A stretch of 64,000 nt of DNA. Origin: Antedon bifida (Eukaryota; Echinodermata; Crinoidea; Comatulida; Antedonidae). The stretch spans positions 17,284,717-17,348,716 of the forward strand of contig OY727098.1 in assembly GCA_963402885.1 (NCBI GenBank), read 5' to 3'. The notes beneath the pieces are model-generated. The model searched no databases and had not been told where the DNA came from. It saw only the letters and a program-made list of their open reading frames with translations. Both the position numbers and the translations under genes were made by a program. Positions within the stretch are counted from its first letter, which is position 1. Every line of letters starts with the position of its first letter. Shown here one piece after another: positions 1 to 64,000 of this stretch.

Positions 1-56
1 CGAACCCGGGCCGCGTGGGTGAAAACCACGAATCCTAACCACTAGACCACACGGGA
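1..56 (-). tRNA. tRNA-Glu(UUC), copy 1, cut by window edge
   Basis: The first 56 nt of the gene (its 5' portion) are present and match the array consensus; the 3' end of the T arm and acceptor lies outside the window. Confidence 0.9.
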
Positions 57-164
57 TATAGCATATGCATGGAGCATACAGTGGATAGACTGTACATTAA
101 TATGAAGTTGTATTTAACTAATAGATAGGACAGTGTACAATATGCCGAGATAAAACTAGAAATC

Positions 165-236
165 TTCCCGTGCCGGGAATCGAACCCGGGCCGCGTGGGT
201 GAAAACCACGAATCCTAACCACTAGACCACACGGGA
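165..236 (-). tRNA. tRNA-Glu(UUC), copy 2
   Basis: Defines the array consensus. The acceptor stem is TCCCGTG/CACGGGA, box A is TGGTCTAGTGG, box B is GGTTCGATTCC, and the anticodon loop TTTTCAC gives anticodon UUC for Glu. CCA is not encoded. The downstream T run is only four long (TTTT). Confidence 0.96.
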
Positions 237-345
237 TATATCATATGCATGGAGCATACAGTGGATAGACTGTACATTAATATGAAGTTGCATTTAACTT
301 ATAATATAGGACAGTATACAATATGCCGAGATAAAAATAGAAATC

Positions 346-417
346 TTCCCGTGCCGGGAATCGAACCCGGGCCGCGTGGGTGAAAACCACGAATCCTAAC
401 CACTAGACCACACGGGA
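346..417 (-). tRNA. tRNA-Glu(UUC), copy 3
   Basis: Consensus gene with a five-T terminator. Its left neighbour spacer carries the marker ACTTATAATATAGG, shared with copies 7, 11 and 18. Confidence 0.96.
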
Positions 418-525
418 TATAGCATATGCATGGAGCATACAGTGGATAGACTGTAAATTATTATGAAGTTGTATTTAACTAATAGAAAATACAGTATACA
501 ATAGGCCGAGATAAAAATAGAAATC

Positions 526-597
526 TTCCCGTGCCGGGAATCGAACCCGGGCCGCGTGGGTGAAAACCACGAATCCTAACCACTAGACCACACGGGA
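526..597 (-). tRNA. tRNA-Glu(UUC), copy 4
   Basis: Consensus gene with a five-T terminator. Confidence 0.96.
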
Positions 598-705
598 TAT
601 AGCATATGCATGGAGCATACAGTGGATAGACTGTACATTAATATGAAGTTGCATTTAACTAATAGATTGGACAGTATACAATATGCCGAGATAAAAATAG
701 AAATC

Positions 706-777
706 TTCCCGTGCCGGGAATCGAACCCGGGCCGCGTGGGTGAAAACCACGAATCCTAACCACTAGACCACACGGGA
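706..777 (-). tRNA. tRNA-Glu(UUC), copy 5
   Basis: Consensus gene with a five-T terminator. Confidence 0.96.
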
Positions 778-884
778 TATAGCATATGCATGAAGCATAC
801 AGTGGATAGACTGTACATTAATATGAAGTTGTATTTAACTAATAGAAAGTACAGTATACAATATGCCGAATAAAAATAGAAATC

Positions 885-956
885 TTCCCGTGCCGGGAAT
901 CGAACCCGGGCCGCGTGGGTGAAAACCACGAATCCTAACCACTAGACCACACGGGA
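885..956 (-). tRNA. tRNA-Glu(UUC), copy 6
   Basis: Consensus gene; the 3' flanking spacer is one base shorter than usual. Confidence 0.96.
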
Positions 957-1065
957 TATACCATATGCATGGAGCATACAGTGGATAGACTGTACATTAA
1001 TATGAAGTTGCATTTAACTTATAATATAGGACAGTATACAATATGCCGAGATAAAAATAGAAATC

Positions 1066-1137
1066 TTCCCGTGCCGGGAATCGAACCCGGGCCGCGTGGG
1101 TGAAAACCACGAATCCTAACCACTAGACCACACGGGA
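1066..1137 (-). tRNA. tRNA-Glu(UUC), copy 7
   Basis: Consensus gene; carries the ACTTATAATATAGG spacer marker. Confidence 0.96.
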
Positions 1138-1245
1138 TATAGCATATGCATGAAGCATACAGTGGATAGACTGTACATTAATATGAAGTTGTATTTAACT
1201 AATAGATAGGACAGTGTACAATATGCCGAGATAAAAATAGAAATC

Positions 1246-1317
1246 TTCCCGTGCCGGGAATCGAACCCGGGCCGCGTGGGTGAAAACCACGAATCCTAAC
1301 CACTAGACCACACGGGA
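1246..1317 (-). tRNA. tRNA-Glu(UUC), copy 8
   Basis: Consensus gene with a five-T terminator. Confidence 0.96.
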
Positions 1318-1425
1318 TATAGCATATGCATGGAGCATACAGTGGATAGACTGTACATTAATATGAAGTTGTATTTAACTAATAGAAAATACAGTATACA
1401 ATAGGCCGAAATAAAAATAGAAATC

Positions 1426-1497
1426 TTCCCGTGCCGGGAATCGAACCCGGGCCGCGTGGGTGAAAACCACGAATCCTAACCACTAGACCACACGGGA
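1426..1497 (-). tRNA. tRNA-Glu(UUC), copy 9
   Basis: Consensus gene with a five-T terminator. Confidence 0.96.
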
Positions 1498-1605
1498 TAT
1501 AGCATATGCATGGAGCATACAGTGGATAGACTGTACATTAATATGAAGTTGTATTTAACTAATAGATAGGACAGTGTACAATATGCCGAGATAAAACTAG
1601 AAATC

Positions 1606-1677
1606 TTCCCGTGCCGGGAATCGAACCCGGGCCGCGTGGGTGAAAACCACGAATCCTAACCACTAGACCACACGGGA
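1606..1677 (-). tRNA. tRNA-Glu(UUC), copy 10
   Basis: Consensus gene; shares the four-T terminator variant with copy 2, 1441 bp away, which marks an eight-unit duplication. Confidence 0.96.
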
Positions 1678-1786
1678 TATATCATATGCATGGAGCATAC
1701 AGTGGATAGACTGTACATTAATATGAAGTTGCATTTAACTTATAATATAGGACAGTATACAATATGCCGAGATAAAAATAGAAATC

Positions 1787-1856
1787 TTCCCGTGCCGGGA
1801 ATCGAACCCGGGCCGCGTGGGTGAAAACCACGAATCCTAACCACTAAAACACGGGA
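1787..1856 (-). pseudogene. Defective tRNA-Glu, copy 11 (box A damaged)
   Basis: 70 nt. Two bases are lost and neighbours changed between the acceptor stem and D arm, so GTGTGGTCTAGTGG becomes GTGTTTTAGTGG. This removes positions 8-12 and destroys box A. Anticodon and T arm are intact. Probably not transcribed. Confidence 0.8.
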
Positions 1857-1964
1857 TATAGCATATGCATGGAGCATACAGTGGATAGACTGTAAATTAT
1901 TATGAAGTTGTATTTAACTAATAGAAAATACAGTATACAATAGGCCGAGATAAAAATAGAAATC

Positions 1965-2036
1965 TTCCCGTGCCGGGAATCGAACCCGGGCCGCGTGGGT
2001 GAAAACCACGAATCCTAACCACTAGACCACACGGGA
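1965..2036 (-). tRNA. tRNA-Glu(UUC), copy 12
   Basis: Consensus gene; first unit of the seven-unit block repeated at copies 19-23. Confidence 0.96.
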
Positions 2037-2144
2037 TATAGCATATGCATGAAGCATACAGTGGATAGACTGTACATTAATATGAAGTTGTATTTAACTA
2101 ATAGAAAGTACAGTATACAATAGGCCGAAATAAAAATAGAAATC

Positions 2145-2216
2145 TTCCCGTGCCGGGAATCGAACCCGGGCCGCGTGGGTGAAAACCACGAATCCTAACC
2201 ACTAGACCACACGGGA
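2145..2216 (-). tRNA. tRNA-Glu(UUC), copy 13
   Basis: Consensus gene; counterpart of copy 20, 1260 bp away. Confidence 0.96.
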
Positions 2217-2329
2217 TATAGCATATGCATGAAGCATACAGTGGATAGACTGTACATTAATATGAAGTTGAGTTGTATTTAACTAATAGAAAGTACAGTG
2301 TACAATATGCCGAAATAAAAATAGAAATC

Positions 2330-2401
2330 TTCCCGTGCCGGGAATCGAACCCGGGCCGCGTGGGTGAAAACCACGAATCCTAACCACTAGACCACACGGG
2401 A
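2330..2401 (-). tRNA. tRNA-Glu(UUC), copy 14
   Basis: Consensus gene; the spacer on its left contains a short duplication (GAAGTTGAGTTG) not seen in other units. Confidence 0.96.
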
Positions 2402-2509
2402 TATAGCATATGCATGGAGCATACAGTGGATAGACTGTACATTAATATGAAGTTGTATTTAACTAATAGAAAGTACAGTATACAATAGGCCGAAATAAAA
2501 ATAGAAATC

Positions 2510-2581
2510 TTCCCGTGCCGGGAATCGAACCCGGGCCGCGTGGGTGAAAACCACGAATCCTAACCACTAGACCACACGGGA
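2510..2581 (-). tRNA. tRNA-Glu(UUC), copy 15
   Basis: Consensus gene with a five-T terminator. Confidence 0.96.
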
Positions 2582-2683
2582 TATAGCATATGCATGAAGC
2601 ATACAGTGGATAGACTGTACATTAATATGAAGTTGTATTTAACTAATAGAAAGTACAGTATACAATAGGCCGAAATAGAAATC

Positions 2684-2755
2684 TTCCCGTGCCGGGAATC
2701 GAACCCGTGCCGCGTGGGTGAAAAACACGAAACCTAACCACTAGACCACACAGGA
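2684..2755 (-). pseudogene. Degenerate tRNA-Glu, copy 16
   Basis: 72 nt with changes in four arms: a T-stem mismatch at position 49, a mismatch closing the anticodon stem, a D-arm change, and a T:G wobble in the acceptor. The adjoining spacer has lost the T run, so the Pol III terminator is also missing. Copy 23 is identical in these changes. Confidence 0.75.
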
Positions 2756-2863
2756 TATAGCATATGCATGTAGCATACAGTGGATAGACTGTAAATTATT
2801 ATGAAGTTGTATTTAACTAATAGAAAGTACAGTATACAATAGGCCGAAATAAAAATAGAAATC

Positions 2864-2935
2864 TTCCCGTGCCGGGAATCGAACCCGGGCCGCGTGGGTG
2901 AAAACCACGAATCCTAACCAATAGACCACACGGGA
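2864..2935 (-). tRNA. tRNA-Glu(UUC), copy 17, box A variant
   Basis: One substitution, G to T in the D loop within box A (TCTAGTGG to TCTATTGG). Folding is otherwise intact; transcription may be weakened. Confidence 0.85.
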
Positions 2936-3044
2936 TATATCATATGCATGGAGCATACAGTGGATAGACTGTACATTAATATGAAGTTGCATTTAACTTA
3001 TAATATAGGACAGTATACAATATGCCGAGATAAAAATAGAAATC

Positions 3045-3116
3045 TTCCCGTGCCGGGAATCGAACCCGGGCCGCGTGGGTGAAAACCACGAATCCTAACC
3101 ACTAGACCACACGGGA
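3045..3116 (-). tRNA. tRNA-Glu(UUC), copy 18
   Basis: Consensus gene; carries the ACTTATAATATAGG spacer marker. Confidence 0.96.
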
Positions 3117-3224
3117 TATAGCATATGCATGGAGCATACAGTGGATAGACTGTAAATTATTATGAAGTTGTATTTAACTAATAGAAAATACAGTATACAA
3201 TAGGCCGAGATAAAAATAGAAATC

Positions 3225-3296
3225 TTCCCGTGCCGGGAATCGAACCCGGGCCGCGTGGGTGAAAACCACGAATCCTAACCACTAGACCACACGGGA
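3225..3296 (-). tRNA. tRNA-Glu(UUC), copy 19
   Basis: Consensus gene; counterpart of copy 12. Confidence 0.96.
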
Positions 3297-3404
3297 TATA
3301 GCATATGCATGAAGCATACAGTGGATAGACTGTACATTAATATGAAGTTGTATTTAACTAATAGAAAGTACAGTATACAATAGGCCGAAATAAAAATAGA
3401 AATC

Positions 3405-3476
3405 TTCCCGTGCCGGGAATCGAACCCGGGCCGCGTGGGTGAAAACCACGAATCCTAACCACTAGACCACACGGGA
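3405..3476 (-). tRNA. tRNA-Glu(UUC), copy 20
   Basis: Consensus gene; counterpart of copy 13. Confidence 0.96.
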
Positions 3477-3584
3477 TATAGCATATGCATGAAGCATACA
3501 GTGGATAGACTGTACATTAATATGAAGTTGTATTTAACTAATAGAAAGTACAGTGTACAATATGCCGAAATAACAATAGAAATC

Positions 3585-3655
3585 TTCCCGTGCCGGGAAT
3601 CGAACCCGGGCCGCGTGGGTGAAAACCACGAAACTAACCACTAGACCACACGGGA
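3585..3655 (-). pseudogene. Defective tRNA-Glu, copy 21 (71 nt)
   Basis: One base is deleted and one changed at the D-stem/anticodon-stem junction (AGGATTCG becomes AGTTTCG). The T-run terminator is also broken by a G. Probably inactive. Confidence 0.7.
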
Positions 3656-3763
3656 TATAGCATATGCATGGAGCATACAGTGGATAGACTGTACATTAAT
3701 ATGAAGTTGTATTTAACTAATAGAAAGTACAGTATACAATAGGCCGAAATAAAAATAGAAATC

Positions 3764-3835
3764 TTCCCGTGCCGGGAATCGAACCCGGGCCGCGTGGGTG
3801 AAAACCACGAATCCTAACCACTAGACCACACGGGA
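3764..3835 (-). tRNA. tRNA-Glu(UUC), copy 22
   Basis: Consensus gene; counterpart of copy 15. Confidence 0.96.
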
Positions 3836-3937
3836 TATAGCATATGCATGAAGCATACAGTGGATAGACTGTACATTAATATGAAGTTGTATTTAACTAA
3901 TAGAAAGTACAGTATACAATAGGCCGAAATAGAAATC

Positions 3938-4009
3938 TTCCCGTGCCGGGAATCGAACCCGTGCCGCGTGGGTGAAAAACACGAAACCTAACCACTAGAC
4001 CACACAGGA
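3938..4009 (-). pseudogene. Degenerate tRNA-Glu, copy 23
   Basis: Carries the same arm changes and the same missing terminator as copy 16, 1254 bp away, so the defect was copied with its block. Confidence 0.75.
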
Positions 4010-4117
4010 TATAGCATATGCATGGAGCATACAGTGGATAGACTGTAAATTATTATGAAGTTGTATTTAACTAATAGAAAATACAGTATACAATAGGTCG
4101 AGATAAAAATAGAAATC

Positions 4118-4189
4118 TTCCCGTGCCGGGAATCGAACCCAGGCCGCGTGGGTGAAAACCACTAATCCTAACCACTAGACCACACGGGA
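4118..4189 (-). tRNA. tRNA-Glu(UUC) variant, copy 24
   Basis: Two changes: a T:G wobble in the T stem and an A:G mismatch at position 27 opening the anticodon stem. Identical to copy 28. Confidence 0.75.
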
Positions 4190-4297
4190 TATAGCATATT
4201 CATGGAGCATACAGTGGATAGACTGTACATTATTATGAAGTTGTATTTAACTAATAGATAGGACAGTGTACAATATGCCGAGATAAAAATAGAAATC

Positions 4298-4369
4298 TTC
4301 CCATGCCGGGAATCGAACCCGGGCCGCGTGGGTGAAAACCACGAATCCTAACCACTAGACCACACGGGA
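4298..4369 (-). tRNA. tRNA-Glu(UUC) variant, copy 25
   Basis: One change turns acceptor pair 5-68 from G:C to a G:T wobble. Probably still functional. Identical to copy 29. Confidence 0.88.
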
Positions 4370-4472
4370 TATAGCATGCATGGAGCATACAGTGGATAAA
4401 CTGTACATTATGAAGTTGTATTTAACTAATATATAGGACAGTATACAATAGGCCGAGATAAAAATAGAAATC

Positions 4473-4544
4473 TTCCCGTGCCGGGAATCGAACCCGGGCC
4501 GCGTGGGTGAAAACCACGAATCCTAACCACTAGACCACACGGGA
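4473..4544 (-). tRNA. tRNA-Glu(UUC), copy 26
   Basis: Consensus gene; the unit on its left is shortened in the spacer. Confidence 0.96.
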
Positions 4545-4652
4545 TATAGCATATGCATGAAGCATACAGTGGATAGACTGTACATTAATATGAAGTTGTA
4601 TTTAACTAATAGATAGGACAGTATACAATAGGCCGAAATAAAAATAGAAATC

Positions 4653-4724
4653 TTCCCGCGCCGGGAATCGAACCCGGGCCGCGTGGGTGAAAAACACGAA
4701 ACCTAACCACTAGACCACACAGGA
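4653..4724 (-). pseudogene. Degenerate tRNA-Glu, copy 27
   Basis: Shares the anticodon-stem, D-arm and acceptor changes of copies 16 and 23 and adds a second acceptor wobble, but keeps a normal T stem and the T-run terminator. It looks like a recombinant of degenerate and normal units. Confidence 0.65.
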
Positions 4725-4832
4725 TATAGCATATGCATGGAGCATACAGTGGATAGACTGTAAATTATTATGAAGTTGTATTTAACTAATAGAAAATACA
4801 GTATACAATAGGTCGAGATAAAAATAGAAATC

Positions 4833-4904
4833 TTCCCGTGCCGGGAATCGAACCCAGGCCGCGTGGGTGAAAACCACTAATCCTAACCACTAGACCACAC
4901 GGGA
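4833..4904 (-). tRNA. tRNA-Glu(UUC) variant, copy 28
   Basis: Same two substitutions as copy 24, 715 bp away. Confidence 0.75.
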
Positions 4905-5012
4905 TATAGCATATTCATGGAGCATACAGTGGATAGACTGTACATTATTATGAAGTTGTATTTAACTAATAGATAGGACAGTGTACAATATGCCGAGATA
5001 AAAATAGAAATC

Positions 5013-5084
5013 TTCCCATGCCGGGAATCGAACCCGGGCCGCGTGGGTGAAAACCACGAATCCTAACCACTAGACCACACGGGA
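5013..5084 (-). tRNA. tRNA-Glu(UUC) variant, copy 29
   Basis: Same acceptor wobble as copy 25, 715 bp away. Confidence 0.88.
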
Positions 5085-5187
5085 TATAGCATGCATGGAG
5101 CATACAGTGGATAAACTGTACATTATGAAGTTGTATTTAACTAATATATAGGACAGTGTACAATATGCCGAGATAAAAATAGAAATC

Positions 5188-5259
5188 TTCCCGTGCCGGG
5201 AATCGAACCCGGGCCGCGTGGGTGAAAACCACGAATCCTAACCACTAGACCACACGGGA
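5188..5259 (-). tRNA. tRNA-Glu(UUC), copy 30
   Basis: Consensus gene; counterpart of copy 26, 715 bp away. Confidence 0.96.
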
Positions 5260-5366
5260 TATAGCAATACATGGAGCATACAATGGATAGACTGTACATT
5301 AATATTAAGTTGTATTTAACTAATAGAAAGTACAGTATACAATAGGCCGAAATGAAAATAGAAATC

Positions 5367-5438
5367 TTCCCGTGCCGGGAATCGAACCCGGGCCGCGTGG
5401 GTGAAAACCACGAATCCTAACCACTAGACCACACGGGA
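5367..5438 (-). tRNA. tRNA-Glu(UUC), copy 31
   Basis: Consensus gene; the downstream T run is four long. Confidence 0.95.
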
Positions 5439-5546
5439 TATAGCATATGCATGAAGCATACAGTGGATAGACTGTACCTTAATATGAAGTTGTATTTAAC
5501 TAATAGAAAGTACAGTATACAATAGGCCGAAATAAAAATAGAAATC

Positions 5547-5618
5547 TTCCCGTGCCGGGAATCGAACCCGGGCCGCGTGGGTGAAAACCACGAATCCTAA
5601 CCACTAGACCACACAGGA
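5547..5618 (-). tRNA. tRNA-Glu(UUC), copy 32
   Basis: One acceptor change (C4 to T, pairing T:G). Probably functional. Confidence 0.88.
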
Positions 5619-5728
5619 TATAGCATATGCATGGAGCATACAGTGGATAGACTGTACATTAATATGAAGTTGTATTTAACTAATAGATAGGACACAGTGT
5701 ACAATATGCCGAGATAAAAATAGAAATC

Positions 5729-5800
5729 TTCCCGTGCCGGGAATCGAACCCGGGCCGCGTGGGTGAAAATCACGAATCCTAACCACTAGACCACACAGGA
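5729..5800 (-). tRNA. tRNA-Glu(UUC) variant, copy 33
   Basis: Acceptor T4:G wobble plus an A:C mismatch at the base of the anticodon loop (position 31). Confidence 0.75.
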
Positions 5801-5908
5801 TATAGCATATGCATAGAGCATACAGTGGATAGACTGTACATTAATATGAAGTTGTATTTAACTAATAGATAGGACAGTGTACAATATGCCGAGATAAAAA
5901 TAGAAATC

Positions 5909-5980
5909 TTCCCGTGCCGGTAATCGAACCCGGGCCGCGTGGGTGAAAACCACGAATCCTAACCACTAGACCACACGGGA
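5909..5980 (-). tRNA. tRNA-Glu(UUC) variant, copy 34
   Basis: C61 is changed to A, breaking the near-invariant G53:C61 pair and box B (GGTTCGATTAC). The flanking spacer on its right is also diverged. Possibly inactive. Confidence 0.65.
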
Positions 5981-6094
5981 TATGGCTTATCTATGGAACA
6001 TGCAATGGATAGAATGTACAGTAATATAAAGTTATATTTAATTGATTAATAGTAGGCCTACAGTATACAATAGGCCGAGATATAAATGGAAATC

Positions 6095-6117
6095 TTCCCG
6101 TGCCGGGAATCGAACCC
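6095..6117 (-). pseudogene. tRNA-Glu 3' fragment, array edge
   Basis: Only the 3' acceptor strand and most of the T arm (23 nt) remain. Homology to the array stops abruptly here, marking its right boundary. Confidence 0.85.
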
Positions 6118-6196
6118 TGAAAACAGGAATGCATTATACTTACCTGCTAAAAAGTGCGTACATATTAATTTATGGTGTTTTTTATATGTGATTTAG

Positions 6197-6436
6197 GATG
6201 ATTTGGATAAAGAAGATCATTATCTGCTTGGGAAAACAGACAACTTAATTGAGATGGCGCAGGCACTTCATGACGCGCACGTAGCAAGTCCTGAGAGTTT
6301 TTCAACACGTACACCCGTAGCGTCATCAACTCCTGTCTCTGGTGGTGGAAACAGTTCATCACAGCCAACATGGTCGTGTACACTATCAAACGGAAGTTAC
6401 GTAACAGAGTCGGTGCCCAAAGTACACACAACGTAA
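6197..6436 (+). CDS. Probable last coding exon of an unrecognised gene
   Basis: An open frame of 79 codons follows a good splice acceptor (TTTATATGTGATTTAG, ending at 6196) and runs in phase 0 to a TAA at 6434-6436. It starts with the acidic stretch DDLDKEDHYLLGKTDN, continues with a short helix-like segment (LIEMAQALHDAH), and then becomes Ser/Thr/Pro/Gly-rich and probably disordered. The frame needs upstream exons, which would lie left of or within the tRNA array; I see none of them in this window. I do not recognise the family. A possible poly(A) signal AATAAA is at 7227-7232. The coding-like composition and the acceptor support a real exon, but it could be a chance open frame. Confidence 0.5.
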   Translation, partial: DDLDKEDHYLLGKTDNLIEMAQALHDAHVASPESFSTRTPVASSTPVSGGGNSSSQPTWSCTLSNGSYVTESVPKVHTT

Positions 6437-7488
6437 AAGAAAGGACACGATTGCAGCATTCTATGGCAAGAACTGGCACGGTTGTTCCGCACCGCCCAGA
6501 CAATATCAAGTTGTATTTAAGTTCTCACCATGTTCTTTTCTCAAGAACGTTCTAGAAAATTAGGTGAACAAAGCTTTAAGCCATAGGCCTACATGACGGA
6601 TTACAGAAATAATATTGCGATCATGATATGCTTACTTTAGGAGTATAATGTAATATATTACAACAATGTTGTCCGCCATCCAACAACCCTTCGTGTATCG
6701 TTTTAAATCTATGTCTATGTCTATCTATGTATTAATTTGCATAGATGTGGGCTGGGAGCTTAAGCCTACTATCCTCAGTGAAGAACAAAAGAAGATTATA
6801 CGAATATTAACTAAGTTTTCATGTAAATAATGAAAAAATTCTTTATAATAGTATATTATAATACAAAATCTATGCAAGAGACATATTTTGAATAATCAAC
6901 TATAAATAATGAAAATAATAAGAACAATTTTTTTGTGTTTTCTATTGAATTTCTATTTCTTTAAATTTTCTGTTAAAATAGTTCTGTACGTTTTTGTTTT
7001 GTGTGCTGAGTTAGTATCTAAGTTTATTTTTATAATTAATAATGTCATAATGTGTTGTTTGTATAACTAAAATATTGTAAACAATACTGTGCTATCATCA
7101 TTATCTCTAATGTAATATTTCATGTGATTCTTAAACAAAGCAATATTGTATTTATTCTGTTGGTGCAATTTAATAGAGAATATATCTATCTATCTAATGT
7201 TTATTTTATTTAAGTCATTTTCAACAAATAAAATACAACGAACAATTATTTTGATATGCCGAATTTAAAAAGAACAAAATGTACGTTTCGTTTTTATATA
7301 GATTTACTAATGATTCGTACAGACTATATCAGTATATTAATAAATTTAGACAAACTTTTTTTCTGATACCCAATGGAATGTTATTTCACTTTACCGTTTG
7401 AATACTTTTACCTGATTTCATTCATCCCATGCAGTCATCGATAGAGAATGATACTTTCAGTGTTTGTACCGCATAGTTTACGTTACGC
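6437..7488. other. Putative 3' UTR and AT-rich spacer
   Basis: AT-rich sequence without coding frames. AATAAA at 7227-7232 could end the transcript of the preceding exon. Confidence 0.4.
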
Positions 7489-7712
7489 TAAAGCTTGGTT
7501 CCCACTAGCGACGCAACGTAACGCAGCCTACGCAACGTATGAAAATGCCTTTCCGATTGTGTTTTCCCCCGCCTGCGTGAAATCAAACCTGTGATGTTTG
7601 CAGCACTGTTGCGTCGCCGGTTCCCACTTCTTATGATTACGCAATACAGAACTTTGCATCAATACGTCGTAGCGTTGCGTAACGTTGCGTCGCAAGTGGG
7701 AACCACGCTTTA
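7489..7712. mobile_element. MITE-like element, family A, full-length
   Basis: A 224-bp element whose two ends are inverted repeats of about 30 bp: TAAAGC(T/G)TGGTTCCCACT followed by (A/T)GCGACGCAACG. The interior has further GCGTTGCGT-type words and no open frame. No convincing target-site duplication is visible. Partial relatives lie at about 13961, 16611, 17134 and 44703. Confidence 0.75.
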
Positions 7713-10109
7713 ACGACTGGACAGCCGTTTACGTAATATAACCGATAACAATGAAAAGCAGCGACGAGGAATGCAGGCGCGCGGCCGGATAGTCAGATGA
7801 AACGTCTTACAGTATTACGAAGTAGCACCGGTAAGTTACATCATGGAGATATATACCTCCATTATCACATTGGCATTGATAAATTAACTCCTGTTCTGTA
7901 GGTGAAATACCACTAGTGGTGAAGTATAATGTTAGAAATAATGCTAGGCTAGATAGCCGATCAGATCATAAAGCCTGGTGGGGGTGTGATCTACGCAGTG
8001 CTTTCAATGTATTGTTTCGGCTATTCGGGGCTACGTGAACATGTTACACATCTTAGCTTATTAGTCGGGCTTTTGGTGATCCAATGCGAGCGTACAACTG
8101 TATCATCATTGGACATTGTCTTTAGTTACTGGGAATAATGGAATGCAAGTATAAAATAGGTGATTGCATTTGATTTTATATGATGTACTATATATACTTA
8201 CTTACTTAAATGTAAAGATAATAAAGATCCAATTGTATCTGGACGATTGTGTTTGTGTTAATATTTATTATAATTCGGAATTTCGTCTTTCTGACCATAC
8301 TGCCAAGCAATTTATTAGGTCGAGAGTTGCCTACAAGTATTCGAGCCGAGTGACTTATTCGGCTGATTCAGCTATTTAAGCCAAGCATCTGTATGAGATG
8401 TTTGTGTGTTTGGAAACAAAATAATGCAGTTATGATTCCAGAAGAAGGAGTGATTGACACAGAACCTGCATGTATATAAAGACGACTTCTTTCAACCACG
8501 TACACAAAATTACTATATAATCAAACGCATCTGTTGTCTTTTAAATGTGGAACTAGAATCATCCATTCAAAACGCCATTTGACAAAAACATACATTTATT
8601 CAATGAAATGTATTTTTTGTGTGTGTCTACGCATAGAGACGGTGAAGTTCACATAATACTCTGGTCTACTCAAGGCAATCAAACTGGTCGACAATTAGCC
8701 TTGTCCATCGCCATAGAGCGCCCTCTCGTTCGTCACATATTTCGGTTGTCTTGTCTTAGTTCTATTTTTTAGGACAGAGCCTCTTTCATTATTTTTCTAT
8801 ATTAGTTCATTTAGGTGTAGTAGTTTAAAATTAGTTTTTTATACGTATTAGGTTTTTCAGTGTTTGTAAATCTTGTTATAATTAATACTGTGACATCACT
8901 GTTACAGTGTGGTAAACAAATCGGTGAAACATGGGTGATTTTTATCATTTACAAAGAAGGTCAAATGTAATTGATACAATATAAAGAGATATAAAAGTAA
9001 TCCGTCGATATTTAACAATTTATTAATACAGGAAAAATGTATATATTATATAGATGTACAGTATGTATATGTTTATTAACTTCCTTAAATCTGTCGGTCT
9101 AACAAAAATAATAAGTTAAGTGCTTAGAAACTGATCGAAATACTTAAATAAAAAGTACAGAGGACGTGCTATTTTTGGGCACATATAGAAGTTAAAGATA
9201 TAGCTCAAGATTTTTGTGACATCACCAATATATTTACTGAAAATCATGGTATGTTGGTAGCATATAGGTGTTCAGGACGATAGCTTAAAATTGTAGACTT
9301 TATTATGCAAACTTTGCAGGTAATTTTTGTTATAATATAGCAACATATATTTATTTTACTTGCCATTTTCATAAGGGGAAAACAAACCCACCGTAGCCTG
9401 TAGGATATGCCCCAGCCCCCTAAACACTGCACACACAATTAATATTATCTTAAGTCTACCCTTGCATCTTCAACATACAGTATGTTGAAATCGTCATATT
9501 AGAAACTATATAGCATAATATTATCATGGAGGAATCATGATATTATCAAGCCTGCTTATTTATTGCTTAGAATCAAGCCTGAATAATCATCCGTAATTGT
9601 ATTATTCTAGGAAATGGTGTTTATTGTTCAATTATTTCCCGAACGCCCTCGCGTTATGACGCAACGTTCAGGAGTTAATTCGTTTGGTTATCTCTCATAA
9701 CACGATTATAACAGAAGTTAATCTTCCCCTAATTGTGTTATGTGCGTTAAATCCAACAAATAAAGAATTATTTTACTAATACTATTTTACTCTACTCTAC
9801 TACTATCAAAGCAATATTGCCTTGAGACAATTTTAAAACGATAATATGAATATGGTCAGAGACGGCGGTCAATGCAAAATTACCACTGTCAACTAGTGCA
9901 GGCGAGAGGCGGTCACATCCGCCTATAAACATCATTGCTTCCTAATAACAACGAGAGATAGATACTAAATAGGCCTACGAATTATTATATGTCACTAATT
10001 CAATTGGTAATAAATTAAAATCATATTATAATTCATTATTATTTTCAATAATTTATAGCATTGTGAGGTAATAATATGCATATTCAACTGTATTTTTGAG
10101 ATGCAATGA
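7713..10109. other. Intergenic, no gene seen
   Basis: AT-rich sequence. Open frames here are short, lack splice context and look random. Confidence 0.5.
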
Positions 10110-10115
10110 TTTATT
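10110..10115 (-). terminator. Poly(A) signal candidate of the LURAP1-like gene
   Basis: AATAAA on the minus strand, about 86 nt beyond the stop codon at 10201. Confidence 0.5.
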
Positions 10116-10200
10116 TTCAGCAAAATAACAGTTTATACACTATACACGTATTTACACTAGTTCAATGTTTATTATTATCTGTATTCTGCTTATTATTACG

Positions 10201-13200
10201 TCATAACGCATAGCAGGTTTTATCGGAAATTTCGTTTAACTTTAACGTTTCGTTGTATTTGCTTGCAAGGACATTATGTTCCGTATTGGATACTGAATTC
10301 GCAATGATTATACCAGATGATGACTTTCTTCGTTTACGACCAGTTCTAGCACTTCGAAAATGACTGAATTCACTAATTTCACCCACGCTACTTCGGCGTC
10401 GGTTGAGGTAGGCCTCTGGATGCATCAAGTCCGACTTCGTTGATTCAGTTGAACCACTTGGCTTCCCGTACCACCCAAGTGCATAGTGACTTGACGTTGA
10501 CGATGTAGTTCGATCTGATCCACCCGCCTTGAGCAAATTCTGCAAACTAACTTTGGATTCGTAAAGAGAAAGAAGTTCTCGAGAACCTGATTGATTTCTT
10601 TTATGTTTCCATTTTTGGTGAAGTAAGTTGCCTGATGGGCTAAGATGATCTCTTGAAGAGTAAGCCATGGACTCGCATGAGTTTGCAAGCTCGCTACAGT
10701 ATTCTTGAACCCATTTTATCTCCTCTATACCATCATGTATGTACATAAACTGTTGCATAAGTTTGCCATCTGACTCTTTGATTTCCGCCTGCAACAAAGT
10801 AAAGGAACAAGTCAACATATAAGCAACAATTACATATACTATGCATAAAGTAACTAGATATTTTTCTGTCCCTAATATGTATAAACGCGATGACATAATT
10901 ACTGAAATTTAAAAAAAGACGTATGAACTTATTGGGACTAACAAAAAAAACACCAAAATGTGAATACTCCCCTAAAAAGTGCATTCACGTGTTGTCTGGT
11001 TGGCACGCGATTTGTTACGCTTGGTTTGGCACAGACGCCCGTTCAACTGCGACTAATAACCACCATTGCGTTTCATAAATCACCGTGAGGAATCGAAACA
11101 AAAGAATGTATAAAATAAGAGCTTTGAGAGTGGCATTTGTCTGAGTGGAGTACACAAATTATTAACAATTGGTTTTCAAACTCAAAGGCTCAACATTTAG
11201 TCAGTGAATTCAATAAACAGCACTTGGCATATCAGTAACAAATCATAAAGAAAATCAAAGCGAGGTTTTTTAATGTCTTTATGGTATAGTAGTGTACATG
11301 AGGTTTTTGTATAAAATCTCCGTATAAATAAATGTTACTGGCTGGGATTTGGATAATAAGTCTAGAACTTTCCTTATTAAGGATGTAGTGTAGAACAGTA
11401 CAGGGTGTCAGAATTGTTACAACGGAACTTAAATCGAAAGTCTTAGCTTCTACAACTGTGATAGACAATATATTTATGTTTAGGGGTGAACATGTGTTAT
11501 CTTAAAGCGACACTTGGTGAGTTGCTGATTCATACTCCTGGTATTCTGGTTAATAGCTCAAACTGTATTCAATGACGGGTAAAACACGGTTTACAATACA
11601 GTACAATTACACCTTGGCATTTATTAGTTCCACTCAGTGATTGTCTATTTGTTTCATTTTTAACTTCTGCGTTATGAAAGGGATAACATAATTGTTTTAA
11701 ATGTATTAATATAGAGTCACACCAGAATGGAAACGGCATACGAAACGAAGGAAATTATTGTTTATTGGAAATAATAGTGTTTTCTATAATACTAATAGGT
11801 CGAGGATTAGAATGTTTTTTTTTAAACCAATGAGCCCTCCAATTCTTCTTAATACATCTCCAACCTGTTGATGGACATATATAATAGCGAGTGTCGCTTA
11901 GTTTCTATATTACTTGTTTTAAAACATGTTTATTGAATGTTTAAACAGAAATGATACTTAAGCATACTAATGGATATTTTAAAACAATGTCTATTCTACA
12001 ATAATTAGTATCATTTTCTGTTGGTTAGTATCAGTTTTAAGTCCATTTTATACTTTTATAAGTAGAAAACAATTTGTTATGTATGAATTTGTATTAGTAT
12101 ACATGGTGATCCATACATTTTTATACATTATATATAGGCCTACGATGTTTATTTTTCTGAAAGAAACAAACATAGGCCTACTTGGGCATACGTTTTTTTC
12201 TTGGTATTTTTGTAGCATGATCCATGCAAAATTGTTTTGTTTACAATACGCCTAGTAATACGTTTTAGCATAAGTTAATGTTATTTAAAAGTAATGACCT
12301 TTTCGATGATATGCAATAGTTATCTTTTTACCCAACGTCAAATTAGAAATGATCGGATTTAACGTCATAACTTTAAAATAACATCCGCAATAGTATGAAA
12401 TCAATTGAAACAAAAATGTTTAGTAACGTTTTAGGAGAGTAATTAAGTATACTCCCTTTCTCTGGTAATGAATATGCGATAAATCAAAATTATAATTTCC
12501 AACGGGGAATTCCCTAAACTTATGTCATACTTAAAACGTTGTACTAATGAGTTGTATTTCTTTAAATACAATGTACAGACAAAATGTAAACAACAGGCGA
12601 ATCATGTAAATGTGTGTGGCCAGACTAAATAGATCAAAGTCCTCGATCATAATATAGTGATTATTCAAAGAATATAACCATTTGTTTGCGAATATAATCA
12701 ATCGTAAATGTTAACGTTCATTTTATGGCTAAATGTACAGGATATGGTACCAGTCATTAGGTGACAACACGATAATGTCTATAATATTCAGAGTATTGCA
12801 ATACGGCAGGCCTATTACAAGAAAATAATGTAACTTGGTGGTACAATGTGTTGTACGTGCTCATTATGTTTGCATATAGTTTTCACTTATGACATGACAG
12901 ATATGGTTGATGGATGTGACAAATTTGAAGTGGGCCTATTGTTAACAAAAAATCACCCTTTTTTTGGTTAAAATAGGCCTACAGTATATTCATTTTAAAC
13001 ACAAAACTATGATCGGTCTTATGTTTATGCATGCACGAATTATTACTATAGTTTTGATCTATTTGATAATTTTCAAAACGCATCGAAACGTCAAATACTC
13101 AATATGTGTTCTTCTTTATTTGAACTTCAATGGAACTGACAAGTCATAGGTACAGTCGGACTCGTGTCTAGATGACTTGCGATAGTCAGTTACAATCTAT

Positions 13201-13761
13201 CTACTGACAGAATCGGATATATTTTATTACAAACACGTTACTTTTACCACGGCGACGGACCAAAATTCGTAATATTAACTATTTTAGTATAATGATACCT
13301 AATTAGAATATCTTTCCACTTACTATCATATGTTTTATCTTCTTTAGTTTGTTGTTAATTTCTTGTATTCGGCCATTCTCTTTTTGTACTGTAGCACATT
13401 CATCTATCGACTGAACGTTGTCATTCTTGTCAAAATGCAGTTGCTTAGCATCACGACCAACAAACTCATCAGACTCGTCGTTTATACCAAGAATAATACC
13501 AGAATCTTTGCTTCCTTCTTTACTCAAATTCGTTTGAGATCGTTCTTCCTCTGCCATTTCTTCCTCTTGAAAGTTCCTGGGGCCACAGACAGCGGCTGGT
13601 AAAAGACTTGGCGGAATTGGTCCAATCTTCATCTCCACTTCTCGTATAAGATCAGCAATGTAACTTTCGTCCTTGGACGATTGAGAGACGTAAATCGGCG
13701 GTACACCATCTTCTTCCATCGTCATTTCTAATATCGGTTGCCTTCGTCTAGGTTTTGTTAT
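10201..13761 (-). CDS. LURAP1/FAM89-like adaptor protein, two coding exons
   Basis: Exon 13761-13324 follows an acceptor (TGTTCTTTTCAG) and ends at a GTAAGT donor. Exon 10788-10201 follows the acceptor TACTTTGTTGCAG and runs to a stop. Both junctions are phase 0, and joining them gives one frame of 341 codons. Across the junction a helical segment (IQEINNKLKKIKHMI, then AEIKESDGKLMQQ) leads into GIEEIKWVQEYCSE. This matches the conserved core of leucine-rich adaptor protein LURAP1 and its FAM89 relatives (a D-x-K-hh-QQ helix then GIE-hh-W). In vertebrates LURAP1 links MRCK kinase to myosin regulation and NF-kB signalling; such a role here is inference. The rest is Ser-rich and probably disordered, with an acidic N-terminal region. 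Start unresolved: Met codons at 13725 and 13719 (the latter with good context) could initiate, or an upstream exon may exist. The intron is 2.5 kb. Confidence 0.7.
10789..13323 (-). other. Intron of the LURAP1-like gene
   Basis: Begins GTAAGT and ends with a pyrimidine-rich TACTTTGTTGCAG. I see no further coding exon inside it. Confidence 0.6.
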
Positions 13762-13960
13762 CTGAAAAGAACAAACATGCAAACGATGACGTCTAGGCAT
13801 ATAAAGGCCTCAACCACAACATGAGTGACATACATTAGTTTGTAATGTACGCTCAGAAATTGTTGAACGTGTTAAAAACTGACGTGGAAAAACAATACAA
13901 TAAAATGATTGTAATGTTCACACCATTAATACCTTTCACCTCATGTGTCATCATTTACTC

Positions 13961-14100
13961 TTAAGATTGGTTCCCATTTGGACGTACCGGAAGGGCGTCA
14001 TATACGCAGCGCGTACGCAGTGTGTTCACCAATCACAAGCGACCGTTCGAAAGATCCATCGAGCCGTGATTGAAATACAAATCGCATGCACTTCTGGTAT
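13961..14100 (+). mobile_element. MITE family A fragment
   Basis: Has the family end TTAAGATTGGTTCCCA followed by GACG/CGCAGCG words and CCAATCACAAGCGA. The opposite terminus is not recognisable. Confidence 0.45.
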
Positions 14101-14639
14101 CATCATGATAATACCACATTTCTATATCGCTTTGATCTTACATAATTCCCGATCATTGTTGTACAAATTGTTGGTGTAACATGATACTATACCACGACAT
14201 ATCCAGTCTAACCGCATCAACTAATTTTCCAGCTAAGCGAAATATCATAATAGTTCAGTTATGCTAATCGATATAAAATAATACTTCAAAATGTTTACAA
14301 TACGCGTGGAAGTGTTAAATGCAAGGTGATGTACCCCTATGCCAACGTCATCATCAATGCTTCGAGGTGTTAATACCAGATTGAGTTGAGCTCTTTAAGG
14401 TGTGAGGTTAACAAGCACGCTATTTAGCGCTTCGATGACTGCAATTACATTTCTATTAAACGCTACTGATCCAAGTTACACGATACTGAGTTAATTAACT
14501 TGCAAAACAATAGATACAGCTTGGCAGTATACGATTGCCCATGGAAAAATAATACTCATTATTTATGGAAAAGTATTTTGTATATATTTTATGTCTTTAG
14601 GCACATGTGGCCAAGGATTATTAATATTAAATCAATCAC

Positions 14640-14857
14640 TGTCCTAGATAGGTGGTAAACCCCCTGATACAAGGGCTATTTTGTGAACCGATTCACCAGG
14701 GTAATCCCTACACGTCCCAAATTATTAACTTGGTAAACTGTGTACACTGGATCTACGGTTTATAGTTGTTATCCAAGAGGAGCGAGTCGGCCTCGAACCC
14801 ATGCCAATATTGTTGGCTCTTTGGGTACGGTAAACAGCGCTCCTGCTTTAACCGACC
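14640..14857 (-). mobile_element. tRNA-derived SINE, family S1, minus strand
   Basis: Reading the minus strand from 14857, a tRNA-like head has a box A-like GGTCGGTTAAAGCAGGAGCG and box B GGGTTCGAGGCC (14789-14800). The body has GGATAACAACTATAAACCG and AGTGTACACAGTTT, then GGGATTACCCTGGTGAA. These match the SINE bodies near 28.6 and 58.0 kb. No 3' tail is recognisable. Confidence 0.7.
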
Positions 14858-15647
14858 ATTCATCTTCATAAAATGAACCATTCAGTTGTTTACAATATTA
14901 ATGTTATAACCAGTGTTAAATTTATCCCAAAACTGTGTAAAACCTAAAAGATAACGAAAACAACAGGCATGCTAAAGCAAAATTGTCAAATCTAGAACAG
15001 TTCATTGAAATGAAAATAAAAACCGAAACTTGTATTAATATCAAGCTTCTTAGAACGCTAATATTTACTGGTTGTTAATGTACCATGTCGTATATTACAG
15101 AGTACTGTCTATAAGTATACCTCTTTTATTTATACCATTTTTATAATACAAACACGTTGTGGTTTATTATAGGAATTTGTAATAAACAAATCCAAATATT
15201 AACAGTTTTTACAAAGTGGTTATGATCACCAATAGGCTCATGAAACAAAACTGCTTTTAAGCTAAAACTAACCATTTTCATTGTTACATTTTACATGCTT
15301 GCTTATTAATTCGTAACTAAAACACATTGTTCGGTGGTATAAGGTGTATGGCATACAATACTAACCAACACATTTCCTAATGTGGTTAAGAATTTCACAT
15401 TACGAGTTTCTGGTAATCCTAATAATTGGAATCACGTGACACTCACACGCACACACAATATTAAAATTAAAACCTTAAAAACAGGCATTTTACCGAATGT
15501 TTGTAAAACCAAATATCACACACACATAACATACATTTAAAAATTGAATACACTAAACTATAATGACACGTTGTTGAAAAGCAAGGGGAAATTAATGGCA
15601 AATAATATAACATCCATTATATTATATATCTGTGTCGTTTATGTTCC
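14858..15647. other. Intergenic, nothing seen
   Basis: AT-rich, no credible open frame, RNA gene or repeat. Confidence 0.4.
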
Positions 15648-15810
15648 TAAAGCCCTGAGTCTACACTATCAAACTTTATTTGACAAAAATGTGATGAGCC
15701 CATGTGCATGATGATGTCATATCACTACCATATTTAAGCATATCACTACCATACTTGGGCACATCACACACTTTTTTGTCAAACTAGTTTGATAGTGTAG
15801 ACAGAGCTTA
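15648..15810. mobile_element. MITE-like element, family B, copy 1
   Basis: 163 bp with inverted ends of about 27 bp: GTCTACACTATCAAACT on the left and its complement AGTTTGATAGTGTAGAC on the right, flanked by TAAAGC / GAGCTTA. The interior carries two tandem versions of CATATCACTACCATA. Confidence 0.8.
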
Positions 15811-16610
15811 ATATTAGTTAATAACAGTCGTAATTCAAATGTGAATAATTTTGAGTACTTACATATTCTGATTTACAGTAATACTGAAAGTTTATGATGA
15901 GAAATACGACTGAGTAAAATAAAATCAGTTGAAAAAAGTGCGTTTTTTCGCACACAGATTATGTTCCAAAATTCTCCACTGTTATACGTACCGTAATTCT
16001 AGGCCAACTGAAAGTATCTCCTTTACTGAAATAGATGAGATCTGCACTTTTAATCGCTTGATTAGTCCGTCAACAGAAAAAAGATACTCGGTAAAAAGAC
16101 ACAATGGAGTAGATGAGCCGAAACAACATAAACACAGAATCAGAGTGTTGTTTCTTTAATCCTGTATCATTGTAACAGGAGCATAGTTGATGAATACCCC
16201 CTCTTGTTCGTGTTTGTTTCTTTTGCAATAGCAATGCCTTCGATTTGATAATCACCGTCCAGTTAACTGCTTCAACTCAATAGTAAATTGTCTCCCGTTA
16301 ACTATTTCTATAACTCCCATGTATTTAGTAATACTCTATCAATTAGGCCTTTTAAGCGGAATGGAACCTCTTGCGTTGTTATAAAGAAGTCTACCTTTTA
16401 CGAACTGAAGTCAGCGTGTAAAATAATATCAGTTTCTAATAGTTTTGTACCTGATTTAACTAATTCCTCTTGACTACCGTAATTTCCTTTTGAAACCACA
16501 TGATATCAACAAATCATCCATGGTAATAGGAAGTGATAACAATTTATAAAGATACCAACAGCCTTTATCTAAAATTGTATCCGTTATTGACTAATTACTA
16601 CTACTCATTC
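15811..16610. other. Intergenic, no gene seen
   Basis: Three short open frames on both strands, none with splice context or family resemblance. Confidence 0.4.
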
Positions 16611-16880
16611 TTAAGATTGGTTCCCACATGGACGCAACGCAATGACGCGACGTTAAAGCGCGGCACAACGCAGGTTACAACGCTTGGTTCTCACTAGAGA
16701 CGCAACGCAGAGACGTAGACGCAACGCAAGCGAGTTGATGAAAGTGAAACTTCATTACTTGTGATTGGTCAAATCACGTTCCGTCTCTAGTAGAAACTAC
16801 GCTTTAGCAATCGCACGCGACAGTTTGGACGACTCCATCGCGTCGTGATTGGTCAAATTACGCATCACGCACGTGAACCA
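16611..16880. mobile_element. Nested MITE family A elements
   Basis: An outer copy begins TTAAGATTGGTTCCCACATGG and GACGCAACGC, and is interrupted by an inner copy (about 16679-16805). The inner copy has ends CGCTTGGTTCTCACTAGAGACG and CGTCTCTAGTAGAAACTACG. Both share the subterminal GTGATTGGTCAAAT (inverted CCAAT box). Confidence 0.6.
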
Positions 16881-17133
16881 TCTTTCTGTATCGATCATTC
16901 ACTTTTAAAAGATGTATATTTCATAATATAATTTGTTCGACTGATGACCAATGCTATTGCAAAATGACCGTGAACGTTATCTTTCTCTATTTCTTATTTT
17001 ATTATCATTTTCTCTTTTTTTTACTCTCTCCCTCTTTTACTATAGCCTACATGAATGTAGTATAATTTTATCTTAGAAATACGCCCCCTGTTGAATCATT
17101 TTTGTCACGTGGGCTTGATAAGTTCCGCAGTAA

Positions 17134-17295
17134 TTATGCTTGATCACTAGGACGCAACGCAAGTAATTTAACCAATCACAAGCGATGTATTATTAGAACT
17201 TTCGATTGTCATTGGTCAACGTGCTTGCGTTGCGCTTACGTCATTTAATAAGAGTAATTTAAGAGTTGCGTCCTATTGGGGACCAAACTGTCGCG
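17134..17295. mobile_element. MITE family A derivative
   Basis: Inverted ends ACTAGGACGCAACGC (left) and GTTGCGTCCTATTGGGGACC (right), with internal CCAATCACAAGCGA and its inverted partner CATTGGTCAACGTGCTTGCG. Confidence 0.55.
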
Positions 17296-19886
17296 CTTAT
17301 ATGCGTTCGTACAAGGAGTATCTTATTTGAAAATGAGTTTATTCATGCAGGTTGTATTTTAGCCTAATTTAGCCTAAGTAATAATGTTTACTTTTATCTT
17401 CATTGTTTTTCATTGTATGAATGGTTATGAAACTATATCACTTACGGTACTTGACCAGAGGAAAACTTAACCGTTCCGCTTGACAATGGCAACATGATTG
17501 AGACCGGTGTTTTAAGGGTTTATGTGGCGCGGTATTAATTCTTTTAACTTCCAATCGAAAGGTTAAAAGGTTATTCTAAGTTTACCAAAAATACTGAATT
17601 GTTTTAATCAGAATTGTTGTTATATAGAATGTATAGGGTATATTTGAATTGACAAATTATTCCTTATAACGTTATAAATAATTATCAGTATAACGTCACA
17701 AAAACGTTATTAATACGAAACTTATTCGTATGCGATCGAAAATTGCAATGACAACTTTGAATTAAAAAAATGTGTTATTGTCCGTTCATTTAAATACATT
17801 TCTATCGTTACAATATAGACTAGCTTCCGATACACTGCGTAAACGATAACGGTAATTTTTCAAATGCGATGAGTGCAGTACGCATTGAATGTTTGTTTTC
17901 TTTCTATTTTGTTTATAAAATATTCGAAAAGAAGAGGAAGTTATTTCAAATTGCTGAATAACTTTCTGTTGAACTGGGACCAATTAACGAGCTCTGAGGA
18001 AGTACAACACGTCTAATCAATATTTAGAAGGATGACGTAATACATCGAGGAAAATAGGATGTTTGGATGGCTTTGGACGGATTTATGTACGTTAGAGGTC
18101 TAGCAATACAAATCATAGGTTGAACATGACAGTTTTCTCCACCCAGTTTCAACCCATAAACTTTGTTTTAATGTATGTCTAACCATAGAGCTATATATAA
18201 AGTGTCTAATAGAATGGTTTCATGGAGATTCATACTAAAGCGGCTAATTCCGACACTAAAATATTTTCTCCACAAATAAGCATACGTTCAAGTCAATATC
18301 ATGGATCCGTTTCTGGTTCTGTTGTATTTTATTTGTATTTATTTATTTATTTAACAACATCTTTATACAGGATTACACAATCAGATAAAAGAACACCATT
18401 GTGTGTGACGTGGTCAATTATTACCATAACTGTTTTTGTGCATGCATTATTATGGTCCGTAATTATTTGCACTGTACTACATCAACTACCCAATTACCTT
18501 CGGCAACTACCCATGAAAAGCCTTTAGGACAACCCCCTAGTACAAATACCACTCATGAAACTACCCCTCCCCGTAGAACCATTACCTCGTAGGACAACTT
18601 ACTCACGGAGAAATACTGTATCTAGAGGTGTATATATATATGGGGTAGTTGTCGACAGGGTAAAATTGTGTTAAGATAGATAGGTAGATTTCCGGGTGTT
18701 AGGGGGAGCAGTTGTCATAGGGCCATGTTAGTTATTTACATAAAATACACAGCAATAGCGAAATAGGAAGTACGAACTTTGTGGACTAATTTAACAGTTT
18801 TTGTTTCGACGAACGAATCGCAATTATCATTATTGACCCTGAGGTTTTATTGCCATAAAGCCACCGCCACCAACCCTCTCCCACCCCCCTCCTCACAAGT
18901 AAACGTCTCCTAAATAGAGGTGTCTAAAAAATGTGCATCTAACTGTGTGAACCGGACTACACACGGTTAGGCCTATACAGAGTCGACCTTTCATACTACA
19001 TACGACATTATCACGATTATCAACATAAAATGATATGATAACCGAATTATCGATTCGATACTTAAGACTATTGTTTGTTAGTAAATACGAACCTTGACCC
19101 TAAGATTTTAATATTAATCATGGTGACTGATTATTCGGTCTGGATGGGAAATATTTGTATTGTTAGAACGACTCCTTGGTATTGTTTTCAGATTGACTTC
19201 ATTGGCTAAAACAAGCGAGTGTCTGGTTCAAGTTCAAGTTTAATTACTTGTTTCTTATCATAAGAGGACCATTGGAAAGTACCTTTACCCTGGATATAAA
19301 GTGCACACAATTATAAACTTTATTTTATTGATGATACGGCCTATTTCAACCATTGTATTTCTACAATGACCGACAAAGAAAATCTTTTTTTTTTGTCGAT
19401 ATAATGTAGGAAGACACCTTACATAAGAACATGCACTGTGGGTATTTATCCTGGTACCATCGTTACCTACCAGGAACCCCTCACGTACAACCCCAACAGA
19501 CCCCAACCCCCACATCACGGTCGGTATATAGGCCTACCGAGGTCCTTGCTTTGAAATTGAATTTTACTTACTTTTTTTCTTATTGATCGAAGCATAGTGT
19601 ATTTGGTTGCTTCAGCTTTGTATGAAGTTTTTCTTCTGTTGTAGCTCTCTACGAATCGTAACTATTTTCGAAAGAACGCTGTGTTCGAGAGAATACAGCC
19701 TTTTATTTTCGTCGTCTGATCTAGAGTGACTGCGCTCTAAAATATTGACATCTAATTCTAACCACAGTTCTACCATTAAATATCAATGTGCCTCTTTAAA
19801 TGTTGTGAATCGATTCAACGAATGTTGCGACGTAGAGTTTATTCTGTAACGCCTGTTGCTACCGAGAATATGCTACGTTGACAGTT
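17296..19886. other. Intergenic, no gene seen
   Basis: AT-rich. An (ATTT)n stretch around 18325-18352 followed by AACAACATCTTTATACAGG may be the tail of an old retroelement. The open frame at 18222-18527 lacks any coding signature. Confidence 0.4.
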
Positions 19887-20156
19887 ATGCTTCCACTGTC
19901 ATATCGTCTGCTCAATGTTGTGTCAATCGTGTTAGTTTACCCGCTAATGTGCTCCTCGACAATGTACGGAGTGTATATTGACGCTACCACTGAATTTGAC
20001 CACCTACGATCCAAGTCTGCATTGATTTCAATGCGTTCACAAATGTTTGATTTAGCTCACAATGTCGTCATTACGGTTATTTCCATGTCAGTGTTTATAG
20101 GTCTATGTGTCATGATGTTTGTTTTTAAAGAGCAACCCGTCACCTTTAAACCATGA
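19887..20156 (+). CDS. Possible small membrane protein, 89 aa, unrecognised
   Basis: An open frame from ATG at 19887 to TGA. The N-terminus (LLNVVSIVLVYPLMCSS) resembles a signal peptide or anchor. A polar middle of about 40 residues (TTEFDHLRSKS) follows, then a second hydrophobic stretch (VVITVISMSVFIGLCVMMFVF) near the C-terminus and a short basic/polar tail. That layout is typical of small type I or two-pass membrane proteins, but I recognise no family. There is no clear TATA box or splice site to confirm it, and an 89-codon open frame can occur by chance. Confidence 0.3.
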   Translation: MLPLSYRLLNVVSIVLVYPLMCSSTMYGVYIDATTEFDHLRSKSALISMRSQMFDLAHNVVITVISMSVFIGLCVMMFVFKEQPVTFKP

Positions 20157-22175
20157 CTACGTTCCCAATACCTCGTAGTCACTACAGCTATATACCAAAT
20201 CATGATAATGATAATTGTTTAATTATTTTAAGGATTCGGAGAAATGTTAACTTTTAAAAATAGACTGACTTTTAAACTTGGAATGACGTTTCCAACCATT
20301 TACAACTGTTTTTTGTAATTGTTTGTTCCGTAAATTGTTTTGTCAATTTTCCAGTACCGGTACATCTAAATTTTCACATCATTGCTTCTCTGACTTCCCT
20401 ATCATTTTCTTGTATTTCTTGCCCTCTAGATTATTTCCTTTTACTTTCATTGAATATCCATGTAAATCTAATTGTTATAATTTCGGTCTCCAGATGGCGC
20501 TCTCTCATATGAAGTTCAACTTCATTCATTTCAGGTTTTTCAGTTTGCTTTGGTAATTTAAACAAGAAATATTTCGAAAATGTAATAAACTAATTTAAAA
20601 GTATAAAACGGGAATGTCGATATGATGTTTGCATGCTCAGTACAAAGAATTTCCGTCATACCTACCACCAGAACATCGCTTCCATATTTAGATGACATTC
20701 GCTATGGTTTTCAAGCAAGTTATAATATTATATTGATTCGACAAAAATATCGAATATATAATAATATCAACTACACAATATTTTAAACATAGACCTTGTA
20801 ATAACGTGAAGCCAAACCCGAAACGTAAAAACAACCACATAGAAGAAAAATCACTGCGGCGTAACGCAGAGTCCTATGTCTCATATTATGTCATAATTAT
20901 TCTAATGAATTATTCATGATTTCTGCCTTAATTGGATAGGAAAAAAAATAATACAATGAAAGTGGCCCTTCAAGTTTCAGGCGTTTTCGGCATATTTTAT
21001 GGCCTGTTTTTTTCTTCTTGGCACTGCCCATGGGCCCCCATAACCTCCGGGGCCCTGGGTTTAGGTGAGCGTTCATAGCCGTTACGCCACCAAGGCCGTA
21101 GCGAGAGGTTAAAAACAGACGAGGCAAATATGCTTTAAATGTAATTATTAATATAAAATATGACGATCTATGCTGGAGAATTGGGGTGGGTGGTGAAAAT
21201 TGAAAATTTCAGCCTCAAGCTGGCTCGGTCCTGGCCACTGAGAAAAAGAAGGAAATGTTTAGCATGATCGTTTACAGATTGACAGAGCATACAACGAAAC
21301 TTTCCTTTCGATAAATGCTGCCACCAATGCGAACTTCTATTGAAACAAAAAGCATTGTGGACCAATAATTTCGTTAAACCAATTCTCTGGAAAACCACCG
21401 GTGCATTTTATGTCCTTGACTTTAAAATTTACAATACGTTCCATCGGTTGCCTTGCCCGAATAACGCTTTACCTGAATTACCTTTAGAGGACACCAACAT
21501 GTTATGGAATTAAAATTCGAAATGTTAGCGATAGGTTCTGTATTTTCAGACCAGAAGGATTATTAATAATCTAAGGTCCTAAAAGGTGAGTTTCAATGTT
21601 GGTTTATGCTAGGCCTATATTACTGTATTATTGTTTTCCATATAAGGTATCATATTCTTTTGATAACACAGGGAGTTTAGGCGTTTAAAATAGCTTCCTA
21701 ACCAATAAAGGAAACTATATAATAACAATTCTAAGTGTTAATCTAGTTTGTGTAGTTGTAAACAAGACGATAAAATGGCACTAAAAGTACCATCGCCTAT
21801 TAAATAACTACTTGGCACCTTCATTTTCTATCATAACCTATACATATACAACAGAGAGGTATACCTCCCTGACCTAGGCTATAGATGTTTAGTATTGATC
21901 AAGGTAATTATTATGTGTAATAATTTTATTCTTTCAATGTCTATGTATATATTACTAATACTATTTTTAGGCACTGAGAACTCTAAGCATATGAATGTTC
22001 AGATGTAAAAGACGAATTATCTTGGACTCGGGTCTTGTTCTTATGACGCCCTTCCATTGTACTACTGTGGGTTTCTGTTGTCTCTCATGGTTTTCATAGC
22101 ATGTTCAAATGTTTAGATAGGAATTGAAACAACACTTTTGTGGCGGATCTAGGATATTGAAATAGAAGGGTAGGA
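20157..22175. other. Intergenic, no gene seen
   Basis: Short open frames on both strands only. A GC-rich patch at about 21010-21110 (GGGCCCCCATAACCTCC) looks repeat-derived but is unclassified. Confidence 0.4.
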
Positions 22176-22193
22176 GGGGGGGGGGGGGGGGGG
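22176..22193 (+). repeat. Homopolymer of 18 G
   Basis: An uninterrupted G18 run within a GGATCT...GGGGG...GGGCCC patch (about 22141-22280) in otherwise AT-rich DNA; the patch may be an old dispersed repeat. Confidence 0.95.
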
Positions 22194-25100
22194 CAGGGCC
22201 TAAAGTAGTGAAATGCTGACTTAATTTGATGACCTATCTTGTGAAATTTAGAGGGGCCCGAACCTGCCCCTGTTGTTGATTGTATCTAAAAACAGAGGAA
22301 TGTTATGATATGTGTGACTGATGAACTCTTATAAACTAAGGCCTACTTGAGTTTGAATGAATTCCACTGTTAAAATTCTATATAATCGTAAAACCCATGC
22401 TTTACGATCAGCCATAAATCATTCATTTCTATGTGATAACTATCGTATACAATGTTCAAAATACACGGTACCAGCTGAGGAAAACTGCATGGTTACCTCA
22501 TTGTTTCATTCGTGAGGGGTCAGAATATGAACGTTCAGTTTAGATCCGGGTTCATTAATGGGTTCACTAACAAAAGTTTTTACCTTATACGATTATAAAA
22601 GAATAGAGTCGTCCTGTAACCAAATATCAATAAAAGTGTATTGTCTGTTTAATGAGCTATATCGTTGTTTAACGGTGTATCGAGGTCACAAGGTTCATCG
22701 TCTGAAAATGGAAACAAGATGTTGGTGGTATTAAACGAATCACGTTATACCCTGCGGGATTCGATGATAGTCATGTCATTCCGCTTCAGTTTGTGTATTT
22801 ACACTATGCTGTACATGCAGTATTACATTTGAATACATTGAATACAATGCTTTTGTTCCACTCTTAACAATATTTGTGTACGTGTACGACGTACGACGTA
22901 TTTGGATTTAAAACGGCAAATGTATGTATTGTTGTTGTAGTTTCCAAACATAAACGATGATTATATTTATTTAAAAATATGAAATATTCATAATACTTTC
23001 CCCTTTTAGATACATTTCTAACTACAGGAACTGCAATGAATGCATATCAGATATCATCATAACCTTATTAATATTTAAAACAATAGGATATGACGACCTG
23101 TAGCGAAAACAGGACATGGAGTGAAGCAAAAATAACCTTAGCCAAGCAAATTGAACTCTATTTCCAGGTATATAGGTGTTGTTTTAAGTTTAATAGATAA
23201 CATGGATGCCTACGCCTACGTGAAGTCTCAAAGGACGAAGTAAACAACATACAACCATAGAGGTAATTTTCTACCTCCATGATACAACTATAAACTCTGT
23301 GAAATATAACACTGATATACACACAATAGACAACAATTACTGTATGCTGCTTCTATGTTAGCAGTCAATTTACACTATGGTGTTTAGTTTTCTATTTTAT
23401 TGAAATGTATTGGCGTAGACCCGCGTTAATCTTTAATTTAAAAAAACAAACAATTAGAGACTATGTTCAATAGAACATAAATCCAGTCATATGAATTGTT
23501 TGACCCTACACTTTCAACACACTATGAATTATACTATTGGTCAAGAATTTCAGTTCCAGCTCGTTCGGAGCAATTTTGAAATTTGTCCTTAATCCCCTAT
23601 CCTCGGGATAGTTTTCTCCAAGTTTCAGCTCCCACCCACCAATTTTGAAGACCTCTCTCTGAATAAACCATTGATTTACAAAACAAACTATAATCCCCAG
23701 GTTTTTATTTAGTATACAAATCGACCAATTTAGCCACCTTCCCAACCTCCGATCAAAACAAAGTTTCGTTTGTGGAACAGAATCGAGAAAATTTAATAAA
23801 ACTCATGATAAATAGCATATTTCTTTGATTTATTTACAAAAAAAAATACAGTATTACAAGTACTGTATTCAAAATTACAATAGATATTATTTTTTGCAAA
23901 ATACTACAAAATTGTCGAAAACAACACTTCGTACACTTTGAATGTTGACTTCGCGAAGGAGGAAACTTGCAAGCAAAGTATACTCTAAACTGAAATTTTG
24001 AAACCGTTTTATACAAAATAATACCATAGTAATCATATTTACATATAAATGCTAACTTAACCTTGAACTAGACTTGTGTTAATCTTAACTTCACTAAAAA
24101 TACAATAACAAAAATACACAATAAGTAAAATTGATAGATAAATAATCACTGGATTTCTAAGTGTTATAGTTTAATACAAATCCATATTCCTTGTGCTATT
24201 GTGTATGTTTTACTTTCTGTGGTTTTTGTTTACAGTCTCCATTCTGAATTTCTCCGACTTTTATTTTCGTCATGGTTACTTACTACTCCACCCCAATGAA
24301 ACTGTGCAACTGTGTTGACGTCAGACTTGACTTTCAGTCTTGAATTGTTTCTATATATAGATGTATGTAGATTTCTTATATTATGCAATGTAAGTTTTTG
24401 AAGTTGTGTTTCACGTATACGTACGGATTATCAACTTAACACAGTTCATCATTTTAACAGATTTGTTTCTATTCTATATGACTTGCTATAATCAGTTAGA
24501 ATCTATCTAGTAACAGCTGTATAATCGGGTGTTTGTTTGTGACATAAAATACCACCAGGAAAAATGATGTAAAATTAAGGAGAGCAATATCTCAATTTTA
24601 ATTAGTTTACTAATCTACTATACTATTAGCACCATCCTAATGAGACCGTGATGATTTTTGTATGGTATGGTATGTGTTTTTAACATGAACATTTCAGGAT
24701 GGTATGCAGGATGGGTTGAAACTTACCGGTCATCCGTAAACACCCTTGGCAGTTCTATATATATTCCATTCACACAGAAAGGATAGGTTCAACCAATAAG
24801 AAACTTATTCAATTAATACAATTGCAGTTTTAAAAAATAAAATGTTAAACTACATATTTGTGTAAGAATATTTTGGGACTGAATGGACCAAAAATATTAG
24901 CATCTAAATTTAAAGCCTGAGAAAAAAAATGATTTGTACACAAAAATTGAAAATGTAGGCCTATACAGTCTAACTGCTGATGGCGAGCCACCTAACCATT
25001 GAGGTTCTCTATTAAAATGTTATTGATATCTCTATAAGAATTTGACCAGCTTCTGATTATCCGATATTGCAAACCAATGGCGCCCTAATTAAAAACTAAA

Positions 25101-28100
25101 TGAGATTTGCGTTGTTATCAATTATCCTATTACTATAGATTAGAGCCATCGTGGCGGTAATATTATTATTGGTATTTATTCAAACAAATTTATACATTAA
25201 AGAACATTAAATCACAGCAGCAAAATGCTGAATTGAGTTTTAATTTACAAAATTTGAATAATATAAAAATGAAAACATCAAAATATAAAACATTTGGTTG
25301 GAAACAGTAATACAATTCATTCATTGAAAAGTATAGTTGCTCTATCAAAATGGAACATTATGAAAAAACTACATTCATTCATCAAATATTAATTTTTAAA
25401 AAACACAATAAATTTAAAGCATTCTTCATACAATACCTCATGTAAAATGATGATAATTGACAAGGAATACTAATAGAAGTTCCTTCAAAACATACCAGTA
25501 ATAAATGCATTTTTTTGTAAACTACCCTGGTTTAAGTCAAATATACGGAGTGATTGAAATATACACTATTTAGATGGTACATGTGTTTGTAACCCAGCGC
25601 GCAATACATTCAGGGAAATCCCCTGAATTGTTTTCATTTTATTGATTGCTGTCAATACCAGATGGAGAAACTTCACTGACTTTCCAATGGATTAATTTCC
25701 TTCCATTCCTACCGGTGCGTTAATCCATTATTCCACATAACATACAATGATGTTCGTCAATAATATATGCAATCATCCGGAGTAGGATGATGAACTTCAG
25801 TAATGGAAAGATAACATTTTAAATATTAGTTTTGGTGTGTGGATCTTCCACATGAATGACATCTACTGTTTTTCCTACGGCGAGCGTACCGTACATTTTG
25901 TAATGAACTTGCTTACTATCATGAAACGATTAAAAATTCATTCAATTCAATTTCTCAGAACGTTTCAGTTGAGTCGATTTTGGATCGATACCGTGATAGT
26001 GTCTATGCACACATAATCATCCCAAATCATACTTTTTGATTGATATCACAAGACACAGTTTTAGTCTCTAGGAGGAGCCTCTGCAACAAAATATGAGCTT
26101 AGCAACAACAGAAGGTGGAAATATTTAACAACAAAATCTAAATGTAAATCATTTGTTATCAACTAAATATTTCTGAACACAATTAAATAAAATGATATTT
26201 TGCTTACTTGAAAGAGTAGGTGATCCAAAAATTAAAATATTATAATATATGTAAAAGTTGATTTTATAAGTAAGAGTAGAGTCTTGATCAAGTACATATA
26301 TAACAATTTCGTCAAAACTGGTGATATGAGTAGTTCATGTCTTTGAATAAAGAATAAAGGGCAATTTTAAACCCCAAATGAACTTGTCTCTCAATTTTTG
26401 CTAAAAGAAGCACTTCCGGAACTGAGTTTATTAATAAATACGGATGAAATTGTCCGATTCGGAAATTTCTGACGCTAGAACCCCTGGGAAATGTGATGAC
26501 GTAATGCAGTAGACGTAGGAGCTGTCGATTAAAAATAGCTTTCGTTTATATCTGCGAAAATTGAGCCGACACATTTCGCTAATAAATGCAATATCTTTCC
26601 AAGAATGTTGGCATCAATTAAATTATACCAATAATATTATATAATTGATGCGCTGTTTATATTAGGTTAATTATGTTCATAAATTGGTATTGATCTATCT
26701 ATAAACAGTGTGATCTATAATTAATAATAATTAATTAAGTTTTCCTAATTATTGTATGTTTGTGCACTGTGGTATGGATTAACCTGGTATACTGTAATTA
26801 TTTATTTTTGACGTTATTTCAAACTTAGCCTAGTTTCCATTTCGGTAATTTAAATCTATATTTGGGCCTAAATGATTAAGATATACGGTACTCCTCTAAA
26901 TCCCCAGAAGAGGATTTACATCACTATAAGCGTCCCCTGTCATAAACGTGTGTCGGTCCATTTTTTGTATTTGGAATATTGAAATATTAAAAAGAACAGA
27001 AAAAACATTCACTGCCGTCTGACGTTGTTTCTAATTTTAACATACGATTAAAAATGTGCAGTATCAACATGCAGGCAGTTTGTATTTATCTAGTAATATA
27101 CATTATCATAACTAGGCCTAAATGTTATTCTTCCAATAGAAATATTCATCTTTGAATCAGGCTGGTATTATTTTACGACCGATATTTTGTTGACATAAAG
27201 TTGAGTCTGAACGTTTATTCTAATATTATTGTATTTAGACCGAACGCTATACCACTCCTGTATAATGCACTACGGCACTAGGCCTAAATATTCAATACTT
27301 GATGATATACATTTTTCATATTCATAACCACTTGGTTCACTGCCTTTTCCTGTAGGTGGTCATTGCACATGCGTAGATATAAGCTCAACTAAAATAGTGA
27401 GATATACTTGTTCTCGGATCATTCTTCGAACTGCGTGCTTAGCTAGTGTATTATGTCGATATGCAGTGCTTTGACGTTATACCAAATGGATGCTATTAGT
27501 TACTACGCTTAAACTTCTAACAGCCGACAAGACATAGGCCTACAGGATTAAATAACTCATGGTTGTGGAAATAACATGATGCCTTATTCACTGAATCGGT
27601 AGGTTATGTAGCCTAATGTAGTTGAAATGTGTTAGATAGTCTTCTCTGCAGTGTCATTTGTTTGGTGGTAAGTTATCGTCTTGCAGTATAAATTGATAGT
27701 CACATATTATCTAAAAAAGTTTTTTTTTTGGAACGTTTGAATTACGTTTTCCCTTTTAGGTCAAATTTGTTTCTTCTACCACTCCCTATCGAGGAAATCG
27801 ACCCGACGTTATTTATTTTTTCAATTTTTTGCAAATAAGACCCTTTTCTTACCAAAATATATGATACCTGACGAATGCAATGAACATGCCATGATAGTTA
27901 GGCCTACAGTAATTAAAATATAGTCGGTTAATCCAAAAATTATTATTTGTTTATTCTGTTCTGTATTGTGTATAGGCCTAATTATATTTTATATGCGTTG
28001 GTATATTCCCACCTAAATACTGCCTTTAATAAAGAGGACGATAAACATGTTTTAAGTATAGGACCTTAACATATATTTACAGCACCAGTGAATGCACTTG

Positions 28101-28529
28101 AGCGTTATATTAAATGCAATATAATACGTAGTTAATCGAATCCTACACGCGACCTGTTCTCATTGCGCACTGAATCCCTAAATTAACTTGTTATTTAGTA
28201 AAGTTAAAATTCTTTTACAATTTAGACCACCATAAACACCTTTACGTCACCTGGTAGGATGTTAATTAAATTAATTTAAAAATGTGTATGAATTATTAAA
28301 CATTCTAGTAAAAATAATTGAAAATTGTATCTTTGAAATAATGCGAACATCTAATCTAGTTTAAGTGCACCATTCAAGTTCTAGTAAACAACTACTCTAA
28401 CAGGAATGGTGTTTCATTGATATGAAAGGCAAAGAGAAACTCTAAACTACTCGACAGCCACAATTAATGCTATTAAGTGAAACTGAACTTTGTGAGAGTG
28501 AAATAAGTCCTCACGCCCCCTCTCTGGAC
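22194..28529. other. Long gene-poor stretch
   Basis: About 6.3 kb of AT-rich DNA without a credible gene. A TATTATTATTGG motif with A/T-rich sequence from about 25160 resembles a retroelement 3' tail on the minus strand, without recognisable coding remains. A TGACGTAA (CRE-like) word lies near 26500. Confidence 0.4.
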
Positions 28530-28865
28530 CTCTCGGTATAACATGGCGGTTAAGACAGTGGAACCGCAAGACCGCAATGGTTCGAGCCTCACTCGCTCCG
28601 TGGTTCTGGTGGTAGAAGTAGAGTCTTCTCGAATAGGGACTAAACCAGTATACACATCTAGCTCATGTGCACTTTAAAGAACCTAGTTCATCTTTCGAGA
28701 CGAATAGGGGATTACCTCGATGTACTAGTATACACACACGGCTACTGTCACACACAGACACTTACCATAACTCATTATGAGGGCCCCTTGATTGACAGCA
28801 AAGGATGTTTAGGGTCACCCTCTATAAATAAGGTTAAATACAAAATAAATAAATACAAACTTTTT
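28530..28865 (+). mobile_element. tRNA-derived SINE, family S1, fullest copy
   Basis: The tRNA-like head has ATGGCGGTTAAGACAGTGG (box A region) and box B GGTTCGAGCCT (28579-28589). The body has TCTTCTCGAATAGGGACT, CACTTTAAAGAACC, TTCATCTTTCGAGA and AGGGGATTACCTCGATG, as in the copy at 58.0 kb. The 3' end has GGTCACCCTCTATAAATAAGG and an A-rich (AAAT)n tail. No flanking duplication was identified. Confidence 0.75.
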
Positions 28866-29187
28866 TTGATTTTGTATATTTAACCTATTTTTCTCCGTTT
28901 TTTAGATTTTTATAATTTATATAATTACTATGTATTCAACGCCTTTCTTAGAGATAAAAGAGTTGTACCAACATATTTAATAAAACCGGTTTTGCAGTCA
29001 TCATTTGGAGAAAACTTAATAAAGTTTAATGAAACCATGCATAATTCAAAATGTGTAGGCCTATAACTTATCCACTCAATTCTCTGAACTAAGATCGTCA
29101 TATATATCACATGTGACGCCAGTTTACTGTATTTAGGTGGCTAGGGTTATGGTCTATGCTACATGCATCTGATATCAAAAAATGTCC

Positions 29188-29244
29188 CTATGATGATACT
29201 GTAGCCTAAATATTATAATTATTTAGGATACAGTATCATCATAG
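29188..29244. repeat. 24-bp inverted repeat, 9-nt loop
   Basis: The arms 29188-29211 and 29221-29244 (CTATGATGATACTGTA and then G/T CCTAAAT) pair with a single mismatch. The loop is ATTATAATT-like. Confidence 0.9.
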
Positions 29245-29435
29245 AGAGATACGCTACAGTACCAAGAATTGGCATTTTTCTGTCAGAAGTTTCTAAATTT
29301 AGTTACCAATAGTTGTATAAACATCATATCGAAATATCGTGTTAATAATATGACGTCGATTTCATTTATGTAGGCCAAGACATTCTGAAATCTCCTTTCC
29401 GCTGTTAGCAATTATTTGATGAAATGCAATCAGAC

Positions 29436-29833
29436 GTCAATAGAAGATGTTTGTGTTGATCAAATTATTATTTATGATTAAATTTAAGTAATATAACATC
29501 GCCTGGTAATATGATTTGTTGTATGCAATATAAATTATAGCTACCTGGGGTTATTCTTTATTCGAGTTTGAGAATTTTGTTGATAATATTAGTAGGTTTC
29601 ATTCAGAATCATTGTACCTTGTCAATAGAAGATGTTTGTGTTATTTATTATTATTATTTATTTATTTATTAAATTTCAGTAATATAACATCGTCCGGAAA
29701 CAAATTAACTATGATTTATTGTTAATATGCAATATAAATTATAGCTCCTTGGGGTTATTCTTTATTCGAGTTTGAGCATATTATTAGGAAGTTTCACGTT
29801 ACGCACCCCTTCTCAGAATCATTGTACCTTGTG
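29436..29833 (+). repeat. Direct duplication, ~190-bp unit, two copies
   Basis: Both halves begin GTCAATAGAAGATGTTTGTG, share AATATAACATCG and GGGGTTATTCTTTATTCGAG, and end GAATCATTGTACCTTG. They differ by indels, chiefly a (TTTA)n expansion in the second copy. Confidence 0.85.
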
Positions 29834-31012
29834 CATCACCACAACCGCAATATTTCAAATTATTGATAGACAAGACTCGTTTTAGTTTATATGTAAAACA
29901 ACAACACCCCCACCCCATACCTCCCCTTCTACAATGCTACCAATAGACGGATTACGATGTTATTACTGATGGAATGTCCGTAATGATTGACTGTACGTCT
30001 CATCAGTACGCACATAAACATCATCATATTATTATTTAATTCCGGAGTGATGTCTGAGGAACCTTTTTTTATCCATGTCTACAATCAATCTTGTTCATCA
30101 AAATTACATCATCAAGGGGTTCCGAGAATTTGAAACGTTCATGCACCAATTGTAATTGAGGCAATACGTACGTCATTTCTAAACATGCAGTGACCAATTT
30201 TAGACCTATTTTGTATACAAAAATCATTTTATACGTAATTCCAATGTTTACGTCACAACAGTGAATATCATGTTTTCCTTTTGTTACACAAATAGCAAAC
30301 TAATTCAGTTCTCTAGGCCTACTAAGAGTATTTTAATGAAATAATGTATTAGTCTATTATCTGATATATGTAGGCGTGGGCTGTGTCTTACGAACGTGAA
30401 ATGCCATTTGATTCGAGTTGATGCACATAAAAGCGCAAATGATCCAATTATTTAGCCATTAGGATCCTATACATGGGTCGTAAGAAATGGTTGTTACCGC
30501 GTCGCACACCGTAAAATCTGGGAGTTGAATACGAGAATCAATCAATCAACGCATTGTTCAATAGTTATTACATTTAATATTCTTATCCAATCGGTCAATA
30601 GATTAATTTTCAACACATCACTGGTGCTTGATGTTGCCAGTTATTCGTTGAGTATAATATCCACGAATGCAATTCATTTGTTAATGAGCAAAGTTGATTT
30701 GCTTTTTTATATGTTCTAGTTTATTATCTGCTTGCAATATAATAATTATTATCAGTTCACTTTTAAAAGTATGGCCTGCCTCTCTAAAACATTTGCCATT
30801 AATCGATGGAATGCATCAGTCGTGCACGACAATATGTGGTCCCACAGTGTTAGCACTGCGATTGACTGTGGAATCAGAAATATATATAATTTTAATACCG
30901 TTGACTTCTAACCTTGTTCAGATGAAGTATGCTGATTAAAGTTCGCCTACAGCTGCGTGTAACCCAAGTCTGGGTCGATGCATTTTCTTTTAGAACTTTA
31001 GAATTTGAATAA

Positions 31013-32355
31013 GTATGTGAGTGAGAAGTTTATGAGTGAACGGTGTGTGAGTGAAAAAGTTTGTGCGCGAGCAGTTTGTGAGTGATCAGGTTGTGAGTGA
31101 ACGGTGTGTGAGTGAACAGTTTGTAAGTGATCAGTTTGTGAGTGATCAGTTTGTGAGTGATCGTGAGTGATCAGTTTGTGAGTGAGCAGTTTGTGAGTGA
31201 GCAGTTTGTGAGTGATCAGTTTGTGAGTGATCAGTTTGTGAGTGAGCAGTTTGTGAGTGAACAGTTTGTGAATGATCAGTTTGTGAGTGAACGGTGTGTG
31301 AGTGAACAGTTTGTAAGTGAGCAGTTTGTGAGTGATCAGTTTGTGAGTGATCAGGTTGTGAGTGGACTGTGTTTGAGTGAACGGTTTGTGAGTGAGCAGT
31401 TTGTGAGTGATCAGTTTGTGAGTGATCAGTTTGTGAATGATCAGTTTGTGAGTGAACGGTGTGTGAGTGAACAGTTTGTAAGTGAGCAGTTTGTGAGTGA
31501 TCAGTTTGTGAGTGATCAGTTTGTGAGTGATCAGTTTGTGAGTGAACGGTTTGTGAGTGAGCAGTTTGTGAGTGAACGGTTTGTGAGTGAGCAGTTTGTG
31601 AGTGAACGGTTTGTGAGTGATCAGTTTGTGAGTGAACGGTTTGTGAGTGAGCAGTTTGTGAGTGAACGGTGTGTGAGTGAACTGTTTGTAAGTGAGCAGT
31701 TTGTGAGTGATCAGTTTGTGAATGATCAGGTTGTGAGTGAACGGTGTTACTGTGTGAGTGAACGGTTTGTGAGTGAACGGTTTGTGAGTGAGCAGTTTGT
31801 GAATGATCAGTTTGTGAGTGAACGGTGTGTGAGTGAACAGTTTGTAAGTGAGCAGTTTGTGAGTGATCAGTTTGTGAGTGATCAGTTTGTGAGTGAACGG
31901 TGTGTGAGTAAACAGTTTGTAAGTGAGCAGTTTGTGAGTGATCAGTTTGTGAGTAAACAGTTTGTGAGTGAACAGTTTGTGAGTGAACGGGTTGTGAGTG
32001 AACGGTGTGTGAGTGAACAGTTTGTAAGTGAGCAGTTTGTGAGTGATCAGTTTGTGAGTGGACGGTTCGTGAGTAAACAATTTGTGAGTGAACAGTTTGT
32101 CAGTGATCAGCTTGTGAGTGATCAGCTTGTGAGTGGACTGTATGTGAGTGAACGGTGTGTGAGTGAACGGTGTGTGAGTGAACAGTTTGTGAGTGAACAG
32201 TTTGTGAGTGAACAGTTTGTGAGTGAACAGTCTGTGAGTGATCAGTTTGTGAGTGAACAGTTTGTGAGTGAACAGTTTGTGAGTGAACAGTTTGTTAGTG
32301 GACGGTTTGTGAGTGATCAGTTTATGAGTGAACAGTTTGTGAGTGAACAGTTTGT
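31013..32355. repeat. 15-bp minisatellite, about 89 units
   Basis: The unit is TTTGTGAGTGANCAG with N or the next base varying (GAACAG, GATCAG, GAGCAG, GAACGG). The 15-bp length and stop-free unit leave long open frames on both strands: + strand pentapeptides FVSEQ/FVSDQ, - strand THKLF/THKPF. Multi-unit sub-blocks (an ACGGTGTGTGAGTGAACAG module followed by GTAAGTGAGCAG and GATCAG units) recur, showing higher-order repetition. There is no reason to think either frame is translated. Confidence 0.95.
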
Positions 32356-32868
32356 GATGTTGATGAATCCTCTTATTGTTGTATGGAATTTATCTTTCAT
32401 TTCACATATAAAGCACGACTGTAGATTAGCTTCCTGGATGTTACATTTCATATTATATGCGTAGGCCTTTTTCCCAGGCACATTTATCGACAAACTTGTT
32501 TCCTCCTACTGCTGTCAAATAATAAAGTGCAATGAACAGGTGATCAGCATGCAGCCTTTAAAAAAAATATCAAATAACATGCTATATTAATTCATATTAA
32601 GTGCTTTTAATAGGAATACCATACATTAATAATGTTATTGTAACTGAAGTGAAACAGTGCCTTATTAGTTTTATAATTGCTTTTTTCTGTATGTTGTTTC
32701 GTAATTAATTGGAAAAAAAACCAGTTTTTTAACCGTCCGTTGTAAGAATAAAAGACACGAAGACCATTTCTGATACTAGAAAGTATGTTGTCAAATAAAT
32801 ATGTCGTCTACATTGATCTTGTTTTTTGCTAACACAATCTAATTTTTATTTTTTAAAGGATTCATGAA
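32356..32868. other. Spacer and presumed 5' UTR of the GPCR gene
   Basis: AT-rich. A pyrimidine-rich stretch ending TTTTTATTTTTTAAAG at 32858 could be a splice acceptor for a 5' UTR exon. A three-codon upstream ORF (ATG AAA TGA, 32864-32872) overlaps the receptor start. Confidence 0.4.
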
Positions 32869-33972
32869 ATGATAATTGATGAACAAGAAACGACGACTAA
32901 CACTCCTACCCCGGAGTTACTTAGGACTACCGTCATGAGAAACATGTCATGCAACTTTAATGCGAGTTACCCACCTTTCAAGCTTACTGACACTGAAAAA
33001 TACTTATCGATCATAATGTTTCCTATAAGCGTTATTGTCTTACTAGGTAACGCATGGATTTTCCAAACAATCGTGAGGATGAAGTCACGAAAAAAGTATT
33101 ACCACATTATTGCGAGCCTGTCAATGACTGACTCATTTTTAATGATAGCGTGCATATTTGTAGCAGTTGAATGTTTGAAGAATGGTCGTAGTTTTATATA
33201 TTTAGACTATTTACCCGACTATCGATGGGTCATCGCTTCGTACTTCGAAGTCACGTCGTTACTACACGTTATTCTACTAGCATGTGAACGTTGCGTTGCT
33301 GTGAAATATCCGTTTAAGCATCGCCAATTACAGAAAAAGCAATTCATCTACGTTATCATAATGCTTTGGATTGCATCGATTGGAATTAATGCATGTCTGT
33401 ATGTTTCTGGGCATTTCGGGTACGCAGACTGTCATTATGGTACAGTGTATCTCAACAACGGTATTGTAGCCTTGACTATCGTTATTGCAGTTACGTTTCA
33501 CATAATAATTTACAGAACTGCTACAAACTCTACAAGTCGTATTGTGGGGAGCATAAACAGAAAAACTCTCACTCGGAATAGGTCGATGAGCCGACTTAGT
33601 GGAAGTGACATTAAGGCTGCCAGAACTACCGCCATTATTCTTTCTGGATTTGTAGTCTGCGTAACGCCATATGTGATTTGTTCAAACATTGCCTATTTTA
33701 CTAAGGATTTCGATGCAATTAACTCACCAATGCTTGCTATTGGCTATTTTCTAGCTATATTTAACGTTGTTATAAATACAATAGTATACGGACTTCTGAA
33801 CGACGAGTTAAGACGCGCGGCGTTGGGATCATTGAAGGCGTTGTGCCGCAAAGGTGATGTGGAAGCGGCACACAGCCATACGCGGAGACCGTCTGACACG
33901 ATTTATCGATTACGTATCAATCAATTAGAACAGTGTAAAATAGGTGGTGGTAACGAGAAGTGCCCAATTTAG
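32869..33972 (+). CDS. Class A (rhodopsin-like) orphan GPCR
   Basis: A 367-residue receptor in one uninterrupted coding exon. Seven hydrophobic segments lie at about residues 45-68, 80-100, 118-142, 158-180, 188-206, 251-273 and 286-308. Family marks are GN (60-61) in TM1, SLSMTDS (83-89, Asp88) in TM2, an E-R-C triplet (140-142) where DRY is usual, CVTPY (264-268) in TM6 in place of CWxP, and NTIVY (303-307) in TM7 in place of NPxxY, followed by a helix-8-like LLNDELRRAALGSLK. The N-terminus has glycosylation sites NMS and NAS. The usual TM3 cysteine (3.25) is not at its expected place, which is Pro. It would signal through G proteins at the plasma membrane; ligand unknown. The start at 32869 is the first in-frame Met after an in-frame stop. 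Poly(A) signal candidate at 34214. Confidence 0.9.
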   Translation: MIIDEQETTTNTPTPELLRTTVMRNMSCNFNASYPPFKLTDTEKYLSIIMFPISVIVLLGNAWIFQTIVRMKSRKKYYHIIASLSMTDSFLMIACIFVAVECLKNGRSFIYLDYLPDYRWVIASYFEVTSLLHVILLACERCVAVKYPFKHRQLQKKQFIYVIIMLWIASIGINACLYVSGHFGYADCHYGTVYLNNGIVALTIVIAVTFHIIIYRTATNSTSRIVGSINRKTLTRNRSMSRLSGSDIKAARTTAIILSGFVVCVTPYVICSNIAYFTKDFDAINSPMLAIGYFLAIFNVVINTIVYGLLNDELRRAALGSLKALCRKGDVEAAHSHTRRPSDTIYRLRINQLEQCKIGGGNEKCPI

Positions 33973-34213
33973 TCCATTACGATATAAATGTTATGTTTTA
34001 TTTATTCATTTTTGATATCAACAATTTACAGAGTGTGATCCTTCCATTGTTTGTTTGGGAATAGAATCTATCTCTGGATGATACCTTTTGGATGCCAGAA
34101 GACTAAGTTATTTACCCCCATATTTACCACGATGTGGTCTCATACATATTTTCACGACATGAAATGTATTTTCAACCATGATCTTCGACTTGTTTGTTGG
34201 TTAGGAATGAAAT

Positions 34214-34219
34214 AATAAA
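34214..34219 (+). terminator. Poly(A) signal candidate after the GPCR gene
   Basis: AATAAA about 240 nt beyond the receptor stop codon. Confidence 0.45.
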
Positions 34220-35960
34220 TCTTGTGGAATATTGACAGATAAATCATGTTATATACCTATCTGGTTATTTAACCCGTCACGTTGTCCAAATATAGTTTAG
34301 TTAGGTCTATATTTGACATGAACTGTTGTAAAGGTATACATACTTATACTTAAAACATTATAGATTATTTAAACATTCTAATATATCATTACACTGTACG
34401 TATTAATTTCTGACCTTTGTTGGTTCTGATTTTACATAATTTTATATTTTAAAAAATGAGACCACCTCCGTACTTAGTCCGCCTGCACCAGACGTTGTTT
34501 GACCTATGGCAGGCCTCTGTTGAAATGGCGTCTATAGGCCTAAACATAATCTGTTACATGCAATACTGTATGAGTTGGACCATCATATAGACCTAGTTAT
34601 TAATAATTTTATTCCAAGCTGTTAATTAATGAAACATGGTAATTAACGCGAAAAGGACGTCATTGGTGAACGAACCTTGACCTCTATTAATGGTCTAATT
34701 TCAGATTGCGATTCCTTTGTGTTTTTTTGATAATTATATTGAATATTAAATTTATTGTAAAGATATTCAATTTGCATTCATGAATGATAATGGATTGCCG
34801 TGCCGTAAGCTACGAATGAAACGTAGTAGGAACGTAAACGTTGTAGTCTTATGTATTACTTTAAAATTAAATCGAATTCCTTCATTAGTTTAACATTTCG
34901 TTATAAAATATAAACCTTTGAAACAACATTGATAATATCCTACTTATTTCCCATTATATTTATTTTAACTTGCAATCGTTAAAGATGTGTTGTCCCCCAA
35001 AAACATGAAAAATGAAGATTATTAAAATCATACTTTAAATAGGCCATTTTGCAATTTTAATAAAGTTAGGCCTATTCACTTCTGTCACAAAAAAAAAACC
35101 CCAAAAAATAATTATTTCACTTATCCAAAAAAACCATTGTCTGACAGACAATTTAAGTATTTTTTGCTTTGAATTAAAATGTTCAGGTAAATTTTTTCTC
35201 GATCCAGTTTTTGGTCAAAGTGAATAACTATTACGTGACATTAAAATAACATATTCAACAATAAAATTGAAAACAAATTTTTTTTTTAGGGAGACAATAT
35301 ATCTTTAACCGATAACTATTTGTAATAAAAATAGTATTTTCCTATATAAAACTGACTATTCGTCCGTTCCATTATGTTTTCCCCTTATGATGCCTAAAAT
35401 GTAGGTGACTGAGAGTCAATTTCAGTGATATTCCTATCTTTTAACACTAGAACACAAGTTTCAACCCGGAGCCACCCTTTAAAGGTATGATTTTACATTT
35501 TAACACAATGAAAGGAAATAGAGTTGTCCTCGTACTGTATTTCTGTTTGGATTGGTTTTATAAAACTGTCTTGAAATACGGATACTAATTAAAGGTCATT
35601 GATTATAGGTATGTCAATGTCATCAGCAAGTAAATAATACAATACAAGCTGTGTTCGTCGATCAATCAATAATTGGAAATAATAGAAATACTATATAGGC
35701 TTGAATTGATGACTTAACGTTTTTTTTATATATTAACGTATCTGTTTTTTTGTGCTAAGGTTTAAAATACCAATATAACTGAAGTCCAATTTTTAAATTT
35801 GTTTTATACAGTATTGTTATGTTATGGAACGCAAATGTATGGTACGGAAAACATGTTATAATAGGTCCAAATATGAACCAAGTTGTTTTTCATAATTATT
35901 TTGTTTAGTACTGTAATTGCAAAATATTGTATCAAACAATCGTTGTGAAAAACACTACGT
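34220..35960. other. Intergenic, nothing seen
   Basis: AT-rich with several homopolymer A/T runs; no credible coding or RNA gene. Confidence 0.4.
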
Positions 35961-36769
35961 GTGTTAAAATATATCTAGTGGTACTTTTAGCGCGGTCGCA
36001 GCTAGCGACAGAACATCATTTATAAAGGTGTTTTTAATTATTGTCTATTCCTGTTGATCAGGTGGAATGTCATACTTTAAAAATGTGAATATATATTTTA
36101 TGTGTTATACTTTATGTACTAGTGGCTGGTCACTATTATAGAGCATTAATTTAATGTATATAATTTCAGTTTTAAATAATAATAATATACTTGGCCTCGG
36201 AATCAATAACTTTATTTTGGCATGATGAGATAATTTTGAAACTTGTAGCTATCTGAATAAAAAATAAACTACTGTAACATCTATCCATGTATTTTCTTGT
36301 GTGTTTATGTTTACTTAAATTAACTAGGAACTCACAGAAACAATTAAGAATTTTGATTTTTTTTATTGCGAAATTTAATGTAATAATGTTTATAAACAGT
36401 TGAAATAAACATTGTTTAACAAGTTCTTATAATATGTTGTATTGAACCTGATGAATATTGTATTGAACCTGATGGATGCAGCTGGGGTCGTATATGTTAT
36501 TGGCGTAATGACAACGTATTCTGTTCTGTTTTTAGTCGCGTGCAACTCGACTCTACTGCTTACTATGTCGGTCGGCTGGTCGGTAAACACTAACTTGAGC
36601 ACGCGACTGCAGCCATGTATAATGGCCTTGTTATAAATCGCATTTGAAAAAAAAATTAAATAGGCCTACACGTTATTGTGTCTAGTGTTCTAACCATAAA
36701 TGGTCCAGATTTATGAGGATACATCCCAATTGACCGCGCTAAAAGTACCATTAAATATATTTTTAACAC
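35961..36769. mobile_element. Nonautonomous element with 37-38-bp terminal inverted repeats
   Basis: The left arm 35961-35997 and right arm 36732-36769 are inverted repeats differing by one indel and two substitutions, sharing GGTACTTTTAGCGCGGTC. The 809-bp interior has no transposase frame. It holds an inner inverted pair (AGTCGCGTGC near 36535 and GCACGCGACT near 36600). No clear target-site duplication. Confidence 0.6.
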
Positions 36770-37644
36770 GGAAGTTCGTAAACGGGTTCGAAAACCATTA
36801 TGATTTTACAATAAAAACCGTTGTCAACAAGTACTTCAGTCTGAACCATTGTCTGATCCTTGTATAGTATGTATTGTATGCCTCTTGTACACATGGGTGA
36901 TTTTGTATTTTAAGTGTATATTCAACTGAAATGTTATTTCATTATCATCATCATTCATTGATATTGACGAATTTTTAATTATAAAACAACATGTTTCCGC
37001 ATGAAATCGAGTTTTTTTTTCAGGTTCGGTGAATGTAATGACGGCAGAGTTTTTATTTTATTTCCTTCCTAATCGTCTTCCCAGAATCATCACATGAATC
37101 TTGTAAATTGTATCCGGTACAGCAAATGGCTCACAATCTTCACATACCATAAGGATAAGATTATAATAGGCTAGTACGGTACAGAATCAGGTGACAGAAT
37201 AACAACCACTAAATAAGTTTAATGATTTATTGCATAGCATGTGAGTCATTGAACTTTCAATTAATATTATATTAAGAAAAAAAAACAATTACAATATAGA
37301 CATATTCACCGGATGCCATAATTTTGTAAGACGAATCGAATTAAAAAAAAATATTACAGTTATGTTTGTTGCTTATACAAAAAAAAGACATATTTACCAA
37401 AGCCATTAAAAATTGTCGTCATTAATTTTTTTATTTTTACATTTCTGTTTTATGTTTTCTACCTTTATTTACCTTTTTTTATAATGCTACAATGGTAAGT
37501 GAATGATTTAGGGCTTTAGTTTTTTTTTATATCTTCATAAAACTGGCTTTCTTTGAAGAGTATCAATCAATCCCTAATTGGAACAATTTTTGTCCGACAT
37601 TTTTTTTTTTTATGAAAATTAAAAATGGAATCTAATCTAAAATC
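36770..37644. other. Intergenic, nothing seen
   Basis: AT-rich; presumed 3' flank of the minus-strand sialyltransferase gene, with no unambiguous poly(A) signal identified. Confidence 0.4.
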
Positions 37645-40361
37645 TCACCAGGTAGTACTTGTAAAATCAAACATTTGCGATAATGATTTAGCAACTCGAA
37701 ACATTTGAATTAAGATAAATAGACAAGACAACGTAAACAGCATTAGGTATATTGGCGAAGTTGGAACTTTGTATTGCTTTTTGATATCCTGCCTTTTTAA
37801 ACGTTTCACTTCTCGTAAATTTGCTAAATCTAGCTCATGAATAAACGGCGAATTTAACTTTTTTTCGTCGTTAACTGAAGATAAATTCCATGATGGATAG
37901 TGAAATCTGATGTTATTATATCGTTTTGCCCAACGTGCAAAAACTGCCTTTTCTGTGATAAATAAATGACCCGTGTCCAAGTTGATCTCACTTTTCTTAT
38001 AGTAAGCACACTCTTTGTGCCCATTCTTCTCATAGTAGTGGTATAAGGTTGGGTCTGATTTTCTGAAAAGGAACAATGAACAATTGTTTATTCTGTAGGC
38101 CTATAAGACATTAAGCCTAAAGATCTGTTTACCTTGGTTTGTAACAAGGATATAATAGTATCATATGGATTAGGATGGATCAGAATCAAACGAGTAGCAA
38201 TCAGTACAATACCGGTTTAATAGTAGTAGTAGGTATTGTAGTAACTTCATTATTCATTTTTTATTTACCCATAAAAGGAACAATATGAAGGAGATTTCCT
38301 TTCCCCTAATGTGTTAGACCTATGTTAACTGATGTGTTGTTTTTTCTCTCCTATTTTTGTTAGAAACTGCATTAGGGCTTACTTTTAGTTTTGAACAGAA
38401 TATTGTTTTGATATTCATTATGTTTAGTCAATTATTTAAAACATTTTATGCTAAGTTTTGCTTGTTAAGTAGGCTTAACGTGTGAAAAATAAATAGAGGG
38501 CGTGAGTTTATTTATTTTATTTTTAAAGTGAGAGTAACATCCATGTCTCAAGCCAGTATAACTTGTTTTGTTAAATGTTAGGCATTTGCTTTAAGTATAC
38601 ATTGTTTCTAGTAAACGCAATTAAAAATTACGTTCTTGTAATCTTGTTCTTATACTTTTTCTTTTATATTTTTACTGACATTTTGACCAAATAAACGATT
38701 GAAAGAAGGCCTACCTGCACAACTCGTACTGCGTCATACCGTATACGTGAATATCACTACAGATGCTTAAAGAAAGAAGCATCGTCTGCCATCCAGTTGT
38801 AAACCATGTTTTCAACTTTGACCTGACAGGAAATTATACGATACATTTAACATACATTAAATTAATCACCCTCAGATCCGCCATGTTTTCAAGTGAGATA
38901 AGAACAGTATAATATTTCGATTTTATTTTTAATTGACATTATTTTTACCTTTGAAAGCCTGTCTCGATCAGAAATATGTCCTCGACAACCATCAAAGCAC
39001 GTTTTAAGGGAATGTAAAATTCCAGATTAGAAAACTGATTCGATAGATTCTTTGCGATCATTATTTCAGGCCCAGTCATGTTAACTGTATCATTATACAG
39101 CCAAGGCATTATAATAAGAGTATGGTTCCTTTTGTTTTCAATAATTTCCCCCCGTGGATATAGAAAGAGCAATTTTGATTTGTTTTGCAGGAATTTAACA
39201 TTCGCGTTTCCGACTACCCGAATATCTGTTCGTCTTCCGACATCTTTTTCGTATCCAGTCACGGGTGCGTTGTTCATTCTAATAACGCAGTCTGATTCGT
39301 CAATTTTCATCCCGGCACTTTGGTTTACAAGTCTGCCCGAACTCATGACAACTGCGCATGTGGAACATTTGCGATCTAAAGTCTGGAAATCAAATGAATA
39401 AATGTTAGCAGTTTAAAAACAAATTTTCTAAGAATTAAAATCAACAAATAAAATATTTAGAATGACTTCCAGAACTGTTTTGCTTCCCAGTTTGTCTCCA
39501 ATCTTAAACGTTTGGTGGACCAATTAACAAACCTCCCTAGGCTAGGTGGTCTCCTTGGTTGTAAACAAATTGTAAATGTTTTGATTTTCATTTTACTGTT
39601 TCATTGGCATATATGCACATGGTTCACACTTTAAATTCATAAACCTGTTAAGTTTAATTTCTGATTTATAACAAACAATCACAGTTCCATTTTTCTACAA
39701 GAAAGGATCAAAGGTGGTTTGAAATTTATTCCGAAAATTAAGAATTTAATAGAAAATCAATAAGCGTTTAATATAAATCAGACTCAACAGAAATGGGCTA
39801 TTATGGTAGAACTGAATTATACTTAAAAAATCGTTTTATAAGCTTTATATTATTTATATACATGTTATTTATTTTATCTGTAATTATATACTGAAAGTTA
39901 TTGTTTGAAGGTTTGCATGGCGAAATCAAATGTTGATATAAAGTTTGCGGTACACCACGTATATTAGTTCTGAAAAGACTGATCAAAGTTGAAAGTTGAA
40001 ATTAAATAAAAATGGGCTTCCCTTCCTCACGAACAAAAACCTCACAAGTTCTTACCTGTTTTTTATATAAATGTGTATACATTTCGGCAAGATTCATTAT
40101 TAGCTGCGTAACCAATAGGTTTTTCTGAGATAAGTTAGGTGAGAACCCCGGCGGTAAAAAGTTATTATTTTCTTGTAGAGTACGTAACGTCTGGATGTCA
40201 TTCTTTTCTGCCGCCGATCGAAGACTAATAAGTTGGTTGAAGTCAAACGAACTTTGGGGGCGCAATGCATCATCTGATTTTATATACCGGTATATAATAA
40301 ACATGTTGAAAATTAGAAATAAAGCAATTGTGAATATCCATATCTTGTGTCGTTGTTGCAT
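37645..40361 (-). CDS. ST6GalNAc-type sialyltransferase (GT29), paralogue A
   Basis: Coding exons 40361-40056, 39382-38949, 38822-38715 and 38062-37645 join in phases 0, 2, 2 into a 421-residue protein. N-terminal signal anchor at residues 8-26, then a stem. The sialylmotifs are complete: L begins CSTCAVVMSSG (108-118) and continues DCVIRMNNAP; S is GWQTMLLSLSICSDIHVYG (257-275); motif III YHYYE (290-294); VS H-x4-E (His315-Glu320). The spacing and HYYE...EC pattern resemble ST6GALNAC3/5/6, which transfer sialic acid alpha-2,6 to GalNAc of O-glycans or gangliosides in the Golgi. Unusually, about 75 residues follow the catalytic PSW motif: a basic linker, then a hydrophobic segment (387-405) and a tail ending TTW. 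An acceptor (TTTTATTTTACAG) ends at 40386, just upstream of the ATG, so a 5' UTR exon is expected. Specificity is inferred. Confidence 0.9.
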
Positions 40362-40385
40362 AATTATAACTCATGTAATCTATTT

Positions 40386-43300
40386 CTGTAAAATAAAATC
40401 AAATCAAGAGCAGAAGCAATTTCTAATGTGATTATTTGAGAAGTTCCTCCACCACTCATACGCTGTAATTTGCGTATTTCCAATTTGTCTGGAGACCATT
40501 AGGCCTACAGCATCGAACCTTTCAGACTTCTGTGATGATTCTATAGTAGCCGTATAATATTATATTGTGACAAATATTACTATTTCAACCTTATTATTTC
40601 CGGTTTCATCAGGTTACAAATGTAAGACTACTTGTATGAAAATTATCTATCATTAAACTGTAGGCCTAAGTATAGAAATAATATGAAAGCTCACCTATAT
40701 TGAGTAACATAGCTAGGAACAGTAAAGTGTAGACTTTGGAATGTCAAAACTAAATCGATATGGTGTTCTCGATCACAGTATCATCGTATCTATCAGGACG
40801 AGTACAACATTATTGATAATACCTCTTCAATCTTATTCAATTCTGAACAAATGTGGGTCTGGATGTATCACCATAACTAGGTAGGCCTACTACTCTCGTT
40901 TATACAGGTGTACCAATATTGGGTCTATAGGTTATCATTATTCAAACAATTCCGTCTGCTTTATAGATACACTATTTTGTGGTGTCGAAATCGAGATATC
41001 CACCAAGATTGATAAAGAGAGATTATAAATTAATATACTGGTAGCACATAAAAATGTCAACCACTGCGGATATGAAATGAAAACCAAGGTGTCCGATATA
41101 TAATTACAGCATGAGTCATACACACCGTAATGATAAATCTTAAGACATAACCAAGTCAATTCTTTAACCATTAATTGGTAATAACAGCATAATTGGTAAC
41201 TTGTTTTTTATCGAGATTGACTTTTTAAATGTTCATTAACATTTTAATGTATATTGACCAGCCCCATTGGGTCACCGTTGGTCACCTTTTGATATAAAAA
41301 AAAAAGTGCTAATAACGCGGCAGCGCTATCAAAATAATGAAATTATTTCTTCTCTAGACAAAAAAAAATGGACATAAAATATACAACACAGTGAAAAAAT
41401 CGATAAAATATATTGAATTGTGAACATGTAAAATTGTTAGAAAAATAAATAAACCAAATATCAAAAACTTACTTCCACACCAATCAATAACTTGGCTTCC
41501 ACAGAGTGCCTCAAAGTATTGGTACCATAGCGTTATACTAGCAACATCCAAAAGATCCGAAAAGAAGGTTTTTCTACTGATCTAAGATGAATAATGAATA
41601 ATACTGAGATGAGTTACACAGGCAGACGCACACAGACAGGTCTCAAATCAATGATCATTATGCAATGCACGATTGCGTATTCTGCATATATTTATGGTTC
41701 GATTTTTTTCGAATGAAAAATGCAGATGAATGATGAGGAATAGAAGGAGCTTTCTGTTTCGGTTTCTCTTTTAATTTCTGTAACTAATTAAGTTTTTTTT
41801 ACTAGGAAATATACCCTTATTGGTAATTTTTATGTTGAACATATCGCCCTCAACACTACATTAAATTATCTTAAATATATTTAAAAGGCAACATTGAGCG
41901 CCCTCATATTTTACCAGTACCGTATCACTTGATTGTAGTACGTGTACTACGTTTTTTTCAACCAAATGTTGTATCGTAGGCCTATATATTCTGATGAATT
42001 ATTAAAAGTTAATGTAACATTTAATCTGTGTTTGTCTTTTATGAGCTCGTCCCACTTTTATTTCAATAAAAAGCAAAACCAAAACATCCCACCCGTAATA
42101 ATCACAGGTACTGTCAACCAACATTGTTTATAACAAATTAGTTCTTTGTAGTTTACATTGTTTTACCAACCAGGGAATATTTAACGTATTCCTTCCTGAT
42201 TTTATTTTTTAATTTGAACACAATATACTTTGTTTAAAATTTGTAATAACTTTAAAGAACTTTTTTTTCTGTTTCATGTTTATTTCTGTAACTGATTTGT
42301 TTATGCGCGTACACTCAGATTGGCTTAGAAATATTTGAAAAATGTATACTGTAGGCCTAGTTCACAAAAGTTGTGAACGCATGTGGTCTAAAAAGTAATG
42401 AATTGAAAAGTGAAAATATCCCACAATATTAGGCCTAGTAAAGGATTACATAATATAGCGTATCCTGGGTTCAAGTCCCGTCACATGTCAGGATTTTTTC
42501 TAAGGACAAAATTACAACTCCACTCCCAAAGACTTGTAATAAGACTTTGTTTATGTAGAGCATCTTGTGTATATGTTTGTCTTGTGAACCTCTGAGGGTT
42601 CCTAATGATCAGCAATTGCTGGATGGATCACCCTCAATAAATATGGTAAAAAAAATAAATAAAAAAATAAATAAAAAAAAGTTGTTGTGTACTACTACAA
42701 GACAACCAACCGGTGTTTCTTCTTTTCATAAGTAATCTTAGTCAGTGTCGTCTTTACTCCCTCGACTCATTTCCATATTACAAGAGCAACATTAATTTAA
42801 TTCATATTTCTTCATAAGCGAGGTCAAATGACGGTCTGGTCACGTTTCCATCTGGCCTCATGTCTTGATCAGTAAGCCAATCTTCATGATCCACAGTAAA
42901 TGTAATCTACAACATCTTTATAACTAGAATCGTGCTGATTTAGTGTAATTAAATTATTATAAAATTTACTTTATTAGTTAAAGGTTACATTGTATGTTGC
43001 CTTCTTGTTAAAAGTTTTACGTAGAAGTAGAAATATATTAATCAAACATATAGTAATTTATAAGGCCCGATTATTTCTATATTATTTTCTTATATATTTC
43101 TATATTATTTCAATTGGTGCCACGACCGGCCCACCAGCCTCTTGCACCACTCATTTAGAGTGGTGTACGGTGAGTTACGGTGAGTTATATAATTTATAAT
43201 ATTAGAATTCATTAAGTTTGTTTTGTGAAGTGCGCCCTCTTTTCACCCAAAACTTCAGGGTTCAAGATCCCAATGTTGTTTTATCTTGAGAAATATTTGA

Positions 43301-43444
43301 TGTTGAATTGAATACTATAATAACTCGCTACTTTGTGCTGCACTACTTGTGTGTGGAACTGTGCTCTTATTTGCTACATTACTTAGAACTACATGGGTGT
43401 GATCTACTTTGTTTTGTTGCGCTACTTGGTCTGTAACTTGCGGC
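40386..43444. other. Upstream region of sialyltransferase A; SINE inside
   Basis: Between the two paralogues. A minus-strand GTAAGT donor at about 41470-41476 could end a noncoding first exon of paralogue A; unproven. A SINE occupies 42405-42680. No other gene seen. Confidence 0.35.
42405..42680 (+). mobile_element. tRNA-derived SINE, family S2
   Basis: Box B-like GGGTTCAAGTCCCG (from 42468), a body CAACTCCACTCCCAAAGACTT with TAAGACTTTGTTTATG, then GGATCACCCTCAATAAATATGG and an (AAAT)n tail. The body matches the element at 62936-63130, and the 3' end resembles that of the S1 copy at 28.8 kb. The head before box B is degraded. Confidence 0.7.
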
Positions 43445-43965
43445 CTATTATAATAATAATAAAATCTTTATTTTAAAACAAGTTCACAACAAAATGTGTT
43501 CTTCCACGAAGCCGTATGAAAGAAATAAAACTACAATATCACAATTATCAAACTGATGAACAAACAAGAAAATTATACATTTTTTAGTTAATAGATAAAA
43601 TTAAACAGAAAAGCTAAACAATTTTTGTGTTTATATCAATTTCGTTCCAAATGTTGGCTCCACGGTAAGAAAAGATTTTCTTTATATATTCTGTGTTTGG
43701 CTTTACTAGAAACAGGTCTTTTTATATCTTGTATCATATGAGGATTTTCTTCGAGTAAATTTATTTGATAGATAGCCTAAGTCGGAGTTAAGTCATTTGT
43801 TATTTTATACATTAAGACTTTTTCGTTGTAGGTAAGTTTCCATTCAAGATTATTCCAATTAAGTTCTTCAAGTGCCTCTGTAGCTGAATCATACTTTCTT
43901 TAGTGATTATGTTTGCTGCCCTATTTTGAAGCACTTGAATAATAGTATAGGAGCTAGCGCCTATA
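43445..43965 (-). pseudogene. LINE retrotransposon 3' fragment
   Basis: The minus strand carries remnants of the C-terminal part of a non-LTR reverse transcriptase protein: LQNRAANIITKES, then after a one-base frameshift SATEALEELNWNNLEWKL, and further on FSYRGANIWNEIDI. These are typical end motifs of LINE ORF2. Stop codons and the frameshift show decay. It ends with AATAAAGATTTTATTATTATT, an AATAAA plus (TTA)n tail, at its 3' side near 43450. Confidence 0.75.
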
Positions 43966-44702
43966 GTAAATTGGAGTGATATTTCAAATGTATGAGTTGT
44001 TGTGAAATTGGTATCCATTGTATTTCTATCATATCCACGGTATACTGCCCGTACGATGATCACAATACGATTGTATACACTGTATCTATTTATCCAGCTG
44101 TCGTAAACGACAATACAGTTGTATGTGTTTTTGCTATTAAAACGTCTTAATAGATTGTGTTGATATAAGATATTGAAAATTATTTTACGCCCCATTGGCG
44201 AGCAATACAGTAGCTTTGTTTATTTCGACGATCGATATAGTTTCTGAATAATGCCATGTTATTAAAGGGAGAAAGTAGGCCTTTGGTTTCCTTCACGAGG
44301 TATCCAACATAAGTATACACAATACATGAGTATGAGTTGGTACTCTCAATTCTCTCTCTCTATTCTTCAAATAGATTGATTCATGTCTTGAAAATGCTTC
44401 CAATTACAATTGAGGTTGCATTTCTCCGAATTAGAAATTGTATTAATCAAAATGAAATCCATTTGGTCTTTATATATAGCAATACAAAAATCTAGAAAAA
44501 AAACTCACGAAGACTTATATTTATGATAAATTAAAAATTGTATACATGGATCGGATTAATCAATACAGGTACTACAATCCTTTAAAGTTTATCGTAATCC
44601 ATCGTTTGCATGCATTCAGTAGTTCAATCATGTCTCAATCTTATAGTTTATTCCGATTCCATAGTTGTTCATTAATGAAATTACTAAATTATGCAATTGC
44701 AA

Positions 44703-44885
44703 GCTAGCTTGGTTCCCATTAGAACGCGCCAAGGACGTAAGTTCAACGCAAGTAATTTGACCAATCGTCGTCGTCATTGAATGCACGCGCAACACAAGTT
44801 GTTTGTTTGTCCAATTTGACCAATCACAATCATTCAAATGAGTTTCATGTTTGATTGGTCAAATTACTTTACGTTTTATATTACG
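44703..44885. mobile_element. MITE family A derivative
   Basis: Left end AGCTTGGTTCCCATTAGAACGCG; interior with GACCAATCGTCG, GACCAATCACAATC and the inverted GATTGGTCAAATTAC; right end TTACGTCTATGAGAAAC, a weak inverted match. Confidence 0.5.
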
Positions 44886-47015
44886 TCTATGAGAAACAAG
44901 ATATATAATTGATACAATGATTAAGTTTAATTACTGAAAATGTAGTTTATAATGGTGCATAATAACAAAGAATAACAGGTAATTATAATATACATTAGCG
45001 ATAGTATAGGCCTACACATTTCCCCTGTTTTTAATTGAGAAAAGTATAATAACGATTTTTTAATGGACCTTTTGAATGAGACTGAAAAGACTGAACCTTA
45101 ACTGTGATTTACAATCTATTATCGATAATATATCTTTTATCTAATAGTATTTCCATTCACTGCGGCATTACCACTACATTAGGCCAGTACTACACATAAG
45201 AGTTTCATCAAGGCTGTTTATTTAGTGCTTTTCCTATTTCATACTCACATTAATTATGAGTTGAGTATAAACCAAGTATGGCATTTAATTTGTTTTTCTT
45301 TTGTACTTTGCACTTAGGCTTAATAATATGACCACTTCTTAATGATGTAATTTGCTCGTACAGTAGCATACTGAGGCCTATGTGGTGCTATGCATTATGT
45401 TTAATTTATGTCCGTTTTGTGTGTCATGTGTAGGCCTATCCGTATATTGTATATAAGAAACCTAAATCAAAATAAATTCAAATCCAAATCTAAAATGGCG
45501 ACTAGAGGTGAATCTAGTTTCATTTGTACGTCTGTTTGTTCAATCCTTTTATTTTTTGTATTAAAGAGGCAAGAAAGATAATTTATCTATCATATTTCAA
45601 TCAATAGAATCTCAAGGTCATTCATCGTTTAATTTCCAATTATTGAGACTTAATCGTATATTTCGATGGATATATTATTAGGATAACGCCTCTTGATTTC
45701 CTTATATTTTTGTTAAACTATGAAAACGTTGCGTTTCTGTTTACAAACTTCGTTGCTGCTGTAGGCCTATGAATCATATAGGCCTAATCAAACGAATTTG
45801 ATGCGTCTACGTATTTATACTATCGGTGTGCAAGCCAGTCGTTTTGTACCGTATAACAGTCTATAGGCTGATATTCATTCATCAAACAGAAAAAGTTTAC
45901 TTTTAATAGTGTGTGATAATCTTAGTTACGGGCATAATGTATTAACAGGATGTAACGTGAATGTTAGATAGGTGTAAAACATTAAAATGATGTTTTATTT
46001 AAGATCTTAATAACGATTTGTTTATTGAACGCCATTTTATCATGTCAATTTTTCCATTTAGCTGACTTAAATGTTTATTTCACATTTCTAAGACAGTTTA
46101 TTTTGATAAAAACACCTGTAATTCCTACTGTTCTGTGCTACTTCCGAGGCAGCTGATATGTTGTATAACGCTTAATATACATTCATCTGCACTTTGTTTG
46201 ATTAATTGACAACGCGAAGTGTCCTAATAAAATCCAACATTATAATAATTAGTCTTGTCGTCTCGACTAATATTTACATTCGCCTTCTTAATTAAGTATT
46301 GATTACTTTTACGTGTAATTATCACATCATAATTATCTAAACATTCAATAAATACCTGTACTGTACTACCGTAAACAAATACCGTGCAAGCTAACTTGTC
46401 TTGTATTGTAACGTATGTGTTGATGTGTCGTGCTATTTTAGACCAAAATTGACATACCGTGTCCGAGTCACTGAATTTCAAAAGACGTCTACCCACCCTT
46501 GCTCTGCCAGGGTGTTAGAAAGGGCAAACAAGTAAACCGTTTGACATAATTATTATTATTGTGACAAAATATTTCGTATTCCCGGAAATTATTGAATTTC
46601 GGCCATGAAGCCATCCCTACAAGTACATGTCTTGCTTCTCAAATTTATGAAAATTTATATTTAAAAAATGCCAATGATGGATCATAACGTAGGCCTACTA
46701 GGCCTACACTTTTGCATAAGCCAGACAATAAAATATTGTACTGTACGCGTCCATCCCATTTAATTTAGAAAAATAAATATTGAATATAATAATTAGGACT
46801 ATAAATATAAATTGCCGTTTTGTAGATTACCATTATTATTCAACGTGCATTTTATTAACTGACTTAAAGCTGCTGGCTTTGCGAATTCTAAAAATAATTT
46901 CAATCGTTACGCGTAGTATAATAAAGATAATTAATATTTCCGGTAAAGACTAAACTTGATGCATTAAGATATCGATGGAAACAGTATCTGGATCAAATAT
47001 AATCATTATATATTA
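44886..47015. other. Intergenic, no gene accepted
   Basis: AT-rich. A 90-codon minus-strand frame at 46224-46496 has no recognisable family and no supporting splice site. Confidence 0.4.
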
Positions 47016-47099
47016 TTAAGCTCTGTCTACACTATCAAACTAGTTTGGACACATCACATTTTGTTGTCACATAAATTGGATAGTGTAGACAGAGCTTAA
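47016..47099. mobile_element. MITE-like element, family B, short copy
   Basis: 84 bp, nearly palindromic: TTAAGCTCTGTCTACACTAT on the left and the complementary ATAGTGTAGACAGAGCTTAA on the right. Keeps the family interior word ACATCACATTTTGTTGTCAC. Confidence 0.85.
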
Positions 47100-47256
47100 G
47101 ACTTGATTATGGATTCAACATACCATGCAATACAGAAAAATAGGTTAAAAGTCTACATTCCCATATAATTTTAACTGTGAGTATCAAGGCATTCATTAAG
47201 GATTTTTTCTAACGATTTCCGTGGCAATTAAAATATTTGATGACGTATAGTTCATT

Positions 47257-48501
47257 TTAGTAGCCTTTGTCATTGTTTATAAAGTTCCTTCGGTAAAACA
47301 TTCTCTGAGGTGTTTCCTTAACATCATCAGTTTGTTCGTCTAAGGAAGTCGGTACAGGATACCTGGAAAACAAATCTGCTTTTGCTTCTTCGTACCTAAA
47401 CTTTCCATTCTCAACAAAACTAGCTCTTCTTTTCATTAATAATTTAAATTCCTTTGCTTTAACCAACTGAGCTATATGTCGGATGTTTAACATTGGTGTT
47501 TTGTTGTTATATTCTGAAGGTGCCATTTCTGCAATTTTGGATAGATTTTCTCGTACTATTAACCAACCTCTAGATTTTGGTAATTGAACCTTTTTGCTGT
47601 TGTCTTTTTCTGATATGTTTCCAGCATTTGAATGCATATCTCTAGCACTCTTATTTCGAACTAATGTATTCTTAGCTCGGAACCTTGTCTTTAAATTATT
47701 CCATCTCTTCTTCGAAGATTTTTTCTTTACATTCATTTTTGTATCATTGTTATTGTTGTTATTATTTCTTTCATTTTCTCCATTAAGTTGTTCAATAACT
47801 AGTGAGTATTCTTTGCTACCTGGTGACACAGAATCCATACTGCTTCGTCTTAACATATCAAGTTCAGTTGCATCATAATGTTTAGCAGCAAATAAATTAT
47901 TCATACGTTGGGTGGTATAATCCAACATATTATGTACATCCAAACTTGTATAACATTGTCGAGAACACATACTCAGCCTGGACACTCTGTCCGGTATTTC
48001 TATCTCCATTTCCAATGATTTCTGTTGGTTTGTTTCGCGTCCGCTTGTTCCCCAAACCTCTTTTACAGGTTCGTTCTTGTTTTCAGTAGCCACTAAATCT
48101 GGTGTCGCCATTGAAGAATCACCGGTGGTAGGCCTGTACATCTTTGATCCTGTTGTAGGCCTACGAGTCCCTTCCGAATTAGAGACAAACAAACAAGTTT
48201 CAGGCCTACTTTCGGGATCCTCATATCCTTTAAGAACTCCAACAGTTTTTTGCTTAAATAGGCGACTCCTAACCTTCGTTCGTCTTTGGTAATTACCATC
48301 ACCGTATTTTCTCGATTTTCTAGATCCACGATCAACATTTTCAGTGCTTGGTACAGTAAACCGTCTAATAAATAGCGGGCTAGGTGTTTTATCTCTACTA
48401 CTTTTAAATTTTGGCTCTGTGACGGATCGCCGTAGAATTGAAGATTTTTTTCGTACGTCAATTTCTTCTATATTTGACAAATCCTGATCCTTCTCCGCCA
48501 T
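47257..48501 (-). CDS. Unrecognised basic, disordered protein, single exon
   Basis: A 414-codon frame from ATG at 48501 (context GCAATGG) to TAA, with no need for introns. It is rich in Lys, Arg, Ser and Asn. N-terminal part: Ser/Arg-rich with several R-x-x-S/T stretches (ILRRSVTEP, FIRRFTVPS, RRPTTG) that look like basophilic kinase sites. Middle: an Asn run (NGENERNNNNNNN) followed by very basic KKKSSKKRWNNLKTRFRAK. C-terminal part: a more ordered region (WLIVRENLSKIAEMAPSE, then HIAQLVKAKEFKLLMKRRAS). No signal peptide or membrane segment. I recognise no family, and its length and composition argue for a real gene. It lies between the sialyltransferase paralogues and shows no functional link to them. 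Confidence 0.7.
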   Translation of the reverse strand: MAEKDQDLSNIEEIDVRKKSSILRRSVTEPKFKSSRDKTPSPLFIRRFTVPSTENVDRGSRKSRKYGDGNYQRRTKVRSRLFKQKTVGVLKGYEDPESRPETCLFVSNSEGTRRPTTGSKMYRPTTGDSSMATPDLVATENKNEPVKEVWGTSGRETNQQKSLEMEIEIPDRVSRLSMCSRQCYTSLDVHNMLDYTTQRMNNLFAAKHYDATELDMLRRSSMDSVSPGSKEYSLVIEQLNGENERNNNNNNNDTKMNVKKKSSKKRWNNLKTRFRAKNTLVRNKSARDMHSNAGNISEKDNSKKVQLPKSRGWLIVRENLSKIAEMAPSEYNNKTPMLNIRHIAQLVKAKEFKLLMKRRASFVENGKFRYEEAKADLFSRYPVPTSLDEQTDDVKETPQRMFYRRNFINNDKGY

Positions 48502-50433
48502 TGCTCAATTGAATTACACGCTTAGCGTTGAAGTGTACACTTATTTCCTTTTTTCAACGCTTCAATTTTACTTCAATGCGAGAACAATCACACGGTTATG
48601 CCCATCATCAATTAACAATTCTCTAGTTAAAATTGAACGTTGTAAAATAGTGAATTCATTGTAAAGGAATTGCATTTGCTCACTACGTACTTGCACGGTG
48701 TGATGACATATTAGAAATGATAATGCAGTTCATGGCGAAGATGAAACTAACTTTCCAACGTTATATTTTCTTCGATACGTCTTCTTACGAGTATATAATG
48801 GTCTGCATTAAATCAACATATGATACCATTACAGTCATATGGATCTTCAATCGTCCAATATTGTACGTTTTTGATGTAATATTCTGAATAGATTGGTATT
48901 TGATAAGCCGGTGGCGAAATTCGATAAGGACTCTTACGCTGTTTACCATAAACAGTTTTCTCAAGCTAGAATTTATCATGAAAAGACTGCAAATGGCAAT
49001 AAATAAAAGAAGAATTGAAAATCACCTGAAAAAAGAGTGTGTCAACACTACTCACAATTTCACCGCATTCTAAAATGACTTTCTGAAGCACATAGCGTGA
49101 TACTTTTTAGTCGATATAGCGCCACCCATTAATTTCTCTTTACAAATTCACCTATCCGTACTAGGCCTATTAATGGTATACAGTAGGCCTACTACTGATT
49201 GGTTAACTCCTTTATTATTGTCGCATTTGTTATTATATTATTGCCTTGGTAATGGTAATATTGCGATGTACGAGTATCAGCTGATTTTCAGAATGAACGT
49301 CAGCAAATGCCTACTCGAGTTAACTCTCGAATTTCACTCGAAAGGTCTCATTACGTAATAGTTAGAGTAAAGTGCTGTACTAATATTTCGTATATATTAT
49401 TTAATATTTAGTAGGCATATTTCCGTTGCTATTGTTTTCAACTTGTCATTATCTGTATTTCATTTGTATTCATTTTCCTATTACGACCTTACAAATGCCA
49501 TTCGGGCCTTTAGCATTAATTTGAACCAGAGAGGAATCTGTACGGACTTCAGTCATACGCAGTTAATCATTAGCAATGTTAAACATTAATTCACATCAAG
49601 TCTATATCCACAATACACTGACCTTTCTATGAATTAACAAGAAGATACAGGGGAAGTAGGCGCGAGGTTGAATCAAATCTCGAGCGTTTTATGATGCGTC
49701 ACTTAGTCACGTGATTAGTTTAGGCCTATGTATATAATATTAATATATTATTAACCGGCATGTTGAACTAGAACAATAATAATAATTAGCAGGTGAGTAC
49801 TACTTAATGTGGTTTTACACATACAACATAAATTTTAATTAGTATTAAAGGTACAAATTATGCGATTCGATGATCACTGTATATTTCAATGAAATTGTTT
49901 TACAGAAAAAGTTAGTCATAGTCAGTACACGTATTACTTCAGAGAAATCAAGCCAGTTACAGTGCAGCAAGAATACTTTACTATGTGGCATAGTAGGCCT
50001 ACACATAATTGTAATAGATGCAGCTCTAAATTCAGAAAATCTCTTAATATTCGCCCTTGATCTAAAAAAATCAATACCAGTAGCCGTTACAGGTTACAAG
50101 TAACAGCATAATCTTTGCCAATTATTATTCGTATTCAGCATAAGGCTAAATAATATTGTATTTCAAATCCTAAAAGAAGTGACCTGTCTATTAGTTAGAG
50201 CTGTAGTATTAGTTAGAATTGTCCAATCAGAGCCTTAATATTTTCTTTTTTATTTATTAATCGTACGGCAACGACTGTTAGTGTTTATTACTTTGTACAG
50301 GATATATCGATTAGTACTAGTAGTAGTCAACTTTGTTTGACCTTTAGGTCAGACGAATTATATACACAAGTACTCAGTGTAAACTTGTTGTTTCAATATC
50401 GGTGTAACTTTAAATACAGTCAAAATTCTTAGC
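48502..50433. other. Intergenic, nothing seen
   Basis: Upstream of the orphan gene; short open frames only. Confidence 0.4.
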
Positions 50434-50475
50434 CTCTATTTTTATATTACGTGTATGTGTAATATAAAAATAGAG
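50434..50475. repeat. Perfect 17-bp inverted repeat, 8-nt loop
   Basis: CTCTATTTTTATATTAC and its exact complement GTAATATAAAAATAGAG, separated by GTGTATGT. Confidence 0.95.
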
Positions 50476-52093
50476 CAGAATTTTGTTTAATGCGTTTTCC
50501 CCTTATGATGATATTATTTTAATTAGGTCCCGGATATGCGGGTCTAATTTCAGTGATATAAATTATCGTATCTGTAGGCTTAATAACCATTCATTTTGTA
50601 TAGACCTACTGTAAGTTATTAATGGCTATAAGAAATAAGAGGCGGCATCGGTAGGCCTCCTGGGAGCCGTAGTATATATGTTGTCATATAAGATTATAGA
50701 ACCGTAGTTTTACGCTCTTTGTTCTAAATTTATTGGCGATTTCCTCCCGAAAATCAAACCTTGATATGGGTTCAAGTTGTTTATGCTTTCATATTAATTA
50801 ATAAATTACCTATTATTCATATGTGCTCGGATTTGTGTATTTCAAGGATGTTCCCGGTTTCCTGTGTCGCTTTATCAGACACTACCTGCAATGATATTTA
50901 AATTTTGCCACGTTTTTCCACACATACTCAAGCACGTATGTTTACTCTATTATCAAATCATAGAGCTCTGATTAAATCTATTACTTCATGTCGTTTCGAT
51001 CAGGATAGGGTGAAAGTTCAAATGATGACCTTTACCATAAGCTACTGGAGCAGAGTTGTCGATGCAGCCCTATTTTCACTTTCATATATTGAGAGGTAGA
51101 CACTGGCTAAAATACACGGAAAGGGAATGGAAGAAGTTACGTACGGCTTGAGGAATGTGGAAAGGTGGGCCTAGCTTTCAAATAAACGGTAATTGTGTTG
51201 TTAACATGTCAGAAACTAAGTTTATAACATTCTTTAGTCGTAATTTTATTGTGTTGAACTTGTGCACGGACAGTATGATAGCGTTGACAAAATTCAGGCC
51301 ATTGATTGGCTGAACTCACCCTTTCCTACTGTTAACTAAATTAACTAAAATGTACGGCCGCTGTCTCTACATTCTTGTTCAGAGATTATATATTTAAATT
51401 GTGTAATTTATCGAGAATTCACACATTACTGAAAATCAAAAGTTTGACTCAATAATTACGTCGACAAGATTACATATTATTTATTGTTTGTCGTCGAGAT
51501 TCAATAAATACACTGGAATGTGGTATATTGTAAAACAATTGATTCAAATTTTATATCAACCTGTTTGTAAACTTATTGTTTTATAAATATTACGCCGTTA
51601 GGGTATAATGATCATAATCCTTCGACATTGTTGCTGAAATCCCTCTCTAATAATGGCGTTTCCGTCAAAACAGTTAGACTTCCTGTCGTACTTATCAGAA
51701 AACTGCATGTTTTTGATATTTACTTTGTCAAAAGGTTTACAACATCTGGTCATGTTCAGTTATGTTGCCTATAGGGAGAAGTTGGATCATAGGTATTGTT
51801 GTTAATACAACATGAAAGTTATTAGTATATGTAAATAAGGTCATGCAGGATTCGTTTTCTGGCACTCCCGAAGAAATAATCCAGAGGGTCCCGTCGCCCC
51901 GACCAAAAAAGATCTATAAATGCTCGGAGGTGAATGTCTCGTATTTGTTGATAGTTATTTTATAAACTTCTTAATCGCCAGATCCCACTGGTTATGGTCA
52001 CCTGAACTTGTCACTTGGTTGCCTTTATTGATTATAATACATAATAACTATTAATTAATAATAATTATTTATCAAATTCTTTTTTTTCTACAG
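50476..52093. other. Upstream region and presumed 5' intron of sialyltransferase B
   Basis: Ends with the strong acceptor TTTTTTTTCTACAG (52093), six bases before the ATG, so a noncoding first exon is expected upstream; not located. Confidence 0.4.
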
Positions 52094-52099
52094 ATTGCG

Positions 52100-54925
52100 A
52101 TGCGGGTCAGACCCTTCACGTTTTTTCTATCGATAATAATTTTATTGACCGTACTCAATATCATTTTTATTTACGAGAGCACGAGGAGTTCTACCTATGA
52201 CGCTAAAACGAAACAACATGAACGAATTTTGGCGGAACATTATGCTGCGTCTAAAGACATCATTGATACACTTCTTAATGAAACGCAATTTAGGCGTATA
52301 CAAAACGACGACGACGCGTTTATGAGGATTGAACAACGCAATAATTCCCTAAATGTGGAGGCAGTAGATTACATTCCTGTAGAAAATACAGACATTATTA
52401 AATTATCTTTCCAAGACCTTTTCGAACTCCTTGTTAATAACACTAATAAAAATAGTATTAATAGACGCAAGAGAAACCAAACCAGTGATCTAAAACACTT
52501 TACTTATAAACATATGTCAAAGTCAATACAAGCACAGTTTACAGCAGAAAAGATAAATTCATCTTCCACTGAAAATACATCGTTATCATTGAATGAAACG
52601 TACGTTAGAGACCTAATAAAAAAGACGGTAAAATGGTACCATAATCTGAATCAGGACCAGGTTAGTACGAGTCATTTTAGTATTAATCCAAATGCAAAAG
52701 GCGCTTAAATGTTCTCATGTTTAGCCTACACAATCCATCCAGGTGGTGCACGAATGCTTTATGTAGTAAATATGTTAAAACTACATTCTGCATAAATTAA
52801 AACCCGTCAGTATTGACCTTTTAATGTTAACTCGCCACATTTAACCCGGCAGTATTGACCTTTCAGTGTTGACCCGCTACCTTTGACCCGTCAATATTGA
52901 CCTTTCAGTGTTAACCCGTCACATTTGACCCGTCAATATTGACCTTTCAGTGTTAACCCGTCACATTTGACCCGTCAGTATTGACCTTTCAGTGTTAACC
53001 CGTCAGTACTGACCTTTCAGTGTCAACCCGCCACATTTGACCCGTCAGCTTTCCCGTTCTAGATATTGATTTAAAGTTACGAGCATCATGTAATAAACTA
53101 CTCACCTTCTATTGTTCTACAGGAATACAATCATCATTGCAGAAGTTGTGCTCTTGTGACAAGTTCGGGTCGTCTTTTGAATCAAAGTTCTGGATCAGAA
53201 ATTGATTCCGCTGAATGTGTCATTCGAATGAACGACGCTCCCGTGATCGGATTTGTCAACGATGTTGGAATTCGAACGGACATACGGGTCATGGGTCATC
53301 CAAACCTGGCTACACTAAAAAAGAATCCTGAGAATCTTTTAGAAATTTTTCATAAAAGCTCAACAAAAACAAAATTTCTATTAGTACCCTGGCTTTACAA
53401 CACAGATGTGAATAAAACATCAGATAAGTATTATGCAATTTTACGAAACTTAACTCGAATGTTCCCGGATGTAAACATTTACGTTCCGTCAAAGGATGCA
53501 ATGGACGCAGCTGAATCTATCTTCGAATTTGAAGTTGGACTCCAAAGGTAAGACACAAACATAATACTTTAGAACTTACTATCAATATTCAATTCGTTAT
53601 CATTAATTTACCCCCATAACTAACCGCCGAATGATGATCGTCTTTGTTAATGCACTGATAGCCATGTTATGACTGGCTGTGCACACTGTAAGCTAGGCCT
53701 ATGGTACAGACCCATTTTATTTTTTGACATAACTGGTTACTATCATATTTGACATGTTACCTCAACATTTTTTACTGGTTACTATATTGATATCATAATC
53801 GACATGCGCAGAATCACATAATGTGTTCTGTGCATGTTATCTTAACATATTTTAAAAAGTCAATTTTTTCGCCACTTTTCGAAAAATTCCCTGTACTATA
53901 TTTCTAAAAATGGCCAAATTTCGACCCTTTCATTTTTTGACAAAACTGCTTACTATCAGCGCAGGATCACAATGTGCTCTGCGCATGTTACCTCAACATA
54001 TTGAACTGGTTACTATCATAATTGACATGCGCAGAATTAGCTGTTGATCATATCCCAACCAATTACCAGTTCAAAAGAAGTTACTTATGTTTTAAAATCT
54101 TACCATAACGTCAGTGATTATAGTCTTATATACACATTATATTAATTCAGGTCTAAAGTGAAGACTTGGTTTACAACAGGTTGGCAGACGATGTTGTTGT
54201 CAATTAGTATCTGTGATAGGATTAAGGTGTATGGTATGCCGCAGGTGTCTCATTGCAGGTAAACAGGACTACATTATACTTTCTAGTTATGTATAAATCT
54301 GTATAGGCCTACTTTACAAACGACCGGGCACTCATACTATTGTTCATAATTTACACTTTACACATAGAACACGGAATAACGACATTAATTTGTTTTTACA
54401 CGGGACACACGTGACATTTATTTGAATATCTATTATTTAAGTGATGATAATGATAAATAATACTTCTTTTACTTTAGTAATTCGTCAGACAGAACACCTT
54501 ACCATTATTACAATGAGCATGGGAAACGAGAATGTGATTATTACATGAGCAGTGAACGCCGTCTCGATACCGGGCATATATTTCTGACCGAGAAGGCCGT
54601 ATTTTCTAGATGGGCTCACAAATTCAACATTACGTTTCATACCCCAAGTTGGAACATGACATTTAGCGAAAATGGAACACTTGATACACCGTTTATACAT
54701 GCATACAATCAGGCGCATGATAGAATTAGTCGAATTGGTCGAGAACGAAACGAGTGGCGCGAAAGGATGAGAAAAAGGCGCGAAAGAAATATCAACACTC
54801 CTACTGAAGAGCCACTGTATTTTCTTTTGTTTTCTGTAACACTTCTTGTGGTTGTTTTAAAAGGATGGGATATTTTAACTTTCATTGCGACATCAATAGT
54901 GCCAGAGTCATGGCAAAACTGGTGA
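52100..54925 (+). CDS. ST6GalNAc-type sialyltransferase (GT29), paralogue B
   Basis: Coding exons 52100-52660, 53123-53547, 54151-54258 and 54478-54925 join in phases 0, 2, 2 into 513 residues. Signal anchor at about residues 7-25. The stem is long (about 160 residues), rich in Asn-x-Ser/Thr sites. Motif L begins CRSCALVTSSG (193-203) with ECVIRMNDAP; motif S GWQTMLLSISICDRIKVYG; motif III YHYYN (373-377); VS His398-x4-Glu403. As in paralogue A, the catalytic region is followed by a highly basic linker (RRERN-rich), a hydrophobic segment at about 477-500 (PLYFLLFSVTLLVVVLKG) and a tail ending QNW. Exon 3 is exactly 108 nt in both genes. It probably transfers sialic acid alpha-2,6 to GalNAc-containing glycans in the Golgi; the acceptor is unknown. 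A poly(A) signal candidate is at 55610. Confidence 0.92.
52800..53052 (+). repeat. Minisatellite, ~42-bp unit, in intron 1 of sialyltransferase B
   Basis: Five to six imperfect units built from ACCCGTCA(C/A)(A/T)TTTGACC and ATTGACCTTTCAGTGTT. The unit itself contains a half-repeat (ACCCGTCA twice). Confidence 0.9.
53713..54070 (+). repeat. Tandem-like repeat in intron 2 of sialyltransferase B
   Basis: Repeated modules of about 75 bp: ACTGGTTACTATCATA, GACATGCGCAGAATCACATA, TGTGCTCTGCGCATGTTACC, then TCAACATATT, interleaved with GCCACTTTTCGAAAAATTCC and ATGGCCAAATTTCGACCC. The same modules recur at 55790-56280. Confidence 0.85.
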
Positions 54926-55789
54926 AGCTGTACAGGTACCAACTATCTATCTGGACAAGCGTAAGCAGTTATTGGTGGAGGAAAGAATATGATAATGAAT
55001 GGTGACTGAAACATTCTTTCTTGACGCTAATGTTGTCTAAACTTCCCTAATGAGGAAAGAGGTGTTTAATGTCGGTCAGCACTTCACTTTTATCGTGGAA
55101 AAAAGAATAGATCCCTCTGTTTCAACATTTACAAGTTAAATTAGTTGCTTCTCTTTATGACAAAAATTGTAATGTTATTTAAAAATGGAGGTTGTATGCT
55201 GGCGCTAGTTTAACAGTATTACATAATGAATGAAACCCGAAACTGGGACATGGATAGTAGACTTATCTCAGTCGTGCAATGTGGATTCATTATAATGTAA
55301 CGATGTCGGATCGTCATACTTAAAATGTAAGGGGATTGTGTATCAGCAATTTGCCATTGTTTAAACAACGTGTGCTTTAGTAGTGCAATATCAATATAGG
55401 GCAAGTTGGGCTTATTTTAAATGGTGCTATAATAATTGTGGTATTGTAATAATATATAAAGACAATCAAAATGTGTTTTTATGAATTTGTTATAGGGAAT
55501 GATTTTTAGTGAAAAGGGGGAAATAATACAACTATTACTTTATAGAATCAGTTGATTTGATTCTAACGCAGTGTTTGGTCGTAATATATTTTTAGGATTA
55601 TGATTGATGAATAAATTGCCTGAAAGACAGTTGAAATATGCCTTTGGCCTAGTATATAGGCGCTTCTTACTGTCTAATTGTAAACATAGTACTTTACAAA
55701 CGAGTTGAAGTAAAACATTCAGGGAACTTGAAAGTTAACATATAAATTGGCCAAATTTTAGCCATTTTTCAAGAAAATAAAAAAAAATA
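54926..55789. other. 3' flank of sialyltransferase B
   Basis: Presumed 3' UTR with AATAAA at 55610-55615; no other gene seen. Confidence 0.4.
55610..55615 (+). terminator. Poly(A) signal candidate of sialyltransferase B
   Basis: AATAAA about 685 nt after the stop codon; no nearer canonical signal was noticed. Confidence 0.35.
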
Positions 55790-56280
55790 CTATATCAGAA
55801 TTGAAATCCGCAGAAGCGCATGTTACCTTAACATAAACTTTAAAAAGTCAATATTTTCGCCACTTTTCGAAAAATTCCCTACGCCTATGGTACAGGGACA
55901 TTTTCTAAAAATGACCAAATTTCGACCCAATTTTTTCGCCACTTTTCGAAATCATATTTGAGATGCGCAGGATCACAATGTGCTCTGCGCATGTTACCTC
56001 AACATATTGAACTGGTTACTATCATAATTGACATGCGCAGATTTACAAAATGTGTTCTGAGCATGTTTCCTCAAAAATTGAACTGGTTACTATATCATAA
56101 TCGACATGCGCAGAATCACATAATGTGTTCTGTGCATGTTATCTTAACATATTTTATAAAGTCAATACAGTTCCGCCATTTTTTTTTAAAAAAGGGAAAT
56201 TTTCTAAGAATGGCCAAATTTCGATCCTTTTATTTTTTGGCATAACTGGTTACTTTTTCATATTTGAGATGCACACAATT
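55790..56280 (+). repeat. Second block of the intron-2 repeat, downstream of sialyltransferase B
   Basis: Carries the same ACTGGTTACTAT / GACATGCGCAGA / GCGCATGTTACCTCAACATA and TTTTCGAAAAATTCCCT modules as 53713-54070, in the same orientation, with at least three units. Confidence 0.85.
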
Positions 56281-57059
56281 ATGATATACATTTTCGAAAA
56301 TTCGAAGAATGTGATTTTTTCAAGAAATGGCCAAAATATGGTCTTTATGAAATTTGTTCAGGAGTTTTTTTCTAAATTCAATTACTATCACTCAAAATTC
56401 AATTCAATTGAAAACGATTCACAGCCATCATCTGGAATAGCAGACACATTACATATTTATTACACAAATAATAGATTTTGTTTTAGACAGACATTGTTAT
56501 TCCATAATAGAAAGACTAATAAACTTTAAAAGCTTAGCTTTGTCTTTTAAAACAACCTGCATAAAAACACAAGTACAGTACCATTTCAAGTGAATTTTGC
56601 TTCTTTTGAAGATTATAATTAAAGTATATATAATAAGCCACTAGCAACAGAAGAGTACGAATAAAACCTATTTAAACAAATTGTGCTATTTATAATATTT
56701 AAATAATAAAAAGACCACGTACAGAATGTAATATAATGGTTGCATATATAAATATATTTAAATAAAATGTGACATGACCTGGTCATAAAATTATATTCAA
56801 TGGTTGCATATTATACAAAACAGTACAAAAGAACAAAATTCTAAATATAAGTATCAATAATGAATATAAGTTCAACTGATCCTTTTTACTAATAATATTT
56901 CAGTCCATTTTGGCCTCATTTGATGTTCAACAATTCAATTTGTTTTGGAAAATTAATATATCGGATTACATCTACATAGGAATGAAGTACATCAAAACAA
57001 TAAGGTGTCAATTGGGTACACTAATTTCAGAGTTATTCATTCAAGGCACTTAATTCAAT
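56281..57059. other. Presumed 3' UTR of the peptidase gene and spacer
   Basis: AT-rich, no coding frame accepted. The closest minus-strand AATAAA noticed is near 56455, about 600 nt from the stop. Confidence 0.35.
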
Positions 57060-60000
57060 TTAGGCCTGCAGTCCCTTGCTGATAAGGAAGGATTCTTGGC
57101 TTGGTTCACGGCCTAGAAATTTCTTCAACATATCAATAGCATCCTGAAAAAGTAAATAGTACTATGGTATAATTGTATAATAAAAGTGTAGCAAAAAAAC
57201 TTTAAAACAAGAGGCAGGTTTTCCAATAGCAAAAGCTTCAACACAATTTCTAGGAGTGTGTAGGAGCTGTAATAGTACAGTGCAGTGGCAATAACAATAA
57301 CATAGTTTAAATGTGCCGTAGGGCCCCTCGGAAGAGCAGTTTTATTTTATTACTGAGAGGGCTATCCTACTGAAAGAAAACAAAATAAAATAAAATAAAC
57401 ACCACTATTAGAAGAATACTAATAGCAAACTAGAAGTATAGTAACATTAGCAATAGGTAGCTTTTGATTTTCAACGACCAAAATGACCTAAGCATTTTGT
57501 GTCGTTGGTCATCCATCTGGACTTTTGATTGAAATTTTGAGCGATAAACTATCTCTGAATGCACACACTGAATCAACATGTTACTAGTTCCTATGTTGTG
57601 TAAATCATAAGCTCCCTAGTAGCAAGCGTTTGTTTCGGGACGACAAAGAAGAAGGTAACTAAATAGATTGTAAATATATGTTCAACTCGTCACGGTTTGT
57701 TACATTAACGTCTTCTTCGTCTACCATCCTGAAACGAAAACTCATTACCCTTACTGTAGCAACAGCAGTAGTATTATTGTAGCAGTGATAGTACGACGAT
57801 ACTCACCATAGACCCACCAGGCTGAAGGATGTATTTTCTATAATCCATTCCCACCTTTGGATTCATTATACCTTCCTTCTTGAAGCGGGAGTGAAACATA
57901 TCCATGCAGTAAACTTCACTCCACTGAAAACAAATAGATAGAATTCAATTAAAAAAATACTTGTTCAATATCATTATCAAATCATCACCTGATTGGTGGA
58001 ACAAGTCTTCTCGGATAAGGACTATAAACTGTAGGTCCGGTGTACACAGTTTGTCTGTGTACACTATAAAGAACCAACTTCATCTTTCCCGAAAAGTAGG
58101 GGATTACCCCGATGAACTGGTTTACAAAAAAGCCCCTGTGTCAGCAGGAGTATCACATGGTAGTCCTTGGCATGTGCCTAAAATATAAAAATATATAGTC
58201 AGTAATTATCAATAGTAATGCATACCAAATATCCATAATACTGTGCGTCATATCCATCAGCAAGATGGCCAAATGCTGCACACATGTTGGTGTTTGGAGT
58301 GGCAGGAATCTGCAGAACATCTTTGGAAATCTCAGCATAGATGGATTGTGTATCAGCCTAGCAAAATAAATACAAATGAGGATTAAAATAAATAGCTAAA
58401 GATAGCCTTTTGGTCTGAAATTCTAAGTCAATGTGTAGCAGACTTAGGTCGTGACCTTTGACCTAAGTACCAAGTTTTTATGTTACTATACAGGTAAAGT
58501 TCATTATTTGAATGTTTGTTCTTACTTTATCTTTAGTATGAATTGTTTGGTCAAAGGTGCCAAGCAAGATTTGCCGCTGGTTAAACACTCCAGCATTTGC
58601 GTTGCGTGCCTTTACCAGCTTATCCATTAGTTCATCAGGAATAGCGCTTCCATCCTTGTAGTGTTTTGACATACGTGACAGAGATTCCTTCTCCCACACC
58701 CAGTTCTCCAACATCTGTGATGGCGCCTCTACAAAATCACGCTCCACACGTGTTCCACTGCAAGAAAAATGAATTCACTAAAATTATTGTACACAGACCT
58801 TTTTCAATAAATTTCACTTTTATGACAATAAGTAATTTAACATAGTCTTAGTAGTCTTTGCACAGCCTAAACTTCAATAGTGTACTAAGTTTATCATAGG
58901 CCCTTCGCTGGCCCAAATACTTCTTCAATCCCAAGATGGCATGGGTAGGTCTTAAACTGTTTTTCACATACCAGTTCAATTATTCAAAATAAGTCTCATC
59001 TAAAAAATTAATTTTTGAAAAAAATTTCAATGGAGCAACAATAATGTTAACAGTAGACTAATTTTGTTCATGGTGTTATTTGGTTTGGTTGATTCTACAC
59101 AAACCTGAAATATGTGAAGTCTGTTTGTCCCAGTATATCATGCATCACATGACCAAATTCATGGAAGAATGTTTCCACCTGTATTGACAAAAAAATAAAA
59201 AAGTTGATCTCTAAAGTAATTTGAATATATGCAAATACCTGAATAAGCTGATCTCAGCCTGGGAACAGATCTGATGCATCACATGACCAAACTCATGGAA
59301 AAATGTCTCCACCTGTTGGCAATGGTTAATATAAAATAAACAATATTTAAAAAACATATGAAACTATACATACACAGCGTTTTAAAAATACAGTATTAAC
59401 AATAGTAACACAAATCAACCATCATTTTGTATGGCACCAATTTCTTATATATTTCTTATGCACAGCCACCGACGAAGACATGTTTTATAAACCACCAACT
59501 CTACCTTTTATTTATTTATCTAATTAATTATTTTACTGTAACCTCAATGTAGGTCAAATGGTTTTCTATTTTGTAAATGGTAGTCTCTGCTTAAAGTCTA
59601 TTTCTAGACTTATTTTGACCACCATCCACATTCATACTTAATTAATTATTTATAAAGAAATATATTATGTATTATTTGTGGAAATCAAATAAAACAACAC
59701 ACTAATTAAGAGAACATGAGCTACTGCTACAACAAAATGTCTCAATCCAACAAAGTCTCTAACTTCTTTTCCTACTTACATCATCATGAGTTAGAAGTGA
59801 TGGTTGGTCTGAGGTAGGCTTGGTGAAGTTAGCCACCATGGCTGCAGCTGCAGACTGTCTGCTGCCATCTGGCTCTAAACAACCAGGCTACACAAATGAA
59901 ATTAATGATGAAAGCAGGTTAAGATACTTAAACTTAGCTCTGACTACACTATCAAACTAGTTTGACAAGTGTGATGTGCCTAAATATGGTAGTGATATGC

Positions 60001-63000
60001 CCAAATATGGTAGTGATATGACATCATGTCCATATATGGGTACATCACATTTTGTTGTCACATAAAGTTTGATAGTGTAGACAGGCTTTATAGAGAACAA
60101 CATCTGTTTTAAAACTTTCTAGTGGATTAAATCTGAAACAGGAAATTGAACCAAGTTTCTAACAGATACAAATACTTTGAATAAGTGTTAATGTTTAATT
60201 TAATTTTTCTATAGAAATCAATTATATAATAATTTTACCTGCAACCCAAAGCATGCTGCGTGACTGAACTTGCCTTCACGTGGGAAGAGGTCAAGAAAGA
60301 AATGACCCATGAACTGGTCAGTTGCTACATCAATTACAGTGAACTAAAGACACAGACAAAAAACATATTTAATTACACATATTTAATTAATATAAAATAA
60401 TTACTTCAAAGACTATTCAGATAGCAGAGCATGTATTCTAAATGTGTTACAATATTATACAACAAATGGGTTTTGAGACGAGAGATGTGGAAGTGTATGA
60501 CTCACCATTTGTACATCCTCATGCCATACTGGGGGGTTCTCAACTTCCTTGAATTTTAGGCCGAGAAGTTCCTGTAAGAAATAAAATAATTTTAAACAAC
60601 TTTGGACTTTCAAGATTTGTGTTATATTCCCAATTAAATTTAGACAGAACACTTTATCTATAAAGAAACATGGCAGGTGAATACTATACCTGATATATGT
60701 TTAATAATCCAGTGGTCACATGATCCAATGGGAAGTATTCCTTCAGTTTATTGTGATCAATGGAATATTCCCTTTCCTCGGCAATTGTCATGTAGTAACG
60801 CATATCCCAGTAGTTAATCTTGCCGTCAAATTCAATGCCTAGTTCTTTGCACTGTGAATAGTAATAATAATATATAGTGCATATACAGTGTATATAATTA
60901 TATAGTGCACAATGTTCAAAGTCTCAAAACACATTATTACGCAGATCATTTTTATCAAACACATAATTATGGACAGATACTTCCAAAATGTTGCAGCTAG
61001 TAATCAGCGCAGTGTGCTTTTGACCTTACCAGGTACCAATTTCTACACCTGGGTGGAGAAAATAAAAGTAAGTGTCTTGCCTGACATGACACAAGCAATG
61101 CAACAAGCATTGGACTCAAACTTCTGATCACGCAATCATAAGTCAAACATCAAACACACTGTACCACAAGCTCTCATACAATAGTAAATGTATAAATATT
61201 CATTCTGACATAAATTCACTACATGTTGATTCTATTTATGGTAGTCATATACTGCCATGCTCTAAAACAAAATACCTCTTCTTCCTTGTATTGTAGAAAA
61301 CGCTTCAATTCCTTCTCTTGTAGAGGGCGCAATTTCTGAGACAAATCCTTAAGAAAGGTTGCAACAGACTCTGCTTTCTTTGCCATACGCATGTCTAGGA
61401 TGAATGCGGCATGCGTTGGAAAATCAAGTAGTTGGGATTTCTGGAATTAAAGAATATAAATTATTAATTCATAACTTGAATTATAAATATATATATATAC
61501 ATATATACTCTTGTAACTGAATAAATGTTGTTACTGCAGAGAAACTTAGTGCTAGTATTTTCAGTAGTCTGCCGTTCTTGTACAATGTGGCAGAGTCATT
61601 AATGGCAATGTGTTTGGTGGCAACAATTCTGGCATTCAAAAACTCAGGGCCATGATCAGAACAGTGCCACTAAATGAAATTGATGAATCTGTTTCCACTA
61701 ATAAAGTCTCAATGAAGATACTTAGAGCTTAGAAAGGACATCTTAAAATTTGTTGTCACAAAATATGTCAAGTTGGATTACATCAAAATTATTCTCACCT
61801 TATGACGAATTTCAACTAACTCTTCCATTATCTTCGTGTTAGCTTCTTTGCACCTAAAGTCAAAAGCGTAGATTTATATCACTATAGTGTACATTCACAT
61901 GGTCCCTTTAATACCCAACAAGTGACCCAGAATTTGTGGGTATAAAACATAAGGCAATCATAGAAGAATAAGAGGATACTGAAAATATGGGTATGTATGT
62001 GTGTGTAAACTATCATTACTATCAACAATCAATGGCACAATTTGAAAACATTTTCTTCAGAGCAACATAGCATGATTTATTGTACAGGATGACTCTTTTT
62101 ACCTAGAGTTAAAGGCAAACTCCATCTGCCGTCTGGTCTCTGGAATTCGACATTTCTTCATGACAGGGAAGTAGTCTGGGTACTGGAGAGTAACTTTACA
62201 CTTTCCATCACTGGTCTAAAATATGACAAAACGATTGGTAAACAAAGTAGATAATGTCAAGGTAGAGTAGAGCCACTATTTTCCTCAACAGGAATTTGCA
62301 ATACTTTGTTGTGTCTTTTAAGTATAAGATTCTATTAGAAAAGTTATATTCATTTCAAGAACATTTCTTACCTTTTCAAACCTCTTGATAGCATCTGCTG
62401 GTACACCATCTAAACAGAAATAAAAGAAGTTGATGATACCAATCAATATGAATTCCCATTACAGAAAGGAAGAAATCAAATTAAAGTTGGCATTAAAGTA
62501 TTACTTACTGACAAGGCAAGACATTTTTCATGGTAGCATTGAGCCGCAAATACAATTATTAGTTCTTAAGACCTCTAACTTGTAGAAGAGTGAAAGAAAC
62601 TCTAAACTTCCATGGAGTATAAAGACCATTCTCTTGCCTCTCTTACCTAATTCTTTCTCAGTAAACTCTAACACTGTATTCTCATCATTGATATTCTTGT
62701 TGAAATCAATGGCAATGTCACTAGCTCTTTTTTTCATGGCTTTTATCTGATCTTGGATATCTTTTGCCAGATGCAGTCCTGAAGTAAACAAAGATACAAA
62801 TTACAAATAATGTAGGCCTATTTCACAGATCGATTTGTAAATCATCCCAGTAATAAAGGTATATCTATATAAGGCAGCAGCATTTGATTTGATAGCTACC
62901 GATTAATAATGGTTTTAGTTAGTTTAATTAGTAGTAGTGGAGCTGTAGCTTGGTGGTTAACGTGCTTGCCTTCCAATCCCAAGGTCCAGAGTTCAATCCT

Positions 63001-63765
63001 GAACTAGTGCCAGGGTTGTAACTCACGACTCTTTCAACTCCACTCCCTAAGCCTCAAATGAGACTTAGTTTATAAGCACGATACCCTTCTTCACCCAAGA
63101 ACCCCATCCCAAAACTTGTGTGGCGTCAATCAAATGTTAGACCTACCATTTCGTCGACCCAATTTGATGAGTTTCTCCAAATAACGTTTGGCTTCTGGTT
63201 TAAGTTTGGAGACATCGGTTTTACTCTGGAATGCTACCAAATTATCAAAAACATCTTGCCTCATACTGAAATAGAATAAATTTACTCAATTACAGACATG
63301 CAGTAAAATAATATGGACTCATCTTCATTCTTAAGGTGGTCCATGCTTTAACCATAATAGAATAGTAGTAGCTATTGCTAACAGTATGCTGTCTCACTCT
63401 TGGACTGTATAGTTATTTAAATAGGCCCCAGCTGTGTTGTTGTGTTGAGAGCTTTAGAGTTACTATAGTAATGGTACTATACCAATGTCATTAAGGCATG
63501 TAGGAGCTTCAATTTTCAATCACCAGGTAGAATTTAATTTGTGTAATAATTATTTCATATTTTTAAAATGTATATTCACACAATAAGTGTAAATTTTGAT
63601 ATTTTACAAGGGCATATTGCCATACCTCATCTCAACATCAAATTCAGATAGTTTTTTATCTGCCTCTGTGCTTGCCTCGCGGATCTCTTTCTTGGCGGAG
63701 ACATGCTGCGGAAAGTCTAACATGTTCCTCTGCACACTGTAGTAACTGTCATTGTCTGTCATAGA
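57060..63765 (-). CDS. Thimet oligopeptidase/neurolysin-like M3 metallopeptidase, 5' end outside window
   Basis: Exons 63765-63626, 63265-63147, 62778-62647, 62409-62372, 62215-62103, 61853-61799, 61440-61276, 60851-60690, 60571-60506, 60343-60239, 59887-59780, then 59312-59239 or 59178-59105, 58757-58526, 58357-58226, 57923-57807 and 57143-57060. All have GT-AG borders and compatible phases, giving 613 residues. Human THOP1 has 689, so about 75 N-terminal residues lie beyond the window. Family marks in order: [83 protein letters not shown], the zinc motif [21 protein letters not shown] (third zinc ligand Glu), and [16 protein letters not shown] (substrate loop). It is a zinc endopeptidase of short peptides, in cytosol, mitochondria or secreted; the location cannot be judged without the N-terminus. 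Confidence 0.96.
57990..58150 (+). mobile_element. SINE family S1, body only, in a peptidase intron
   Basis: Has TCTTCTCGGATAAGGACT, CTATAAACTGTAGGTCCGG, GTACACTATAAAGAACC, CTTCATCTTTCCC and AGGGGATTACCCCGATGAAC, matching the bodies at 14.7 and 28.6 kb. The tRNA-like head is absent. It lies antisense in the intron 58225-57924. Confidence 0.7.
59105..59178 (-). CDS. Alternative exon a: duplicate zinc-motif exon, neurolysin-like
   Basis: Also 74 nt with the same phases, acceptor after a strong pyrimidine tract (TTTTTTTGTCAATACAG) and donor GTTTGT. It encodes [13 protein letters not shown], then [11 protein letters not shown], closer to vertebrate neurolysin (QTDF). The first 39 nt differ from exon b only at synonymous sites, while the last 35 nt are strongly diverged. 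It is separated from exon b by a 60-nt intron. Confidence 0.88.
59239..59312 (-). CDS. Alternative exon b: zinc-motif exon, THOP1-like
   Basis: 74 nt with acceptor CCAACAG and donor GTATTT, entering in phase 0 and leaving in phase 2. It encodes [13 protein letters not shown] and then [11 protein letters not shown], which fits the animal thimet oligopeptidase pattern after the motif (SQAE). It is the more upstream of two alternative copies. Joined to 58757 it gives an uninterrupted frame. Confidence 0.9.
59934..60090. mobile_element. MITE-like element, family B, copy 3, in a peptidase intron
   Basis: Inverted ends GACTACACTATCAAACTAG and TTTGATAGTGTAGACAGGC. The interior holds two tandem AAATATGGTAGTGATATG units and ACATCACATTTTGTTGTCAC, in inverted orientation relative to copy 1. 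It sits in the intron 60238-59888. Confidence 0.85.
62936..63130 (+). mobile_element. tRNA-derived SINE, family S2, in a peptidase intron
   Basis: Box A TAGCTTGGTGG (62946-62956) and box B-like AGAGTTCAATCC lie at tRNA spacing. The body CAACTCCACTCCCTAAGCC, GAGACTTAGTTTATAAGCAC matches the element at 42.5 kb. No tail; antisense within the intron 63146-62779. Confidence 0.75.
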
Positions 63766-64000
63766 CTGAAAATAAATAGATTTATTAATTTCTTTAAATG
63801 TTGTAACCATATTTATGTTTTTGGTTGGTATTTGACTCTAAAATTTGAAATTATGTTCTGCGATTCCTTTCAACACAAAAGATGGGTCAAGTTTGGGGTT
63901 TTGGGAGGGTGTCGACTTATTTTATCGATAAAAACAAGTAGCGGTTTGCAATAAGGGTAAACCGGAAAGCCATTACCCTGGCATACTAATCTGTAGTAAC
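63766..64000 (-). other. Intron sequence of the peptidase gene, upstream of its first visible exon
   Basis: Ends with the acceptor CTATTTATTTTCAG before 63765. The preceding coding exon is not inside the window. Confidence 0.6.

Follow-up and report, generated by a model that had tools for sequence, protein, structure and literature searches.

Thimet oligopeptidases trim signaling and intracellular peptides, and vertebrates have two genes in the thimet oligopeptidase/neurolysin family. By their titles, PDB entry 2o36 is an engineered thimet oligopeptidase with neurolysin specificity in the neurotensin cleavage site, and 2o3e is the reverse. Tandem mutually exclusive exons (MXEs) are a known kind of gene organization; PMC5740500 applies a steric criterion of under 50 bp to human MXEs and sees steric interference in only 9% of the human MXE clusters. 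The main texts of PMC5740500 and PMC9741552 make no mention of THOP1 or neurolysin, and no report of MXEs in a gene for either enzyme appeared among the titles and abstract starts listed from the open-access literature; relatives may well have annotated isoforms of this kind. Here we analyzed a 64,000-nt stretch of Antedon bifida DNA (the window). From its sequence, we consider it likely that a thimet-oligopeptidase-like gene carries a tandem-duplicated, mutually exclusive exon pair, the isoforms differing modestly and without a switch between thimet oligopeptidase and neurolysin. The exon pair is probably functional.

The gene model consists of 15 shared coding exons and the alternative pair, with introns having AG/GT borders (Table 1). 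From exon e2 onward, the product is 613 aa with either alternative exon, and the two isoforms have an identical score of 516.7 bits with Pfam Peptidase_M3. Against human THOP1 (1s4b), isoform b scored 899.5 bits across residues 3-612; its score against neurolysin (8vju) was lower, at 861.7 bits. Both the richness of the gene in introns and its similarity to the mammalian enzymes point to an animal source. At the 5' end, the exons found include no equivalent of ~53 residues of the THOP1 chain, this part being either outside the window or unrecognized. The HEFGH motif, the Glu located 25 residues past its second His, and the M3 domain place the product in the thimet/neurolysin subfamily; the motif and the domain were checked on both isoforms, and the structure-chain alignment used isoform b as the query. 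The third zinc ligand was assigned to e14 by family knowledge and is taken as such here. In NCBIfam, two prokaryotic models alone matched, both under their cut-offs. No relative was confirmed in viral contigs, where a looser HEFGHxxHD pattern retrieved three contigs, all with the same unrelated 595-aa frame. An intron of the gene contains a short array of 21-bp units (59971-60020) that resembles a distant array (15718-15767) on the opposite strand (CATATCACTACCATA); the two are perhaps one dispersed repeat.

Table 1. Positions of the M3 peptidase gene and its alternative exons in the window
Feature	Position	Strand	Basis or content
M3 peptidase gene, exons e2-e17	57060..63765	minus	Exon model and Pfam PF01432
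Upstream shared exon e12	59780..59887	minus	Ends in phase 0
Alternative exon a	59239..59312	minus	13 catalytic and 11 divergent residues; Cys at third divergent position
Intron between exons a and b, 60 nt	59179..59238	minus	
Alternative exon b	59105..59178	minus	13 catalytic and 11 divergent residues; Leu at third divergent position
Downstream shared exon e14	58526..58757	minus	Carries presumed third zinc ligand and thimet-type Arg

Exons a and b are each 74 nt long with AG/GT borders, and both enter in phase 0 and leave in phase 2. The initial annotation had described two adjacent 74-nt exons of the same phases that yield a protein only when used one at a time, and the borders and frames of the exon model agree with this description. 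Exon a alone or exon b alone leaves a single, terminal stop. When a and b are joined, exon b, the second in transcription order, falls out of frame and a stop is met after 11 codons from the junction; the statement in the initial annotation that exon a is the one misread holds only if "a" denotes the copy at 59178-59105. When both exons are skipped, e14 reads TGG AAC ACG TGT GGA GCG TGA, with the stop at the seventh codon, exactly as had been proposed. We also obtained the same figures as before for the gap between a and b, which is 60 nt, whereas the other 15 inter-exon gaps of the gene model range from 118 to 663 nt.

The two exons are homologous, being identical at 53 of 74 nucleotides, and this identity is unevenly spread (P = 2.9e-5): 36 of 39 nucleotides in the catalytic part and 17 of 35 in the remainder. 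Both copies keep HEFGH at the right distance from the third zinc ligand. The pair resembles MXEs in its adjacency, homology, equal length and phase, and in the lack of a usable protein when both or neither are included. The intron stretches flanking a and b have no ungapped similarity (22/60 upstream and 20/60 downstream). A tblastn search of the 64-kb window with both exon peptides returned the two copies and then nothing below E = 0.9, and a whole-protein search (E up to 1) found no other duplicated exons in the window.

Several other features lie elsewhere in the window. A 180-bp satellite array of ~34 copies with 94% matches occupies positions 1-6117, and a 15-bp minisatellite of ~90 copies, in which several frames are open, spans 31012-32357. 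Sialyltransferase exons (GT29, PF00777) are found on opposite strands at 38948-39412 (minus) and 53075-53548 (plus), perhaps as a related gene pair; the latter exon also matches solved sialyltransferases. An uninterrupted rhodopsin-family receptor-like ORF is located at 32872-33969 on the plus strand (PF00001, 50.1 bits), and an ORF at 10204-10908 on the minus strand has a short match to the LURAP adaptor protein (33.9 bits).

The layout of the short intron suggests how the exclusive choice may work. In the 60-nt intron, every A that lies 10 nt or more from the acceptor sits less than 50 nt from the donor, and the sole yUnAy candidate branch point is 42 nt from the donor, within the under-50-bp limit applied to human MXEs. 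This predicted geometry is consistent with the steric exclusion that the initial annotation had put forward: within so short an intron, the donor would be unable to pair with the branch point of that intron, leaving a and b unjoined, and transcripts that were nevertheless joined or doubly skipped would be frameshifted and lost to nonsense-mediated decay. The acceptor and the donor of exon a score 2.0 and 6.8 bits, and those of exon b 11.2 and 5.1 bits; the acceptors of the shared exons range from 5.2 to 18.1 bits for 14 exons, with 0.7 bits for e12. Exon a might be rarely used, given its weak acceptor, and the combination of a weaker acceptor and a better donor in a than in b leaves room for regulated choice. 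RNA pairing among the three introns gave no signal: the duplex energies were -21.4, -103.6 and -18.3, and 60 shuffles averaged -23.6, -103.4 and -21.8, respectively.

The same frame arithmetic allows an account in which the pair is a regulatory device: the 74-nt length is not divisible by three, the use of both exons or of neither leads to an early stop, and joining or skipping could produce a frameshifted transcript that lowers the enzyme level, the protein difference being incidental. A poison exon, however, need not preserve the catalytic residues twice, and the 60-nt intron would make joining unlikely. We regard this account as improbable, although it fares best among the alternatives to the mutually exclusive pair.

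Somewhat less probable still is that one copy is a relic in decay, or a pseudo-exon that arose by accident, and is never included in mRNA. The weak acceptor of exon a would fit such a relic, but both copies are open, have AG/GT borders and keep 13 of the 13 catalytic residues, with only synonymous change there: the 13 catalytic codons of a and b differ by three substitutions, all synonymous (P = 0.007). As a mutational null, we simulated 200,000 copies with 21 random substitutions from each of the two exons. The simulated copies stayed open in 54% of the cases starting from a and 59% starting from b, and not one of the 200,000 from either exon retained the 13 catalytic residues.

For the divergent segment, a profile was built from bacterial relatives. 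The motif used to find them leaves the 11 positions free and requires HEFGH, the spacing and DFVEAP. This panel comprised at least 118 loci, all 118 being used for the residue counts and 113 distinct segments for the profile. The divergent 11 residues scored 9.1 for a, 8.2 for b, 11.1 for THOP1 and 9.6 for neurolysin, all well below the average of the panel's own members (21.7). The mutated controls, from which stop-containing copies (41% and 38%) were left out, averaged -16.8 and -13.6 and reached the real scores of a and b with P values of 0.0033 and 0.0052. The fit of the segments persisted with a thinned panel of 37 sequences from 72 complete relatives (P values of 0.0051 and 0.0030), so the divergent parts of both copies still fit the M3 panel. 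By identity, 45 of the 118 relatives among the matches listed are closer to a, 41 are closer to b, and 32 are tied. The low scores of both segments relative to the panel count against the favored reading, as do two residue counts: at segment position 10, the L of a, the Y of b and the M of THOP1 are each absent from the 118 relatives among the matches listed, and at position 1, the D of exon b occurs in one of these 118. The mutational null makes a decaying copy unlikely: none of the simulated copies kept the catalytic residues, and the divergent part fits the M3 profile. The substitution pattern speaks against decay, and both copies look selectively maintained.

The initial annotation had called the two copies THOP-like and neurolysin-like and had proposed that one gene may make both active-site types. 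By eye, exon b agrees with neurolysin at 6 of the 11 divergent positions and with THOP1 at 3; for exon a, 7 positions agree with THOP1 and 5 with neurolysin. By these counts, exon a lies nearer to THOP1, and the resemblance of b to neurolysin, including the shared QTDF, is real but weak. QTDF had been taken as a neurolysin signature, but it represents ordinary family variation: the supposedly diagnostic sites vary freely in the bacterial relatives, with A in 63 and T in 26, and E in 23 and D in 10, of the 118 among the matches listed. Even with exon b, the product scores higher against THOP1 than against neurolysin, and "neurolysin-like" is not supported for the second isoform. The residues that distinguish the engineered enzyme point the same way. 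An alignment of this region, inspected by eye, has 2o36 differing from 1s4b at two specificity positions: E becomes R ahead of HEFGH, and R becomes T ahead of DFVE. The THOP1 loop QLCSQAEFAMF is unchanged in 2o36, and neurolysin 8vju carries R and T at these positions. Both isoforms here have the thimet-type E, present in both exons, and R, present in the shared e14, and neither has the neurolysin pair. R at this specificity position occurs in 49 of the 118 bacterial relatives among the matches listed. On these specificity residues, thimet-type in both isoforms, we reject a switch of the enzyme between thimet oligopeptidase and neurolysin specificity, and we rate it as the most improbable of the alternatives.

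To locate the swap in the enzyme, we used a structure model of the best bacterial match (L025), which shares 45.8% identity with isoform b across 596 aa. This match is an Elusimicrobia M3 peptidase (L025:2763-4796, minus strand), and the identity is close for a bacterium. The model, generated with an alignment of 32 of the 72 complete relatives, has a mean pLDDT of 93.9 and a TM score of 0.94 to neurolysin 8vju. Its active-site helix spans residues 462-479 with HEFGH at 470-474, and a loop leads to E499, which, from what is known of the family, we take to be the third zinc ligand. On this model, the swapped 11 residues correspond to residues 478-488, which form the final helix turn and the loop that runs to this ligand. 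Both isoforms would be active zinc peptidases differing at this helix turn and loop, and the difference may modestly alter peptide handling, stability or redox behavior.

At the third divergent position, exon a shares a Cys with THOP1 and neurolysin, and exon b has Leu. Among the 118 bacterial relatives in the matches listed, this position is Leu in 99 and Cys in none; the Leu of exon b may be an older state that was kept, or a reversion. The position corresponds to Cys483 of THOP1. A role for this cysteine was sought in the texts of PMC5494303, PMC3815109, PMC8215294 and PMC3382611, which do not mention C483/Cys483. We propose tentatively, as a possibility and not as the expected outcome, that the gene makes two catalytically distinct thimet oligopeptidases via the swapped helix end and loop, with the Cys lost in b; sensitivity to thiols or oxidation next to the active site could then be confined to one of the isoforms.

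If the splice choice operates as proposed, it would replace the catalytic helix while sparing every catalytic residue, a clean natural experiment on the loop beside the zinc, and it would provide a splicing route to enzyme diversity in a family where vertebrates have two genes. Compared with human THOP1 (1s4b), the product has the HEFGH motif in common, as well as the specificity residues E and R, and scores 899.5 bits with exon b; the difference is the second active-site exon in the same gene, a keeping the Cys of THOP1 and b having Leu. Neurolysin (8vju) shares the fold family, HEFGH and, with exon b, QTDF, but it has R and T in place of E and R and scores lower (861.7 bits). Human tandem-duplicated MXE sets, as described in PMC5740500 and PMC9741552, likewise consist of adjacent homologous exons of equal length and phase, and their isoforms are identical except for one homologous region. 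An exon length that is not a multiple of three, as found here, occurs in 60% of the clusters of PMC5740500. Unlike in those human sets, the duplicated exon here encodes the catalytic helix of a zinc peptidase.
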